Assembly (NCBI GenBank): GCA_002699025.1
Contig: PABA01000155.1
Location: 1-64,000 of the forward strand
Length of the DNA: 64,000 nucleotides
Direction: 5' to 3'
From: Sandaracinus sp.
Lineage (GTDB): Bacteria; Myxococcota_A; Polyangia; Polyangiales; Houyiibacteriaceae
Shown here: positions 1 through 64,000 of the stretch, piece after piece
Position numbering within the stretch: the first letter of the stretch is position 1
Layout: every line of letters starts with the position of its first letter
Program-made: the position numbers and the translations under genes
Notes under the pieces: generated by a model
Database searches by the model: none
What the model was told of the DNA's origin: nothing
The model's input: only the letters and a program-made list of their open reading frames with translations

Positions 1-201
1 CGCTGCGCGGCGTCGGCGACCGACTCCTTCCCATGCTCATCGCGGCACTCCGCGATGGCCAGCTCTACGACCGTCGGCGGCGGGAAATTCTGCCACAAGC
101 CGCTTGACGGACGGTGGGAGGTCCGTGCCCGCATCTCGAGGGGAAGGGGTTGGGCACGAGGTACGAAAGGCAGCCCGAGCCACAGCCCGAGCGCGGAACG
201 G
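1..201. other. Window edge, no gene recognised
   Basis: About 200 bases lie between the window start and the end of the cysteine desulfurase gene. Frames are open on both strands, as expected from high GC, but none shows a recognisable protein, and no RNA gene or clear terminator was seen. Confidence 0.4.
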
Positions 202-1299
202 TCAGGCGCGGGGGATCACGCGCTGGAGGATCGCCACGGCCTCCTCGATGGCCGCGTCGTCGAGCCCCTCCGGGCCGAGGCTCAGCCGGAGCGCGCTCTC
301 GGCCCGCCAGGGCTCCTCCGGATACAGCGCCCGGAGACCCGGCGACGCCTCGGCCACCCCGGACGAGCACGCCGCGCCCGCCGAGGCCTGGAGCCCCTCC
401 ACGTCGAGCGCCGCCACGAGCACCGGACCGCGCCAGGCGCGGAAGCTCGCGCTCGTCACGCTCGCGACCCGCGGCCCCTCCGCGCCGTTCACCACGCCCC
501 CCAGCGCCTCCAGCGTGGCCTCGAGCCGGTCCCGCCAGCTCGCCACCCGCTCCATCGCCCCGAGCCGCGCCTCGAGCGCCCCGCAGGCCGCGCCGAAGCC
601 CGCCAGCGTCACGGCGTGCGGCGTCCCCGCGCGCCGCCCCCGCTCCTGGCCCCCGCCGAGCGCCCGCGGCGCCAGCTCCATCCCGCGCCGCAGCCAGAGC
701 GCCCCCGCCCCCGCGGGCCCGCCGATCTTGTGCGACGCGAAGGCGATGGCGTCCGCGCCGAGCGCCTCCACGTCCACCGGGAGCCGCCCGAGCGCCTGGG
801 TCGCGTCCACCACCACCCGCGCCCCCGCCGCCCGCGCGGCCTCGACCCACTCGGCCACGGGCAGGATGGCGCCGGTCTCGTGGCTCACCCACTGCACCGC
901 GAGCAGCCCGTCCTCACCGAGCGCCTCCTCGACGACCTCGGCCCCCGGCGCGCCGCCCGCCATCGCGAGCACCCGCAGCGGACGGCCGCTCGCCCGCGCC
1001 GCCGCGCCGATCGCCGGGTGCTCCCCGGCCGTCGTCACCACCGGTCCCGTTCCCGGCAGACCCAGCACGGCGAGGTTGCACGCCTCCGTCCCGCCCGCCG
1101 TCAGCACCACGTCCGCCGGCGCCGCCCCGACCGCCTCGGCCACGGCCCGGCGCGCGCCCTCCAGGAGCGCCTTCGCCGCCCGCCCCGCCCCGTGGAGGCT
1201 CGAGGGGTTCGCCCAGCCCGTCTCCTCCGCGGCGCGCATCGCGTCCCGGGCCGCCGCGCAGAGGGGCGTCGCCGCGTGGTGGTCGAGGTAGACGGGCAT
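202..1299 (-). CDS. Cysteine desulfurase, NifS/IscS-like (aminotransferase class V)
   Basis: A PLP enzyme of about 365 residues that would remove sulfur from cysteine for Fe-S cluster or thio-cofactor assembly. The start MPVYLDHHAATP is the family N-terminus. A longer in-frame start six codons upstream (1317) is less likely. Visible landmarks are the TEACNLA segment near residue 71, the AGEHPA histidine near 94, the Schiff-base lysine in ASHKIGGP (K191) and the catalytic cysteine in GAACSSG (C311). The length fits the short NifS-like group. There is no iscU, iscA or tRNA-thiolation partner next door, so the specific pathway is unknown. The next gene upstream is an unrelated sensor kinase 82 bp away on the same strand. 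Family assignment is secure; the choice between IscS, NifS and SufS is not. Confidence 0.88.
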   Translation of the reverse strand: MPVYLDHHAATPLCAAARDAMRAAEETGWANPSSLHGAGRAAKALLEGARRAVAEAVGAAPADVVLTAGGTEACNLAVLGLPGTGPVVTTAGEHPAIGAAARASGRPLRVLAMAGGAPGAEVVEEALGEDGLLAVQWVSHETGAILPVAEWVEAARAAGARVVVDATQALGRLPVDVEALGADAIAFASHKIGGPAGAGALWLRRGMELAPRALGGGQERGRRAGTPHAVTLAGFGAACGALEARLGAMERVASWRDRLEATLEALGGVVNGAEGPRVASVTSASFRAWRGPVLVAALDVEGLQASAGAACSSGVAEASPGLRALYPEEPWRAESALRLSLGPEGLDDAAIEEAVAILQRVIPRA

Positions 1300-1381
1300 C
1301 GCTCCCCGTTGTGGCACGCCGTCCCGCAGCGAGCACGAGCCAGCCGGGCTCAGCGCAACCGCACGCGGCTCCGGGGCGGGC

Positions 1382-2584
1382 TCAGGACGTGCCGGTCGGC
1401 GCGCGCTCGGCGACCCGCAGGCGCACCAGGGTGCCTCCGAGCTTCCGCCCCGCCACCGACTCCTGCGGCGGGCACTCCACGTCGAGCCCGCCGCCCATCG
1501 CCATCGTGACCCGCCGCGCGAACGCCAGCCCGAGCCCGACGCCGCCGTGCTGGCGCGTCACCGACCCGTCCACCTGATAGAAGGGCTCGAAGATCCGCTC
1601 CCGCTCCCGCGGGTCGATGCCGGGGCCGCTGTCCAGCACCAGGAGCGCGTAGCCCCCCTCCGCCGCGCGCCGCACCTCCACCGCGATCTCGCCCCCGCGC
1701 GGCGTGAACTTCGCCGCGTTGTCGAGCACGTGCACCATCGAGCGCCGGAGCTTGTCCGGGTCGCCCACGGCCGGAAGCGGCGAGGGCGGGTCCGGGAAGA
1801 GCACGTTGAGCTGGGCGTGCGCCGCCCGCGCCAGCTCCACCGCGCGCGCCGCGACCTCCCCGAAGTCGTACTCGCGCGAGTAGTAGTGCATGCGCCCGGT
1901 CTCGAGCGCGCTCACGTCGAGGAGCGTATCCGTCACCCCACGGAGCCGGCGCGTCGAGCGCTCGATGCTGAGCAGGCACTTGCGCTGCAGGTCCGTGAGC
2001 GGCCCGAGCTCCTCGTCCAGGAGCAGCTTCAGATAACCGACGACCGGCGTCATGGGCGTCGCCAGCTCGTGGCTCACGTTCTGCAGGAACTCGCGCCGCA
2101 GCCGCGCCATCTCCTCGAGCCGCGCGTTCGCGTCGCTCAGCTCGCGCACCTTGTCCTCGAGCCGCTCGACGATGCGCTGCGACTGCACGCGCAGCCGGAT
2201 CTCACCGGTCTCGTCCGCCGCCTCCCGGTGCCCGCCGAGGAAGCTCGCGACCGTCCGCGCGAAGCGGCGAGCGTCGATCGGCTTGGCGATGAACCCGTCG
2301 GCCCCCACGGCGAGGCTCGTCTGCCGGTCCCCCTCGGCCGTGATCGCCACGATCGGCACGCCCTCCAGCTCGGGCATCCCCCGGAGCCGCAGCGTGACCT
2401 CGTAGCCGTCGAGGTCGGGCACGTTGATGTCGACCAACACCAGGTCGGGCCGCTGCTCGCGCGCGAGGCGGATCCCATCGAGGCCGCTCTCCGTATCGAC
2501 CACCTCGTGCCCCTCGCGGCTGAGGAGCTTCTCCACCAAACGGCGGCTGTTGGGGTCGTCTTCGATGTGGAGGACGCGCGCCAC
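1382..2584 (-). CDS. Hybrid protein: receiver domain followed by histidine kinase
   Basis: This cytosolic signalling protein of about 400 residues starts with a receiver domain (residues 1-115; phospho-acceptor D52 in LVLVDINVPDLDG, conserved lysine in FIAKP). A coiled-coil linker (about 135-165) leads to a HisKA domain with H172 in NVSHELATP, then HATPase_c with the N box (VLDNAAKF, N289), a DSGPGI box and a GVGLGLA box. No membrane segment or sensor domain is visible, so the receiver itself is probably the input. The start is a GTG at 2584, because the receiver fold begins there (ARVLHIEDD) and the open frame upstream is not protein-like. It is divergent from the MshEN/GAF gene at 2799 across about 214 bp that should hold both promoters. 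Its partner is unknown. Confidence 0.9.
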   Translation of the reverse strand: MARVLHIEDDPNSRRLVEKLLSREGHEVVDTESGLDGIRLAREQRPDLVLVDINVPDLDGYEVTLRLRGMPELEGVPIVAITAEGDRQTSLAVGADGFIAKPIDARRFARTVASFLGGHREAADETGEIRLRVQSQRIVERLEDKVRELSDANARLEEMARLRREFLQNVSHELATPMTPVVGYLKLLLDEELGPLTDLQRKCLLSIERSTRRLRGVTDTLLDVSALETGRMHYYSREYDFGEVAARAVELARAAHAQLNVLFPDPPSPLPAVGDPDKLRRSMVHVLDNAAKFTPRGGEIAVEVRRAAEGGYALLVLDSGPGIDPRERERIFEPFYQVDGSVTRQHGGVGLGLAFARRVTMAMGGGLDVECPPQESVAGRKLGGTLVRLRVAERAPTGTS

Positions 2585-2798
2585 GGCGAGGGGGACTCTA
2601 GTACACCTCCACCAAAAGATGACACCCGATCTCGCGAGGGGCCGCGAATCGGCGAATCGCCCTCCCCTCGACCAGGCCGCGCGGCTCGAAGCGCCCCGTC
2701 CGTTCCCGTCCCGAGACGGCCCTTTCGCGTACCCCCGTCTGCGGGACACCGATTCTTCCCTTGCGGAGCACGCTTCCGCGTAGATACATGGGCCCCTC

Positions 2799-4148
2799 AT
2801 GGCGAAGGATCTCGGAGCGCGCCTCGTGCAGGCCGGCCTCGCCAGCCGGCAGCAGTTGGCGGAGGCGCTGGCCGATGCGCCGACCTCGACGGCGCCCCTG
2901 GCGGCGCGGCTCGCCGAGCGCGGGGTCTCCGAGGACGACATCGTCGGCCTCTTCCTGGCGGACGGCTTCGGCCCCCTGCAGGACGGGGACGATCTCGCGC
3001 GCGCCCCCAACGAGCTGCGGGCGCTCCTGCCGGGCGAGATGGCGCACCTCTTCCTCGCCCTGCCCCTCCGCGAGAGCCCGGCGGGCCTGGTGGTCGCCAT
3101 GGCCGACCCGACCGACCGACACGCGCTGCGCGAGCTCGAGCACGTGCTCGGCCGCGGCATCCTGCCGACCGTCGCCCGCGTCAGCGACCTCCGCGGGGCC
3201 CTCGAGCAGGCCTACCCCGGCGTGGCGCCCCGGCCGCCGAGCGTCACCCCGCTCCAGCTCGTGCGCCGGAAGGACGAGGACCTGAGCGCGTCCAGCCCCC
3301 GCGAGCGCGCGCCGACCAACCCCGAGGGCGACGAGGTCGTGCTCCCCCTCGTGCGCACAAAGTCCTTCCCGACGCCCGCCGGGGGCGCGCGCCGCCCCGC
3401 GCCGCCCAAACCGGCCGGGGCTCCCGTGCAGAAGACCTTCAAGCGCCCCAAGGCCTCCGAACCGCCGCCTCCTCCGCCCCCTTCGCCCCCTTCGCCTCCG
3501 CCGCGGGCCCCCGGCACGGCCGACTACGTGCGCCCCCCGGACGCCCCCGAGGAGCCGGCGACCTCCACCGGGCGCCGCTCCATCATCCCTCCGCACGAAG
3601 CGAGCTGGGGCGACCTGGTCCCGCCGCCGAGCTCCTCGGCGCCCCCGCGCGCCGCGTCCTCCCCGGCCCCGGCGAGCGCCCACGAGCTCGGCGCCAGCCT
3701 CGCCGCCATCCGGGCGAGCCAGGACCGGGACGGCATCGTCCGCCACGCCTGCGAGGGCGCGCTCACGGTGGCGCGCTCCGCCGTCTTCCTCGCCGTGCGC
3801 AAGGGCGTGCTCCGCGGCTGGGACGGCCTCGGGGCCGGCGTGAGCGCCGACGCGATCCGCAACCTGTGGATCCCGACGACCAGCCCCTCGATGTTCCAGC
3901 GGGTCGTCGACGAGGCCGAGCCGCACGTCGGTCGCTTCGGAAGCAGCGCCGCCGACAACCTCTACCGCGCCGCGACCGGCAGCCGCGGCGGCCACGTCGT
4001 GCTGCAGCCCGTCGTCGTGGGCGGCCGCGTGGTGGGCGTGCTCTGCGCCGACGACGCGCGCGGCACGACGGCCCCCGAGCGCATCGAGACCCTCGCCCAC
4101 GCCGTCAGCGACGCCTTCAAGGCGCTCATCGTCCGCAAGAAGCGCTGA
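2799..4148 (+). CDS. MshEN (GspE N-terminal-like) plus GAF-like domain protein
   Basis: A protein of 449 residues. The first 140 or so resemble the MshEN/GspE N-terminal domain (MAKDLGARLVQAGLASRQQ..., then LPLRESPAGLVVAMADPTD), which in type II secretion and pilus ATPases can bind cyclic-di-GMP. Residues 145-300 are a proline-rich, low-complexity linker. The C-terminal 150 residues look like a GAF domain (ARSAVFLAVRKG ... VLQPVVVGGRVVGVLCADD). There is no Walker A/B ATPase domain, so it is not a secretion motor. A second ATPase-less MshEN protein is encoded at 35832-36788. A role as a cyclic-di-GMP receptor or adaptor is inference. Confidence 0.75.
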   Translation: MAKDLGARLVQAGLASRQQLAEALADAPTSTAPLAARLAERGVSEDDIVGLFLADGFGPLQDGDDLARAPNELRALLPGEMAHLFLALPLRESPAGLVVAMADPTDRHALRELEHVLGRGILPTVARVSDLRGALEQAYPGVAPRPPSVTPLQLVRRKDEDLSASSPRERAPTNPEGDEVVLPLVRTKSFPTPAGGARRPAPPKPAGAPVQKTFKRPKASEPPPPPPPSPPSPPPRAPGTADYVRPPDAPEEPATSTGRRSIIPPHEASWGDLVPPPSSSAPPRAASSPAPASAHELGASLAAIRASQDRDGIVRHACEGALTVARSAVFLAVRKGVLRGWDGLGAGVSADAIRNLWIPTTSPSMFQRVVDEAEPHVGRFGSSAADNLYRAATGSRGGHVVLQPVVVGGRVVGVLCADDARGTTAPERIETLAHAVSDAFKALIVRKKR

Positions 4149-4188
4149 CGGCGCCGACGGCTCCCCCGCCGTCCCCCGCCGGGGGCGC

Positions 4189-5601
4189 TCAGCGGTTCTG
4201 GTGCGTCTCGCGCTTGATCCCGTAGGTGCGCATCTTCTTGTGGAGGTTCGTGCGCTCCACGCCGAGCTTCACGGCCGCCCGCGAGATGTTCCAGCCCGTC
4301 TCGTCGAGCATCGCGAGGATGTACTGCTTCTCCGCGTGCTCCCGGTACTCGCGGAGCGTCATCCGCTCGCCCTCGGGGAGCACCGTGCTCGGCAGCCCCG
4401 GCGCCGGCGTCGCCGCCTCCTGCGCCACCGCCTGCCCGAGCCGCCCCTCGTCGGGCAGGTCGTGCATGCCGATGGTCTCGCCGCTGAGGATGGCCATGCG
4501 CTCGACCACGTTCTTCAGCTCGCGCACGTTGCCCGGCCAGGAGCGCTGCGCCAGCGCCTCGAGCACCTCGGCCTCGATGGGCTTCTCGCGCAGCCCGTTC
4601 TCGCGCGCGAAGTCGCGGAGGAAGGCCTTCACGAGGAGCGGCACGTCCTGAGGCCGGTCACGGAGCGGCGGCGTCTTCAGCGGGACCACGTTCAGGCGGA
4701 AGTAGAGGTCCTCGCGGAAGCGCCCCTCCTTCACCTCGAGCTCGAGATCCTTGTTCGTCGCCGCGAGCACGCGCACGTCGACGGCGATGGCCTTCTCCGA
4801 GCCCACCCGGCTGATCTCGCCGCTCTGGAGCGCCCGCAGCACCTTCGCCTGCGCGTTCCCGCTCATGTCCCCGATCTCGTCGAGGAAGAGCGTGCCGCCG
4901 TCCGCCTGCTCGAACATGCCCTTGCGCCGGCCCTGCGCGCCCGTGAACGCCCCGCGCTCGTAGCCGAAGAGCTCGCTCTCGATGAGCTCGGCGGGGATGG
5001 CCGCGCAGTTCACCTTGATGAAGGGGCCGTCCTTGCGCTGGCTGAGCCGGTGGACGGCGCGCGCGATGAGCTCCTTGCCCGTGCCGCTCTCGCCGGTGAT
5101 CAGCACGCGCCCGTTCGTCGGCGCGACCTTCTCGAGCTGGGCGTAGAGCGCGCGCATGGCCGGGCTCTCGCCGATCATCTCGTAGCGGCTCTCGGCGTCG
5201 GCGCGGAGCCGCTCCACCTCGCGCTGGAGCTGCCAGGTCTGGAGCGCGTTGCGCACGCTGACGAGCACGCGGTCGCGATCCAGGGGCTTCTCGAAGAAGT
5301 CCGTGGCGCCGGTCTGCACGGCGCTCACGGCCTCGGCCACGCTCGCGTGCCCCGAGATCATCAGCACGGGGAGGTTCCGGGACTCGGGCCGCTGGCGGAT
5401 CTGCTCGAGGGCCTCGAGCCCGCTCATCTCCGGCAGGCGGACGTCCAGGATGACGAGGTCGATGCCGTCGCCGTCGAGCCGCTTCAGGCCCTCTTCGGCG
5501 CTCTCCGCGTCCTCGACGTCGAAGCCGGCGCCCTCGAGCACCATGCGGAGGGTGCGGCGGATGTTCTTCTCGTCATCGACGACGAGGATCGTCGCGGTCA
5601 T
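4189..5601 (-). CDS. NtrC-family sigma-54-dependent response regulator
   Basis: A 470-residue transcription activator with the full three-domain layout: receiver (D53 in LVILDVRLPEMSG), AAA+ domain with Walker A (ITGESGTGKE), the sigma-54-contacting loop GAFTGA (in YERGAFTGAQG) and a LFLDEIGD Walker B, and a C-terminal Fis-type helix-turn-helix (WNISRAAVKLGVERTNLHKKM). The start MTATILVVDDE is exactly at the receiver fold. No cognate kinase sits beside it. The 149 bp upstream separate it from the acetyltransferase-like gene on the same strand. Myxobacteria carry many such regulators and the target promoters cannot be read from this window. Confidence 0.93.
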   Translation of the reverse strand: MTATILVVDDEKNIRRTLRMVLEGAGFDVEDAESAEEGLKRLDGDGIDLVILDVRLPEMSGLEALEQIRQRPESRNLPVLMISGHASVAEAVSAVQTGATDFFEKPLDRDRVLVSVRNALQTWQLQREVERLRADAESRYEMIGESPAMRALYAQLEKVAPTNGRVLITGESGTGKELIARAVHRLSQRKDGPFIKVNCAAIPAELIESELFGYERGAFTGAQGRRKGMFEQADGGTLFLDEIGDMSGNAQAKVLRALQSGEISRVGSEKAIAVDVRVLAATNKDLELEVKEGRFREDLYFRLNVVPLKTPPLRDRPQDVPLLVKAFLRDFARENGLREKPIEAEVLEALAQRSWPGNVRELKNVVERMAILSGETIGMHDLPDEGRLGQAVAQEAATPAPGLPSTVLPEGERMTLREYREHAEKQYILAMLDETGWNISRAAVKLGVERTNLHKKMRTYGIKRETHQNR

Positions 5602-5750
5602 GGGGGAGGTCGTAGCACGGATCGCGCCGTCCCGGTTCCGGCGTGCCGAGGTCGATCCCTCGTGATGCGAACGTGATCCGCGTCACCCTCGAGCCACACC
5701 CCCGTGCGCGGAGGTCACGCCCCGGCCTGCCCCGCGCCGCCGAGCGGTCC

Positions 5751-6743
5751 TCAGAAGGTGTCCCAGTCGCCCGTCTCGACGTCCCAGGCGCCCGGCTCCC
5801 GCTCCGCGTCCCCCGCGCCCCGCACCATCAGCACGTGCTGCTTCGGGAGAAAGCACGGCGGCACCCGCAGCGCCCCCGGGAGCTTCCCGCTCGAGGCCGC
5901 CAGGAGCACGTCGCAGCCCTGCGCCTTGCCGAGCGCCCGGGCCGTCAGAGCGAGCTCCTTCCGGGCCGCTCCGTCGAGGGCGAGCAGCTCCATGACCCAG
6001 AGGGAGACCCGCCCGCGCGCCTCCATGCGGTTCAGCACCAGCAGCCCCGCGAGGCCCTCGTCGCGGCGGAGCTCGAGGAGCTGGTAGTCGAAGTAGGGGT
6101 GCGCGAGGTAGCGCCAGCGCAGGTACGCCGCCGAGCGCACCGCCGCGAGGCCCCGCTCGGCCGCGAGGCGCTCCGCGAAGGCGTCGTGCTCCGCGCCGAG
6201 CTCGGCGATCGGCCGCACGCGCTCGCTCGCGCGGGGCCGCCCCCCCACGGGCCGGAACCAGAGCGGGACCTTCTGGAGCGTGCGGTAGGCGCGCTTCTCG
6301 AACGCGCGCCGCGACTGCCCGTTGGGGAAGGCGAAGAGCCAGTCCTCCGCCGGCAGTCCGTCCCCGAGCGCGTCGAGGACGGCACCGAAGAGCCCCTGCC
6401 CGCGCGCCTCCGGCGCCGTCACCGCGTCGCAGAGGTGCCAGCCGCGGACGCGCTCCTCCCCGCGCCCGAGCTCCACCGGGAAGGCCGTGCAGCTCGAGAG
6501 CAGCTCGCCGCCCCGCTCGACGATCGCCAGGCGCGCGGGGCCGGCGGGCGGCGCCAGCTTCCAGGCGAAGACCGCCGGGCCGAGGCGCTCGAGGGGGATG
6601 CCGTTCTCCTCGAGGATGCCCCCGAAGACGCGCTGCTGGAGGGCGGCGTGTGCCTCCACGTCGAGCTCCGTCGCGTCGATCACGCGCGCCTCGGGGGCAG
6701 GCTGCTCGGGGGCGGCGGGCTCGGCTCCGGTCGCGGTGCTCAT
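5751..6743 (-). CDS. GNAT-like acetyltransferase family protein
   Basis: About 330 residues. The central part (AIVERGGELLSSCTAFPVEL ... LCDAVTAPEARGQGLFGAVLDAL) has the pattern of a GNAT acetyl-CoA-binding core, with QGLFGA in the place of the usual RGxGxG/A loop. FANGQS-like and aromatic-rich segments follow (YLRWRYLAHPYFDYQLLEL), as in the FemAB/GNAT-type proteins of polysaccharide loci. I chose the ATG at 6743 (MSTATG). The open frame continues upstream only because it runs through a 45-bp tandem repeat. The deacetylase gene lies upstream on the same strand, about 250 bp away, so a link to surface carbohydrate is possible but unproven. Confidence 0.62.
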   Translation of the reverse strand: MSTATGAEPAAPEQPAPEARVIDATELDVEAHAALQQRVFGGILEENGIPLERLGPAVFAWKLAPPAGPARLAIVERGGELLSSCTAFPVELGRGEERVRGWHLCDAVTAPEARGQGLFGAVLDALGDGLPAEDWLFAFPNGQSRRAFEKRAYRTLQKVPLWFRPVGGRPRASERVRPIAELGAEHDAFAERLAAERGLAAVRSAAYLRWRYLAHPYFDYQLLELRRDEGLAGLLVLNRMEARGRVSLWVMELLALDGAARKELALTARALGKAQGCDVLLAASSGKLPGALRVPPCFLPKQHVLMVRGAGDAEREPGAWDVETGDWDTF

Positions 6744-6769
6744 CCGGGCCTCGTCATGCCGCATCTGCG

Positions 6770-6904
6770 GCGTTCGTCGATGCGGCGTACGTCGCTCCGC
6801 CGTCCGTGGTTCCGGCGTTCGTCGATGCGGCGTACGTCGCTCCGCCGTCCGTGGTTCCGGCGTTCGTCGATGCGGCGTTCGTCGTTCCGCCATCCGCGGA
6901 CGCG
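6770..6904. repeat. 45-bp tandem repeat, about three copies
   Basis: Copies begin at 6770, 6815 and 6860 with the motif GCGTTCGTCGATGCGGCGT. The first two are essentially identical over 45 bp and the third is diverged at its end. It lies between the stop of the deacetylase gene and the start of the acetyltransferase-like gene. The length is a multiple of three, so it stays open in all frames and creates spurious reading frames. Confidence 0.85.
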
Positions 6905-6995
6905 CCGGCCGCGCTCCCGTGGGCGGCTCGCCCGGTGCGGTCCGCCGCGGTGCAGCCGCCGCGCGCGATGCGGGCAAGAGCCACGGCCACGCCCC

Positions 6996-7844
6996 TCACG
7001 CGCTGGTCGCCGGCGACGCGTCCGCCGCGGGATCGGCCGCGCTCGAGGGCGCGCGGTAGGGCTCGAGCTCGAGCAGCTCGTCCAGGCGCGCGAAGCGGAG
7101 GCCCCGCTCCCGAAGCCCCGCGAGGATGCGCGGGAGCGCCTCGATGGTCGCCGAGCGATCCGCCCGCCCGCCGAAGCCCGTCCCGTCGTGGAGCATGATC
7201 ACGCTCCCTGGCCGCGCGCCCCGCAGGACCCGCCGCTCGATGGCCTCCGCGTCGTCGCTCATCGAGTCGAGCCCGCGCACGTCCCAGCCGACCGCCGTCA
7301 TCCCGAGCTCGCCGATCACATCCCCGAGCGCCGGGTTCTTGATGCCCTGGGGCGCGCGGAAGAGCGTCGGCTCGCGCCCGATCAGCGAGGCGATGGCCGC
7401 GTTGCACGCGCGGAGCTCCCGCCGCGCCGTCCCCCAGAGCGAGAAGTGGATCGCGACCGAGTGCGTCTGCGAGTGGTTGCAGACCAGGTGCCCGGCCTCG
7501 TGGAGCGCGCGGACGATCTCCGGATGCGCCTCGGCCCGCTCGCCGACGACGAAGAAGGCGCCGCGCGCGCCGTGCTCCTCGAGGATGCGCGCGATCTCCA
7601 GCGTCCCCGCCGGGTCCGGCCCGTCGTCGAAGGTCAGCGCCACCGCGTCCGTCTGGCTCGGCGCCCGCCAGACCGTCTTCGCCCAGGCGCCCGCGTTCGG
7701 GTGGAGCACGAAGGCCATGAGCGCCGCGCTCCCGACGAGGACGATCCCGACCGCCGCCGCGATCGCCACGCCGCCCTCGAGCCACCAGAGGGCGGCCCCG
7801 GCGAGCAGCAGCGTCGGCACCTTGATCCAGAGCGAGCGGAGCAT
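6996..7844 (-). CDS. Polysaccharide deacetylase (NodB-like, carbohydrate esterase family 4)
   Basis: A 282-residue membrane-anchored protein. Residues 1-50 hold one or two hydrophobic segments (LWIKVPTLLLAGAALWWLE and AAAVGIVLVGSAALMAFVL). The NodB domain follows with its metal and catalytic motifs: TFDDGPD (catalytic base D and metal D), HSQTHS (metal-binding H...H), FRAPQG, WDVRGLDS and the C-terminal MLHDG. All five family motifs are intact, so it should be an active metal-dependent N-deacetylase acting on peptidoglycan or an N-acetylated exopolysaccharide outside the membrane. The start at 7844 (MLRSLWIK) puts the hydrophobic anchor at the N-terminus. The substrate cannot be told from the sequence. 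Confidence 0.9.
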   Translation of the reverse strand: MLRSLWIKVPTLLLAGAALWWLEGGVAIAAAVGIVLVGSAALMAFVLHPNAGAWAKTVWRAPSQTDAVALTFDDGPDPAGTLEIARILEEHGARGAFFVVGERAEAHPEIVRALHEAGHLVCNHSQTHSVAIHFSLWGTARRELRACNAAIASLIGREPTLFRAPQGIKNPALGDVIGELGMTAVGWDVRGLDSMSDDAEAIERRVLRGARPGSVIMLHDGTGFGGRADRSATIEALPRILAGLRERGLRFARLDELLELEPYRAPSSAADPAADASPATSA

Positions 7845-7906
7845 CTCCTCCGAGTCTTGGGTCCGCGACGCCGGCCCGCAAACCCGCAGCCCCTCCGCGC
7901 CCGCGC

Positions 7907-9403
7907 TCAGTCGACGAGCCGCGCCCGCTGCACGTCCATGTCGTCGATGGGCCCGCGGCGCCCCACGAGGCTGCGCTCCCCGCCGTAGCGGCCCGTCGGC
8001 GTCGTGCGCACGCGCACCCGCTCCGCCCCGGCCCAGGGCGTCTCGAAGGGCGGGGCCATGCCGAGCACGACCTCGAGCTCGCCGCTGCCCTCGGCCGCCC
8101 GCTTCTTCAGCTCGTAGAGGCGCGGCGAGCCCGCGTCCCACCAGCCCACGGGCACGGCGATCGCCCAGTCCGCCTGGAGGACCCGCGCCGCGCCATGGAG
8201 GCGCCCATAGGCGTAGAAGGCCGCCAAGGCCTTGGCGGCCGCCTGGAGCCGCCGCCCGAGCGCGTCCGGCCCCTGCTCGGCCGCCGCCGCGAGCGCGCCC
8301 TTCTTGCCGAAGGGGTTCGGCAGGAGGCAGGAGTCCCGCACGAGGCGCCCCGTGCTCAGCTTCACCGGCGCGCGACCGGGCGCGACGCTCACCGTCTTCT
8401 GCGTGGGGTGGAGCTCCGCCAGCCGCCGCTCCCCCTCGTCGAAGCCGAGCGCGGCGAGCTGGTCTCGGACGTGCACGCCACCCATCACGTCGAGCGCCTC
8501 GAGCCGGCCGAGGAGCGCCTCGAGCGCCGCCTCCCCCGCGAAGGTCTCGACGGTGCGGGCGCGGAGGTCCACGAGCGCGGCGGCCCGCGGCGCGTCGGTC
8601 GGGTACGTCGCGAGCAGCCCGCGGTGGAGCGCCGCCAAGCGCTTCGCCTCCGCCGCCGCGTCCCGTTTCCACGCGCGCTCGGCGGCACGGCTCTCGGCCG
8701 GGCTCCGGCGCGCTCCGGCCGTACGCCGCGCGACCTCGATACGCTCGGCCACCGCCGCGCGCGCCCTCGCGAGCGCCTCCTCTGCCCCCTCGGCGACGAC
8801 CCACTGGCCGTCCACCTCGCGCACCGGGGAGCCGCGCCGCCGGAAGCCTTCCTGGTCCACCTTCAGCCGGTGCGAGTCTGCGCGCGCCTCCACGAAGGCG
8901 ATGACCTCTTCGGGCGTCGCGGCGCGGCCGAGGGCGTCGAGCACCGCGAGCACGACGCGGCGCCGAGACCAGGCGGAGCCGAGGGGGATGCCCTTCCAGG
9001 CTTCGTCCAGGTGCTCCGGCGTCAGCGGCGCGTCCGGTGTCGGCAGCGATCCGTGCGAGGGCACCAAGCGGAGCCGCGGCCGACGCGGCGGCCGGAGGCC
9101 CAGCGTGAACACGAGCAGATCCAGCTCGCGGTCGTGGAGGTCGAGCGTCAGCTGCTCGCCCACCCGATGGATCGGCGGCCGCTCCGGCCGGCTGCGCCCG
9201 AGCGAGCGACGCGCCTTCTTCCGGTCCGCGATCCCCGCCTCCTCGAAACGCTCCGCCACCTCCTCGAGCGTCATGGGCGCGCCCCGCTCCAGGAGCGCCA
9301 CGATCAGCAGCGCGAAGGTCTTCGCTTCCCGGTGATCCTTCACCGCCTCCAGCCGCGGCCGCTCCCGCAGCCCGAGCCGCTCCCACCACTCCCGCGTCGC
9401 CAT
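7907..9403 (-). CDS. Uncharacterised protein with possible N-terminal winged helix
   Basis: A 498-residue soluble, Arg- and Ala-rich protein that I do not recognise. Residues 20-75 (FALLIVALLERGAPMTLEEV...) could be a winged-helix domain, and a second similar stretch near 150-200 (VVLAVLDALGRAATPEEVIAF) also suggests a helical or wHTH fold. The C-terminal half has several charged helices and ends with a mixed alpha/beta segment. No catalytic motif, signal peptide or membrane segment is visible. The start at 9403 (MATREWW) was chosen because the codons upstream do not look like protein. It is transcribed divergently from the gene at 9479. Confidence 0.6.
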   Translation of the reverse strand: MATREWWERLGLRERPRLEAVKDHREAKTFALLIVALLERGAPMTLEEVAERFEEAGIADRKKARRSLGRSRPERPPIHRVGEQLTLDLHDRELDLLVFTLGLRPPRRPRLRLVPSHGSLPTPDAPLTPEHLDEAWKGIPLGSAWSRRRVVLAVLDALGRAATPEEVIAFVEARADSHRLKVDQEGFRRRGSPVREVDGQWVVAEGAEEALARARAAVAERIEVARRTAGARRSPAESRAAERAWKRDAAAEAKRLAALHRGLLATYPTDAPRAAALVDLRARTVETFAGEAALEALLGRLEALDVMGGVHVRDQLAALGFDEGERRLAELHPTQKTVSVAPGRAPVKLSTGRLVRDSCLLPNPFGKKGALAAAAEQGPDALGRRLQAAAKALAAFYAYGRLHGAARVLQADWAIAVPVGWWDAGSPRLYELKKRAAEGSGELEVVLGMAPPFETPWAGAERVRVRTTPTGRYGGERSLVGRRGPIDDMDVQRARLVD

Positions 9404-9478
9404 CCCCGGACGTTGGCACACGCTCCAGCAAGAGAACGTAGGATTCCGCAAGAGCCGAGCTCCCGGTAGAGTGGCCGG

Positions 9479-10099
9479 ATGGCGAGCGTGGACGGCGTGC
9501 CCTCCCTCGCCGAGCTCCGTACGCTCGCGGCCGAGGGGCTCGAGGACCCGTGGGATGGATCGGAGACCGAGCTCGAGGTCGGGCTCGAGCGCTGGGTGGA
9601 GGCCTTGGCGGAAGCGGATGGTCGGCTCGGGGTTCGGGTGGCCATCGCCTGCGCCGAACACGCCCTCCCGCTCGTTCGGGAGAGCGCGGCGGCGAGCGGC
9701 CTGGACTTCGGTGGTCCGGACGACGAGTGGGGGTGCTCGATGGCCCCGAGCGAGCAGCTCGGAGCGGTGAGGCGCTGGCTCGACGAGGGGGACGAGCTCC
9801 CTCCCCCGACCGTCGACTACACCCGGCAGCTCAACGTCTGGGAGGACGACCTCCGGCCGCCGGACGAGTCCCCGGGCACGTGGTTCACGTACTTCGTCGA
9901 GGCAACGAACCTGCTCGCCATGGCCGTGCTCCACGGCCCCGAGCCCGGCCCCTACGGCGAGTGGCGCGGGCCGCGGTGCGCCGCCCGCTCCGCCGTGTGC
10001 GCGTACAAAGCCATGAACCGAGACGATGGCGACCGGATAGCCGACCTCGAAGCGCTGCTCGCGGCCGTCGAAGACGCGCTCGGCCCTCCCAGCTCATGA
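9479..10099 (+). CDS. Hypothetical protein, acidic, 206 residues
   Basis: A soluble acidic protein without signal peptide, membrane span or recognised motif. It is helical in its first half (LAELRTLAAEGLEDPWDG...) with an aromatic stretch near residue 140 (GTWFTYFVEATNLLAMAVL). The size, acidity and position in a strip of small, partly broken genes resemble polymorphic-toxin immunity or similar accessory proteins of myxobacteria, but nothing in the sequence proves this. Confidence 0.55.
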   Translation: MASVDGVPSLAELRTLAAEGLEDPWDGSETELEVGLERWVEALAEADGRLGVRVAIACAEHALPLVRESAAASGLDFGGPDDEWGCSMAPSEQLGAVRRWLDEGDELPPPTVDYTRQLNVWEDDLRPPDESPGTWFTYFVEATNLLAMAVLHGPEPGPYGEWRGPRCAARSAVCAYKAMNRDDGDRIADLEALLAAVEDALGPPSS

Positions 10100-10199
10100 C
10101 TCTCGACCGGGCGATGAGCATCTCCACGGTCGGGCTCTGCGGGGTTGGCTGCGGTGAGGCCGTGCTGCTTCGTGCGGTGCGGAGCCCCGGGGTCCAGGC

Positions 10200-10817
10200 A
10201 TGCCCGGGACGGAACTACACCGGGGCATGACGCCTCTCGGCCACGGCGCTCTCGTCGCCTACGCCCCGTCGGAGGATCGCTCGGCCATGGTCGCCGTCGT
10301 CACGAGCGAAGACGGCGCTTCGACGCCCACCGCACTGCCCTTCGTCGCGCGGGACGAAACGGAGCCCTGGTCGGCGCCGGCGCTGACCGGGGCCGGCGAC
10401 CACGGGTACCTCGCGTGGGTCGTCGGCGACCCCGAGACCCGAGACTCGCGCGTGCTTGGCGCGCCCATCGACCGAGCGCTCCGGCCCCTCGAGCCAGTAC
10501 GGGAGCTGGCCCGGGAGACCGGCTTCGTCGCAGTTGGCGTGGGAAGACGGGGGTCCCACGATCGCCTACGCGCGGCGACCGCTGCGCTCGAGCGCCCGGG
10601 CGCTCGTGGCGCACCGTCCTGGGTCGGGCGATGCACCCACCTCCGCCATCGTCTTCGCGGAAGACCTCGTGACGCCCGGCCTCTCGCTGACGCTGGCGGG
10701 CCCCGGGCGGCTCCTCGGCGCGTACCCCCGCTTCGCCGTCACTATGACAACGTGACCCGTGTCGGGGACCCACCGTCGCGGATCCACGGCCGCTTCGTCT
10801 ACTGGCCACGTCGATGA
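10200..10817 (+). pseudogene. Frame-broken gene, hypothetical
   Basis: Protein-like sequence changes frame twice. Residues reading HGALVAYAPSEDRSAMVAVV ... WSAPALTGAGDHGYLAWV are in one frame up to about 10525. The text then continues as LAWEDGGPTIAYARR ... AIVFAEDLVTPGLSLTLAG in the next frame to 10755, and the end (RIHGRFVYWPRR) is back in the first frame. The repeated pattern of a beta strand followed by an Asp/Gly turn suggests a beta-propeller-like secreted protein. The compensating shifts suggest decay, although base-calling errors could look the same. Confidence 0.5.
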
Positions 10818-11196
10818 TCGAGATTCGAAAGCAAGGCATGCCTCCCGAAGACCCCCTGCTGCGGCGGCTCCGGTCGCGGGGGTTCGAGCTGACGGCTCGG
10901 TCCGCTCCCGCGCAGATGGACGGCGAGGCGGGCCGTGTTCGCTGGGAGACGATGGGCTCTCTCGCTGGTGGAGGCCCGGTCTCGGTCGCCGCGCTGGATG
11001 GACGCTGGAGCGGCCGATGGCGTTTGCGCGTCACTCACCCGATCTTCGAGGCGAGGCCGTGGTCCGGCCCAGATGGGGCCGGCTGCCCGCGAGCGAGCGG
11101 ATCGAAGCGCAGGCTCTCCGAGAGGAGCGCGTGGAGGGGCTGCTCGCCCTCCTGGACGCCCTCGTACCACCCCTGGACGAGCACCCCTACCGCTGA
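10814..11196 (+). pseudogene. Small hypothetical gene with one frameshift
   Basis: It starts MIEIRKQGMPPEDPLLRRL and reads well to about 11040 (GRWRLRVTHP). The protein-like continuation is then in the next frame (VVRPRWGRLPASERIEAQAL ... LDALVPPLDEHPYR) and stops at 11196, 20 bp before the following gene. The combined product would be about 127 residues. Its start overlaps the end of the preceding broken gene by 4 bp. Family unknown. Confidence 0.5.
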
Positions 11197-11216
11197 GACA
11201 ATCCCCAACCCTGACT

Positions 11217-12602
11217 ATGAACGACGACGACCTCCGACGAGCCCTCGCGCTCATCGACGAGAGGCGCTTCGCCGAGGCGATCGACCTTGCCGCGGACGCA
11301 GCGACCTTCTCGCCCATCGACTACCCCGTCCTCCCCACCGAGTTCGATGATGCCCCTTCGTCCGTGGCGCGCGCGCTGGCGCTGCAGTGGTGCCTCCAGG
11401 ACCAGCAGGTCGTCGATCTCCTGGAGCCGGTGGTCGAGGCCACACCCGACCAGGCGCTCGCGTGGCTGGTGCTGGGCACGGCCTGGTTCTGGCGCATCGG
11501 CACCGACGATGCCCGGCCGGGGCGCGCCCTCGAATGCATGCAGCGCGCAGCGGAGCTCGCGCCCGAGGATCCCTTTGCCGCGTCCGGGCTCGGACTCGCC
11601 CAGGCGGTGGAGGGGCGCCGAAAGGCGGCCCTCGTGGCCTTCGAGCGTGCGGCGGCCCTGGCCCCGGATTCCTGGCTCCACGCGCAGCGGCTCGCGGAGC
11701 ACCTCGCCGCCGCCGGTAAGACCGGTCGCGCGCGGGAGTGGGCCGCGCGCAGCACCGAGTTGGCGGCCGGCCGGTCGAGCGGCTGGCTCCTGCTCGGACA
11801 GCTGCTGGCAGAGACCGAAGAGCGCGCGGAGGCACTCGAGTGCTTCGACCGCGCCCTGGCCATCGACCCGAGCAGCAGCGAGGCGCTCGAGGGGAAGGTG
11901 GAGCTCCTGCGGCAGGATCCGGATGCGGAGTCCCAGCGGGCTCTGGTCGAGGCGCTACGCGATCTCCTCGATCGCCTCCCGGAGCATCAGCAGCACTTCC
12001 ACGACGATCGGTGGCGCCTGCTCGGCCGAGCGCACGAGGCCCTGGGCGAAGAGGCCGAGGCCAGAGCTGCGTTCGACCGGGCCGAGGAGCTCGCCACTCG
12101 CTCCCTCGCGGAGCAGGAGCGCAAGGAGGCCTTCCGGAGCTTCTGGACCAGCATCCGCAAGGGCGACCGGGCGGGGGTCGATGCCGGGTTGGCGGCGGCC
12201 TTCGATCTGGCGGAGCACGACCCGACGGGAGACCGAGACCCGGTCCACGCCGCGGTCCGGTCCAGCAAGGGCAAAACCGCGATCGTCGACCTCCTCATCG
12301 CTCACGGCCTCCCCGTCGACCGCCCCGACGGCACGGGCCAAACGCCGCTGATGTCCGCGGCGTCCAAGGGCTACGCGACGCTCGTCGAGCGCCTTCTGAG
12401 CGCTGGCGCCAACCCCTCGCATCGGGATCGGAGCGGCGGGTCGGCGCTGCACCTCGCCGCGCGCGCCGGCAAGCGCTCCGCCTGCGTCGCGCTGCTCGAG
12501 GGAGGCGCCGACCCGAGCATCTTGGACGGCCGAGGAAAGACCCCGCAGGAGCTGGCCGAAGGGGCTGGCCGCAAGGCCCTCGCGAAGCTCCTCGGAACGT
12601 GA
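11217..12602 (+). CDS. TPR-ankyrin repeat protein
   Basis: A 461-residue soluble protein. Residues 60-330 form tetratricopeptide-type helical pairs (ALECMQRAAELAPEDPFAAS, AALVAFERAAALAPDSW, ALECFDRALAIDPSSSEAL). Residues 340-455 form about three ankyrin repeats (KTAIVDLLIAHGLPVDRPDG, TPLMSAASKGYATLVERLL, SALHLAARAGKRSACVALL). Both are protein-interaction modules, so it is probably a scaffold. There is no signal peptide or enzyme motif. The start at 11217 lies right after the frameshifted gene and could be co-transcribed with it. Combining TPR and ANK in one short protein is uncommon but known. Confidence 0.82.
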   Translation: MNDDDLRRALALIDERRFAEAIDLAADAATFSPIDYPVLPTEFDDAPSSVARALALQWCLQDQQVVDLLEPVVEATPDQALAWLVLGTAWFWRIGTDDARPGRALECMQRAAELAPEDPFAASGLGLAQAVEGRRKAALVAFERAAALAPDSWLHAQRLAEHLAAAGKTGRAREWAARSTELAAGRSSGWLLLGQLLAETEERAEALECFDRALAIDPSSSEALEGKVELLRQDPDAESQRALVEALRDLLDRLPEHQQHFHDDRWRLLGRAHEALGEEAEARAAFDRAEELATRSLAEQERKEAFRSFWTSIRKGDRAGVDAGLAAAFDLAEHDPTGDRDPVHAAVRSSKGKTAIVDLLIAHGLPVDRPDGTGQTPLMSAASKGYATLVERLLSAGANPSHRDRSGGSALHLAARAGKRSACVALLEGGADPSILDGRGKTPQELAEGAGRKALAKLLGT

Positions 12603-12708
12603 CGGCACCCATCTGACAGCTCCTCACACCTCGCGGAACTCGAGGAACGCCTCGTGCCGCGCCCTCGTAGAGCACCGGGACGCCGGCAGCGAGAAGTGGA
12701 GGCGAACG

Positions 12709-12840
12709 ATGAACTGTGAGCACTGTGGAGCCCTGCGAACGTCCCCCGAGAGGGACCGCACCTACTGCGGCGCGCCCCCCGTGCTGCCTCCCCGCGCGTG
12801 CGGGGGAGCCGCGGGGGTTTGGGGGGTGGCCACGTCATAG
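12709..12840 (+). pseudogene. Truncated zinc-ribbon gene cut by the CRISPR array
   Basis: A good start site (GGAGG six bases before ATG at 12709) opens a peptide MNCEHCGALRTSPERDRTYC, a typical zinc-ribbon N-terminus with CxxC and a further cysteine. After about 24 codons the frame runs into the degenerate, leader-distal CRISPR repeat at 12783 and the first spacer, and stops at 12838-12840. The rest of the original gene is missing. This marks the left junction of the CRISPR island. Confidence 0.6.
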
Positions 12841-15800
12841 CGAGGTTCATCCCCGCGCGTGCGGGGGAGCCGAAATCGGCGACGCGAGCGTCCTTCACGT
12901 TGAGGGTTCATCCCCGCGCGTGCGGGGGAGCCTCGCCGCAAGCGCGCATTCCCACGACCAAACCCACCACGGTTCATCCCCGCGCGTGCGGGGGAGCCGA
13001 GACCGCCCACGTGCTCGACGGGTGCTCGGGCGGTTCATCCCCGCGCGTGCGGGGGAGCCCGCAGCAGTCGCACGTACCCCATCCGGTCCCGCGGTTCATC
13101 CCCGCGCGTGCGGGGGAGCCGCGAGGTGCGCGCGCGCCGTGATGGAGGTGACGGGTTCATCCCCGCGCGTGCGGGGGAGCCTACGCCCTGCTCGCCCAGA
13201 CCGGCCTCCACAACGGTTCATCCCCGCGCGTGCGGGGGAGCCGACGCCGCCGGCGTCCCGCAGGCCTGGCACCGCGGTTCATCCCCGCGCGTGCGGGGGA
13301 GCCCCGTGATGGCGGTGCGGCCAAGGGGTTAGCGGGGGTTCATCCCCGCGCGTGCGGGGGAGCCAGAAGCGGTGGTCCGACGAAGAGCTCGGGCGCCGGT
13401 TCATCCCCGCGCGTGCGGGGGAGCCAGCGCCTCGATGGCCGCGTGGATCGGGTCCGTGGGTTCATCCCCGCGCGTGCGGGGGAGCCGGCATCCTGCCGGG
13501 CGGAAACCGGCTGGTGCCGGGTTCATCCCCGCGCGTGCGGGGGAGCCGGGGGACGCCCTACCTCGACCTCGACGAGCCACGGTTCATCCCCGCGCGTGCG
13601 GGGGAGCCCGCGTCGACGCCTACGTGCGGCCGTTCGAGGTGGGTTCATCCCCGCGCGTGCGGGGGAGCCGGGTCGGTGAGCTCGCGGACGAGGTCGACGA
13701 AGGGTTCATCCCCGCGCGTGCGGGGGAGCCGCGCTCGGCTTCCACGTCCGGTTCTCGATCCACGGTTCATCCCCGCGCGTGCGGGGGAGCCAGGTCCGCC
13801 GGCCACTCCTCGGGGTCGCCGCCCGGTTCATCCCCGCGCGTGCGGGGGAGCCTCGAGCTGCGGCCCTTCGACGGCCCGCGCGACGGGTTCATCCCCGCGC
13901 GTGCGGGGGAGCCTAGAGGTACCCGGCGTCGTAGTCGATCCAGGCGGGTTCATCCCCGCGCGTGCGGGGGAGCCGTGATGTGGATGAAGGGCCGCGGGCC
14001 CTGGCGGGGTTCATCCCCGCGCGTGCGGGGGAGCCATCCGCTTCCGCAGGTAGGCCGCGCCCTCCTCGGGTTCATCCCCGCGCGTGCGGGGGAGCCACCA
14101 GCAGAGCCAGCCTCTGCTGCATCGCCTCGGGTTCATCCCCGCGCGTGCGGGGGAGCCTGCACCTGCCCAACGATGCTCTCGCTTTCCTCCGGTTCATCCC
14201 CGCGCGTGCGGGGGAGCCGCCGACAGGGTGAGCGTGCCCGGGCCGTGGGGGGGGTCATCCCCGCGCGTGCGGGGGAGCCCCTCCCGCCTCGACGATGACG
14301 TCGCCGGTCGGCGGTTCATCCCCGCGCGTGCGGGGGAGCCCGTCACCGGCTTGCGTTCTGTCGTCCCGAAAACGGTTCATCCCCGCGCGTGCGGGGGAGC
14401 CTCGTGCCCCGTTGCACCCGGCGTCGGCAACCCCGGTTCATCCCCGCGCGTGCGGGGGAGCCGAGGTGGCGTAGAGGGCCCGCGTGGCCTCCCGCGGTTC
14501 ATGCCCGCGCGTGCGGGGGAGCCAGCAGGCGCGGCCAGGCTCGGCGCGTTGCCTCCGGTTCATCCCCGCGCGTGCGGGGGAGCCGAGGCGCGGCGCAAGG
14601 TCTTGCCCTTCGCCTCCGGTTCATCCCCGCGCGTGCGGGGGAGCCACGCCGGTCATGGCGCCGGTGATGGTCTGCGGGGGTTCATCCCCGCGCGTGCGGG
14701 GGAGCCTCGAGGTCTGCTGCGCTGGTGGGGGCCCCCATGGGTTCATCCCCGCGCGTGCGGGGGAGCCTCGGCTCGTGCTGGCACGTGGTCGGGCCGACCG
14801 GGTTCATCCCCGCGCGTGCGGGGGAGCCGCCACCTCGAACACCCTCGGCACGACCTACAGCGGTTCATCCCCGCGCGTGCGGGGGAGCCACGGCGTCGAT
14901 CAGAGCCGCGTGCTCCGGATACGGTTCATCCCCGCGCGTGCGGGGGAGCCGAAGAGGAGGGGAGCTGATGGCTCGTCGCGTGAGGTTCATCCCCGCGCGT
15001 GCGGGGGAGCCTCGCGCAGGACCGCCTCGTCCTCCGGCGACCACGGTTCATCCCCGCGCGTGCGGGGGAGCCGACCAGCAGGCCCACCTCGCCGAAGCCC
15101 TAGAAGGTTCATCCCCGCGCGTGCGGGGGAGCCTCGCAGACGTGCGTCGCGCCGGGCCATCTGCACGGTTCATCCCCGCGCGTGCGGGGGAGCCTCGACG
15201 CTGCGTCATGAGCAGCCCTCCTCCCCGGGTTCATCCCCGCGCGTGCGGGGGAGCCTCGTGCGCCCAGGTGGCGTCCTTCGTCATGTACGGTTCATCCCCG
15301 CGCGTGCGGGGGAGCCGAGAGGTCGCCGAGCTCTCGACGCGGGTTGAACGGTTCATCCCCGCGCGTGCGGGGGAGCCACCTCCGCGCGGTGCTCCCGAAC
15401 CTGCTGGACCGGTTCATCCCCGCGCGTGCGGGGGAGCCTCGGCCTCGCCATGGAAGCCGCGGATCTGCGCCGGTTCATCCCCGCGCGTGCGGGGGAGCCC
15501 CCGGGGAGCACGCTCACGAGTCCCCCCGGTCGGGTTCATCCCCGCGCGTGCGGGGGAGCCACGGGCGGGAGGTCATCGGCGAGCGAGTAGGGATGTTCAT
15601 CCCCGCGCGTGCGGGGGAGCCCGGGCGAGACCCGGAGCCACTTCATGGCCCGGCGGTTCATCCCCGCGCGTGCGGGGGAGCCCTCGGCGCCGCCGGCCGC
15701 ACGAGCACCGCCGCGGGTTCATCCCCGCGCGTGCGGGGGAGCCCGCGGGGAACCAAGCGCACCCGCCCGTTCCACCGGTTCATCCCCGCGCGTGCGGGGG

Positions 15801-18800
15801 AGCCCGGAAGCGCCGCCGCCGCATCCTCGGGGCCATCGGTTCATCCCCGCGCGTGCGGGGGAGCCAGCCTTGCCGCGTCGTAGGCCACGCACTTCGGGGG
15901 TTCATCCCCGCGCGTGCGGGGGAGCCGGCATCTCGCGGAAGATCGCCAAGCAGGTCAACGGTTCATCCCCGCGCGTGCGGGGGAGCCGCGAGCGCGCAGG
16001 CCGATGTCGACTTCGACACCGGTTCATCCCCGCGCGTGCGGGGGAGCCTGGCAGGCGACGATCGAGCTCCTCGGCCACGGCGGTTCATCCCCGCGCGTGC
16101 GGGGGAGCCTCGAGGAGTCGGCCGCGCACCAGGTTGGCTCGCGGTTCATCCCCGCGCGTGCGGGGGAGCCCATGGCGGCCGTGAGCGCGGCGACGCCCAC
16201 ACCGGTTCATCCCCGCGCGTGCGGGGGAGCCAAGCTGCGTTTGCATCTGAAGACGCATTACGGCGGTTCATCCCCGCGCGTGCGGGGGAGCCCGTAGTCG
16301 TACATGCTCACCTCTGCTGTTTGGGGGTTCATCCCCGCGCGTGCGGGGGAGCCGCCGACACGGGTCCCACCCCAAGGGGTGGTCACGGTTCATCCCCGCG
16401 CGTGCGGGGGAGCCGTCGACCTGAGCTCGAACTGGTCCTTCAAGACCGGTTCATCCCCGCGCGTGCGGGGGAGCCCGGGAAGGGCTGGAGGTGCTTTGCC
16501 CGAGCTGCGGTTCATCCCCGCGCGTGCGGGGGAGCCCGCTCCTGCGTCGGAGAGGCCGGCTGGCGGGACGGTTCATCCCCGCGCGTGCGGGGGAGCCAGC
16601 GCGACCGACATCGCCAAGGCGAACAACCTCGGTTCATCCCCGCGCGTGCGGGGGAGCCGCGTCTTCCCACGGGCACGAGCTCGGCATCCGGGGTTCATCC
16701 CCGCGCGTGCGGGGGAGCCAGGTCGACATACCGGGAGACCTTGTCCACGAGCGGTTCATCCCCGCGCGTGCGGGGGAGCCGTCGATCTAGCGAAGCCACT
16801 CGACGACGATGGCGGTTCATCCCCGCGCGTGCGGGGGAGCCCCGGACGAGAGCTCGATCTCTGCCGGGGACATCGGTTCATCCCCGCGCGTGCGGGGGAG
16901 CCCCGTGTCGACGCGCATCCTCGGACCCGAACGCCGGTTCATCCCCGCGCGTGCGGGGGAGCCCCCTCAAAGCGCTGCTCGGCGCCGAGGTCGTCCGGTT
17001 CATCCCCGCGCGTGCGGGGGAGCCAGGTGCAGCGCACCCCCCAGGGCGGAATCCGCGGGTTCATCCCCGCGCGTGCGGGGGGAGCCTTCAGCAGCGAGAC
17101 GCCGTCGTACCCGGTCGGGGGTTCATCCCCGCGCGTGCGGGGGAGCCACGAGCTGCCATCGGGCCCGCGAGGGGTATGGCGGTTCATCCCCGCGCGTGCG
17201 GGGGAGCCAGGTCCGCCCGAGTCTTCGTACCGGTGGTGTTCGGTTCATCCCCGCGCGTGCGGGGGAGCCGCGCTCGCCTCGTAGGCCGAGCACGTCGAGG
17301 CGGGTTCATCCCCGCGCGTGCGGGGGAGCCCACGTCACGCGCCAGCGCGGGAGGCTCGGGACCGGTTCATCCCCGCGCGTGCGGGGGAGCCGAAGTCATG
17401 GTCGTTCCGGGCCGGCCGGCGTCCGGTTCATCCCCGCGCGTGCGGGGGAGCCCCCGAGAGCAGCAGGCGGTCGGGCTGGAAGGGGGGTTCATCCCCGCGC
17501 GTGCGGGGGAGCCTGCTTCGCGGTGCGGGCCCACTGGCCTGACGCCGGTTCATCCCCGCGCGTGCGGGGGAGCCGAGGCAGTCGGGCTTGGGCGACGCCG
17601 CGATGAGGGTTCATCCCCGCGCGTGCGGGGGAGCCGCCCGGGCGATGTCCGGGAAGAGCTGCTCGAAGGGTTCATCCCCGCGCGTGCGGGGGAGCCAACG
17701 GTCTTCGGCGTTCCCTTGCGGCCGCTCACGGTTCATCCCCGCGCGTGCGGGGGAGCCTCGGCGCCGGAGACGCCGCCGCCGGACGCCCACGGTTCATCCC
17801 CGCGCGTGCGGGGGAGCCGCCCTTGCCCTCCCGGCGCCCGAGCATCTGGGCGGTTCATCCCCGCGCGTGCGGGGGAGCCGGCTCCGGCTCCGGCTCCTCG
17901 GCCGGCACCGGAGGTTCATCCCCGCGCGTGCGGGGGAGCCCGCGATCGGGCCGATCCCGAGCTCGCCGAGGACGGTTCATCCCCGCGCGTGCGGGGGAGC
18001 CTCGAAGCGCACGATGCGGCCGAAGGGAATGTCGGGTTCATCCCCGCGCGTGCGGGGGAGCCCTCGAGGTCGCGCAGGCCACCTACCAGGCTCTCGGTTC
18101 ATCCCCGCGCGTGCGGGGGAGCCCCATCCGTCAGACGTAGGTCGCCCGAGGTCGGGGGTTCATCCCCGCGCGTGCGGGGGAGCCCGACCCGTCGTTCGAC
18201 CCGACGGCCTTCCTCGTCGAGATCTACCGCGGGCGCGGAGGGGCGGGCGAGGTTCATCCCCGCGCGTGCGGGGGAGCCTGGTCGATCTTGCGCTCGATGG
18301 CCCGCCGGCAGGGTTCATCCCCGCGCGTGCGGGGGAGCCGATCCACGCCTGGCTAGACGCGCTCGGGGGCGAGGTTCATCCCCGCGCGTGCGGGGGAGCC
18401 ACGGCGTGCTCGAGGATGCCGGCGTCCTGCCCCGGTTCATCCCCGCGCGTGCGGGGGAGCCCCGATCACGGCCGCGCTCGGCTTCCACGTGCGGGGTTCA
18501 TCCCCGCGCGTGCGGGGGAGCCTCGGCCTCCGCCCAGGCGAGCGCGCTGCGGCGCGGTTCATCCCCGCGCGTGCGGGGGAGCCGCGAGCTGTCCGTCTGC
18601 TGCCCATCGCGCGTCCGGTTCATCCCCGCGCGTGCGGGGGAGCCCCTGGTGCCTCGCCCAGCGCACCAGCGCGCGCAGGTTCATCCCCGCGCGTGCGGGG
18701 GAGCCCTCATCCCGAGGCGTCGGCTCGGGTCCTCATGCGGTTCATCCCCGCGCGTGCGGGGGAGCCCGCGCTCGGCGCCGAGTAGAAGAATTGCTCCGGG

Positions 18801-21800
18801 GTTCATCCCCGCGCGTGCGGGGGAGCCCTCAGCCACACGCCCGGAGAGGAGGCGCACCACGGTTCATCCCCGCGCGTGCGGGGGAGCCCGCCGGGCACGG
18901 ACGACCGGGGACACGCTCACCGGTTCATCCCCGCGCGTGCGGGGGAGCCCAGCCGCGGTCGGGGCCCGGCCCCTGCGACTCGGGTTCATCCCCGCGCGTG
19001 CGGGGGAGCCGGCGACGACGCCGCGTTGCGCACGTACCTCCTTGGTTCATCCCCGCGCGTGCGGGGGAGCCGGGATGAGCAGCATCCGCACCGTGACCTT
19101 CCCCGGTTCATCCCCGCGCGTGCGGGGGAGCCGGCGATAGCTCGCCGGTCGCGTTGGACCGCGCGGGTTCATCCCCGCGCGTGCGGGGGAGCCCACGTCA
19201 CCGAATTCCTCAGTCGTGCTCTCGACGGTTCATCCCCGCGCGTGCGGGGGAGCCGGTAACCGGGTCACAGAACGGCACCGGAGCACCGGTTCATCCCCGC
19301 GCGTGCGGGGGAGCCTCGCTCTCAGATTTCCGGACGGCACACCCCGAGGGTTCATCCCCGCGCGTGCGGGGGAGCCCCCGAGCTGCCCCACTGGACCGTG
19401 TACGTCAGGGGTTCATCCCCGCGCGTGCGGGGGAGCCGCTCCGCCGCGGACGACCCAGACCTTGACGTGTGGTTCATCCCCGCGCGTGCGGGGGAGCCCG
19501 GCCCGGATTGAAGGCACGCCGCATGGCCAGGGGTTCATCCCCGCGCGTGCGGGGGAGCCGCTAACCGAGGCGACCGGGCAACCGAAGGATGCGGTTCATC
19601 CCCGCGCGTGCGGGGGAGCCGCGCGATGCGTGCGGGGCCGGGACCCCGTGGTCGGTTCATCCCCGCGCGTGCGGGGGAGCCACGATGCGAATGCAGGCTG
19701 AGAAGCTCGAGTCGGGTTCATCCCCGCGCGTGCGGGGGAGCCGGCCTACCTCGCCAGCCTCTACGGCGTCTGACGGGTTCATCCCCGCGCGTGCGGGGGA
19801 GCCTACGACGACTGCCTGGCCATGGCGGCGGTCCACGGTTCATCCCCGCGCGTGCGGGGGAGCCATGTCGGAGCGCCGCCGCAGCTCCTCGTGTAGCGGT
19901 TCATCCCCGCGCGTGCGGGGGAGCCACGGGGTGGCTGAAGCTCGCGGGACTCCAGGGCGGTTCATCCCCGCGCGTGCGGGGGAGCCGGACGCCGGACGAA
20001 CGTGAACTCCGGTGACTCGGGTTCATCCCCGCGCGTGCGGGGGAGCCTCTGCGTCTGGGAGGTGCGGCAGACGTGGCGCCGGTTCATCCCCGCGCGTGCG
20101 GGGGAGCCGTCCGTAGGTCGCCTCGGCCGTCTCGCGACGGGGGTTCATCCCCGCGCGTGCGGGGGAGCCATGAGGTCGGCGATCTTGTTCACGTCGGCGT
20201 CGGGTTCATCCCCGCGCGTGCGGGGGAGCCTTCCGCCTGCATTGCGCCGCCGCCGAGACCTACGGTTCATCCCCGCGCGTGCGGGGGAGCCGCGCGCCTC
20301 TTCGACGCCAGCTCGACGCGCACCGGTTCATCCCCGCGCGTGCGGGGGAGCCCCTCGTGGCTGCTGCCGTCCGTCATCAGCGATGGGTTCATCCCCGCGC
20401 GTGCGGGGGAGCCCAGCTCCGCACCGTCTACAGCGACGGCCCTGGCGGTTCATCCCCGCGCGTGCGGGGGAGCCGCGGAGGGCGTCGGCGAGGTCGGTGC
20501 CTTGGATGGGTTCATCCCCGCGCGTGCGGGGGAGCCGGAGACACCATCGACGAGACCACGGTGCTCGGCGGTTCATCCCCGCGCGTGCGGGGGAGCCCCC
20601 GTCGGCGTGGGCGATCACGTGCTCCTGATCGGTTCATCCCCGCGCGTGCGGGGGAGCCGCCGACGCGACCGTGTAGACCGGCTTGGTCTGCGGTTCATCC
20701 CCGCGCGTGCGGGGGAGCCGTGCGGGTGGAGTGGGGAGCCGCCGGCGGCCGCGGTTCATCCCCGCGCGTGCGGGGGAGCCCGTGGTGGTTGAGCTGCGGG
20801 CTCTCCACCTGGGGGTTCATCCCCGCGCGTGCGGGGGAGCCCCCAGCCAGGTCGTCCTCGGGTCCATGCAGACCGGTTCATCCCCGCGCGTGCGGGGGAG
20901 CCCACGGCGCCACGCTGGCGGAGGTTGGCGCGTGGGGTTCATCCCCGCGCGTGCGGGGGAGCCGTGGCGTGACGTCGACGACCGTCCGCGATTGGAGGTT
21001 CATCCCCGCGCGTGCGGGGGAGCCGGTCGTACTCCCGCCGGGGGATCGCCAGGATCCGGTTCATCCCCGCGCGTGCGGGGGAGCCCACGGCGCTCGTGGC
21101 GGAGATCCACGAGCAGGGGGTTCATCCCCGCGCGTGCGGGGGAGCCCGTGGGGGATCACGACGGAGCGCGTGTCGACCAGGTTCATCCCCGCGCGTGCGG
21201 GGGAGCCTCGTCGGTCAGTTCGGTCATGGGTTCTTCCTTCGGTTCATCCCCGCGCGTGCGGGGGAGCCCTGGGGCTGCCCTTCGACGAGGCGATTCGCTA
21301 CGGTTCATCCCCGCGCGTGCGGGGGAGCCGGTCTTGTGGTCCTGGACGACCGGGATCCCGTCGGTTCATCCCCGCGCGTGCGGGGGAGCCGAATGCCCGA
21401 TCTGCCGACCCGATCACAACTCTGGTTCATCCCCGCGCGTGCGGGGGAGCCTCGTCTTGGTGCGCCAGGCTGAACTCGACCGCAGGTTCATCCCCGCGCG
21501 TGCGGGGGAGCCCAGGTCGCGTACCGCGCGCAGCAGGTCGACCCCGGTTCATCCCCGCGCGTGCGGGGGAGCCAGAACCAAGCCCAGCGCAATCAATAGA
21601 AGCAGCGGTTCATCCCCGCGCGTGCGGGGGAGCCAAGCGATTATCACGCTCGACCGCGATTTGCCGAGGTTCATCCCCGCGCGTGCGGGGGAGCCCTTAT
21701 CGGCTAGGACAATAGAACGATTGACTAGGGTTCATCCCCGCGCGTGCGGGGGAGCCGAAGGAGGGCCCAGCATGACCTATCCAGCGCCAGGTTCATCCCC

Positions 21801-24501
21801 GCGCGTGCGGGGGAGCCTTGTTCGGGACAAAAACGACGCTACGTGTCGCAGGTTCATCCCCGCGCGTGCGGGGGAGCCTCCGCGGTGCTCTCCGCGGTGG
21901 TGCAGAACCCCGGTTCATCCCCGCGCGTGCGGGGGAGCCGCGCGCTTCGCCGCCATCTTCGCCTTGTCCAGCGGTTCATCCCCGCGCGTGCGGGGGAGCC
22001 GCCGGACCCTGCTTTCCGCCGCTCACTGGCAGCGGTTCATCCCCGCGCGTGCGGGGGAGCCCGCGGCCGGTACAGGCACCACGCGCAGGATATCGGTTCA
22101 TCCCCGCGCGTGCGGGGGAGCCACGCTGCGTCATGAGCAGCCCTCCTCGTCCCCGGGTTCATCCCCGCGCGTGCGGGGGAGCCTATCTGCGGGGCCTGTT
22201 CAACGTCGCGGATGACGGTTCATCCCCGCGCGTGCGGGGGAGCCAGCCTCGTCCCGTAGGCGAGAGAGTCCTCTTCGGGTTCATCCCCGCGCGTGCGGGG
22301 GAGCCGCCCGAGCCATAGCCAAAGCCGGTACGTCTCGCGGTTCATCCCCGCGCGTGCGGGGGAGCCACGCCCGAAGAGCTTCACGTGCACCTTTCGCACG
22401 GTTCATCCCCGCGCGTGCGGGGGAGCCAGCGACGTCGAGCGAGAGACGCTCTGGCGTGTCGGTTCATCCCCGCGCGTGCGGGGGAGCCGGCCGAGGCGGA
22501 GGACCTCGATCGGCTGGTCGCGGTTCATCCCCGCGCGTGCGGGGGAGCCGGGAGCACCTGGCGCCCGCGGCCGGCGAGCCAGGGTTCATCCCCGCGCGTG
22601 CGGGGGAGCCGTCGGCGTGCTCCGGGTACACGAACCACGTGGCGGTTCATCCCCGCGCGTGCGGGGGAGCCTCCGCGCGCCGCTTCCGCAGCGCGATGAG
22701 GTGCGGTTCATCCCCGCGCGTGCGGGGGAGCCTCAACCTCACGCCTCCGGCTCCGGCTCCCATGCGGTTCATCCCCGCGCGTGCGGGGGAGCCGACGACG
22801 CGGCCGAGCGCTTGAAGACGGCCGCCGGTTCATCCCCGCGCGTGCGGGGGAGCCGACGGTGGGCTCGCTGCTCATGTGCTTCCTCAGGGTTCATCCCCGC
22901 GCGTGCGGGGGAGCCTCGAGGACCGCGGTGACGGTCACGGCGCGCTGCGGTTCATCCCCGCGCGTGCGGGGGAGCCGTGGCGCGGCCTGTAGCCGCCCCG
23001 CTGGTGATGGGTTCATCCCCGCGCGTGCGGGGGAGCCGCAGAGAACGGCGTGGTGCTCTTGACGTCGACGGGTTCATCCCCGCGCGTGCGGGGGAGCCCC
23101 CGAGGTCGCGGAGCTGGTGATCGCCCAGGAGGGTTCATCCCCGCGCGTGCGGGGGAGCCGGGAACCGCGCTGGCGGTGCGCGGATCGTGATGGGTTCATC
23201 CCCGCGCGTGCGGGGGAGCCTGGATCCGGCGTCTCGCCGACGACCTCGGCGTCGGTTCATCCCCGCGCGTGCGGGGGAGCCCTGCACCAGGTCAAGAACA
23301 TCTTGTGGTACGAGGGTTCATCCCCGCGCGTGCGGGGGAGCCCGCTGTCGTATGCCGCGGCGACCTCCGTGACGCGGTTCATCCCCGCGCGTGCGGGGGA
23401 GCCGTACGCCACCGCATACCGCATGTCGCGAATCGCGGTTCATCCCCGCGCGTGCGGGGGAGCCGTGATGCGCCTTCGGTGGGTAGGGTGAAGTCGCGGT
23501 TCATCCCCGCGCGTGCGGGGGAGCCGCGCAGGCGCTCGATACGCTCATCCAGCGTGGCGGTTCATCCCCGCGCGTGCGGGGGAGCCGGACAGGCTGAGTC
23601 GTGCGTCATGCGCGCTCACGGTTCATCCCCGCGCGTGCGGGGGAGCCTGACTTCCATTGCTTCCTCCTCATGCGGCCGCCGGTTCATCCCCGCGCGTGCG
23701 GGGGAGCCTCGGCGCCGCCGCCGCCCGCGCCGTCGAGCTTGGGTTCATCCCCGCGCGTGCGGGGGAGCCCGCGAGATCGACCCTTCCGCCCTCGAGGACG
23801 AGGGTTCATCCCCGCGCGTGCGGGGGAGCCGACCTCTGCGAAGCTGACCATCACTCACCGTCCGGTTCATCCCCGCGCGTGCGGGGGAGCCGCACTCGGG
23901 GGAGGGGGTACCGTCGGCCCCCCTGGTTCATCCCCGCGCGTGCGGGGGAGCCACCTCCCGGTGCCGGATCTGCGTGAACTGCGAGGGTTCATCCCCGCGC
24001 GTGCGGGGGAGCCATTTTCTCCATGACCCGATCCACGCCGGACACGGGTTCATCCCCGCGCGTGCGGGGGAGCCTAGCGAAGTCGCTGGGTGAGCGACCG
24101 AATCACCGGTTCATCCCCGCGCGTGCGGGGGAGCCGCGGCGCGATGGCTCGCGAGTCGCCTGAAGAGCGGTTCATCCCCGCGCGTGCGGGGGAGCCCACG
24201 AGACGCGCCAACGGTCGAGGCGGGGCACCGGTTCATCCCCGCGCGTGCGGGGGAGCCTACCAGGCCACCGTCTTCGACGCGCCGACGCTGGGTTCATCCC
24301 CGCGCGTGCGGGGGAGCCGCGGCCCCGCGGCCTCTGGTGCGAGAGTAGCGGGGTTCATCCCCGCGCGTGCGGGGGAGCCGGCAGGGGTGAACGGGGAGCC
24401 CGCGCGCGGTGGGGTTCATCCCCGCGCGTGCGGGGGAGCCTCCGTCCGTCGCCGGCGAGCGGACGGCTCCATCGGTTCATCCCCGCGCGTGCGGGGGAGC
24501 C
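12783..24501 (-). CRISPR. Type I-E CRISPR array, 192 repeats and 191 spacers
   Basis: The 28-bp repeat (on the plus strand it begins GGTTCATCCCC and ends GCGGGGGAGCC) recurs with a strict 61-bp period and 33-bp spacers. I followed every repeat end from 12810 to 24501. The total of 11,691 bp equals 191 x 61 plus 40, and the excess is accounted for by a 38-bp spacer (12933-12970), a repeat with one extra G (ending 17086), a 66-bp spacer (18185-18250) and a 34-bp spacer (20475-20508). Read on the minus strand the repeat is a standard I-E repeat with a CCCCGC/GCGGGG stem and a handle ATGAACC. The leader is therefore at 24502 next to cas2, and the degenerate terminal repeat at 12783-12810 is the old end. 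Single-base repeat variants occur at about 14254, 14503 and 15594. Confidence 0.98.
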
Positions 24502-24556
24502 TCTGTGACAGGATGGCTCGATTCCATCGCGTTCGTATTCGGTTGTCAACGAGCCG
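24502..24556 (-). promoter_or_regulatory. CRISPR leader with pre-crRNA promoter
   Basis: Only 55 bp separate the cas2 stop from the first repeat. On the minus strand they contain a perfect -35 box TTGACA (24549-24544), a 17-bp spacer and a -10-like TGGAAT (24526-24521). That would start transcription near 24514, about 12 nt before the first repeat. The stretch is less GC-rich than its surroundings. The 11-mer GGATGGCTCGA at 24511-24521 also occurs in the palindrome upstream of cas8e. Confidence 0.7.
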
Positions 24557-24904
24557 TCAGAACGGAGTGTCTTCGTCCGCGTCTCGGGCCAGCTGGAAGC
24601 GTTCGTCCTGCGTCAGGTCGGTACGTGCGAGGTACACGCCGTCGTGCTCGACCAGCTCGTACGGAGGTCCGCCGAGCACGCGGATCTCCTGACCCCCCGG
24701 CAGCTTCCGGTCGGGCCAGGTCATGACGAGCCCCTGGTCCGCGGTCAGCTCGCTGCACCACCCCCGAAGGACCCTCCACACCCGCTCCCGCACGGACGCG
24801 CTCATGCGCGGCGCCGTGTAGACGCCCGGCGCGACCTCGCACATCACCGAGGCGAGGAAGCCTCGCACCCGCGGGGCCACGTTCCGCGTCGCCACGACGG
24901 TCAT
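24557..24904 (-). CDS. cas2: CRISPR-associated endoribonuclease-fold protein Cas2, type I-E
   Basis: A 115-residue Cas2 of the I-E (CasF/TIGR01873-like) type: MTVVATRNVAPRVRGFLASV, VAPGVYTAPRMSASVRERVW, then GLVMTWPDRKLPGGQEIRVLGG. It would form the central dimer of the Cas1-Cas2 integrase that inserts new spacers at the leader end, 55 bp downstream. Its ATG overlaps the cas1 stop (ATGA), so translation is coupled. It is the last gene of the operon before the leader. The tail after residue 94 (DLTQDERFQLARDADEDTPF) is longer and more acidic than in the E. coli protein. Confidence 0.95.
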   Translation of the reverse strand: MTVVATRNVAPRVRGFLASVMCEVAPGVYTAPRMSASVRERVWRVLRGWCSELTADQGLVMTWPDRKLPGGQEIRVLGGPPYELVEHDGVYLARTDLTQDERFQLARDADEDTPF

Positions 24905-25794
24905 GGGCACGATGTCGCACCACCCTCTTCGTCTTCCTCGGAATCGAAGAGGTCCTTGATGCGGTCGATCATCGTCGCGACGACCTTCTGCTTCCGCAGC
25001 GTTCGGCCGGCATGATGGCGCACGACCCTCTCGAGGGGCCGGTCTCCCCGCCTCGCCTTCACGGCACCGAACGCGATCGGCAACGTGATGCTGTCCCGGA
25101 ACAGATCGGCGATGTCGAGCGCCAACGCGATCGCCGACTCTTCGTGGATGAACCCGAGCTGGGGGATGGTTCCGGAGACGGCCACGGCGACCTGCGCCGC
25201 CGCCACCACGGCGGCCGACGCGTGGTTGATGGCCTGGTTGGGCACGTCCGCGGCCATCGGCTTCGCCCGGTCGTAGCGCCGCCCGTGCCAGGTGATGCCG
25301 AACTCCCGAGCGATGCGCTTGTAGTTCTCCTTGGCGCGCGCCCCCTCCATCCCCCGGAGCACGGCCATCTCCGCATCGGGAAAGAGCTCGCCGAGACGAA
25401 ACGCGTACATGCGGCGCGCCACATAGGTACGCGTGTCCATCGCGGCCCAGAGCCGCGCCTGCCGGCGGGCCCGCGTGGAGCGGTCCGGCCCGAGCGGGAG
25501 CACGGTCGCGTAGAAGCGGACACCGCCCTCCCCCGCTGCCACGAGCGCCACGCCGTGCGATGCGCAGAGCCGTAGAACATCGTGGGTCACGGTCATCCCG
25601 GGCTGCAGCACGATCGCCGATGCCATCTGGTACGGAACCAGATAGGACCCCGCCTCGAGGTCCGCGTTGCCGGCCGTGACGAACTTCAGCGTGCCCCCCT
25701 CGACCACGAGTCGCCCCCGACCGAACCACAAGACGCCGTGTCGATCGGCCTGGGGCACGTCGGCGCTCTCGAGCCCGAGGCGGCCCTTCAGCAT
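24901..25794 (-). CDS. cas1: CRISPR-associated integrase Cas1, type I-E
   Basis: A 297-residue spacer integrase. Counting from MLKGRLGLES, the three metal ligands fall at E150 (GMEGARAKENYK), H217 (GFIHEES) and D230 (DIADLFRD). The spacing of 67 and 13 residues is the same as in E. coli Cas1 (E141, H208, D221), so it should be active. The ATG lies one base after the cas6e stop, and the end overlaps cas2 by 4 bp. A longer in-frame start inside cas6e is unlikely. It works with Cas2 at the leader-proximal repeat. Confidence 0.97.
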   Translation of the reverse strand: MLKGRLGLESADVPQADRHGVLWFGRGRLVVEGGTLKFVTAGNADLEAGSYLVPYQMASAIVLQPGMTVTHDVLRLCASHGVALVAAGEGGVRFYATVLPLGPDRSTRARRQARLWAAMDTRTYVARRMYAFRLGELFPDAEMAVLRGMEGARAKENYKRIAREFGITWHGRRYDRAKPMAADVPNQAINHASAAVVAAAQVAVAVSGTIPQLGFIHEESAIALALDIADLFRDSITLPIAFGAVKARRGDRPLERVVRHHAGRTLRKQKVVATMIDRIKDLFDSEEDEEGGATSCP

Positions 25795-25795
25795 C

Positions 25796-26608
25796 TCAGA
25801 CGGCGCTCCCCACCCGGAGCATCCCGAACCCGAACGCCCGATGGCGGCCGAGGCCACGGGCGAGCAGCGCCGTGAAGGCGCCTGGGTCCTCGACTTTCAA
25901 GCTGCCCACGAGGAGCGCGTCCGGCCGCTCGATCCGCCCGCCACCGCGACGGTGCATGCGAGCCCGTCGGAACGACTCCAAGTGGAGCGATCCGTCCACC
26001 AAGCTCGCGGCAGGCGGCCCATCCTTCTCCCGCTCTCCCCCGGCCTGGAGCTCGCGGGCCAGCCACTCGCCATAGACCCGCTCCCGATCCGTCCACTCCC
26101 AGGCACTGCGGGCGAAGGGCTCCTCGAAGCGCGGCGGCTGCTCCGTCCACTCCTCGAATCGAGCCGCCAGCCAGGCGTCGACCTCCCGCGAGCGGGCACG
26201 GCCCTTCCCGTCCCGGCGTGGCTCGGCGCGACCGGCTCGCTTCGTACGGGTGACGGGGCACACACGAGCGCGGAAGCGGAGCTCGGTCCCGGCGGCGAAG
26301 GCGGGCATCGAGCGGGTCGCGAGCTCGAGGACGAGCTCCTCGCCCCGCGGACCCAGCGCGTCACGCAGCTCTCCCTCGTGACAACGGGAGTACCCGAGCA
26401 CGAAGAGCGTCCCTTCGTCGCTGCCCCGCCCGAAGGTGTCGTCGAGACAGAAGCTATCGAGAGGGATCTCGGGCTTGGCCTCGGGGGAGGCCGCGAAGGC
26501 CGCCGACAGCCCGGCGTGAAGCAGGTATCCCTCGTCCCAAGCCCCGCGCCGCACGGTGCGAGCGAGCGCGCGCCGATCCATGGCGAGCCGTACCAGGTGC
26601 AGCTTCAT
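25796..26608 (-). CDS. cas6e: crRNA-processing endoribonuclease Cas6e (CasE/Cse3)
   Basis: A 270-residue RAMP-fold RNase that cuts each repeat 3' of its hairpin and stays bound in Cascade. The likely catalytic histidine is H31 in GYLLHAGLSAAF, matching the conserved N-terminal histidine of the family (H20 in E. coli). The glycine-rich loop typical of the second ferredoxin fold is at the C-terminus (GLGRHRAFGFGML). Its start overlaps the cas5e stop (ATGA). It is longer than the E. coli protein (about 200 residues) because of a charged insert around residues 125-205. Confidence 0.95.
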   Translation of the reverse strand: MKLHLVRLAMDRRALARTVRRGAWDEGYLLHAGLSAAFAASPEAKPEIPLDSFCLDDTFGRGSDEGTLFVLGYSRCHEGELRDALGPRGEELVLELATRSMPAFAAGTELRFRARVCPVTRTKRAGRAEPRRDGKGRARSREVDAWLAARFEEWTEQPPRFEEPFARSAWEWTDRERVYGEWLARELQAGGEREKDGPPAASLVDGSLHLESFRRARMHRRGGGRIERPDALLVGSLKVEDPGAFTALLARGLGRHRAFGFGMLRVGSAV

Positions 26609-27321
26609 CGTGCGCCTCCCTGGGTCGAGCCTCGCGCCGCGGGGGGGTCGACGGAGATCGCCTTCACGTAGCGACGACCATGGCGTCGTCGGCCCGGACG
26701 GAACGAGAGCGGAACGTCATCGCGCGGGTCGCCCTCGCTCGGGCCGCACTCGACCACCACGCGAAGGGCCTCATCGGCCGGCGTCGCGCTCCCCTCATCC
26801 GCGCCGAAGGGCAAGAGACGGGGGAGCGATGTCAGCACCTCCGCGGGCTCCCCGTCGTGGACGCCGTGGAAGACCGGCGCGGAGGGGGGACAGGCCCGGC
26901 GACCCAGAAAGAGCGGCCAGCGCGGATCGCGAAGCGCCTCGCCGATCTCCTCGATCCGTTCTTCTTCACCGCCCAGCGCCGCGAGGAAGATGGCTCCCTC
27001 CAAGTAGAAGCGCTCGCTCACGACGGCCTGACCCTTCTTGATCCCGAACACCGAGTAGCTCGAGTCACCGCGGAACGTCCCTCCCCCAGAGGTGTGGTAG
27101 TCGCGCAGGAGCGAACCGGGCCGGTCCACACGGACCGCGAACGTCAGCTCGCCGAGCGAGCGAACGGCCTCGTCATCGGACCGCTCGACGCCCAGAGCCG
27201 CCCCGACGAGACCGATGACGCCGCTCTTGCTCGGCTCGCGGTCGGTCCCGCGAATCCCGTGCTTGCTCTGGGTGGCCCAGGATTGAAGGGGCCCTTCGAG
27301 GCGGAGCGCGACGGACTTCAC
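26605..27321 (-). CDS. cas5e: Cascade subunit Cas5e (CasD)
   Basis: A 238-residue RAMP protein that caps the 5' handle of the crRNA in Cascade. It begins with the family signature VALRLEGPLQSWATQSKHG and has the conserved stretch PSKSGVIGLVGAALGV, then DYHTSGGG and the thumb region. The start is a GTG at 27321 that overlaps the cas7e stop (GTGA), so no spacing is left for an independent promoter. It ends in ATGA overlap with cas6e. Confidence 0.95.
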   Translation of the reverse strand: MKSVALRLEGPLQSWATQSKHGIRGTDREPSKSGVIGLVGAALGVERSDDEAVRSLGELTFAVRVDRPGSLLRDYHTSGGGTFRGDSSYSVFGIKKGQAVVSERFYLEGAIFLAALGGEEERIEEIGEALRDPRWPLFLGRRACPPSAPVFHGVHDGEPAEVLTSLPRLLPFGADEGSATPADEALRVVVECGPSEGDPRDDVPLSFRPGRRRHGRRYVKAISVDPPAARGSTQGGAR

Positions 27322-28502
27322 GCCAACGCCCCGGCGACCCGGTCGAAGAAGCCCGCCGGATCCGCCTGTCGCTCGACTCCCTCGAGGTCGCCGAGCGGGC
27401 GATCGGCGTAGCTGACGACGTCCAGCCCCTCGCCCATCCAGCCACGCATGCGCTGGAAGTACGCCTCGATCTGCGCGATGGAGGCGTCGACGAGGTCGTC
27501 GCCCTTCCGAGGCCGCGCCGGCCGGAGGAAGGCGTTGGAGAGGGAGACGGGCTGCCCCGAGGGCCGCACCACGGCCAGCACGTAGCTCGGGGGGTTGTGC
27601 GCGGCCATCGAGTTCTGCTTGGCGGTCGGGATGGCGCTCACGAAGGCGCGCACGAACGCCGCCGCGGTCTTCGCCGTGAGCTCCTCTTCGCCATCCAGGT
27701 TGGCCCCCAGCGCGGCCACGTCCAGGACGGCGTACCGGTAGAAGCAGGACGAGTTGAACTGGATCGTCCCCATCATGTCGGAGCCGGCGTTGTCTTCCGC
27801 CTTGAAGTCGTCCACCGCGGTGTAGAAGTCGAACTCCATCTCCATGGCGTGCGTGGAGATCGCGTGGGCGACCTGGCAGGAAGCCTCGACGTTCCACTGG
27901 GGGGCGTCGGCGATCATGCGACCGAAGAGCGCCAGGTCGGCGCAACCCCGCGCGCTCGCCAAGAGCTGCTCCACCTCGCGACGGATCTCCTTCGGGTACC
28001 CCTTCTTCGCGGCCGCCTTGGCCTTCTTCCGGTCGCCGCTGGCCTGCGCCTCGGCGAGGTCGCTCAGCTCGTCGCGGTGTTCCCAGAGGAGCGAAGCGAG
28101 GGCACCGATGATGCGCCGCGGCACGAAGAGCAGGTACTCGGTCTTCCAGGCGTCGTAGTCGAAGGACTCGTCGTCGCCCTTCTTCTTGCTCTTGGCCCGC
28201 TTCAGGCCTGCCCCTTCCAGCGCTCCCATGGCGAGGTGGAAGGCCTGCGCCTCGTCCATCTCGTGGTCCGCCTGGAGGCGCTCGGCGACCTGCTGGGCGA
28301 GGCGCTTCGTCCGCGCTGCGAGGTTCTCTTCGGGCAGCAGACCGTCGAGGGCGAACCGATCGCGGGTCGCGCGCTTCTGGCACTGGCTCGAGATGCGGGC
28401 CCGCCGATAGCCCCCGAAGCTGCAGTCCTTGGGCGCACCGGTGTCGTCCCGGTTCAGGTTGGAGGGCGCGAAATTCTGGAGGATGTGGAGCTCGATCTTC
28501 AT
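27318..28502 (-). CDS. cas7e: Cascade backbone subunit Cas7e (CasC)
   Basis: A 394-residue backbone protein, six copies of which coat the crRNA in I-E Cascade. It begins IELHILQNFAPSNLNRDDTG and GGYRRARISSQCQKRA, the classical Cas7e N-terminus, and contains FNSSCFYRYAVLDV and NSMAAHNPPSYVLAV near the middle and end. In known structures the Cas7 thumb breaks guide-target pairing every sixth base, which matters for the pseudo-spacer found upstream. It follows cas11 after 28 bp with a GAGAGAG ribosome site. Confidence 0.96.
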   Translation of the reverse strand: MKIELHILQNFAPSNLNRDDTGAPKDCSFGGYRRARISSQCQKRATRDRFALDGLLPEENLAARTKRLAQQVAERLQADHEMDEAQAFHLAMGALEGAGLKRAKSKKKGDDESFDYDAWKTEYLLFVPRRIIGALASLLWEHRDELSDLAEAQASGDRKKAKAAAKKGYPKEIRREVEQLLASARGCADLALFGRMIADAPQWNVEASCQVAHAISTHAMEMEFDFYTAVDDFKAEDNAGSDMMGTIQFNSSCFYRYAVLDVAALGANLDGEEELTAKTAAAFVRAFVSAIPTAKQNSMAAHNPPSYVLAVVRPSGQPVSLSNAFLRPARPRKGDDLVDASIAQIEAYFQRMRGWMGEGLDVVSYADRPLGDLEGVERQADPAGFFDRVAGALA

Positions 28503-28530
28503 GGTCTCTCTCGATGCGAAGGGGTCGTGG

Positions 28531-29037
28531 CTAGGAGGTCGGCGTGGAGGGGTCGGTGTCGGCTTCGCTGGGCGCGGTCGCGCCCCAGAACTGACGAGCC
28601 CAACGGCGCTGCGTGCGCCCGCCGCCCCAGAAGCGGAGGTCGCGATAGAGGGCGTGCCAGTCGATGGGCTCGTTCTCGCCGGCGAGGAGGGCGACGAGGT
28701 GCCGGAGGTGGTGCGGCAGGTCGGCCCGATCGGCGGCCAGAAGCGCCATGAATCGGTCCTCGATCCCCGCCCCCTCCCGCTTCGCGTCGATCACGCGCAG
28801 CATCCGCGCGAAGGGCGTCGCCCCGGAACGGGGGTGCAGCGCGAAGAGCGCAGCGACCAGCACGGCGAGGTCTTCATCGGCCTCACGCCCCGTGTGCACG
28901 AAGGGCATCACGATGCGAAGGGCGTCCCACTGACGGTCCGCTCGCAGGCCGGATCGAAGCGCGGCCAGCGTGGCGCGGTCGTTGCGCTCGGCGAGGCCCT
29001 GGACGTATTCGATGAGGGGTTCGGGGGAGTCGTTCAT
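28531..29037 (-). CDS. cas11e: Cascade small subunit Cas11e (CasB/Cse2)
   Basis: A 168-residue, almost entirely helical protein with the Cse2 pattern (RNDRATLAALRSGL, then FALHPRSG...FARMLRVIDAK...GIEDRFMALLAADRADLPHHL RHLVALL, in pieces). Two copies line the belly of Cascade and hold the displaced strand. The ATG at 29037 overlaps the cas8e stop (ATGA). A longer open frame continues upstream inside cas8e but is only a shadow. Confidence 0.92.
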   Translation of the reverse strand: MNDSPEPLIEYVQGLAERNDRATLAALRSGLRADRQWDALRIVMPFVHTGREADEDLAVLVAALFALHPRSGATPFARMLRVIDAKREGAGIEDRFMALLAADRADLPHHLRHLVALLAGENEPIDWHALYRDLRFWGGGRTQRRWARQFWGATAPSEADTDPSTPTS

Positions 29038-30584
29038 GCGGCGTCTTCCTCGGGGCCTCGCAGCTGGGCGAGGCCGCGGTTCAGGTTCACTTCCGCGCGG
29101 GCGCGTGCGCGGAGCCAGCGTGGCTGTTCGCCGCTGGCCGTGGCGGTCTGGAAGCAATCTCGGACCACGGCTCGGCACGTGTCGGCGAAGCGCGCCTGGG
29201 CCTGGTCCAGATCGGTCTCGAGCTCCGAGAGGAGCGCGTCGAAGTGCCGGCCGAGGGCGTTCCAAGCGCGGCGTCGAGCGCCGAGCGCGTCCACCAGACC
29301 GCGGATGTCCTTCTTGTCTGGCTCGCGCTCCCCCACGGAGAGCGCGAGCCGCGCGTAGAGGTAGATCGCACGGCCGAGGGCGCCGACGGCCTCCTCCGCG
29401 AAGCGCAAGGACTCGCGGAGCACCTCGCCCGCGTCGGGATCCGCCAGGAGCGGGGCGCTGGCCCAGAGCGTCTCGTGGAGGACGGACTTGATCGACGACT
29501 TGTTCGTGGCCAGGCCGATCAGCTCGAGCGCGAAGCGGCGGCCGGCGGGAACGGCCCCGCGCACCTCCGGGGTCGAGAGCTGCACGATGGCCTTGGGGCG
29601 CTCGACGTGGTCGCTCTTCTCCCGGCTGCCCTGAAAGAGAGCATGCGCGTCCCGCCAGAACGCACGCTCGGGCACGACCCCGATGGGGCGCCAGCCACGC
29701 TTGGCGTCGTTGCGCCACATGAAGGCCGGCTCGTGGGGCGTGGCGTCACTCTGGCCCTGCCCCACGCAGCGGACGAAACCCACCACCTGGTCGCCCTCGG
29801 TCACCAGCTCGAGACGCCGGCTCCACCAGGTCAGCATGTGCAACCAGCCCGTCGGAAGGACCGCCGGCTCCTTCTTCAGCGGGAGCTCGGCCGGCAGTGG
29901 CGGCCGCTCCCAGGAGGGCAGGTCGTCCTCGTGCGTGGGGACGGGCTCACGCTCGCCGTCCCAGACGAGGAGGTTGAGGCAGAGGGTCTCGAAGAGCGTC
30001 TCGCCGCGCACCAAGACGGTGACGCCCCCGAGGAGCGGCGCCGCAGTGGCCGAGGTGGGCTCTCCCGGCTTCCGGACGAGCCCTCCGGTGTCGTAGGCAT
30101 GGTAGGCCACCAGCGCGCGGGCGGCGGCCGCGAGCGGCATGCTCGGCACGTGCGTGGGCGCGCGATGCTCGAAGAGGTTCCGAGCCGTGCCCCAACCCCG
30201 TCGCTCGAGGGTCATCTCGTCGATGGGCGTGACTCCGAAGCGCTCGCGAAGCCCCGGCACCTGACCGAAGGGGTGCTCGGGATGGAGGAGGTCCATCCGG
30301 TCCCGGACGCGCTCCAGGTAGGCGCGCACGGCGGCCGCGTCGAAGGCCCCGGCCTCGTAGATGCGTCGCCACGCGCGCCGATCCGCGGGCCCCTCGAGCG
30401 CCCGGTGCAGCACCGCGAGGAGATGCCGAAAGAGCGGGGCGATCTCGATCGGCGACTCGGGCGTCAGCGCACGCAGCTCGTGGGCACGGGTCAGCGCCTG
30501 CTCCGTGGAGAGCTCGACCCGCTCCCCCTGCGCCGTCTCGCAGGGGAGCCAAGGTTCCGTCGTCAGGTCGAAGGAGGGAGTCAT
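29034..30584 (-). CDS. cas8e: Cascade large subunit Cas8e (CasA/Cse1)
   Basis: A 516-residue protein that recognises the PAM and recruits Cas3. The start MTPSFDLTTEPWLPCETAQG is the typical Cse1 N-terminus (FDLTxEPWLP), and an AAAGG ribosome site lies six bases upstream. Conserved segments include DLLHPEHPFGQVPGL, LFEHR, and a C-terminal helical bundle. It is the first gene of the cas8e-cas11-cas7e-cas5e-cas6e-cas1-cas2 unit. Upstream lie 438 bp without a gene that carry the promoter candidates, a palindrome and the repeat-like guide. Confidence 0.96.
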   Translation of the reverse strand: MTPSFDLTTEPWLPCETAQGERVELSTEQALTRAHELRALTPESPIEIAPLFRHLLAVLHRALEGPADRRAWRRIYEAGAFDAAAVRAYLERVRDRMDLLHPEHPFGQVPGLRERFGVTPIDEMTLERRGWGTARNLFEHRAPTHVPSMPLAAAARALVAYHAYDTGGLVRKPGEPTSATAAPLLGGVTVLVRGETLFETLCLNLLVWDGEREPVPTHEDDLPSWERPPLPAELPLKKEPAVLPTGWLHMLTWWSRRLELVTEGDQVVGFVRCVGQGQSDATPHEPAFMWRNDAKRGWRPIGVVPERAFWRDAHALFQGSREKSDHVERPKAIVQLSTPEVRGAVPAGRRFALELIGLATNKSSIKSVLHETLWASAPLLADPDAGEVLRESLRFAEEAVGALGRAIYLYARLALSVGEREPDKKDIRGLVDALGARRRAWNALGRHFDALLSELETDLDQAQARFADTCRAVVRDCFQTATASGEQPRWLRARARAEVNLNRGLAQLRGPEEDAA

Positions 30585-30667
30585 GCGCGGCCTTTCGGGG
30601 GAGAGACGAGCGAGGGGCGGGCGGTCTGACACCCCCGCGGAAATCGCCGAGTGGTTCGGCGACGAAG

Positions 30668-30707
30668 ACGTCGAGGCGGGATGGCTCGAGCCATCCCGCC
30701 TCGACGT
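30668..30707. repeat. 40-bp perfect palindrome upstream of cas8e
   Basis: Twenty-base arms meet with no loop at CTCGAG (centre 30687/30688). The half-site is GAGCCATCCCGCCTCGACGT. It lies about 84-123 bp before the cas8e start, inside the predicted 5' untranslated leader. There is no T-run, so a simple terminator is unlikely. It may be an operator, an RNA hairpin that controls Cascade translation, or a recombination scar. The core GGATGGCTCGA is repeated in the CRISPR leader. Confidence 0.9.
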
Positions 30708-30791
30708 GGCCGCGCCCGAGGTCCGCCCAGCGGCAGCCCTCTCTCATGGGGCGCGGCACTCGCTATCTCCTGCGCACGAAAGACTCCGGCC

Positions 30792-30824
30792 TCACGGGTT
30801 GCCGCCCCGCGAACGGCGGGCCAT
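30792..30824 (-). other. Ten-codon mini-ORF, Arg-rich, in the cas8e leader
   Basis: On the minus strand an ATG at 30824 encodes MARRSRGGNP and stops at 30792. A GGAAGAG sequence lies about ten bases upstream. It sits between the predicted cas promoter and cas8e. Known CreT RNA toxins are also minimal ORFs with arginine codons, placed next to a Cascade target. However, the codons here are CGC, CGT and CGG rather than the rare AGA/AGG, so the likeness may be accidental. Confidence 0.2.
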
Positions 30825-30869
30825 CCTTCGAATACTCTTCCGAGAGTTCCGCTGGCTGGCCCGGTGGAT

Positions 30870-30898
30870 GAGGGGCGCCGGGGTAACGGCGCCCCCTC
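30870..30898. terminator. Strong GC hairpin followed by TTTAT
   Basis: The stem GAGGGGCGCCG pairs with CGGCGCC(C)CCTC around the loop GGGTAA. On the plus strand it is followed by TTTAT, which could end a rightward transcript weakly. On the minus strand it would lie at the very start of the predicted cas8e transcript and could block or slow its early elongation. Confidence 0.5.
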
Positions 30899-30927
30899 TT
30901 TATGCAGTGGTCGCAGAACGTCCGCAA
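30899..30927 (-). promoter_or_regulatory. Candidate promoter of the Cascade operon (Pcas)
   Basis: Minus strand -35 TTGCGG (30927-30922), 17-bp spacer, -10 CATAAA (30904-30899), with an A/T-rich tract just upstream (30931-30938). It would start near 30892, leaving a leader of about 300 nt before cas8e. The region is clearly AT-rich in a GC-rich window. It matches consensus only partly and was found by eye. Confidence 0.45.
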
Positions 30928-30939
30928 GCATTTTTATTG

Positions 30940-30962
30940 AAGTGCCTAGCCATGACCGGTAG
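30940..30962 (+). promoter_or_regulatory. Predicted Cascade binding site (AAG PAM plus protospacer)
   Basis: The trinucleotide AAG (30940-30942) is followed by TGCCTAGCCATGACCGG, which matches the pseudo-spacer TGCCTGGGCATCACCGG starting at 31013. Over 20 positions 15 agree. Mismatches are at 6, 8, 12, 18 and 20, and 6, 12 and 18 are the positions that Cas7 flips out in type I complexes. AAG is the best-known I-E PAM. The site lies about 48-70 bp upstream of the predicted cas start and over the -35 of the rightward promoter. Incomplete pairing would favour binding without cleavage. Confidence 0.65.
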
Positions 30963-30980
30963 ACCGACCTAGCAGATACT
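30952..30980 (+). promoter_or_regulatory. Candidate rightward promoter for the repeat-like RNA
   Basis: Plus strand -35 ATGACC (30952-30957, four of six to consensus), 17-bp spacer, -10 GATACT (30975-30980, four of six). Transcription would begin near 30987, exactly at the first repeat-like hairpin. The E. coli cas3-casA intergenic region also has a divergent anti-Pcas promoter. Here the -35 is inside the predicted Cascade target, so the guide could repress its own synthesis. Confidence 0.4.
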
Positions 30981-30986
30981 CTCTCG

Positions 30987-31060
30987 AATACCCCCTGATG
31001 GGGGATGAACCGTGCCTGGGCATCACCGGGACGTGCTCCCCCGCCCTCGCGGGGATTCCA
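30987..31060 (+). ncRNA. Noncanonical crRNA-like element: two degenerate repeats around a 22-nt pseudo-spacer
   Basis: First repeat-like unit (30987-31011): stem CCCCC/GGGGG with loop TGAT, then ATGAACC, shortened by three bases relative to the array repeat. Together with G31012 it gives the exact Cas6e 5' handle ATGAACCG. Pseudo-spacer: TGCCTGGGCATCACCGG and a few more bases from 31013 to about 31033, shorter than the normal 33. Second unit (about 31034-31060): GCTCCCCCGC, CCT, CGCGGGGAT, about 22 of 28 positions as in the array, but with a ruined handle. The sense strand is plus, opposite to the array and the cas genes, and it overlaps the 3' end of cas3. This is the architecture of CreA/CreR-type guides, but a decayed mini-array is the alternative. 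Confidence 0.65.
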
Positions 31061-33872
31061 GGACGAGGCCGAGGTCGGGGTCGAGGTGCAGCGCCACGCC
31101 CCCGACCTCGGCCACGCCGTTGTCGAATCGGACCACGCGCCTGTGACGGAGGAGCGCCACGCGCTCCCAGGCAGTGGGACGCGCCGCCGGGTCCTCGACG
31201 AGGGCCCGCACCACGGCCGGCCGGGAGATCGAGATGGACCGCTCGACGAGCGCGCGTTGGAGGGCCGCGTCAGGGACGACGTCGAGGTCGATGACGCGCT
31301 CGCCTGCCCAGACCTCTCCCCCTCGCTGCTCGAGGCAGACGACGGTCACGCTGTCTCTCGCGTCTCGGGTCTGGGCGCGCCGATCCGCATGAAGCGACGG
31401 CGCCTCCTCGTCCTCGAGCCCGAGCCTCAGCTCGCCGAGGAAGTCGTCGGGGGCGTCCGCGTGAGGGAGCAGGCGCTGTTCGGCCGAGCTCCGCTGGGCC
31501 GCGCCGCGCCCGAGGCGCTCCTGTTGGGCCGCGGAGTGGGCGTGGGCCGCCGGGAGGATCGCCGGGTCGTAGACGCGCTCCACGAGCGGCTCGATGTCGC
31601 CGGGGAGCTCGACGTGGGAGCGGCCACGCAGCGCGTCGAGGGTTCGGCGCAGGGGGAGCTCGTCGTACACCGCGGCGACCTGGCGGAGCGCCTCCACGCT
31701 GGGCTCCTCGTCGGCCGGCGCGACCACCCACAGCTCGGCGCGGGTGCGCACCGGGTGCCGGTCGTCGCGGTCGTGCCGGAAGAGCCGCCCCGCCCGCTGG
31801 AGGACCAGGTCGACCGGCGCGAGGTCCGTCACCAGGAGGTCGAAGTCCACGTCCAGGCTCTGCTCGAGCACCTGCGTCCCCACGACGACGCTCCGTTCGG
31901 GCCGATCGCCCCGTCGGCCCAGCAGACGCTCGAGCTCCTCTTCTCGGCGCAGTCGCTCGGGAGGGAAGAGCCGGGAGTGGAGGAGGAGCCGCTGCAACTC
32001 CGGCGCTTGCTCGGCGATGGCCTGGTAGGCGCGCTGCGCAGCGTCCACGGTGTTGCAGATCCAACCGACGTTTCCGCCGCGAGCCACCTCGTCGAGGATG
32101 CGAGCCGCGAGCCTCTCGACCCCCTCGTCCCGGAAGCCGAGGCGGATGGAGGTCGCCCTCCCCCGCGGACCGAACGACACGCTGTGAATGCCCTGCGCGC
32201 TGGCGGTCGTGATGCGTGGATAGGCGGTGCTCGTCGTCTCGTCCGGAGTCGACGCACTGGCGATCGTGGCGCCAGGTACCGTCCGCGCGCCGCGCCGGTA
32301 GGCGTCGAGGAGCTGTCGCCGGCGCGAGGAGGGCAGCGTCGCGGAGAGCAGCACCACCGTGGTGCCCGCGGCGCCGAGCCACTCGACCAGCCGATCGAGG
32401 AGCGTGCCCGTGTACGTGTCGTAGGCGTGGACCTCGTCGAGGATCACGACCTTGCCCGCCAAGCCGGCGTAGCGAACGAAGGCATGCCGGACCCCCATGA
32501 CGGCCAGGAGCGCCTGGTCGATCGTTCCGACGGCGTGCTCGGCGAGGAGCGTCCTCTTCTTGGTGCAGAACCAGGCCTCCGCGCGGACGCCCCCCGTCTC
32601 GACATCCTCGTCCGCGGACTCCGAGCTGCCATACACCTCGCCAAAGCGGAGCCTGGCGAAGGCATCCACGAGCGAAGCCTCGCCGTGCGCGAGGAGGAGG
32701 TTCGCAGGCTCGTCCGTGCGGGTGCGCTCGAGGAAGCGCCGAATGCGCCCGAAGAGCTGGTTCGCCGTGGCTCGCGTGGGGAGGCCCAGGAAGAGGCCCT
32801 GCTGGCCGAGCTTCGCCGCCGCAGCGTCCGCCAGGAGCAGGGACGCTTCCGTCTTGCCTTCGCCCATCGGCGCTTCGACCACGAAGAGCGACGGGGCCTC
32901 GAGGTGCTCGGCGAGCGTCTGCGCCTGCACGTGGAGAGGCCACGGCTCGTACTCGGGGAAGAGGTCGGTGAAGACACGGAAGGCGCGTGGCCGGGGCGCG
33001 GGGAAGCCCGCGGCGTCGAGCGCCACGCGGGCGCGGCGGCGGGCGCGTGCGAAGTAGGCGGGGAGCGCGGACGGGTCCGGGGGAAGGGGCGCCTCGTAGG
33101 GGAAGTGCTCCTGCATGGAGCCCAGCCAGTCGGCCATCGAGGTCAAACCCGCGAGGGCATAGGCTTCGCCGTGGGTGGGGTAGCGGAGGCCAGACACGTC
33201 CACGTCGTCGAGCCGGAGGAGCTCGGTCAACGCGCCGATCAAGGCGGCCCGCGCGTCACGCCATGTCTGTCCGCCGCGCGCCTTTCGTCCGAGTCTTCCG
33301 GGATCCAAGTACTCGTTTCCGACGAAGGTCCCGTGATGCGCGACGACGCAGTGGGCGTAGCGCGCGGCGCAATCACCTCGAAGCCCGGCGCTCTCGAGCG
33401 CCGGAGCCAGGAGGCTCAGCCCGGCCTTCGAGTGGTTCGGCGTGCTGCTCCGGAAGTCGAAGCCCTCTTCTCGAAGGAGGCTCGGCGCCCAGGGCGCCTT
33501 TCGCTGGAAGGCTGGTGTCGCCTTCCCCAGGTCGTGGAGAGCGATGAGAAAGGCGAGGAAGCGAAGGGCTGACTCGGGACTCTCGTGAAGCCCCAGGAAG
33601 GTACGCGCCGAGGCGTTCGGCAGGCGCTCGGCGAGGAGCACGCAAGCGACCGCCGCCACGTCGATGCAGTGCAGGAGGAGCGGATGGGCGAGGCTCGCGT
33701 CGTCGGGCCGTGACTTCCCCCAGAGAAGCCAGTGCGCTCTCCCCGCGGCCAATCGCCTCCACTCGTCCGGGCTCGCGGCTCGAACGGGCGCGCCCTCGCT
33801 CGCCGGAAAGCACTGCTCGAGCGACGGAGGCGTACTTCCGCTCAAAGCGCCACCGTCGAGCTGCGATCCCAT
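31023..33872 (-). CDS. cas3: CRISPR-associated helicase-nuclease Cas3, type I-E
   Basis: About 949 residues with an N-terminal HD nuclease fused to an SF2 helicase. HD motifs: H68/D71, the HD pair H113-D114 in ALHDLGK, and H179-H180 in VVAHHG. Helicase motifs: Walker A APMGEGKTE (K340), DEVH (479-482), SATLPS, VGTQVLEQSLDVDFD and QRAGRLFRH. All are intact, so it should degrade DNA that Cascade marks. I chose the ATG at 33872 because GGGGGC lies just upstream. An in-frame ATG at 33929 adds 19 unlikely residues. It has no short-range link to cas8e (438-bp gap), so it is probably transcribed separately. Oddly, its last codons (LESPRGRGSTSR) are the antisense of a repeat-like sequence and its stop lies inside the pseudo-spacer. 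Confidence 0.95.
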   Translation of the reverse strand: MGSQLDGGALSGSTPPSLEQCFPASEGAPVRAASPDEWRRLAAGRAHWLLWGKSRPDDASLAHPLLLHCIDVAAVACVLLAERLPNASARTFLGLHESPESALRFLAFLIALHDLGKATPAFQRKAPWAPSLLREEGFDFRSSTPNHSKAGLSLLAPALESAGLRGDCAARYAHCVVAHHGTFVGNEYLDPGRLGRKARGGQTWRDARAALIGALTELLRLDDVDVSGLRYPTHGEAYALAGLTSMADWLGSMQEHFPYEAPLPPDPSALPAYFARARRRARVALDAAGFPAPRPRAFRVFTDLFPEYEPWPLHVQAQTLAEHLEAPSLFVVEAPMGEGKTEASLLLADAAAAKLGQQGLFLGLPTRATANQLFGRIRRFLERTRTDEPANLLLAHGEASLVDAFARLRFGEVYGSSESADEDVETGGVRAEAWFCTKKRTLLAEHAVGTIDQALLAVMGVRHAFVRYAGLAGKVVILDEVHAYDTYTGTLLDRLVEWLGAAGTTVVLLSATLPSSRRRQLLDAYRRGARTVPGATIASASTPDETTSTAYPRITTASAQGIHSVSFGPRGRATSIRLGFRDEGVERLAARILDEVARGGNVGWICNTVDAAQRAYQAIAEQAPELQRLLLHSRLFPPERLRREEELERLLGRRGDRPERSVVVGTQVLEQSLDVDFDLLVTDLAPVDLVLQRAGRLFRHDRDDRHPVRTRAELWVVAPADEEPSVEALRQVAAVYDELPLRRTLDALRGRSHVELPGDIEPLVERVYDPAILPAAHAHSAAQQERLGRGAAQRSSAEQRLLPHADAPDDFLGELRLGLEDEEAPSLHADRRAQTRDARDSVTVVCLEQRGGEVWAGERVIDLDVVPDAALQRALVERSISISRPAVVRALVEDPAARPTAWERVALLRHRRVVRFDNGVAEVGGVALHLDPDLGLVLESPRGRGSTSR

Positions 33873-34004
33873 CCGAGCCCCCGACGCTACCCGTCGCGCG
33901 TCTCCTGGCGAAACCCCGGTTTGGGGCATGGGGCGTCAGAAAGCGGGGCCTCAGGGGCAGGGGGCGCGAGCGCCGAGGCTGCGTCGTGCGCTGCGCTCAG
34001 CGCG

Positions 34005-34209
34005 ATGAAAGACGATCTGGAACGGCCCCTCGGCGACACGGAGCTGGCGAGGCTGAGCCAGCTCTTGGACGACCCGGTCGGGCACGGTTTGCACTACGCG
34101 AGGGGCGCCGCAGCCGGTGCGTCGCGGACCCAAGATCGGGCGCAACGCCCCCTGCCCCTGCGGGAGCGGGAAGAAGAGCGAGAAGTGCTGCCTCGGAGAG
34201 CGCCGCTGA
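34005..34209 (+). pseudogene. SEC-C motif protein with a frameshift
   Basis: The ATG at 34005 reads [20 protein letters not shown] in one frame. From about 34102 the next frame carries a perfect SEC-C zinc motif ([20 protein letters not shown] and one more C) and stops at 34209. No start codon exists in the second frame, so one single-base slip near 34098-34105 would rejoin them into a protein of about 68 residues. The SEC-C motif is the metal-binding tail found in SecA and in many small bacterial proteins. Confidence 0.55.
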
Positions 34210-34297
34210 ACGAGCGTCACGAGCCCCCGCAGCCACCCGCGCATCAAGCGAAAGCCGCGCGTCGAAGATCGGGCCGGGTGCGTCCGTCCCCGGTCCC

Positions 34298-34930
34298 ATG
34301 AACGGACGAGCGGCTCTCTTCCTCGTCGCCTCGGGGCTCCTGCTGGCGACGGGCTGCGCCGGGAGCCTCAGCGCGTCGGCCGGGCTCAGCGTGGACAGCG
34401 CCGGGAACGTGGGGCTCCGGGCCCGCGTCGGAGGCCTGGTCGGCGTCGGCGGCGGCGAGGCCGACCGGGACGCCGACCCGCCGGAGCGGCGCCAGACCTT
34501 CGCGGCGCTGGGCGCGGCGGTGGGCGGCGGGGTGCTCCTCACCCGCCCCGCCACCTGGGAGCTGGTGGTGGACGCGCCCGGCCTCGCGGTGCTGCACCAG
34601 GACAGCGCGCCCGGGTTCGGCGTCGTCGGCCTGCTCCGCCTGCGCTCGGTCTTTCGCTGGCGAGACGGGGAGTCCCTCGGGGCCGCGCTGGGCCCGGGGC
34701 TGGCCTTCGAGGCGACGCGCCTCCTCGGCGAAGCCCCGGCGCTCGACGCGGACGCGGGGCGGCGCCACGGGCTCGGGGGTACGCTCGAAGCCTACGTCCT
34801 CTTCCCGGATCGAGACGGCGCCGCGCCGCGCGTCGAGGTCTTCGCCGGCGCCTCCTACCGGCTGACCGCCTTCACGGAGCTCCAGCTCTCGGAGCGCGAG
34901 GAGCCCCCTCCGCCCGAGCGCCCACGCTGA
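34298..34930 (+). CDS. Putative lipoprotein, 210 residues
   Basis: A signal peptide with lipobox ends LLLATGC (C20), so it should be lipid-anchored. The rest is Gly/Ala-rich with alternating hydrophobic strands (GVVGLLRLRSVFRWRDGESL, GGTLEAYVLFPDRDG, VEVFAGASYRLTAFTELQL), a pattern of an outer-membrane beta structure or lipocalin-like barrel. The C-terminus is a short Pro/Glu-rich tail. Family unknown. The start at 34298 gives a standard signal peptide. Confidence 0.65.
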   Translation: MNGRAALFLVASGLLLATGCAGSLSASAGLSVDSAGNVGLRARVGGLVGVGGGEADRDADPPERRQTFAALGAAVGGGVLLTRPATWELVVDAPGLAVLHQDSAPGFGVVGLLRLRSVFRWRDGESLGAALGPGLAFEATRLLGEAPALDADAGRRHGLGGTLEAYVLFPDRDGAAPRVEVFAGASYRLTAFTELQLSEREEPPPPERPR

Positions 34931-35094
34931 GCGCTGGCCGGGGCGCCCGCGCGGGCGTCTGGAACGCGGAGCGGCGAGCGCGGGCCGTTGACAGGCGCGC
35001 CACACCGATGGAGCCTCGGCCTCCAGTGGCTCGGCGAGGGCTCTCTCGGCGAGCGATGGGCGCGCACGACGGCGCGCCGAGGGAGGGGGCGGCG

Positions 35095-35514
35095 ATGTCG
35101 ATGTGGCTCGAGTACGCGATGGTCGACGAGGCGACGTTCGAGAAGGCGAAGGAGGACGAGGGGGTCTGCGACGCCATCTTCTTCGCCGACGAGGCGCCCG
35201 CGGGCGTGGACCGGGCGACGCAGGTCATCGGCCTCGACTACCGGACGCTCTCGGCGATGATCGAGGGCATGGAGGAGGCGGGCATCGGCTGCGACTGGAC
35301 CCGCCGCGCCCTCGGCGAAGAGTACGGCTCGGAGCTCGCCTTCGAGTTCTGCTACGGGCCCGGCTTCGGCTTCAGCCCGGCGGAGGTGAAGGCGCTCGCG
35401 GAGGGCCTCGCCGCGGAGGAGTGGGACCCGGAGGACGACTACGAGGAGAACATCGCCCGCTTCTTCGCCAAGGCCGCGGCCGCCGGCAAGGCGGTCATCG
35501 GCGGGGTGAACTAG
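35095..35514 (+). CDS. DUF1877 (YfbM-like) family protein
   Basis: A 139-residue acidic soluble protein. The start MSMWLEYAMVDEATFEKAKE is preceded by GGGAGGGGG. The layout of a short N-terminal strand, a central stretch about the state of the protein fold, and an end with ARFFAKAAAAGKAVIGGVN resembles DUF1877/YfbM proteins, which have no established function. The family call is by impression, not by a search. Confidence 0.55.
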   Translation: MSMWLEYAMVDEATFEKAKEDEGVCDAIFFADEAPAGVDRATQVIGLDYRTLSAMIEGMEEAGIGCDWTRRALGEEYGSELAFEFCYGPGFGFSPAEVKALAEGLAAEEWDPEDDYEENIARFFAKAAAAGKAVIGGVN

Positions 35515-35518
35515 CGGG

Positions 35519-35806
35519 CTACGAGCCCGGCTCGGTGCGGTCCTCGGCGCCCTCCCCTTCGCGCGCCGGGCCGGCGTCGCGGGGGCCGGCGTCGGTGACG
35601 TGCTCGGCGATCTGATCCTCGACGTGCTCGCGGAGGCGCTCGGCGGCTTCCGTCGCCTCCTCGCCGAGCTCCTGGGCCTCGTCGGTCGCGGCGATGCGGC
35701 GGGCGTGCTGGTAGAGGGTCCGCTGCCCGAGGGGGATGAAGAAGAAGACGTAGGCCACCACGGCGAGGCCCACGAGCATGAGCACGGTCTTCGTCAGGCT
35801 GCGCAC
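35519..35806 (-). CDS. Small single-pass membrane protein
   Basis: 95 residues: one hydrophobic segment (residues 8-26, VLMLVGLAVVAYVFFFIPLG), then a charged helix (EAQELGEEATEAAERLREHV) and an acidic disordered tail. Probably an inner-membrane protein with a cytoplasmic or periplasmic coiled coil. No family recognised. It lies 25 bp downstream of the MshEN gene on the same strand and may be co-transcribed. Confidence 0.6.
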   Translation of the reverse strand: MRSLTKTVLMLVGLAVVAYVFFFIPLGQRTLYQHARRIAATDEAQELGEEATEAAERLREHVEDQIAEHVTDAGPRDAGPAREGEGAEDRTEPGS

Positions 35807-35831
35807 GGCGGACTCCTCCCGTCCGAACCCT

Positions 35832-36788
35832 TCAGCGGCCCTGGTTCTTCTTGAAGGCCTCCACGAACTCCCAGTCCGCCACGAGGCCCTTCTTCAGGAG
35901 CAGCTGGAGCACGGTGGCCATCAGCGTCTCCCAGCGCGCGTCCGGCGGCAGGATGTCGTCCACGTCGGCGCCCTGCGCCCGCGCGAGGAGCGCCGAGACG
36001 AGGTCGTTCGCCGTGAGCCCCCGCGGCGCCGGCGCCTCCTCGGGCTCGTCCCGCTTCGCGGGCAGCCGCACGGTCGTGCCGTCGAGGAGCGTGAGCGTCA
36101 CGAAGGACGACTTCCGCTCGCGCTTCTTCGGCGCGGGCTCGCTCTTGGCGGCATCGCTCTCCGCGGCCTCCTCGGGCGGCGCGGTCTCCGCGCTCTCCCC
36201 GGCGTCCGCGCCCTCCGCGGCTTCCGCGGGCTCGACCCTCGCCTCCGCGGGCGTCGGCGCGTCGGCCGGCACCTCGACCGCGACCTCCTCCTCGGCGGGC
36301 GGCGGGTGCCGGGTGGCCGTGCGCGGCGCCGGCGCGGGCTCGGGCGGCGCCCCCAGGTAGTAGACGCGGATGGCGTTCCGGATGTCGGTCGGCGGCGCGA
36401 CCATCGGCTTCACCGGTAGGCCCGCGGCCCGCGCGATCGCCTCGAGCGCGTCCGTCCGCGTCGGATCGTCGAGCGCCACGAAGAGCGTCTCCCCCGCGTT
36501 CCGCACGACCCGCTTGTAGATGGGGATGCAGCAGAACTCGTCGGCGAGCTCGGCCGGGATCAGGTGCAGGAGCTCCCGGCTGAACTCCACGTGGTGGAGC
36601 GAGACCCACGGCACGCTGAGCTGGTTCGAGAGGATCTGCGTGAGCTGCACCTCGCTCACGAAGCCCAGCGCCACGAGCTCCTCGCCGAGGCGGCGCCCGG
36701 ACGCCTTCTGCGCCTCGAGCGCCTGGCTCACCTGCGCCTCGGTGACGAAGCCCGCCGCCACCAACATGTCGCCGATTCGTGCGGCCAT
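35832..36788 (-). CDS. MshEN (GspE N-terminal) domain protein without ATPase
   Basis: 318 residues. Residues 1-150 are a clear type II secretion E N-terminal (MshEN) domain: MAARIGDMLVAAGFVTEAQV, then LGEELVALGFVSEVQLTQIL and PIYKRVVRNAGETLFVALDD. The region 175-245 is Ala/Glu/Pro-rich and disordered. The end (SSFVTLTLLDGTTVRLPAKR ... ALLARAQGADVDDILPPDARWETL...LLLKKGLVADWEFVEAF) has a short alpha/beta module of its own. There is no P-loop. MshEN domains of this type bind cyclic-di-GMP in some proteins, and this window has enzymes that make and degrade it. The gene lies upstream of a small membrane protein and downstream of a single-domain response regulator. Confidence 0.78.
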   Translation of the reverse strand: MAARIGDMLVAAGFVTEAQVSQALEAQKASGRRLGEELVALGFVSEVQLTQILSNQLSVPWVSLHHVEFSRELLHLIPAELADEFCCIPIYKRVVRNAGETLFVALDDPTRTDALEAIARAAGLPVKPMVAPPTDIRNAIRVYYLGAPPEPAPAPRTATRHPPPAEEEVAVEVPADAPTPAEARVEPAEAAEGADAGESAETAPPEEAAESDAAKSEPAPKKRERKSSFVTLTLLDGTTVRLPAKRDEPEEAPAPRGLTANDLVSALLARAQGADVDDILPPDARWETLMATVLQLLLKKGLVADWEFVEAFKKNQGR

Positions 36789-36866
36789 ATGCCGAGTGTA
36801 GGGATCTCCGCCGGGGCGACGCAGAAAGCGGCGCGATTCGCACGCCGGCCGAGCCCCCGGGGAGCC

Positions 36867-37253
36867 TCAGACGCCGGGCCGGGCGGTCCCCTCGGGCGGC
36901 GTCTTCGCGCGGAGGAAGCCCACGAGCTCGTCCAGGTGGTAGGGCTTGGGCACGAAGCCGATGGCGCCCACGTCCGCCCGGGCGAGCTGCCGCTCCGAGA
37001 GGTGGTAGGCGCTCGTCAGCACCACCTGCACCTCGGGCCGGTGCACCTTCAGGCGCCGCGCCAAGTCGAGCCCGTTGATGCCCGGCATCATCAGGTCGAC
37101 GATGGCGAAGTCGAGCTCGCCTCCGTCCTCGAGCTGGGACAAGGCCGCCTCGCCATCCGGCGCCTCGCGGACCTCGAAGCCCTCGAGGCGGAGGCCGATC
37201 GCGAGCGTCCGGCGGTGGTTCTCTTCATCGTCGACGATGAGCACTCGGGCCAT
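36867..37253 (-). CDS. Single-domain response regulator
   Basis: A 128-residue stand-alone receiver: MARVLIVDDEENHRRTLAIG, phospho-acceptor D53 (FAIVDLMMPGING), T/S in LTSAY, and K in FVPKPYH. No output domain, so it acts through protein contacts, like CheY. I start it at 37253. An in-frame ATG nine codons upstream is not needed for the fold. Five 11-bp direct repeats lie 88-142 bp upstream of the start. Confidence 0.9.
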   Translation of the reverse strand: MARVLIVDDEENHRRTLAIGLRLEGFEVREAPDGEAALSQLEDGGELDFAIVDLMMPGINGLDLARRLKVHRPEVQVVLTSAYHLSERQLARADVGAIGFVPKPYHLDELVGFLRAKTPPEGTARPGV

Positions 37254-37340
37254 CACACATCCATCCCGGTGAGCGCCCACTCCGGCGCGTCACCCCGAGC
37301 CTAGCGCACCGAGCAAGCCACGTTCCATGACATTCGCTGC

Positions 37341-37395
37341 GGGAATCCACCGGGAATCCACCCGGAATCGCCGCGAAATCCACCCGAAACCCCGC
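37341..37395. repeat. Five 11-bp direct repeats upstream of the response regulator
   Basis: GGGAATCCACC is repeated twice perfectly (37341-37362), followed by CGGAATCGCCG, CGAAATCCACC and CGAAACCCCGC. The 11-bp phase is about one helical turn, as in operator or iteron arrays. It is placed upstream of the single-domain regulator and beyond the end of the sigma-54 activator gene. Confidence 0.6.
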
Positions 37396-37532
37396 CGCGA
37401 CGGTTCGATCCTGAAACGTCCGCTCTCAGCTTTGAAACCCGAAGCTCCGGCGGCGGCTCCCCGAACACGGACGCCCGGCGAGGGACGTTCCAGCCCGACC
37501 GCGGCGCTCCCGATGCCCCCGCGACCCCCGCC

Positions 37533-38888
37533 TCAGGGCCAGCTCACCTCGAGCCGCTTCATCTTCCGCCAGAGCGTCGTCGAGCTCAGGCCGAGCAGCT
37601 CCGCGGCCTTCTCCTTGTTCCCGTCCACCTCGCGCAGCACGTTCTCGATCGCCTCGCGCTCGGCCCGGTCCACCACGTCCTGCAGCGAGCGCGGCGACTT
37701 CTCGCTCTTCTTCTCCGAGCTCCGCATCTCCGGCGGGATGATGTCGTCGAGCTGGATGACCCCCTCGATGGCCAGCGCCACGCCCTGCTCGATGAGGTTC
37801 TCGAGCTCGCGGATGTTGCCCGGGTAGTCGTAGCGCGCGAGGTACTCGAGCACGCCGTCGCCGAGCTGCACGCCCCGCCGCCCCATCTTCGCGCCGTACT
37901 TCTTCAGGAAGTGCTCGGCGAGGAGCGGGATGTCCTCCTTCCGCTCGCGCAGCGGCGGGAGCACGAAGCGCGCGACGTTCAGCCGGTAGTAGAGGTCCTC
38001 GCGGAAGCGCTTCTCCTGGATGGACTCCTTCAGGTTCTGGTTCGTCGCGGCGATGATCCGCACGTCCACGTGGATCGACTTGTTGTCGCCGAGCCGGCGG
38101 ATCTCCCCCTCCTGGATCGCGCGCAGCAGCTTCGCCTGGAAGCTCGGCGGCGTCTCGGCGATCTCGTCGAAGAAGAAGGTCCCCCCGTCGGCCTCCTCGA
38201 AGAGCCCCTTCCGCGCCGAGACGGCGCCCGTGAAGGCTCCGCGCACGTGCCCGAAGAGCTCGCTCTCGAGGAGCGTCTCGGTGATCGCCGCGCAGTTGAT
38301 GCTCACGAAGGGCCGGTCCGAGCGCTTCGAGTTCGCGTGGATGGCCCGCGCCACCAGCTCCTTGCCCGTGCCGCTCTCGCCGGTGATGAGCACGGTCGCC
38401 GGCGTCGGCGCGATGCGGATGATGCGCCCGAGCACGTCGCGGATGGCCTGCGAGCGCCCGATGATGTTCTCGAACTGGTAGCGGTCCCGGAACTCGGCGG
38501 CCATCACCGAGACCTCGCCGGCGAGCTGGCGCTTCTCGAGGGCCTTGTCGACCTTCACCATCAGCTCTTCTTCCTCGAAGGGCTTCTGGATGTAGTCGGC
38601 GGCGCCGATGCGCATGGCCTCCACGGCGCTCTCGATGGTGCCGTAGGCGGTCATCACGATGACCTCCGTGAGCGGCGTGGTCTCCTTGGTGTGCCGGAGC
38701 ACGGCCATGCCGTCCGTGGCGCCCATCTTCAGGTCCGTGAGGACCAGGTCGTAGCTCTCCTCGGAGGTCTTCTCGCAGGCGATGTCGCCATCGGCGGCCT
38801 CGTCGACGTCATGACCCGCGCCGCGGAGCATCATCGCGAGCGTGGTGCGCATGTTGCGCTGGTCGTCTACCACCAGGATCTTGGCCAT
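37533..38888 (-). CDS. NtrC-family sigma-54-dependent response regulator
   Basis: 451 residues: receiver (D52 in LVLTDLKMG), AAA+ domain with Walker A (ITGESGTGKE), GAFTGA loop (HVRGAFTGAVSARKG), FFDEIAE, and a Fis-type HTH at the end (VDGNKEKAAELLGLSSTTLWR). The open frame upstream of 38888 is not protein-like, so MAKILVVDDQ is the start. It has the same design as the regulator at 4189. No partner kinase is next to it. Confidence 0.93.
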   Translation of the reverse strand: MAKILVVDDQRNMRTTLAMMLRGAGHDVDEAADGDIACEKTSEESYDLVLTDLKMGATDGMAVLRHTKETTPLTEVIVMTAYGTIESAVEAMRIGAADYIQKPFEEEELMVKVDKALEKRQLAGEVSVMAAEFRDRYQFENIIGRSQAIRDVLGRIIRIAPTPATVLITGESGTGKELVARAIHANSKRSDRPFVSINCAAITETLLESELFGHVRGAFTGAVSARKGLFEEADGGTFFFDEIAETPPSFQAKLLRAIQEGEIRRLGDNKSIHVDVRIIAATNQNLKESIQEKRFREDLYYRLNVARFVLPPLRERKEDIPLLAEHFLKKYGAKMGRRGVQLGDGVLEYLARYDYPGNIRELENLIEQGVALAIEGVIQLDDIIPPEMRSSEKKSEKSPRSLQDVVDRAEREAIENVLREVDGNKEKAAELLGLSSTTLWRKMKRLEVSWP

Positions 38889-39052
38889 CGTTCTCCGCGT
38901 CCCTCCGAGGGAGCCCATGTTCGGCGGCCGAGGGGGGCTCCTGCAAGCCTCGGCCGCGCCGCCCCCGCATCCGTCGCCGCGTGGCGAAGCGCTCCGTCGA
39001 CGGGCGCCGGCGCACACCGCGAGCCTGCGCGCCTCGGGGCCGTGCGTTCGTC

Positions 39053-39247
39053 TCAGTCCACCTCGAGCGCCGGCGGCGGCCCGAGCGCCGGCCGGGCCGG
39101 GCCGCGCTCCTCGAGCGCCTCGCCGAGCGTCCGCACGTCCTCGAGATACTGGCGCCCGAGCGAGACCGCGTAGCCGGCCATGACGAGCGCCACGAGCGCC
39201 ACGGCCAGGGCCGCCGCCGCGAGGCCGCGCGCCATCCGGTCGCTCAC
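39053..39247 (-). CDS. Small single-pass membrane protein
   Basis: 64 residues starting with GTG at 39247, which overlaps the stop of the upstream gene (GTGA). One hydrophobic segment (AAAALAVALVALVMAGYAV) is followed by a short helix and a Pro/Arg tail. It is translationally coupled to the exported protein gene upstream. Function unknown. Confidence 0.6.
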   Translation of the reverse strand: MSDRMARGLAAAALAVALVALVMAGYAVSLGRQYLEDVRTLGEALEERGPARPALGPPPALEVD

Positions 39248-40284
39248 GCCTCGCCCCCGGCGCCGTCCTCCTCGCTCGCCGCGGCCTCTTCGGCCGCCGC
39301 GGCCTCCGCCTCGAGCACGGAGCGGAGATCCTCCACGCGCTGCTCGACGTAGCCCCGGCCGCGCACGCGGAAGGGCGTCGGCTCGCCCTCGAAGGTCCCC
39401 GTGACGGCGTCGAAGTCGTAGCGCTCGGCGTCGTAGACCAGCTCCACGATGGGCGTGACCTCGTAGACGCCGGGCACGGCGAAGGTGTCCTCGGGGCACC
39501 AGCGCGCCGTGTCGACGCTCGTCCGGGAGGGGCGACGGAGCGAGCGGTAGAAGTCGACGATGGGGACGATCGGCTGGCGCGGGACGGCGCAGGTCACGGT
39601 GCCGAGCGGGCCGCGCACGCGGAGCGAGAAGAGATCGTCGCGCAGGTAGACGCGCCCACCCCGGCCGCGGATGGTCAGGCGGGCCGGGGGCGTGGCGCTC
39701 CGGGTGCTCACGGGGCGCACGCTGACCTGCACCACCGGGGCGTCCTCGTCTTCGCCCTCGCCGCCCTCCCCTTCGTCCGCCGGCGGCTGCCACGCGAGGG
39801 TCTCGCCCGCGACCCGATGGGGCGGCCGGCGCTCGTCCTCCGCGCGCGCGACGAAGCGCCCTCGGCCCCGCCCGCGGAAGCCGTAGGCGACCTCGATCTC
39901 CGCCGGCCGCGCGCCGAGGGCCGCGAGGGTGCGCCCCCAACACAGCTCGCGGAGGTCGACCCACTCCTCGTGCGTCTCGCCGGCCTCGAAGGCCCGGGTC
40001 CGCGTCTCCTCCACGCGCCGCGGCGGGTCCGGGTGGCGGCAGACGGTGCGGCGGCGGCTCCCCTCGGGCTGGACGCGGAGCTGGAGCAGGCGCCGATCGG
40101 CGACCACCTCCTGCGCCACCGGGGAGGTGAGCGTCCAGCGGACGATCCACGGGCCCGCCTCGGGCCAGGGCGCGAGGCGCACGTCGAGGCGCGGGGCCTC
40201 CTCGTCCTGGGCCGCGGCCGGCGAGGGAGCCGAGAGGCCGAGCGCGAGCGCCGCGAGGGCGAGCGTGAGGAGCGGACGGATCAT
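39244..40284 (-). CDS. Exported protein of unknown function, 346 residues
   Basis: It begins with a cleavable signal peptide (LLTLALAALALGLSAPSPAAAQ). The mature part has two beta-sandwich-like halves (RLDVRLAPWPEAGPWIVRWT; PPARLTIRGRGGRVYLRDDL) and four cysteines that may form disulfides. The last 30 residues are Ala/Glu-rich. It starts in an ATGA overlap with the HD phosphohydrolase gene, so the three genes 41618-39053 form an operon. No family recognised. Confidence 0.65.
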   Translation of the reverse strand: MIRPLLTLALAALALGLSAPSPAAAQDEEAPRLDVRLAPWPEAGPWIVRWTLTSPVAQEVVADRRLLQLRVQPEGSRRRTVCRHPDPPRRVEETRTRAFEAGETHEEWVDLRELCWGRTLAALGARPAEIEVAYGFRGRGRGRFVARAEDERRPPHRVAGETLAWQPPADEGEGGEGEDEDAPVVQVSVRPVSTRSATPPARLTIRGRGGRVYLRDDLFSLRVRGPLGTVTCAVPRQPIVPIVDFYRSLRRPSRTSVDTARWCPEDTFAVPGVYEVTPIVELVYDAERYDFDAVTGTFEGEPTPFRVRGRGYVEQRVEDLRSVLEAEAAAAEEAAASEEDGAGGEA

Positions 40285-41618
40285 GCGAGGTCCTCCAGGG
40301 GGGTGGCGTCCGGCGCGAGCAGCTCGCCGATGGCGTCGAGCACGCGCTCGCGGTGACGCGCCGGGAAGATGAGCCGCGGGTGGCGCACGCGCTTGCCGCG
40401 GAGCTGATGCAAGAGGAAGGAGCAGTCGCCGAGGCGCTGGATGGGCCGGTGGGAGATGAGCACCCAGAGCCCCTCCGTGCTCGCGCCGGCGGGCTCCGAA
40501 TAGGGCACGTCGGAGGCGACGTCGAGGAAGACGCGGAGGTCGGCCCGGTCGCCGGCCGAACGCACGACCTCGCTCGCCCGCGCGTGGATCTCGGCCCAGC
40601 CGCGCTCGTCGGCCGGGAGCGGGACGGTCTTGGGGAGCCGGCGCGTCTGGAGCCGCGAGGCGAGCTCCGCGAGGAGCGGGTCCGGGCTCGACTGCCAGCG
40701 GTGGAAGCTGTGCAGGAGCGCCGCGTCGTCGAGGTCGAGGTAGGCGCCGAGGCCCACGGTCTCGCCCTTCGCGGCCGCCTCGAGCGCCGGCGGGAGCCCC
40801 TCGGGGGGCCGGCCGTCGCGCGTGAGCTCGCCGACCCGCGCGAAGATGCCACGGATCAGCGCCTCGGCCGCCCGCGTGGCCTTGTGGTGGTAGACCTGCT
40901 GGAACATGTAGTGGCGCCCGAGGAAGAAACCCTCGACGGGCGGCAGGCCCTTCCGCCCCTCCACGGCGAGGACCCACTCGCCCTCGCCGCCGGCCTCGAC
41001 GTAGCCGAAGTTGAGCGCGCGGAGCAGCCAGTCGAGGTCGTAGAGCCCGTAGGAGACGCCCGTCATGTGGCTGTCGCGGAGGAGGTAGTCCGCGCGATCG
41101 ACGTCGAGGGTCCCGCTCACGGCCCGGGACAGCCAGGGCAGCCGGTGGCGCCCCTGGAGGATCGCGCCGACGCGCTCGCTCATGCCCGCCGAGAGGGTCT
41201 CGAGGGCGCGGTGTACTTCCGTCCCCTCGTCGCGGATCGCCTCGAGGGTCCAGTCCTCGTGGTGCTTCGAGCCGGGCTGCACCTCCTCGAAGAGGTGCGA
41301 GAAGGGGCCGTGGCCGAGGTCGTGGAGGAGCGCGGCCGCGAGCCCGTCGCGCGCGGCCTCCTCGTCGAGGCGGCGATCGGCCGGGAGTGGGCCGTGGATG
41401 CGGCGCACGCGGCGCTGGAGGCGCGTCATCACGTGGGCCGCGCCGATCGCATGCGAGAAGCGCGAGTGCTCGGCGCCGGGGAAGACGAGGGAGGTCAGGC
41501 CGAGCTGGCGGATGCGGCGGAGACGCTGCACCTCGCGGGTCGCGAGGAGGGTCATGACGACCGTCTCCGCGTCGTCCTCGAAGTCGACGAGGCCATGGAC
41601 GGGATCGCGGAGGATCAC
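40281..41618 (-). CDS. HD-superfamily phosphohydrolase (SAMHD1/dGTPase-like)
   Basis: 445 residues. The N-terminus (ILRDPVHGLVDFEDDAETVV, then LRRIRQLGLTSLVFPGAEHS) is typical of the YwfO/SAMHD1-like group. The metal-binding residues are H in HSRFSHAIG, HD in LLHDLGHGPFSH and D in VDRADYLLRD. Such enzymes hydrolyse dNTPs or related phosphates, but the substrate here is unknown. It is divergent from the lipoprotein gene at 41831 across about 212 bp. Confidence 0.9.
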   Translation of the reverse strand: MILRDPVHGLVDFEDDAETVVMTLLATREVQRLRRIRQLGLTSLVFPGAEHSRFSHAIGAAHVMTRLQRRVRRIHGPLPADRRLDEEAARDGLAAALLHDLGHGPFSHLFEEVQPGSKHHEDWTLEAIRDEGTEVHRALETLSAGMSERVGAILQGRHRLPWLSRAVSGTLDVDRADYLLRDSHMTGVSYGLYDLDWLLRALNFGYVEAGGEGEWVLAVEGRKGLPPVEGFFLGRHYMFQQVYHHKATRAAEALIRGIFARVGELTRDGRPPEGLPPALEAAAKGETVGLGAYLDLDDAALLHSFHRWQSSPDPLLAELASRLQTRRLPKTVPLPADERGWAEIHARASEVVRSAGDRADLRVFLDVASDVPYSEPAGASTEGLWVLISHRPIQRLGDCSFLLHQLRGKRVRHPRLIFPARHRERVLDAIGELLAPDATPLEDLA

Positions 41619-41830
41619 GGCGCGGAACGTAGTGCGCGATGCTTCGGGGTGAAAGGGGACGGGCCGTCCGGGGGTGCGAGGGCGGGGTCACCCCATCTCG
41701 CAGCCACGGCCGGATCCTCAGCTCTCGCATCGGATCGCACAGGGCACGGGCGCGGCGGAACCCGGGCCGACGGGCGGTGTCGAGGAGAGGCGCACCGGTG
41801 GTATACGGTCGACGTGGAGGCGAGAGGCTG

Positions 41831-42730
41831 ATGGGGACGCGAGATCGACGGGCTTCGAAGACGGTCGGCCGCGGCGCGGCGCTGCTGGCGCTGACGATGG
41901 CGCTGGGGATGACGCTGGGCTGCGACGAGGGAGGCGCGCCCGAGGCGCAGCGGGCCTTGCTCCAGGAGCACGTGCCGCGCGTGAAGGAGCTCCTGCGGCA
42001 GGATCGGGAGCGGCACCGAGCGGGGGTGCGCGAGGCCGCCCAGCTCCTGAAGCGGGGCTTCGGGGTGCCCGACGCGGAGACGCGGGAGCGGCAGATGCGC
42101 GTGGCCCTGGGGCGCATCCAGCAGCCGGCGGCGCGCGGGAGCGTGCCCCAGTTCATCGCGTCGCCGATGGCCTTCCTCGCGGCCGTGGACATCGACGGGA
42201 CCGTGATCGCGCGGGACTCGGACGAGGACCACATGGCCGGGCAGCAGTGGAAGGAGCGCTATGCGTCGGTGCGCGAGGCCCTCGAGGAGGGGAACGTCAC
42301 CTACGAGCTCGCGGAGTTCCCGGCGATCGAGGAGGGGCAGCCCTCGAGCTTCTCGATGATCTTCACGGCGCCCGTGCAGCACGAGGGGCAGCGCGTCGGC
42401 GCCGTCACGGCGGGGATCCCGCTCTGGCGCGAGGCGCAGCGGCTGAGCCGGCAGCTGCGCATCGACCACGCCGAGGCCATCGAGGCGGGGCTGACGCTCT
42501 GGGTCTACATGTACCGGGGCGACCGGGTCTTCTACGGGCCGGACGCCCCGCCGGAGCTGAACGAGGTGGTGCCGGACGCGGCGACGCGGCGGGCCGGGCT
42601 CGAGCGGAGCCCCGGCGGCTTCACGAGGGACCTGCAGCTCTACACGCGCTGGTACGGCTACGCGGTGGTGCCGACGCCGGCCATCGGCGAGGACGCGGGC
42701 ATCATCGTCTTCCGGGCCGAGGCGCCGTAG
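41831..42730 (+). CDS. Putative lipoprotein with Cache-like sensor fold
   Basis: 299 residues. The start at 41831 gives a signal peptide that ends in a lipobox (LGMTLGC, C31). Residues 90-290 have the look of a double-Cache-type extracellular sensor domain (FLAAVDIDGTVIARDSDEDH, ...SSFSMIFTAPVQHEGQRVGA, GLTLWVYMYRGDRVFYG), but with no kinase or cyclase part. A ligand-binding lipoprotein that works with a separate partner is possible. Confidence 0.6.
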   Translation: MGTRDRRASKTVGRGAALLALTMALGMTLGCDEGGAPEAQRALLQEHVPRVKELLRQDRERHRAGVREAAQLLKRGFGVPDAETRERQMRVALGRIQQPAARGSVPQFIASPMAFLAAVDIDGTVIARDSDEDHMAGQQWKERYASVREALEEGNVTYELAEFPAIEEGQPSSFSMIFTAPVQHEGQRVGAVTAGIPLWREAQRLSRQLRIDHAEAIEAGLTLWVYMYRGDRVFYGPDAPPELNEVVPDAATRRAGLERSPGGFTRDLQLYTRWYGYAVVPTPAIGEDAGIIVFRAEAP

Positions 42731-42892
42731 GAGCGTGTGGCGCCTCGGCGCCAGAGGCCCCGCGGGCGGGACGAGCCCATCTCGCTCCCTCCCCTCACTC
42801 TCGAGAGAGCGCCCTTCCTCGCTTCGCAGACGGACGAGCTGGACCCGTCGCGATCCACGCTCCGCCCAGCGCCCATGCGCGACGCGCGCCCG

Positions 42893-43486
42893 CTACGGGG
42901 CGTCGTCGAGCGGGCCCAGGACCCAGTGCTGCCCGACATCCGGGACGCCGGCGAGGATCGGGCCCACCACGAGAAAAGGGAGGCCGAGGGCGAAGGCCGT
43001 GAGGGGGTCGAAGCGGTCGCGCTGGGCAGCGGCGAGCGCGGCGCTGAAGGCCGGGCCGATGATGCCGAAGACCAGGCCGAGGAGGCGGACCCAGCGGCGC
43101 GAGCGGCGCCAGACGCGCACGCGCAAGGGCCCACCGATGACGGCCTCGCCCGCCTCCAGGAAGCCGCGGTCGTCCGAGAGGGCCAGCCGGTAGACATCCG
43201 GCGGAAGGGAGGGCGTGCAGGGCATCTCGCAGATGGGCCGGTAGCGCCAGGCGTCGCCGCCGCCGGTCTCCGAATGGGCGACGTGGCCGTTCGCGAAGTG
43301 GATGGAGATGCCCCGCTCGTGGCGGTCGAGCTCCGTGGCCGCGTGCAGGGTCGTCCCGGGCCCGCCTTCGAAGCGCACCGGGACCGGCTGCGCCGCGGCC
43401 CGCGCCGCCCCGAGCGACCCGAGCAGCACGGCCACGGCGATCACGTGGACGATTCCGACCTTCCTCATCGCGCGATGTCCTGACAT
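42893..43486 (-). CDS. Exported or membrane protein of unknown function
   Basis: About 197 residues. A signal peptide (VGIVHVIAVAVLLGSLGAAR, ending AAA-Q) is followed by a beta-rich domain with a cysteine pair (CEMPCTPSLPPDVYRLALSD), then two hydrophobic segments (RLLGLVFGIIGPAFSAALAA; ALGLPFLVVGPILAGV) near the end. MRKVG at 43468 is an equally good start. No family recognised. Convergent with the upstream neighbour at 41831. Confidence 0.55.
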   Translation of the reverse strand: MSGHRAMRKVGIVHVIAVAVLLGSLGAARAAAQPVPVRFEGGPGTTLHAATELDRHERGISIHFANGHVAHSETGGGDAWRYRPICEMPCTPSLPPDVYRLALSDDRGFLEAGEAVIGGPLRVRVWRRSRRWVRLLGLVFGIIGPAFSAALAAAQRDRFDPLTAFALGLPFLVVGPILAGVPDVGQHWVLGPLDDAP

Positions 43487-44052
43487 GCGCGCCCCGTCTC
43501 GTCCCGCCCCCCCCCGCCGATTTCCTCCCCACCGCCCGCAGCCCCCCGCCCAAGCGAGCCCCGCGAACGGCCCCGATTCGAAGAACCGAGCATCCGGCGG
43601 GCGCCCCGACCCGAAGGCCAGCCCATCCCACAGCGACGAACCCACCGCGACGCCGACGACGCAGCTGGGAGAGAAGCGCACCGGCCGCGACACCGGCAAA
43701 GCCCCCCACTGCGAAGGGGAGCGCACCCACCGCGACAGCGGCAAAGCCCCCCTACTGCGAAGGGGAGCGCCCTGGCCGCGCACGCGGCGAAGTCCCGCCA
43801 CTGCAAAGGGGAGCGCCCTGGCTGCGCACGCGGCGAAGTCACCTCAGCGCGAAGGGGAGCGCCCTGGCCGCGCACGCGGCGAAGTCACCTTGCTGCGAAG
43901 GGGAGCGCCCCCATCTCCGCCCCGTAGCCCGGCCCCACGGAGCCGCGTTCGTGTGCCGTCGAAGAACCGACCCGTGTGACGCGGCCGGAGGCCGCGCCGA
44001 GCCGCCCACGGCGGCGCTGGCAAGCCAAATAGCGAGCGCAGCGAGCGCAAGA
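43487..44052. repeat. Intergenic region with 46-bp tandem repeats
   Basis: No gene is recognised in these 566 bp. Copies of a 46-bp unit (core GCGAAGGGGAGCGCCCTGG, then CGCACGCGGCGAAGTC) begin at 43711, 43757, 43803, 43849 and 43895 with exact spacing, and a more diverged copy begins near 43665. The last two full copies differ by only a few bases. The region is between an exported-protein gene and the 3' end of polA. Downstream of 43915 I see nothing but short AGCGAGCGC repeats. Confidence 0.85.
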
Positions 44053-46860
44053 TCAGTGCGCAGCGCCCCAGTCGGCGCCCCAGCCCACGTCCACCACCAG
44101 CGGCACGGCGAGCTCCATCACGCCCTCCATGGTCTCGCGGACCAGCGGCTCCACCGCCTCCCGCTCCCCCTCGGGCACCTCGAAGACCAGCTCGTCGTGC
44201 ACGGTCAGGATCATCCGCGCGCCGAGCTCCGCCTTCCGCAGCCGCCGGTGCAGCTGCACCATCGCCAGCTTGATGATGTCCGCCGCCGTCCCCTGGATCG
44301 GCGTGTTCCGCGCGACCCGCTCGGCCGCGTGCCGCAGCGAGGGGTTCCGGCTCCGGATGTCGTTCACGGCCCGCCGCCGCCCGAGGAGCGTCGCCACATA
44401 GCCCGTGCTCCGCGCCTCCTCGACCAGCTCGTCCATGTAGCGCTGCACGCCCGCGTAGCGCGCGAAGAAGGCGTCGATGTAGCGCCGCGCCTCGGTCTTC
44501 GAGGTGCCGAGGTTCTTCGCGAGCGCCCACTGGGTCTGCCCGTAGATGACGGCGAAGTTCACCGTCTTCGCCTGCCCCCGCTGCTCCCGCGTCACGTCCG
44601 CCGCGTCGCACTCGAAGAGCGCCGTCGCCGTCCGCACGTGAACGTCCTCGCCCTTGCCGTAGGCGTCGAGGAGCTCCGGATCCTGGCTGAGGTGCGCGAG
44701 CACGCGGAGCTCGATCTGCGAGTAGTCCGCCGCCAGCAAGAGGTGCCCCTCGGCCGGCACGAAGGCGTCGCGGATCTTCCGCCCCATCTCGGTGCGGATC
44801 GGGATGTTCTGCAGGTTCGGGTTGCTCGAGCTCAGCCGCCCGGTCGCCGCCACGGCCTGGTTGTAGCGCGTGTGCACGCGCCCGGTCTCCGGGTTCACGG
44901 CCGCCGGCAGCGCGTCGAGGTAGGTGCTCTTCAGCTTCGAGACCGTGCGGTGCTCGATGATCACCTTCGGCAGCTCGTGCTTCTCCGCGAGCTCCTCGAG
45001 CACGGAGGCGTCGGTCGAACGCGCCGTCTTCGTCCGCTTGATGACGGGCAGCTCGAGCTCGTCGAAGAGGATCGTCTCGAGCTGGCGCGGCGAGCCCACA
45101 TTGAACTCGTGCCCCGCGAGCTCCTGGGCCTTCTTCTCGAGGGCCTCCATCTCCGCGCCGGCCGCCTCGCTCATCTTCTCGAGGAGCGCCGCGTCGATGC
45201 GCACGCCCAGCCGCTCCATGTCCGCGAGCACGTGCGCCAGCGGGAGCTCGAGCGCGTGGAAGAGGCGCTTGAAGTCGCCGAAGTCCATGCGCGGCTCGAT
45301 GTAGCGGCTCAGGCGGAGCACGTAGTCCGCGTGGGCGCCGATGACCTCGGCCATCTCGCCCACCTCGACCTCGTCGGGCGCGCGCTTCTTGCCCTTCTTC
45401 GGGTGCGTGAGCGGGCGGAGCTTGGGGACCTCCACGTCGAGCTCGGCGCGGGCGACGGCCTCGAGGGCGTGGCTGTGGCGGCCCGGGTCGTAGAGGTAGT
45501 CGGCGAGCTGGAGATCGAAGCTCGCGCCGCGGAAGGTGACGCCGAGCCGGCTCCAGATCAGGTCCTGCGCCTTCACGTCCTCGGCGAGCTTCGGCAGCAG
45601 GCTGTTCTCGAGGAGCGGCTTCAGGATCGCGAGCACCTCGTCCTGGGGCAGCGGCTCTGGCGCGCCGATGTAGCGGTGCGCGATGGGGAGGTAGAGCGCC
45701 CTCCCCTCCATCCAGCTCAGGCCGACGCCGACCAGGTCGTCGACCAGCGGGTCGTCGCCGCTGAGCACGGTCGCGAGGGAGAGCGCGCCCGCCTCGCGGA
45801 TGGCCGCCGCCGCCTCCTCGAGCGCGGCGATCGAATCGACGACCTCGACCTGCCCCTCGACCTGGGCCGTGGTGTCGAGGCGCGAGAGGAGCTGCGTGAA
45901 CTCGAGCTCCGTGAAGAGCTGCTGCACCTTCGCCTCGTCGGCGCCGGGCCAGCGCACGGCGTCCTCGTCGAGCTCCACGTCGACGTCGTCGCGGAGCGTG
46001 ACCAGCTCCCGGGAGAGCATGGCCTGCTCCTCGTTCGCCGCGAGCTTCTTCCGCGCGGCGCCCTTCACCTCGTCCAGGCTCTCGTAGAGCATGTCGAGGT
46101 CCGGGAACTGGCCGAGGAGCTTCGCCGCCGTCTTCACGCCGACGCCGGGCACGCCGGGCACGTTGTCCGAGCTGTCGCCCATGAGCGCGAGCAGATCGCG
46201 CACCTGGTGGGGAGGGACGCCGAACTTGTCGAAGGTCTCGGGCACGCCGAAGACCCGGTCGCGCATGGTGTCGTACATGACGACGCCGTCGCCGACGAGC
46301 TGGAGCAGATCCTTGTCGGCGCTGACGATGACCGCCTTCCAGCCCTTCTCGCGCGCCTGCTTCACGCAGGTGGCGATCACGTCGTCGGCCTCCATGCCGG
46401 CCTGCTCGAGCATGGGGACGCGCAGCGCGCCGAGCACCTCGTGGACCCGCTCGATCTGCTGGGAGAGATCCGGCGGCGGCTCGGGGCGGTTCGCCTTGTA
46501 CTTGCCGTAGATGTCCTTGCGGAAGGAGCCGCCCTTGGCGTCGAGGGCCACGGCGAGGAGCTTCGGATCCCGCTCGTCGATGAGCTTCAGGAGCATCTTC
46601 GTCACGCCGAGGACGGCGTGGGTGGGCTCGCCGCGGCTCGAGCTCATGGGCGGGAGCGCGAAGTAGGCGCGGAAGATGTAGCCGCTGATGTCGACGATGT
46701 AGACCGTCTCGGCGTCCCCGGCCGGCGGCAGCTCCGTCGGCGCCGCGGCGACGGCCTCGGCCCCCGCCTCCTTCGCGCCGGTGTCCTTCGCGCCGGTGTC
46801 CTTCGCGCCGGCGTCCTTCGTGCCCTTCGCCGCCTTCTTCCCGCTCTTCTTCGCCGCCAT
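44053..46860 (-). CDS. polA: DNA polymerase I
   Basis: 935 residues: 5'-3' exonuclease (YIVDISGYIFRAYFALPPM ... GMEADDVIATCVKQA, DNVPGVPGVGVKTA), a 3'-5' exonuclease-like middle domain, and the family A polymerase with motif A (DYSQIELRVLAHLSQDP), motif B (RGQAKTVNFAVIYGQ) and motif C (VHDELVFEV). The middle domain has lost the DxE metal ligands of exonuclease motif I: the corresponding stretch reads ALSLATVLSGDD. It is probably not a proofreader, as in several other bacterial Pol I enzymes. The N-terminus has an extra Lys/Ala-rich segment of about 50 residues with GAKDT repeats. It is divergent from ffh. Confidence 0.95.
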   Translation of the reverse strand: MAAKKSGKKAAKGTKDAGAKDTGAKDTGAKEAGAEAVAAAPTELPPAGDAETVYIVDISGYIFRAYFALPPMSSSRGEPTHAVLGVTKMLLKLIDERDPKLLAVALDAKGGSFRKDIYGKYKANRPEPPPDLSQQIERVHEVLGALRVPMLEQAGMEADDVIATCVKQAREKGWKAVIVSADKDLLQLVGDGVVMYDTMRDRVFGVPETFDKFGVPPHQVRDLLALMGDSSDNVPGVPGVGVKTAAKLLGQFPDLDMLYESLDEVKGAARKKLAANEEQAMLSRELVTLRDDVDVELDEDAVRWPGADEAKVQQLFTELEFTQLLSRLDTTAQVEGQVEVVDSIAALEEAAAAIREAGALSLATVLSGDDPLVDDLVGVGLSWMEGRALYLPIAHRYIGAPEPLPQDEVLAILKPLLENSLLPKLAEDVKAQDLIWSRLGVTFRGASFDLQLADYLYDPGRHSHALEAVARAELDVEVPKLRPLTHPKKGKKRAPDEVEVGEMAEVIGAHADYVLRLSRYIEPRMDFGDFKRLFHALELPLAHVLADMERLGVRIDAALLEKMSEAAGAEMEALEKKAQELAGHEFNVGSPRQLETILFDELELPVIKRTKTARSTDASVLEELAEKHELPKVIIEHRTVSKLKSTYLDALPAAVNPETGRVHTRYNQAVAATGRLSSSNPNLQNIPIRTEMGRKIRDAFVPAEGHLLLAADYSQIELRVLAHLSQDPELLDAYGKGEDVHVRTATALFECDAADVTREQRGQAKTVNFAVIYGQTQWALAKNLGTSKTEARRYIDAFFARYAGVQRYMDELVEEARSTGYVATLLGRRRAVNDIRSRNPSLRHAAERVARNTPIQGTAADIIKLAMVQLHRRLRKAELGARMILTVHDELVFEVPEGEREAVEPLVRETMEGVMELAVPLVVDVGWGADWGAAH

Positions 46861-47041
46861 CGCGCGGGACGATTGCGCGGGCCTCCGGTGGGGTCAACCG
46901 GCCCTCCCCGGGCGCCCCCCGCGGTTGCGCCCCCGAGATCCGCCGTGCTACGTCGACGCGTCCGGCCGACCGTCGGGGCCTCCCTGCCCCACGGCGCCCC
47001 TCGACCGCCGGCGGGCCCCGCCCGCGGAGTCACCGACCCCC

Positions 47042-48661
<1,620 letters not shown>

Positions 48662-48705
48662 GCGGCGCGCGCGGGTTCCGCGACGGCGAAGACACGGAGT
48701 CGGAC

Positions 48706-50190
48706 ATGCTCGAGACGACGCTTCGATGCCTCCTCGTGACGGGGCTGATGGTCGGCGGCCTGGCGGGCTGCGTGGAGAAGGAAGAGGGGCTGACGCGCGC
48801 CGAGCGCGAGCAGCTGCGGCAGTACGTCTCGGAGAGCGCGACGTCGCCGGAGCACGAGCTCGACATCTCCTTCGAGGACAAGATCGAGCTCGTCGGCTAC
48901 GACCTCAGCGACGAGAGCTGGGCGCCGGGGCGGACGATCACCGTGACCTGGCACTGGAAGGTGAGCCGGGCCCTCGAGGACGGCTGGAACCTCTTCACGC
49001 ACGTGGCCGACGGCACGGGCGCGAACCGGCTGAACGAGGACGGCACGGGGCCGCTCCGGGGGCTCTACCCGCCCGGGCAGTGGAAGGCCGGCGAGTTCAT
49101 CACGGACCCGCAGGAGATCACGCTGCCCGAGGACTGGAACGGCGACCAGGCCGTCTTCTACCTCGGCTTCTGGAACGGGCCCCATCGCCTGCGCGTGACG
49201 CGCGGGGCCAACGACGGGGACAACCGGGCGCGCGCGCTGACGGTGCCGACCCGCGAGGGCGGCGGCGGCCAGGAGCGGGTGCCGGGGGTGCCGAACCTGA
49301 ACGCGCCGCGCGGGGCCGAGCTGAACATCGACGGGCGGCTCGACGAGGCGGCCTGGGCGCAGGCGCCGTGGACGAGCCTCTTCGTGAACACGATGAACGG
49401 CGGGCGCGGGGCGTTCGACGCGCGGGCCAAGGTGCTCTGGGACGACGAGAACCTCTACGTGGCCTTCGAGGTGCAGGACGACTTCCTCGTGAGCCGCTTC
49501 GACGCGCGGGACGACCACCTCTGGGAGCAGGACGCGGTCGAGATCATGATCGACCCGGACGGCGACGGGCGGAACTACTTCGAGCTCCAGGTCTCGCCGA
49601 GGAACCAGGTCTTCGACACGCGCTACGACTCGCGGCGGGTGCCGCAGCCGATCGGGCATGCGGACTGGAACGCGGAGATCGAGACCGCCGTGCAGGTCGA
49701 CGGCACGGTGAACGACACGAGCGAGGACGAGGGCTACACGGTCGAGACGGCCATCGCCTGGTCGAGCTTCGCGACCGGCACGCCGCCCGCGTCGGCGCCC
49801 TCGGCGAACGACGACTGGCGCATCAACTTCTACGTGATGGACTCGCAGCTCGAGGGGCAGCGCGCCGTGGGCTGGTCGCCGCCGCGGGTGGGCGACTTCC
49901 ACGTGCCGAACCGCTTCGGGCAGGTGCGCTTCCACGACCCGAGCGCCGCCCGGGCGGCCGCGCCGAGCGCCGGTCAGGGCGGGCAGGCCGCCGCGCCGAG
50001 CGCCATGGCGGGGCAGGTCCTCCGGCCGCAGCTCCGCATCCCGGCCGCCGTGCGCCAGCAGCTCGCGAACCGGCAGGAGGGCGTGCGGGACCAGGCCGCG
50101 GCCCTCGACCGGGCGGACCGGCCGCAGCGCGGCGACGCGATCCCCGACGAGGCCCGCGCCGCCGCGGCCGCCTCGGCGATGATGAACTGA
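48706..50190 (+). CDS. Lipoprotein with CBM9-like domain
   Basis: 494 residues. A signal peptide with lipobox (GGLAGC, C22) is followed by a beta-sandwich (about 50-180) and a carbohydrate-binding family 9/DOMON-like domain (about 205-410: NIDGRLDEAAWAQAPWTSLF, VLWDDENLYVAFEVQDDFL, EQDAVEIMIDPDGDGRNYFE, WNAEIETAVQVDGTVNDTSE). The pattern of Asp-rich metal sites and aromatic residues is typical of CBM9-type modules in extracellular proteins. The C-terminal 80 residues are Ala/Gln-rich. It starts 44 bp after ffh and may be co-transcribed. Confidence 0.8.
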   Translation: MLETTLRCLLVTGLMVGGLAGCVEKEEGLTRAEREQLRQYVSESATSPEHELDISFEDKIELVGYDLSDESWAPGRTITVTWHWKVSRALEDGWNLFTHVADGTGANRLNEDGTGPLRGLYPPGQWKAGEFITDPQEITLPEDWNGDQAVFYLGFWNGPHRLRVTRGANDGDNRARALTVPTREGGGGQERVPGVPNLNAPRGAELNIDGRLDEAAWAQAPWTSLFVNTMNGGRGAFDARAKVLWDDENLYVAFEVQDDFLVSRFDARDDHLWEQDAVEIMIDPDGDGRNYFELQVSPRNQVFDTRYDSRRVPQPIGHADWNAEIETAVQVDGTVNDTSEDEGYTVETAIAWSSFATGTPPASAPSANDDWRINFYVMDSQLEGQRAVGWSPPRVGDFHVPNRFGQVRFHDPSAARAAAPSAGQGGQAAAPSAMAGQVLRPQLRIPAAVRQQLANRQEGVRDQAAALDRADRPQRGDAIPDEARAAAAASAMMN

Positions 50191-50216
50191 GCGGCAGCCT
50201 CCCGGCCGCCGCTGAA

Positions 50217-50317
50217 GCGGGATTCCGAGGAATCCCGCCGGGAGCTCGACCCCGCTCGAGACCCTCGAGCGTTCGCGAACGCTCTCGACCCCGCAGCCCT
50301 CTCGGTCGCGGGGTCGA
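50217..50317. terminator. Cluster of inverted repeats between convergent genes
   Basis: Three hairpins lie in line: GCGGGATTCC/GGAATCCCGC with a two-base centre (50217-50238), the perfect palindrome GAGCGTTCGCGAACGCTC (50267-50284), and TCGACCCCGC/GCGGGGTCGA with a 13-base loop (50285-50317). They are in a 280-bp gap between the 3' ends of two convergent genes. No long T-run is present, so bidirectional termination by strong GC hairpins is the simplest reading. Confidence 0.55.
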
Positions 50318-50470
50318 TTCGTTCTGGGAGGGTCACGGCGCTCCGCGCGAAGACGCTGCGGGCGGGGGCCTTCGCGAATCCGGGGCTGGCGTCCGCCGAG
50401 CGCAGGCCCTTCCAGGCGGCCGCCCCGTCAGCACACCGCGGCCCCCGGATCGACGGGACGCGCCAGGCGC

Positions 50471-51931
50471 CTACTCCCGGCGGGACTCCCTCGCATCCCG
50501 CGCGCCCGGCGGGCCCGGAGGCCGACGCGCGAGCCACACGTAGTGGTAGCCCTCGGCGTAGCGGATGACGTCCTCCACCCGGTAGTTCGCGCGCACCCAG
50601 CCGCTCGCCGCCAGGCCCCGCTCCACCGGGTAGCCGGCCAGCGTCTCGAGGCGCCCTTCCCCGTCGACCCGGGGCGGGACGGCCGCGTGCAGGAGGATCA
50701 CCTCGGGCTCGCGCTCGGCGAGGTAGGCGATCGGGATCTCCTTCGTGAGGTGCCCGCCGGGGGCGCGCGCGATCGTGGGATCCGTGAGCCCCCCGAGGTC
50801 GACGACGTCGACGGGCTGGTCCCAGGTGAGCCAGCCCACGTCGACCAGCGCCACGCTCTCGTGCTCGCCCAGGCGCTCGGCCAGCCCCCGCGCCGCGCGC
50901 CGCGCCGCGCCGGCGGCGCGCACGGGCCCGAGCTGCGCGACGAGGTCGATGAGGGGGAGCGCGAGGGCGCCGAGGAGCCCGACGGCCGCCAGCGCCCGCC
51001 GCGCCCGCCCGCCGGCCCAGAGCGCGGCGGCTCCCTCGGCCGCGAGCACGCCGTAGAGGGGCAGCACCGGCGCGAGCAGCCGCGCCCCCGGCATCCAGTC
51101 GCCTCCGACGAGCGCGACGGTCCCGACCTGCGCCGCCGCCGCCAGCCCCCAGGCGCGGCGTCCGGGCCGCCGGGCGCCCACCGCGGCGAGGCCGAGCCCC
51201 ACGACGCCGGTGGTGAGCAGGAGGCCGGCGCCGACGTAGGGGAGCCCGGTCCCCGGCGCGCCGACCTTCGCCTGGTAGCTGAGCGGGAGCACGGCGCCGA
51301 AGAGCGCCAGCCGGAAGGCGAGCCAGGCGAGCACGCCGCCGACGGCGAGGCCCCAGGCGATGGGGCGGGCTCGCGCGAGCAGCAGGACGAGCGCGAAGGG
51401 CGCCATCTCGGGCCGGAGCCCGGCGAGCGCAGCCACGGCGCCCCCGAGCAGGAGATCGCCGCGCCGCCCCGGGACGCCGACGCCGATCGCGGCCAGCCCG
51501 GCGGCCAGGACGGCGGCCCCCGTCTCGAGCCCCGCCTGGCCCCAGACGCCGAGCGTCGACTGGAGCCCGACGAGGAGCCCCGCCCCGAGGCGCACGGCCC
51601 CGTCCCGAGCGCCCTCGGGGCCGCGCGCGCGCGCCACCACCAGCCCCGCGCCGAGGGCCGCCGCCGCCAGCCCGAGCGCCTTCTGCACCAGCGGCGCGCC
51701 GAGGCCCGTGGCCGCCCCGAGCCAGGCCGGCAGCACCCAGAGCGGCCCGGTCACGCCGTCCGTCGCTGGCCCGTCCACGAAGGTCCAGCCGAGGCCCGCG
51801 GCGAGGCGCCGGCCGTAGCGCGCGACGATATAGGCGTCGTCGACCGTGTAGGGCCAGGCGGCGGCGCCGACGGCGAGGACGGCCCCGGCCGCGAGGGCCG
51901 GCCCGGCGAGGCGGCGGAGCGCCGCGTTCAT
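50471..51931 (-). CDS. Polytopic membrane protein, GT-C-like
   Basis: 486 residues with about ten hydrophobic segments and a soluble C-terminal part of about 130 residues (ESVALVDVGWLTWDQPVDVV ... YAEGYHYVWLARR). An early acidic motif PYTVDDAYIVARYGRRL after the first membrane segment is where GT-C-type glycosyltransferases keep a catalytic Asp. It may therefore be a lipid-sugar-dependent glycosyltransferase of the outer face, but no family was confirmed. It is divergent from the kinase gene across 50 bp. Confidence 0.65.
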   Translation of the reverse strand: MNAALRRLAGPALAAGAVLAVGAAAWPYTVDDAYIVARYGRRLAAGLGWTFVDGPATDGVTGPLWVLPAWLGAATGLGAPLVQKALGLAAAALGAGLVVARARGPEGARDGAVRLGAGLLVGLQSTLGVWGQAGLETGAAVLAAGLAAIGVGVPGRRGDLLLGGAVAALAGLRPEMAPFALVLLLARARPIAWGLAVGGVLAWLAFRLALFGAVLPLSYQAKVGAPGTGLPYVGAGLLLTTGVVGLGLAAVGARRPGRRAWGLAAAAQVGTVALVGGDWMPGARLLAPVLPLYGVLAAEGAAALWAGGRARRALAAVGLLGALALPLIDLVAQLGPVRAAGAARRAARGLAERLGEHESVALVDVGWLTWDQPVDVVDLGGLTDPTIARAPGGHLTKEIPIAYLAEREPEVILLHAAVPPRVDGEGRLETLAGYPVERGLAASGWVRANYRVEDVIRYAEGYHYVWLARRPPGPPGARDARESRRE

Positions 51932-51981
51932 CGCGCGCCTCCTTCGGCGAGCCCTCGCACCAGGTCGAGTAGACTCCGCCC

Positions 51982-53193
51982 GTGGCAGAGGAGCGCATCG
52001 GCAAGTACGCGCTCGGCGCGGCGCTCGGCACCGGCGGGAGCGGCGCCGTGCATCGCGGGATCGACACGGTCCTCGGGCGCCCGGTGGCCCTCAAGCTCCT
52101 GCATCCTCAGCTCGTGCACGACGCCGCCGTCCTCGCCCGCTTCCGCGCCGAGGCCGAGGCCATGGCGCGGCTGAATCACCCGAACGTCGTGACCGTGCAC
52201 GACTTCGCCGGCGCGGGGAAGCGCTGGGCCATCGTCATGGAGCTGGTGGAGGGCGGCGAGACCCTGGCCTCCGTGCTCGCCCGGGAGGGGCGCCTGGCGC
52301 CCGAGCGCGCGGCGCGCCTGCTCGCGGACGTCGCGCGGGGCCTCGGGCATGCCCACGCGCGCGGCATCGTGCACCGGGACGTGAAGCCGGCGAACGTGCT
52401 GGTCGTGCGCGACGGGCATCGGGAGCGGGCCAAGGTCACGGACTTCGGCATCGCCCGGCTCGTCGACAAGCAGCGCATGACGGCGGACCGGACGACCCTC
52501 GGGACCCTCTACTACATGGCGCCCGAGCAGGCCGGGGACTCGGCAGTGGACGCGCGGGCCGACCTCTACAGCTTCGGCGTGACGGCCTACGAGGTCCTCA
52601 CGGGCTCGGTGCCCTTCCGCTACGAGAGCGCGCCGCGGCTCCTCCGCGCGCACCTCGAGGAGACGCCGGCGCCGCCCTCGGCCATGGCCACCGGCATCCC
52701 GCCGACGCTCGATCGGCTGGTCTCGAGCCTCCTCGCGAAGCGCCCGGAGGACCGCCCGCCGAGCGCGGACGCGGTCGCCGACGCGTTGGAGGCGCTGGGG
52801 GCGACGGGGACGCCGAGCGGCGAGCTGGCCTACGCGCCGACGGTGGCGGCCCCGAGCGGCGCGCCGCCCCGGCCGAGCGCGCCGTCCGAGCCGGGCCTCG
52901 GCGCGGCGCCCCGGCAGAGCAGCCAGTCGCTGCCGGCCACGCGGAGCTCGAGCGCCGAGGGGCTCGCCTCCCCGCGCCCGTCGAACGAGCAGGCCGCGCA
53001 GGACAGAGCGTCACGGGGACCTTCGCAGGGCAGGATGTCGCAGGGCAGGATGTCGCAGGGCGGGACGTCGCAGGGCGGCCCGGCACCGGACGACGGACAG
53101 ACCACGCTCTGGATCGCCATCGGCGCCGTCGTGCTCTTCGGCGTCGTGCTCTTCGGGAGCATCCTCGGCGCCTGCTTCGTCTGCCACGGCTAG
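51982..53193 (+). CDS. Ser/Thr protein kinase, membrane-anchored
   Basis: 403 residues starting with GTG. The kinase domain (8-270) has the Gly-rich loop LGTGGSGAVH, ATP lysine K38 (VALKLL), HRD at 131-133 (IVHRDVKPAN), DFG at 154-156 and APEQ. Residues 275-365 are disordered with repeated SQG/RMS units. A single transmembrane segment at the C-terminus (LWIAIGAVVLFGVVLFGSIL) leaves only a few residues outside. So there is no large sensor domain, unlike PknB. Hanks-type kinases are abundant in myxobacteria. Confidence 0.93.
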   Translation: MAEERIGKYALGAALGTGGSGAVHRGIDTVLGRPVALKLLHPQLVHDAAVLARFRAEAEAMARLNHPNVVTVHDFAGAGKRWAIVMELVEGGETLASVLAREGRLAPERAARLLADVARGLGHAHARGIVHRDVKPANVLVVRDGHRERAKVTDFGIARLVDKQRMTADRTTLGTLYYMAPEQAGDSAVDARADLYSFGVTAYEVLTGSVPFRYESAPRLLRAHLEETPAPPSAMATGIPPTLDRLVSSLLAKRPEDRPPSADAVADALEALGATGTPSGELAYAPTVAAPSGAPPRPSAPSEPGLGAAPRQSSQSLPATRSSSAEGLASPRPSNEQAAQDRASRGPSQGRMSQGRMSQGGTSQGGPAPDDGQTTLWIAIGAVVLFGVVLFGSILGACFVCHG

Positions 53194-53203
53194 GCGGGAG
53201 CCC

Positions 53204-53390
53204 GTGGACGCTGCGCGAGGAGCGCGTGAATGCTGCGCGAGGAGCGCGTGGACGCTGCGCGAGGAGCGCGTGGACGCTGCGCGAGGAGCGCGTGAATGCT
53301 GCGCGAGGAGCGCGTGAATGCTGCGCGAGGAGCGCGTGAATGCTGGGCGGTGCCCGTGGACCCTGGGCGGTGCCCGTGGACCCTGGGTAG
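53204..53390. repeat. 22-bp tandem repeats, then 20-bp units
   Basis: Units GTGRAYGCTGCGCGAGGAGC start every 22 bp at 53204, 53226, 53248, 53270, 53292, 53314 and 53336. Copies alternate between GTGGACGC and GTGAATGC. Two 20-bp units (GTGGACCCTGGGCGGTGCCC) follow from 53356. The array lies between convergent genes, just after the kinase gene stop. Confidence 0.85.
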
Positions 53391-53405
53391 CCCCCCCCGA
53401 GGCCG

Positions 53406-54899
<1,494 letters not shown>

Positions 54900-55055
54900 G
54901 GACAGCGCGGTCGTACGGCGATGGTATCGAGCGTGTCAACCGCATTCGCCGACGCCGCGGGGCCCCAGGAGCGCGTACGCGCAGGCGACGGGCGCCTCCG
55001 GCGACACCGAGTGTCGCGGCTGGCCGGCCTCTCCGTCATCTGATACGACGCCGGG

Positions 55056-55691
55056 GTGCGGCGGATCCTCCTGGCGGCGGCGGTCTACGCGGGCATGGGG
55101 GGCCTGGGGGTCTTCTGGGCCAGCGCGAGCGGGCGCTCGCCGATCGCCCTGGACGCGCCCTGGTGGCCGATGTCCCCCGTGCTCGCGGCGTCCACGTCGA
55201 TCGGACTGGGGGTGGCGCTGGCGCTGGCCGTCATCCTCGCGACGCGCGTCCTCGTGCGCCGTACGCGCTGGGCGCGGGAGCTCCACCTCGGCTTTCGGGA
55301 CGCACTCGGGCAGCTGAGCGGGGCGGAGATCGCCTTCTTCGCGCTGAGCTCGGGGATCGCCGAGGAGCTCTTCTTCCGCGGCGCCATGCAGCCGTCCTGG
55401 GGCCTGTGGCCCACGGCGCTGGTCTTCGGGGTGCTCCACGTGCCACCGACGCGGCGCTTTCTGCCCTGGACGCTCACGGCCGGCGTGATGGGGCTCGCCC
55501 TCGGGGCGCTCTACGCGGCGACGGGGAGCCTCGCCGGGCCGATCGCAGCGCACGTGCTGATCAACTACGAGAACCTGCACTTCATCGAGGGCTACGACCC
55601 GAGCGCGGCGCCGCGGCCGCGGAAGCCCACGCCCCCGGCCCTCGTCCACGAGCGGCTTCGGGCGGGCACGGGCGAGGCTCCGCGCTCCTGA
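55056..55691 (+). CDS. CPBP-family intramembrane metalloprotease
   Basis: 211 residues, GTG start, with about six hydrophobic segments. The family motifs are present: EExxxR-type AEELFFRGAM, a histidine in FGVLHVP and HVLINYEN. Such proteins (type II CAAX prenyl endopeptidase-like) cleave membrane peptides, though in bacteria they often have other roles such as self-immunity to peptide toxins. The C-terminal 30 residues are Pro/Arg-rich. It is divergent from the HD-GYP regulator. Confidence 0.85.
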   Translation: MRRILLAAAVYAGMGGLGVFWASASGRSPIALDAPWWPMSPVLAASTSIGLGVALALAVILATRVLVRRTRWARELHLGFRDALGQLSGAEIAFFALSSGIAEELFFRGAMQPSWGLWPTALVFGVLHVPPTRRFLPWTLTAGVMGLALGALYAATGSLAGPIAAHVLINYENLHFIEGYDPSAAPRPRKPTPPALVHERLRAGTGEAPRS

Positions 55692-55887
55692 CCCGGAGCC
55701 TGGCCCCCCGATCCGGACAGCCCGTTCCATACGCCGCATCCGAGACGCCCCGTTTCAGACGCCCCATGCCCTCCCCGCGGGCTCCATGACGCGGAGGCGA
55801 CGATGGTCGGGGCAACGCGCGAGTTGACGCGAGGCCGCAGAACTTCTTACCCTCCGTGATCGAAGGGGCCAGGCCCCCCGAGGTTTC

Positions 55888-56772
55888 GTGGACTCGGACA
55901 TCAAGACGCGCGTCACTCCACTGGATGAGCTCAAGCTCCCGCAGAAGCCGGGGCAGGACTGTCTGGTGGTCATCTATTCGTCCGATGCTCGCGAGCTCGG
56001 CAAGCGGCACGTGCTCGGCGCGCAGCCCATCCAGATGGGTCGCGGCTCCGACAACACCATCGTGCTCGAGAACGACAGCGTCTCGCGCCGCCACTGCCGC
56101 ATCGAGAAGCGCGGGCGCGCCTACTTCGTGCAGGACCTGCAGTCCACGAACGGCACGTACGTCAACGACGAGCTGATCAGCGACTACCAGCTGCGTCGTG
56201 GGGACCAGATCAAGGTCGGCGACACGATCTTCAAGTTCCTGTCCGGCTCGGACATGGAGGCCCAGTACCACGAGACCATCTACAAGATGACGATCGTGGA
56301 CGGGCTGACCGGCGTGAACAACAAGCGCTACCTGCTCGAGACGATGGAGCGGGAGATCCCGCGGGCGCGGCGGCACGAGCGGCCGCTGACGCTGGTGATG
56401 TTCGACATCGACCACTTCAAGCACATCAACGACACCTACGGGCACCTCGCCGGGGACTACGTGCTGAAGGAGATGGCGCAGCTGGTGAAGAACCGGCTGC
56501 GTCCGGACGACGTGCTCGGGCGCTACGGCGGCGAGGAGTTCGCCGTGCTGCTGCCCGAGACGAACACCGAGGGCGGCGCGGCGATCGCGGAGGAGCTGCG
56601 GCGCATGATCGCCGAGCACCCCTTCATGTTCGAGCAGGAGCGCATCCAGGTCACCGTCTCGATGGGCGTGGCGATGCTGCAGGACGGCTGGGACGTGCTG
56701 CAGTTCATCAAGCAGGCCGACGAGCGGCTCTACGCGGCGAAGCGCGACGGCCGCAACAAGGTTTGCTTCTAG
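55888..56772 (+). CDS. FHA-GGDEF diguanylate cyclase
   Basis: 294 residues, GTG start. An FHA domain (40-118; GRGSDN, SRRHC, STNGTYVN) that binds phosphothreonine precedes a GGDEF domain (130-294) with an intact active site GGEEF (214-218) and an RxxD inhibitory site (RPDD, 205-208) five residues before it. It should make cyclic-di-GMP and be feedback-inhibited. The FHA domain suggests control by a Ser/Thr kinase such as the one 2.7 kb upstream, but this pairing is inference. Confidence 0.94.
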   Translation: MDSDIKTRVTPLDELKLPQKPGQDCLVVIYSSDARELGKRHVLGAQPIQMGRGSDNTIVLENDSVSRRHCRIEKRGRAYFVQDLQSTNGTYVNDELISDYQLRRGDQIKVGDTIFKFLSGSDMEAQYHETIYKMTIVDGLTGVNNKRYLLETMEREIPRARRHERPLTLVMFDIDHFKHINDTYGHLAGDYVLKEMAQLVKNRLRPDDVLGRYGGEEFAVLLPETNTEGGAAIAEELRRMIAEHPFMFEQERIQVTVSMGVAMLQDGWDVLQFIKQADERLYAAKRDGRNKVCF

Positions 56773-57203
56773 GCCCGAGAGTCGGGAGGGCGGAGGGCGC
56801 GTGGCCGGCCGGCCACCGCCGCATGCGGCGTTGCGCTCGCTCGACGTAGCGCTGCTACGCCTTCACTCCCGCGCCTTGCCTGCGACGCCGGCCGACTCGG
56901 CCCCACACCCCCCGCCCTCCCGACTCTCGGGCCGTGGAAGTGCTTCGGTACGACCGCGGGACATCGCCGGGCTCGTCGTTCCGCGTCTGGCCGGGTCCGC
57001 CGCGCGTCCCCCGCCCGCGCGACTCTCGGGCCGTGGAAGTGCTTCGGTACGACCGCGGGACGTCGCCGGGCTCGTCGTTCGGCGTCTGACTGGGTGCGCC
57101 GCGCGTGCCTTCGTCCCGTGTCATCGTGAGGCGCTGGAGTCTCGTTCGATCCGGGACGTGTCGGAAGCGAGACCGCGGGGATCGCGTTTGATCCGGGGCG
57201 GGA
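56773..57203. repeat. Intergenic region with a 99-bp direct repeat
   Basis: No gene is recognised. The stretch beginning CGACTCTCGGGCCGTGGAAG at 56921 recurs at 57020 with very few changes over about 75 bp, and the flanking bases keep the similarity to about 57110. A long open frame through it is created by repetition and GC content and does not look like protein. Confidence 0.7.
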
Positions 57204-57448
57204 TCAGCGTTGGAACGGCGGTGGGTCGAGCGGGGGGCGGGGCCGGGATCGTGGGGATGGGGGGAGGCAGAAGAACGCGCCGGTGAGGACGAGGACCACG
57301 GCGGCGATGGCGAAGACGAGCTTCAGCTCACGGCGGGTGTGGCGGGCGATGGCCCCCGCTCGGCGCGGCTGTAGACGCGGGGCCGGAAGGAGTCGGCGTA
57401 GGCCTCGGCCTCCTCGCGGGAGAAGAAGAGCCGGCCGTTGCGCGCCAT
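57204..57448 (-). pseudogene. Small membrane protein gene with a homopolymer frameshift
   Basis: The ATG at 57448 reads MARNGRLFFSREEAEAYADS and FRPRVYSRAERG, then stops early at 57323. One extra G in the G5 run (plus-strand C5 at 57353-57357) would continue it as AIARHTRRELKLVFAIAAVV LVLTGAFFCL, a clear membrane segment with a Pro-rich tail to 57204. The second part has no start codon of its own. A real frameshift, a programmed slip or a sequencing error are all possible. Confidence 0.6.
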
Positions 57449-57528
57449 GTGCCCATGGCGCCGCATCCGGGCTCCGGGCGATCGGCTCCGGGCAGGTGGG
57501 CTCCGGGGCTCGACTCCGCGGGCGCGGC

Positions 57529-58644
57529 TCAGAAGCCGCGGCGGATGTGGAGGAGCTCGGCGAAGGGGCGGAGGCGCCCGAGGCGGACCATGTCCGGGTC
57601 GAGGAGCAGGTCGTCGTCGCGGAGACGCCCCTCGGCGTAGGCGGCCTGGCTGGCCTCCCACCAGGCGTCCACGTCCGGCACGTGCGGGACCACGGACTGC
57701 TCGCGCAGCGGGCGGACGGGCGGCAGGTCCTTCCCCGCGTGGAGCGCCTCGAGGATGGCCTCGACCACCGGGCCCTCCTCCTCGTCGGCCTGGGCCTTCA
57801 GCTGCTCGAGCAGGCGGAGCAGCGGCTTCGGATCGCCCGAGCGGCGCACGATCGGCCCGAGCACCTCGGCCACGCGGCCGGGCGAGGTCTCCCGCTGGGC
57901 CCAGCGGGCCGCCGGCGCGTAGGACGCCAGCCGGGTCGCCGCCTCCCGCGCGCTCGCCTCGTCGTCGAGGATCGCGGCGATCTTCAAGGCCTCCCAGTCG
58001 CACCAGGGCAACGGCGGCACGCAGCGCGCCGCCTGCAGATACGCCGCGAGCGAGTCGGCGGGCCGCCCCGAGCGCTTGAGCGCGTGCGCCACCGTCGCGT
58101 GCGCCGTCGCCACGTCCGGCTCGACCTCGGCATGCCGCTGCCCGCTCCGCAGATAGGTCTCGAGCGTGAAGTCGGCGCCGAAGTCGTCCGACGTCCACTC
58201 GGCCACGCAGACCCGGCACCAGCCGTCGAAGGTCCGGTACATGAGCCGGTGCTCGTCGAGGTCCTGGTAGTAGTCGACGACCGGCCAGGTGTCCGAGACG
58301 GGCCCAGCGCTCCGATCGAAGGCCAGAAGGCTCCCCTCGGGCGTCTTGTGGAAGGGCAGGAGTAGCTCCGTGTCGAGGAAGTCGCCCCCCACGGCCTCGG
58401 CGTACTCCCGCACCGTATGCCCGATCGTGCCCGGCTCGATGCCCGCCGGCAGGAGCTCGCCCGCCGGGAGCACGCCCCCGTTGAAGCGCGTCAGCACGAA
58501 GCGGAGATCCGCCGGGATGGGCCCGCCGAGCATCTGCTCCAGCGCGGCGATGTCGGACGTCGTCGCCGGCGGATTCAGCTGGATCTCGGCGTCGTCGCGA
58601 TGCGCCTCGACCCAGCGGATGAACTCGCGTACCCCGCGGTGCAC
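57529..58644 (-). CDS. SMI1/KNR4 (SUKH)-like protein
   Basis: 371 residues. The N-terminal 150 follow the SUKH pattern: IAALEQMLGGPIPADLRFVL TRFNGG, a long variable middle, then LLAFDRSAGPVSDTW and YRTFDGWCRVCVAEW. The C-terminal half is helical, TPR-like (AHATVAHALKRSGRPADSLA AYLQAARCV). SUKH proteins serve as immunity factors against polymorphic toxins or as general interaction domains. No toxin gene is adjacent. It is divergent from the transglycosylase gene. Confidence 0.78.
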   Translation of the reverse strand: MHRGVREFIRWVEAHRDDAEIQLNPPATTSDIAALEQMLGGPIPADLRFVLTRFNGGVLPAGELLPAGIEPGTIGHTVREYAEAVGGDFLDTELLLPFHKTPEGSLLAFDRSAGPVSDTWPVVDYYQDLDEHRLMYRTFDGWCRVCVAEWTSDDFGADFTLETYLRSGQRHAEVEPDVATAHATVAHALKRSGRPADSLAAYLQAARCVPPLPWCDWEALKIAAILDDEASAREAATRLASYAPAARWAQRETSPGRVAEVLGPIVRRSGDPKPLLRLLEQLKAQADEEEGPVVEAILEALHAGKDLPPVRPLREQSVVPHVPDVDAWWEASQAAYAEGRLRDDDLLLDPDMVRLGRLRPFAELLHIRRGF

Positions 58645-58743
58645 CCCCCTTTGCTAACCCGCCGGGGCCTCCCCCGTCGAGCGAGAAGCATGCCGGCGGG
58701 CCGTTTCCTGGGCGCGCCCGGCTCGGGATCGTAGGATCCGACG

Positions 58744-60888
58744 GTGCGTCCCACCGCCTTCGTGCTCGCCCTCGCGGCCCTCGCCGGGGCGTCCTCCGCC
58801 GCCGCCCAGCCGCGCGACCCGCAGACCGTCGAGGAGGGCGCCGAGCTCGACCACTACCTCGAAGGCGAGGAGTCGCCGCGCCTCGAGGCCCTCCGCCTGG
58901 ACGAGCTCCGCCTCTTCCGCCGGCAGCAGGCCCTCGTGGAGGCCCCGGCCGTCACCTACGGCCTCCCGGACGCCCTCGGCAGCGACGTGCCCCCGGACGA
59001 GCGCGTCGCCCGCGGCGCCCCCCTCCCCTGGCTCGAAGGCCTGAACCTCCCGGACCTCCCGGTGCGCTTCCACGAGCAGGTCGTCGAGTACCTCGAGTAC
59101 TTCAAGCAGAACCGCCGCGGGCGCATGCTCATGCGCGCCTGGATGGAGCGCGCCAGCCGCTACGGCGGGATGATCCGCGAGGAGCTGGTCGCCCGCGGCC
59201 TGCCCGAGGACCTGCGCTGCGTGGCCATGGCCGAGAGCGGCTTCGACCCGACGGTGCGCTCGCGCCGCGGCGCCGCCGGCATGTGGCAGTTCGTGCCGCG
59301 GACGGGCGCCGAGTACGGCCTCGAGCGGAGCCGCTGGTTCGACGAGCGCATGGACCCGAGCAAGTCGACGCGCGCCGCCGCCGAGTTCCTCGGGGACCTC
59401 CACCGGCGCTTCGGGAGCTGGGAGCTCGCGCTGGCCGCCTACAACATGGGCTACGGCGCCCTGCTCCGGGCCATTCGCAAGTACAACACGAACGACTACT
59501 GGGTCCTCGCCGGCCTCGAGGCGGGCCTGCCCTTCGAGACCACGGTCTACGTGGCGAAGATCATGGCCTGCGCCGTCGTCATGCGGAACGCGGACGCCTT
59601 CGACTACGGCGACCTCGACCCCGACACGCCGCTCGAGACCGAGAGCTTCGAGGTGCCCGGGGGCGTGCGCCTGAGCCGGCTGGCGCGGCTGGCGGGGGTC
59701 GAGCGCGAAGAGCTCGAGGCGCTGAACCCGGAGCTCCTCCGCGGGCGGGTGCCGCCGAGCGCGCGCCGGTGGGCCGTGCGCATCCCGGCGGGGCAGGCCG
59801 ACCACTTCGCGCGGGTCTGGAGCCGCGTCCGCCCGCAGGACCCGGCGCACCAGGCCTACGTCGTCCGCTTCGGCGAGTCGCTCCGGGACGTCGCGCGCCG
59901 CTTCCGGACCACGCCGGGCGAGATCGAGCGCATGAACGACATGCTCGACGGCGAGACCATCGGCGCCGGGACCACGCTGCTCGTGCCGGCCGTGGAGCCG
60001 CGCGAGGACGAGCGGGACGAGGCCCCGGTGGTCGCCGTGCCCGAGGGCCGCTTCGCCTATCGGGACCGCGTGCGCGTCTTCTACGAGACCTCGCGCGGCG
60101 ACACGCTCGCGGAGATCGCGGCCTTCTTCCAGGTGCGCGAGGACGAGATCCGCCGCTGGAACCACGTGGACGCGGACGCTTCGCTGCAGGACGAGATGAT
60201 GCTGCAGCTCTTCGTGCCGCGGAGCGTGGACCTCTCGCAGGCGCTGGTGCTCCGCGAGGGCGAGGTGCGGCTCGTGACCGTGGGCACGGAGCGCTTCTTC
60301 GACGAGCACGAGGCGCGGCAGGGGCGCGTGCGCTTCCGTTACCGGGTCGTCGAGGGGGACACGCTCTCGAGCATCGGCCGGCGCTTCGGGCTGAGCATCG
60401 GGAGCATCGCGCGCATCAACCGCTTCAGCCGGCGCTCGGACCTGCGGGTCGGGCAGGAGATCATCATCTACGCCGACGAGGATCGGGTGCCCGCGCGCTT
60501 CCGGCGGCAGGCGAACGAGGCGACGGCGAGCGCCGCGGAGAGCGCGCCGGCGGCGGCGGTGATCGCGGCGCCGACCCCCGAGCGCGGGGCGAGCGCGGAC
60601 GAAGATGAGGACGCGCGCGAGAACGCACCGGCCGCCGAAGAGGAAGCCGAAGCGAGCGCGGACGACTCCGAGGACCTCGCGGCGGAGGCGGACGCCGACG
60701 CGGAGGGCGAAGGCGACTCGGACGCCGCGGCGGAGGGCGAGCCGGAAGAGGGAGCCGACGCGCCGGACGAGGCCGCACAGGGCGAAACGGCACAGGGCGA
60801 AACCCAGGACGAAGCCGCCCAGGACGGTCTCTCGGCCGACGCCACGGACCCGCGCGAGGAGCCCGAGATCGCCCACGCCGGCTGCTGA
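58744..60888 (+). CDS. Membrane-bound lytic murein transglycosylase D-like, with LysM domains
   Basis: 714 residues, GTG start, signal peptide (VLALAALAGASSAAAQ). An SLT family 1 domain (about 140-290) has the catalytic glutamate E164 in AMAESGFDP, then AAGMWQFVPRTGAEYGL and AAYNMGYG. Three LysM modules follow near 370-415, 455-500 and 535-580 (VVEGDTLSSIGRRFGLSIGS), which bind peptidoglycan. The last 120 residues are highly acidic (Glu/Asp/Ala) and disordered, an unusual tail. It would cut glycan strands in the periplasm. Confidence 0.92.
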   Translation: MRPTAFVLALAALAGASSAAAQPRDPQTVEEGAELDHYLEGEESPRLEALRLDELRLFRRQQALVEAPAVTYGLPDALGSDVPPDERVARGAPLPWLEGLNLPDLPVRFHEQVVEYLEYFKQNRRGRMLMRAWMERASRYGGMIREELVARGLPEDLRCVAMAESGFDPTVRSRRGAAGMWQFVPRTGAEYGLERSRWFDERMDPSKSTRAAAEFLGDLHRRFGSWELALAAYNMGYGALLRAIRKYNTNDYWVLAGLEAGLPFETTVYVAKIMACAVVMRNADAFDYGDLDPDTPLETESFEVPGGVRLSRLARLAGVEREELEALNPELLRGRVPPSARRWAVRIPAGQADHFARVWSRVRPQDPAHQAYVVRFGESLRDVARRFRTTPGEIERMNDMLDGETIGAGTTLLVPAVEPREDERDEAPVVAVPEGRFAYRDRVRVFYETSRGDTLAEIAAFFQVREDEIRRWNHVDADASLQDEMMLQLFVPRSVDLSQALVLREGEVRLVTVGTERFFDEHEARQGRVRFRYRVVEGDTLSSIGRRFGLSIGSIARINRFSRRSDLRVGQEIIIYADEDRVPARFRRQANEATASAAESAPAAAVIAAPTPERGASADEDEDARENAPAAEEEAEASADDSEDLAAEADADAEGEGDSDAAAEGEPEEGADAPDEAAQGETAQGETQDEAAQDGLSADATDPREEPEIAHAGC

Positions 60889-60952
60889 GCCGGGCCTCTC
60901 GGCCCGCTCACGACGGCCCGCCGCCTGCTTCTCTCCTGCTACTGTCCGCCCG

Positions 60953-62188
60953 ATGCGGAGCATTCGAGAGGCGCTCGACGCCATGATGCCGGCCTTCACG
61001 CCTCGCCCCGCCGAGCGCGTGGGGCTCCTGGACGCCGCCGGCCGGCACCTCGCCACCGACCTCGCCGTGCGGACGGACGCCCCCGCCTTCGACAACAGCG
61101 CGATGGACGGCTACGCGGTCCGCGCCGCCGAGCTCGAGGACGCCGGCGAGGAGGCCCCGGTCGAGCTCCCCGTGGCCGGCGAGAGCCGCGCCGGGGGCCC
61201 GCCCCCCGCGCCGCTCCCCGAGGGCGCCGCGATGCGCATCTTCACCGGCGCCCCCCTGCCCGCGGGCGCCGACGCCGTGGTCGTGCAGGAGGACACGGAG
61301 CGCCGCGGCGATCGGGTCGCCCTCCGCTTCGCGCCGAAGCCGGCCCACCACGTACGCCAGCGGGGCTCCGATCTCCGGGCCGGCGAGCCGCTCCTCGGCG
61401 CCGGCGCCCCCATCGGCCCGGGCGCCATCGGCCTCCTCGCGAGCCAGGGCATCGGCGAGCTCGACGTCCACCGCCGGCCCCGGGTGGCCCTCCTCTCCAC
61501 CGGCGACGAGCTCCGCGATCTGAGCGAGCCGGCGCGCCCGGGGAGCATCGTCAACAGCAACGCCTACATGCTCGCCGCCCTGGTCCGATCCGTCGGCGCC
61601 GAGCCCCTCGTGCTCCCGCGCGCCGGGGACGACCTCGACGCCCTCACCACGCGCGTCCGGGCCGGGCTCGAGGCGGACCTGCTCGTCACGACCGGCGGCG
61701 TGAGCGTCGGCGAGTACGATTTGGTGCGCGAGGCCATGGAGCGCGCTGGCGTCGAGATGGGCTTCTGGAAGATCGCCATCAAGCCCGGCAAGCCCCTCGC
61801 CTTCGGCGCCGCCGGCGCCACGCCCGTCGTCGGCCTCCCGGGCAACCCGGTCAGCGCCTTCGTCACCTTCCACGTCTTCGTCGCGCCGGGCCTCCGCCGC
61901 ATGGCCGGGGACCCCGCCCCGCACCTCGCCCCCCGGCCCGTCCGCCTCGGCGATCCCTTCCGCCACCGCCCCGGCCGCACCCAGCTCGTCCGCGCGCGCC
62001 TCGAGGACGGCGAAGACGGCCCGGTCGCGTGCCTCCACGGGCGCCAGGGCAGCGGCGATCTGGCGTCGATCGCCTGGGCGGATGCGCTGGTGGTGCTTCC
62101 CGGCGAGCGCGAGCGCTTCGAGCCCGGGGACTCGGTCGCCGCCCTGCCCCTCCGCGCCGCCCGCGCCGCCACGCCGGCCTTCGCATGA
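60953..62188 (+). CDS. moeA: Molybdopterin molybdenumtransferase
   Basis: 411 residues. MoeA motifs: PAFDNSAMDGYAVRA, RIFTGAPLPAGADAVVVQED, RRPRVALLSTGDEL, SIVNSNAYML, VTTGGVSVGEYDLVREAM, KIAIKPGKPLAFG and GLPGNPVSA. It inserts molybdate into adenylated molybdopterin. The gene begins 64 bp after the transglycosylase gene. No other cofactor gene is near, so the molybdoenzyme served is not known. Confidence 0.95.
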   Translation: MRSIREALDAMMPAFTPRPAERVGLLDAAGRHLATDLAVRTDAPAFDNSAMDGYAVRAAELEDAGEEAPVELPVAGESRAGGPPPAPLPEGAAMRIFTGAPLPAGADAVVVQEDTERRGDRVALRFAPKPAHHVRQRGSDLRAGEPLLGAGAPIGPGAIGLLASQGIGELDVHRRPRVALLSTGDELRDLSEPARPGSIVNSNAYMLAALVRSVGAEPLVLPRAGDDLDALTTRVRAGLEADLLVTTGGVSVGEYDLVREAMERAGVEMGFWKIAIKPGKPLAFGAAGATPVVGLPGNPVSAFVTFHVFVAPGLRRMAGDPAPHLAPRPVRLGDPFRHRPGRTQLVRARLEDGEDGPVACLHGRQGSGDLASIAWADALVVLPGERERFEPGDSVAALPLRAARAATPAFA

Positions 62189-62576
62189 GCCGGCGCCCAG
62201 GAGCCAGCGATCGCTTGCGGCGCCGTTCACACCGAGGAGCGGACCGCCCCCGGCTCCGAGCGGCCGCTTCTGACCGACCGAAGGGCTCGCATCAGCCGAT
62301 GTCGCCCTTCATGGCCCATGAGCCGGCCGCGGGTGGAAGCTCGACCCCCGGCGCCGCGTTGGCTCTGCGTCGGCGGTCGCCCCGCGTGGTCGCTCCCGCC
62401 CAAGGAAGTCTCGCCGCTTCCGTCGTACACTGAGAGACACATCGAGGAGCCGCCGGCCCTGGCCACCTCCGCGCCCGGCCCCAGGTTCCTCCCTCGCACG
62501 CTCCCGACGCGCCCCGGCCCCCCGAAAAGCCCTCACCCGGAAACTTCTCGCCGCCCGCCGCGTCCCACACTTCCAG
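62189..62576. other. Intergenic stretch, nothing recognised
   Basis: 388 bp between moeA and the next gene. Frames on both strands are open because of high GC but do not read as protein, and no clear hairpin-plus-T terminator or RNA gene was seen. It should contain the promoter of the following gene. Confidence 0.4.
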
Positions 62577-64000
62577 ATGGCCCTTCCCTCCAACGTCCGC
62601 CGCGCCCTCGCCACCGTCCGGCGCCGGGTGCGCCTGCAGCGCGCGCTGGACGCCGGCTCGGTGCTCCTCGTCGCCGGCCTGGGGCTCGCGGCCATCGTCC
62701 TCACGCTGGTGAAGACGGGCGCGCTGGCCGAGCCGGAGGGCACCCGCTGGTTCTGGGTCGCCGCCGCCCTCCCCGTCCTCGGCGTGCTCCTCGGGGCCCT
62801 CCGGCCCGTCTCCCGTCTGCTCCCGGCCCAGCTCGTCGATCGCAGCCACGGCCTCCGCTCGCGCCTCGCCAACGCGCAGGAGTTCGCCGAGGCCGAGGAG
62901 CGCACGCCCTTCATGGACGCGGCCATCGCCGACGCCGAGGCGAGAGCGAAGGACATCGAGGCCAAGCGCGCGATGCCGCTCCGGGCGCCGCGCGATCTCC
63001 TGGCGGCCGCGGCCCTGGGGCTGGGCGTCTTCGGCCTCGCGCAGCTCGAGGTCCCCGAGCGGCAGGCGGTGGCCCTGCCCCCGCAGCTCGCGCCCATGCT
63101 CCTCGACTCGGACGCGCTCGACGCCTTCGACAGCAGCCTCGACCCGGTGCTCCGCGACCGGGAGACGAGCGAGGACGTGCGCACGGCCGCGCGCCAGCTG
63201 AACCAGATCCTCGAGGACATCGCGGACCGCCGCCTCGACCGCGCGGAGGCGCTCCGGCGCATCCAGGCGCTCGAGCAGCAGCTCGCCGAGGGGCGCCCGA
63301 TGGACGCCCAGGCCATGCAGGAGTCGCTGCGCGACGTGGGCCGCGAGCTCGACCGGGCCTCGCTCGCCGAGGCCGCCTCCGAGGCGCTCCGGGACGCCAA
63401 CGCCTCCGAGGCCGCCGACGCGGTGCGCGAGCTGGCCACCCGGCTCGAGACCGAGGCGCCGAGCCGGCGCGAGCTCGACCGGCTGCGCGAGGCGCTCGAC
63501 CGGGCGTCGCGGGATCGGGACGAGCGCCGCCGCGAGGAGCTCCAGCAGGAGCGCGAGCGCCTCGAGCGGCTACTCCGGCAGCAGCGCGAGGAGCAGCCGG
63601 ACACGCCCCAGGAGCGGCGGCTGCTGCAGCGCCGGGAGCGCCAGCTCGAGCGGCTCCAGCGGGAGCAGCAGCAGCTCGAGGAGCAGCGCCGCCAGCTCGA
63701 CCGGCTCCGCCGGGAGATGCAGGAGGCCGCCGAGAACCTGAACCGGAACGCGCAGGATCGGCAGCAGGCCTCCGAGCAGCTCCGCCGCATGGCCGAGGAG
63801 CTGAACCGGATGGCGCGCGAGCAGATGAGCGAGGAGCAGCGCCGCCAGCTCGAGCGGCAGATGCGCCAGCTCCGCGAGATGATCCGGCGCCAGCAGCAAC
63901 AACAGCAGCAAGGCGGCCAGGGGCAGAACGGTCAGGGCCAGAACGGCCAGGGGCGCCAGGGTCGCCTGAGGCGCTTCGTGCTCCAGGCCGGCGGCCAGGG
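62577..64000 (+). CDS. Membrane-anchored coiled-coil protein (DUF4175-like), partial
   Basis: It starts at ATG 62577 (MALPSNVRRALATVRRRVRL) and runs off the window without a stop, giving at least 474 residues. Two hydrophobic segments near residues 27-44 and 60-76, and a third near 142-155, are followed by very long charged helices. From about residue 310 it is an almost continuous Arg/Gln/Glu coiled coil (ERERLERLLRQQREEQ...), turning Gln/Gly-rich at the edge. The layout resembles DUF4175-type proteins of unknown role, but this is not certain. Confidence 0.6.
   Translation, partial: MALPSNVRRALATVRRRVRLQRALDAGSVLLVAGLGLAAIVLTLVKTGALAEPEGTRWFWVAAALPVLGVLLGALRPVSRLLPAQLVDRSHGLRSRLANAQEFAEAEERTPFMDAAIADAEARAKDIEAKRAMPLRAPRDLLAAAALGLGVFGLAQLEVPERQAVALPPQLAPMLLDSDALDAFDSSLDPVLRDRETSEDVRTAARQLNQILEDIADRRLDRAEALRRIQALEQQLAEGRPMDAQAMQESLRDVGRELDRASLAEAASEALRDANASEAADAVRELATRLETEAPSRRELDRLREALDRASRDRDERRREELQQERERLERLLRQQREEQPDTPQERRLLQRRERQLERLQREQQQLEEQRRQLDRLRREMQEAAENLNRNAQDRQQASEQLRRMAEELNRMAREQMSEEQRRQLERQMRQLREMIRRQQQQQQQGGQGQNGQGQNGQGRQGRLRRFVLQAGGQ

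What the first reader, a model, noticed from the sequence alone, without database searches (positions are those of the whole stretch)
30940..31060. Built-in CRISPR-like guide between cas3 and cas8e that appears to aim Cascade at its own control region
Seen: two degenerate copies of the array repeat flank a short pseudo-spacer, in the opposite orientation to the array. The first copy keeps the full Cas6e handle (ATGAACCG). The pseudo-spacer TGCCTGGGCATCACCGG (from 31013) matches TGCCTAGCCATGACCGG at 30943, and the three bases before that target are AAG, the standard type I-E PAM. Over 20 positions there are five mismatches: 6, 8, 12, 18 and 20. Positions 6, 12 and 18 are exactly those that type I Cascade does not pair. 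The target sits in the only AT-rich promoter-like stretch. Known: CreA and CreR RNAs of other CRISPR systems use repeat-like guides with partial matches to make Cascade a repressor of a toxin or of cas genes. Inferred: this is a I-E example in a myxobacterium-like genome, with a pseudo-spacer of about 21-22 nt that would favour binding over cutting. The mismatch at position 8 is in the seed and may weaken it.
Basis: partly seen in the sequence, partly recalled or inferred. Interest (0 to 1): 0.95.

Follow-up and report, generated by a model that had tools for sequence, protein, structure and literature searches.

The report
CRISPR guide repressing its own locus
Next to its CRISPR genes this bacterium carries a worn-down one-guide mini-CRISPR that very probably sends the CRISPR complex to sit on, not cut, a nearby promoter, most likely to keep a built-in toxin RNA (and perhaps the cas genes) switched off; this arrangement is already known elsewhere, and a survey here finds it in 11 other genomes.

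Summary
In the cas3-cas8e gap of a complete type I-E locus, two degenerate repeats (30985-31012, 31034-31062) flank a 21-nt pseudo-spacer whose only full match in 9.24 Mb is an AAG-flanked site 70 bp away, with mismatches 6, 8, 12, 18. No shuffled gap (0/4000) and no array spacer (0/191) does as well. Surveying other I-E gaps gave 11 further guide-target pairs in Actinomycetota and a Chloroflexota MAG, all with AAG; mismatches pile up at positions 6 and 12, the flipped-out bases. So Cascade pairing is what selection keeps: this is a creA/creR-type guide. Both CreR and CreTA are already reported for type I-E, and the layout equals the Citrobacter rodentium CreTA. I favour CreTA over pure cas autorepression, or both from one promoter. 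New member of a known kind.

The parts
30985..31012 (+). psiR1: degenerate first repeat; 5-bp stem CCCCC/GGGGG and intact Cas6e handle ATGAACCG
31013..31033 (+). psiS: 21-nt pseudo-spacer (guide), TGCCTGGGCATCACCGGGACG; overlaps the cas3 stop codon
31034..31062 (+). psiR2: degenerate second repeat, 6-bp stem intact, handle lost; lies in the unconserved 3' end of cas3
30940..30963 (+). target: PAM AAG (30940-30942) plus protospacer 30943-30963; mismatches to psiS at 6, 8, 12, 18, 20, 21
30899..30927 (-). proposed creT/cas8e promoter: -35 TTGCGG (30927-30922), 17 bp, -10 CATAAA (30904-30899), start about 30892; the AT-rich UP-like stretch CAATAAAAATG and the target lie just upstream
   Evidence: weak consensus, 7/12; the standard scan lists none
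30952..30980 (+). possible promoter of the guide: ATGACC-17-GATACT, start about 30987; its -35 lies inside the target
   Evidence: 8/12, weak
30763..30787 (-). candidate creT mini-ORF: SD GGAG (30787-30784), 6 nt, GTG CGC AGG AGA TAG (30777-30763)
   Evidence: only such pattern in both strands of the window; 0.14% of shuffled leaders without, 0/20000 with the stop
30668..30707 (-). perfect hairpin, 18-bp arms, 4-nt loop, downstream of the mini-ORF
   Evidence: only inverted repeat with arms of 11 or more and loop 3-8 outside the array; leader fold z = -6.1
29034..30584 (-). cas8e (cse1/casA), likely start ATG at 30584
31023..33929 (-). cas3
24557..29718 (-). cse2, cas7, cas5, cas6e, cas1, cas2 (rest of the I-E operon)
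12810..24501 (-). CRISPR array, 192 repeats, 32-nt spacers

Best explanation
The element is a creA-type guide gene of a CreTA module attached to a type I-E system. A short plus-strand RNA starting near psiR1 is cut by Cas6e after both degenerate repeats to give a crRNA-like RNA with an intact 5' handle, a 21-nt guide and a psiR2 stem. Cascade loaded with it binds the AAG-flanked site at 30940-30963 without cutting (short, partly matched guide) and blocks the promoter just beside it. That promoter reads towards cas8e and first makes a structured leader RNA with a tiny ORF (GTG CGC AGG AGA stop) and a perfect hairpin, the anatomy of CreT RNAs that sequester a rare arginine tRNA. If Cascade is lost or inhibited, repression ends and the toxin RNA is made. 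Shown by sequence: guide, target, PAM, pattern of mismatches, recurrence in other genomes, mini-ORF and hairpin. Inferred: transcription, processing, repression, toxicity. The guide-Cascade-promoter part stands at about 0.9; that the repressed product is a CreT-like toxin is the less certain step.
For: Repeats: psiR1 keeps the handle, psiR2 keeps the stem and loses the handle, exactly the degeneration pattern described for CreA (PMC9458426). psiS-target: sole full match to the masked pattern in 9.24 Mb, 0/4000 shuffles, 0/191 spacers. Twelve loci pooled: mismatch at 6 in 7/12 against 5/120 at 1-5 and 7-11 (p 4e-6); at 12 in 11/12 against 5/36 at 11, 13, 14 (p 2e-6); still 2e-5 and 1e-5 without the window; all PAMs AAG although the PAM was not required in the search. 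Every sixth crRNA base is flipped out (PMC5904413), so the pattern is the mark of Cascade pairing. A 21-nt guide fits: 21-24 nt represses without interference or priming in H. hispanica (I-B; PMC10989794). Toxin side: SD, AUG/GUG start, two consecutive minor Arg codons and a stable stem-loop are all critical for H. hispanica CreT (PMC8501985); all four are here, AGA 1.2 and AGG 3.6 per 1000 codons in the cas genes, leader fold z -6.1. Same order as the tested I-E CreTA of C. rodentium: cas3, antisense creA, target at the UP element, promoter, creT, casA (PMC12055562). Four surveyed loci carry a small hydrophobic ORF plus hairpin between target and guide.
Against: No transcript data; promoter matches are weak. 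The mini-ORF was noticed after reading the sequence; its first sense codon is the common CGC, and AGGAGA can also serve as a Shine-Dalgarno. H. hispanica CreT has the rare codons right after the start. The hairpin has no T-run on the minus strand, so termination before cas8e is not shown. No close homologue of this gap exists to show conservation of the mini-ORF: the nearest relatives have no gap. One seed mismatch (position 8).
Confidence: 0.58

Rival explanations
1. CreR: the same guide makes Cascade repress the promoter of its own cas8e-cas2 operon (autoregulation); the leader is only a 5' UTR and there is no toxin. Or both: one promoter makes a leader toxin and cas mRNA.
For: The promoter next to the target reads on the cas strand and no other gene lies before cas8e. 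CreR is reported for I-B, I-E and V-A (PMC13131331). In L030 the target lies right at the cas8e 5' region and in L123 the promoter after the target seems to run straight to cas8e.
Against: A 300-nt leader with a mini-ORF of rare codons and the strongest hairpin of the window is not needed for this. The layout is that of a tested CreTA.
Confidence: 0.33
2. Relic of an old inverted mini-array whose spacer happens to resemble a nearby sequence; no function.
For: The repeats are degenerate; the module is missing from related Myxococcota loci.
Against: Match with PAM not reached in 4000 shuffles; degeneration follows function (handle kept in psiR1, stem in psiR2); mismatches at non-pairing bases in 12 loci.
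Confidence: 0.04
3. Two copies of a protein operator (direct repeat TGCCTRGSCATSACCGG), for example of a cas regulator; the repeat-like flanks are coincidence.
For: A 17-nt direct repeat in a promoter region can be an operator; without the PAM a 14/17 match occurs in 0.2% of shuffles.
Against: One copy sits exactly behind an intact Cas6e handle and before a repeat stem; the other exactly behind AAG; the same geometry with unrelated sequences recurs in other genomes.
Confidence: 0.03
4. A minimal CRISPR array in use for immunity, taking new spacers.
For: Two repeat-like units and one spacer-like unit.
Against: 21-nt spacer against 32 in the array, degenerate repeats, self-target next door.
Confidence: 0.02

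Closest known systems
Type I-E CreTA of Citrobacter rodentium (PMC12055562)
   Same: I-E; module in the cas3-casA gap; guide on the opposite strand to the cas genes; target at the UP element of a promoter reading to casA; toxin between promoter and casA
   Different: PAM ATG there, AAG here; toxin there is a 96-bp translated ORF without rare codons; here a mini-ORF with AGG AGA and a hairpin. No sequence of that module was compared here.
Haloarcula hispanica CreTA (I-B; PMC8501985, PMC9458426)
   Same: psiR1 handle kept, psiR2 handle lost in CreA of this group; CreT = SD, tiny ORF with two minor Arg codons, stem-loop
   Different: Different subtype and domain of life; H. hispanica creA itself has one psiR; here the rare codons are AGG AGA after one CGC
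CreR, cas-regulating RNAs (Liu et al. 2023, cited in PMC13131331, PMC12737573)
   Same: Mini-CRISPR guide with partial match to a promoter in the cas locus; reported for I-B, I-E, V-A
   Different: Repressed product here seems to begin with a CreT-like leader; the primary paper could not be read

Membership tests
CreA/CreR crRNA-like guide | One or two degenerate repeats of the linked array outside the array; psiR1 handle conserved, psiR2 handle degenerate | tested here: met
CreA/CreR crRNA-like guide | psiS partly complementary, from the PAM-proximal end, to a promoter region of the linked locus, next to a valid PAM | tested here: met
   the pattern recurs in 11 other loci; the promoter itself is only predicted
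CreA/CreR crRNA-like guide | RNA is transcribed, processed by Cas6 and loaded in Cascade | not testable with these tools
   needs small-RNA sequencing and pull-down
CreTA (type VIII toxin-antitoxin) | Toxin gene under the targeted promoter | tested here: inconclusive
   candidate mini-ORF plus hairpin at the right place, rare by chance; toxicity untested
CreTA (type VIII toxin-antitoxin) | tRNA-sequestering CreT: SD, AUG/GUG, two consecutive minor codons, stable stem-loop | tested here: met
   (sequence features only)
CreTA (type VIII toxin-antitoxin) | Loss of Cascade is harmful unless creT is removed | not testable with these tools
   needs genetics
CreR | Targeted promoter drives cas genes | tested here: inconclusive
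   promoter points to cas8e, same strand, but a 300-nt structured leader intervenes
Canonical CRISPR array | Near-identical repeats and spacers of the usual length | tested here: not met
   repeats degenerate, spacer 21 against 32 nt

The most novel reading that the evidence does not exclude
One Cascade-repressed promoter serves two ends in a bacterial I-E system: its leader is a rare-arginine-codon toxin mini-ORF (such tRNA-sequestering CreT RNAs are, in the papers read here, shown in haloarchaea) and its read-through makes the Cascade genes, so loss or inhibition of Cascade releases both new Cascade and a toxin; across Actinomycetota, Chloroflexota and this myxobacterium-like lineage such guides keep mismatches at the flipped-out bases 6, 12 and 18.
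Probability: 0.25. Interest if true: 0.72.

Novelty: new member of a known kind. Interest (0 to 1): 0.52.

Why it matters
It places a self-aimed Cascade guide in a lineage where most examined relatives have no room for one, and the 12-locus comparison gives sequence-only evidence that such guides are held by Cascade base pairing: the bases that never pair are the ones that drift. That signature (handle, about 20-30 nt, second stem, AAG site nearby, mismatches at 6, 12, 18) can be used to find CreTA and CreR modules in any type I-E locus. If the mini-ORF is a toxin, rare-codon CreT toxins extend from haloarchaea to bacteria with I-E systems.

Tried and rejected
Rfam: no hits. Spacer protospacers in phages, to derive the PAM of this system: no match; the last repeat base, which in I-E comes from the PAM (own knowledge), is G in 56% and C in 34% of repeats, in line with but not proof of AAG. 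Related DNA in plasmids: none. Paralogues of the gap in the genome: none beyond short chance matches. Close homologues in GTDB genomes: only about 29-33% Cas8e identity; relatives of the same order at 36-46% have no gap. Origin of psiS from an array spacer: no. An ORF that runs from GTG 30759 with a good AGGAG was considered; it reads through cas8e in another frame and is taken as a by-product of high GC. The primary CreR paper is not held.

Full report
What is there. The window holds a complete type I-E locus on the minus strand: cas3 (31023-33929), cas8e (likely ATG at 30584), cse2, cas7, cas5, cas6e, cas1, cas2 and a 192-repeat array with 32-nt spacers. The repeat, in crRNA orientation, is GGCTCCCCCGCACGCGCGGGGATGAACC plus a variable last base. 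Between cas3 and cas8e lies a 438-nt gap. On its plus strand, opposite to cas genes and array, are psiR1 (30985-31012), a 21-nt psiS (31013-31033) and psiR2 (31034-31062). psiR1 keeps the 8-nt handle and a 5-bp stem; psiR2 matches the 5' part of the repeat in 20 of 23 positions and has lost the handle. psiR2 lies in the last codons of cas3, a tail that is not conserved among relatives.

The guide and its target. psiS matches 30943-30959 in 14 of 17 positions and 30940-30942 is AAG. Mismatches are at 6, 8, 12, then 18, 20, 21. A pattern of AAG plus the 17-mer with 6, 8 and 12 left free has one perfect match in the 9.24-Mb genome, this site (the mask was chosen after seeing the match). Of 4000 dinucleotide shuffles of the gap none reached 14/17 next to AAG, and none of 191 array spacers did better than 10/17. 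Without the PAM, 14/17 alone is reached by 0.2% of shuffles, so the match is not astronomically unlikely by itself; its place behind the handle, the PAM and the mismatch positions make it so.

Independent test in other genomes. Close homologues of this gap were not found: related Myxococcota I-E loci mostly have cas3 and cas8e within about 50 nt (L068, L079 and L080 have larger gaps: L068 was scanned only with a borrowed repeat and gave nothing, L079 and L080 were not scanned). I therefore looked at unrelated I-E loci with gaps: a Chloroflexota MAG (L030), Nocardiopsis terrae (L031) and 33 loci from the family of the latter. In one search a guide was any site behind at least 6/8 of the locus's own handle with a stem of 4 or more before it; targets were ranked on positions 1-14 with no PAM asked for. 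Eleven loci (window included) gave a best pair with AAG, always with the guide antisense to the cas genes and the target on the same strand: L031, L114, L121, L123, L127, L129, L134, L137, L141, L142 and the window; L030, whose handle is too degenerate for that filter, was found. Loci without such a pair had non-AAG best pairs at chance level, some scoring as high as 11-12 of 14, so score alone does not decide. Pooled mismatch counts at positions 1-18 are 0,0,1,0,0,7,0,2,2,0,0,11,3,2,7,3,8,7 in 12 loci. Position 6 against 1-5 and 7-11: p = 4e-6; position 12 against 11, 13, 14: p = 2e-6; without the window 2e-5 and 1e-5; with one of each of two similar pairs dropped 4e-5 and 6e-5. Every sixth base of the guide is flipped out of the Cascade-DNA hybrid (PMC5904413). 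The guide and target sequences differ from locus to locus, so the geometry, not a shared sequence, is what recurs. This is strong evidence for binding by Cascade.

What is repressed. In E. coli, AAG and about five seed pairs are enough for Cascade binding in vivo, and cutting needs far more; in H. hispanica (I-B) 21-24-nt guides repress while interference and priming vanish, and 20 nt is clearly weaker (PMC10989794). So a 21-nt guide with 14 paired bases should bind and block. On the minus strand just beyond the target are an AT-rich stretch and a weak promoter (TTGCGG-17-CATAAA, start near 30892) that reads to cas8e; a weak plus-strand promoter that could make the guide has its -35 inside the target, so the guide may also limit itself. 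The standard promoter scan lists neither.

The 300-nt leader. From 30892 to the cas8e start the RNA is far more structured than shuffles (z = -6.1). It holds GGAG-TCTTTC-GTG CGC AGG AGA TAG (30787-30763) and then a perfect 18-bp hairpin (30707-30668). The mini-ORF pattern (SD, 4-9 nt, ATG/GTG, up to two codons, two AGA/AGG codons, early stop) has one hit in both strands of the 64-kb window, this one; 0.14% of shuffled leaders have it without the stop and none of 20,000 with it; the hairpin is the only inverted repeat with arms of 11 or more and a loop of 3-8 nt outside the array. AGA and AGG make up 1.2 and 3.6 per 1000 codons of the cas genes. Published work on H. hispanica CreT lists SD, AUG or GUG start, two consecutive minor arginine codons and a stable stem-loop as all critical (PMC8501985). 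The order cas3, antisense guide, target at the UP element, promoter, toxin, casA is that of the C. rodentium I-E CreTA, where deletion of the gap rescues loss of Cascade (PMC12055562). I therefore favour CreTA (0.58) over pure cas autorepression by CreR (0.33); both from one promoter is possible, since nothing shows that transcription stops at the hairpin.

Comparison with other loci in the survey. In L031, L121, L129 and L142 a small ORF of 33-40 codons with one hydrophobic segment and a hairpin after it lies between target and guide, as expected of peptide toxins; in L123 a TTGACG-TAGGTT promoter overlaps the target edge and seems to lead straight to cas8e, as expected of CreR; L127 has a short start ATG CCC CTA ATA with two rare codons. 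So the guide class may serve both uses, and each locus must be judged by what lies beyond its target.

What is shown and what is inferred. Shown by computation: anatomy, chance level, genome-wide uniqueness, recurrence, mismatch signature, mini-ORF and hairpin statistics. Inferred: transcription, Cas6e processing, Cascade loading, repression, toxicity.

Verdict. The finding is real and its core reading right; it is a new member of a known kind, with the toxin reading added here and a signature that supports the whole class.

Noticed in passing
L031 about 3705-3806 (sense), and the cas3-cas8e gaps of L121, L129, L142: Small ORFs of 33-40 aa with a hydrophobic stretch (for example MQVSFDKDAMRSIGWFISGLLVATLLDLSRFLG in Nocardiopsis terrae) followed by a hairpin, lying between Cascade target and antisense guide: candidate Cascade-repressed peptide toxins of Actinomycetota.
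   Followed up: partly
L123 and L137 gaps: A second AAG-flanked near match to the same guide lies within about 100 nt of the first, suggesting tandem Cascade sites on one promoter.
   Followed up: no
L127 gap: Short start GAGG-8-ATG CCC CTA ATA right after the target: another possible rare-codon (Leu CTA, Ile ATA) mini-ORF.
   Followed up: no
window 12810-24501: Very long array (192 repeats, the only array of this repeat in the genome). The last repeat base is G 56%, C 34%, T 7%, A 3%, which may mean that PAMs ending in C are also taken; one 65-nt stretch between two repeats suggests a lost repeat.
   Followed up: partly
window 30872-30895: GC-rich hairpin with a CTCTTT tail, terminator-like on the plus strand, at the very start of the proposed creT RNA on the minus strand.
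   Followed up: no
window 6768-6896, 43675-43911, 53197-53349, 56909-57106: Tandem repeats of 45, 46, 22 and 99 bp units (83-96% match), unrelated to the CRISPR locus.
   Followed up: no
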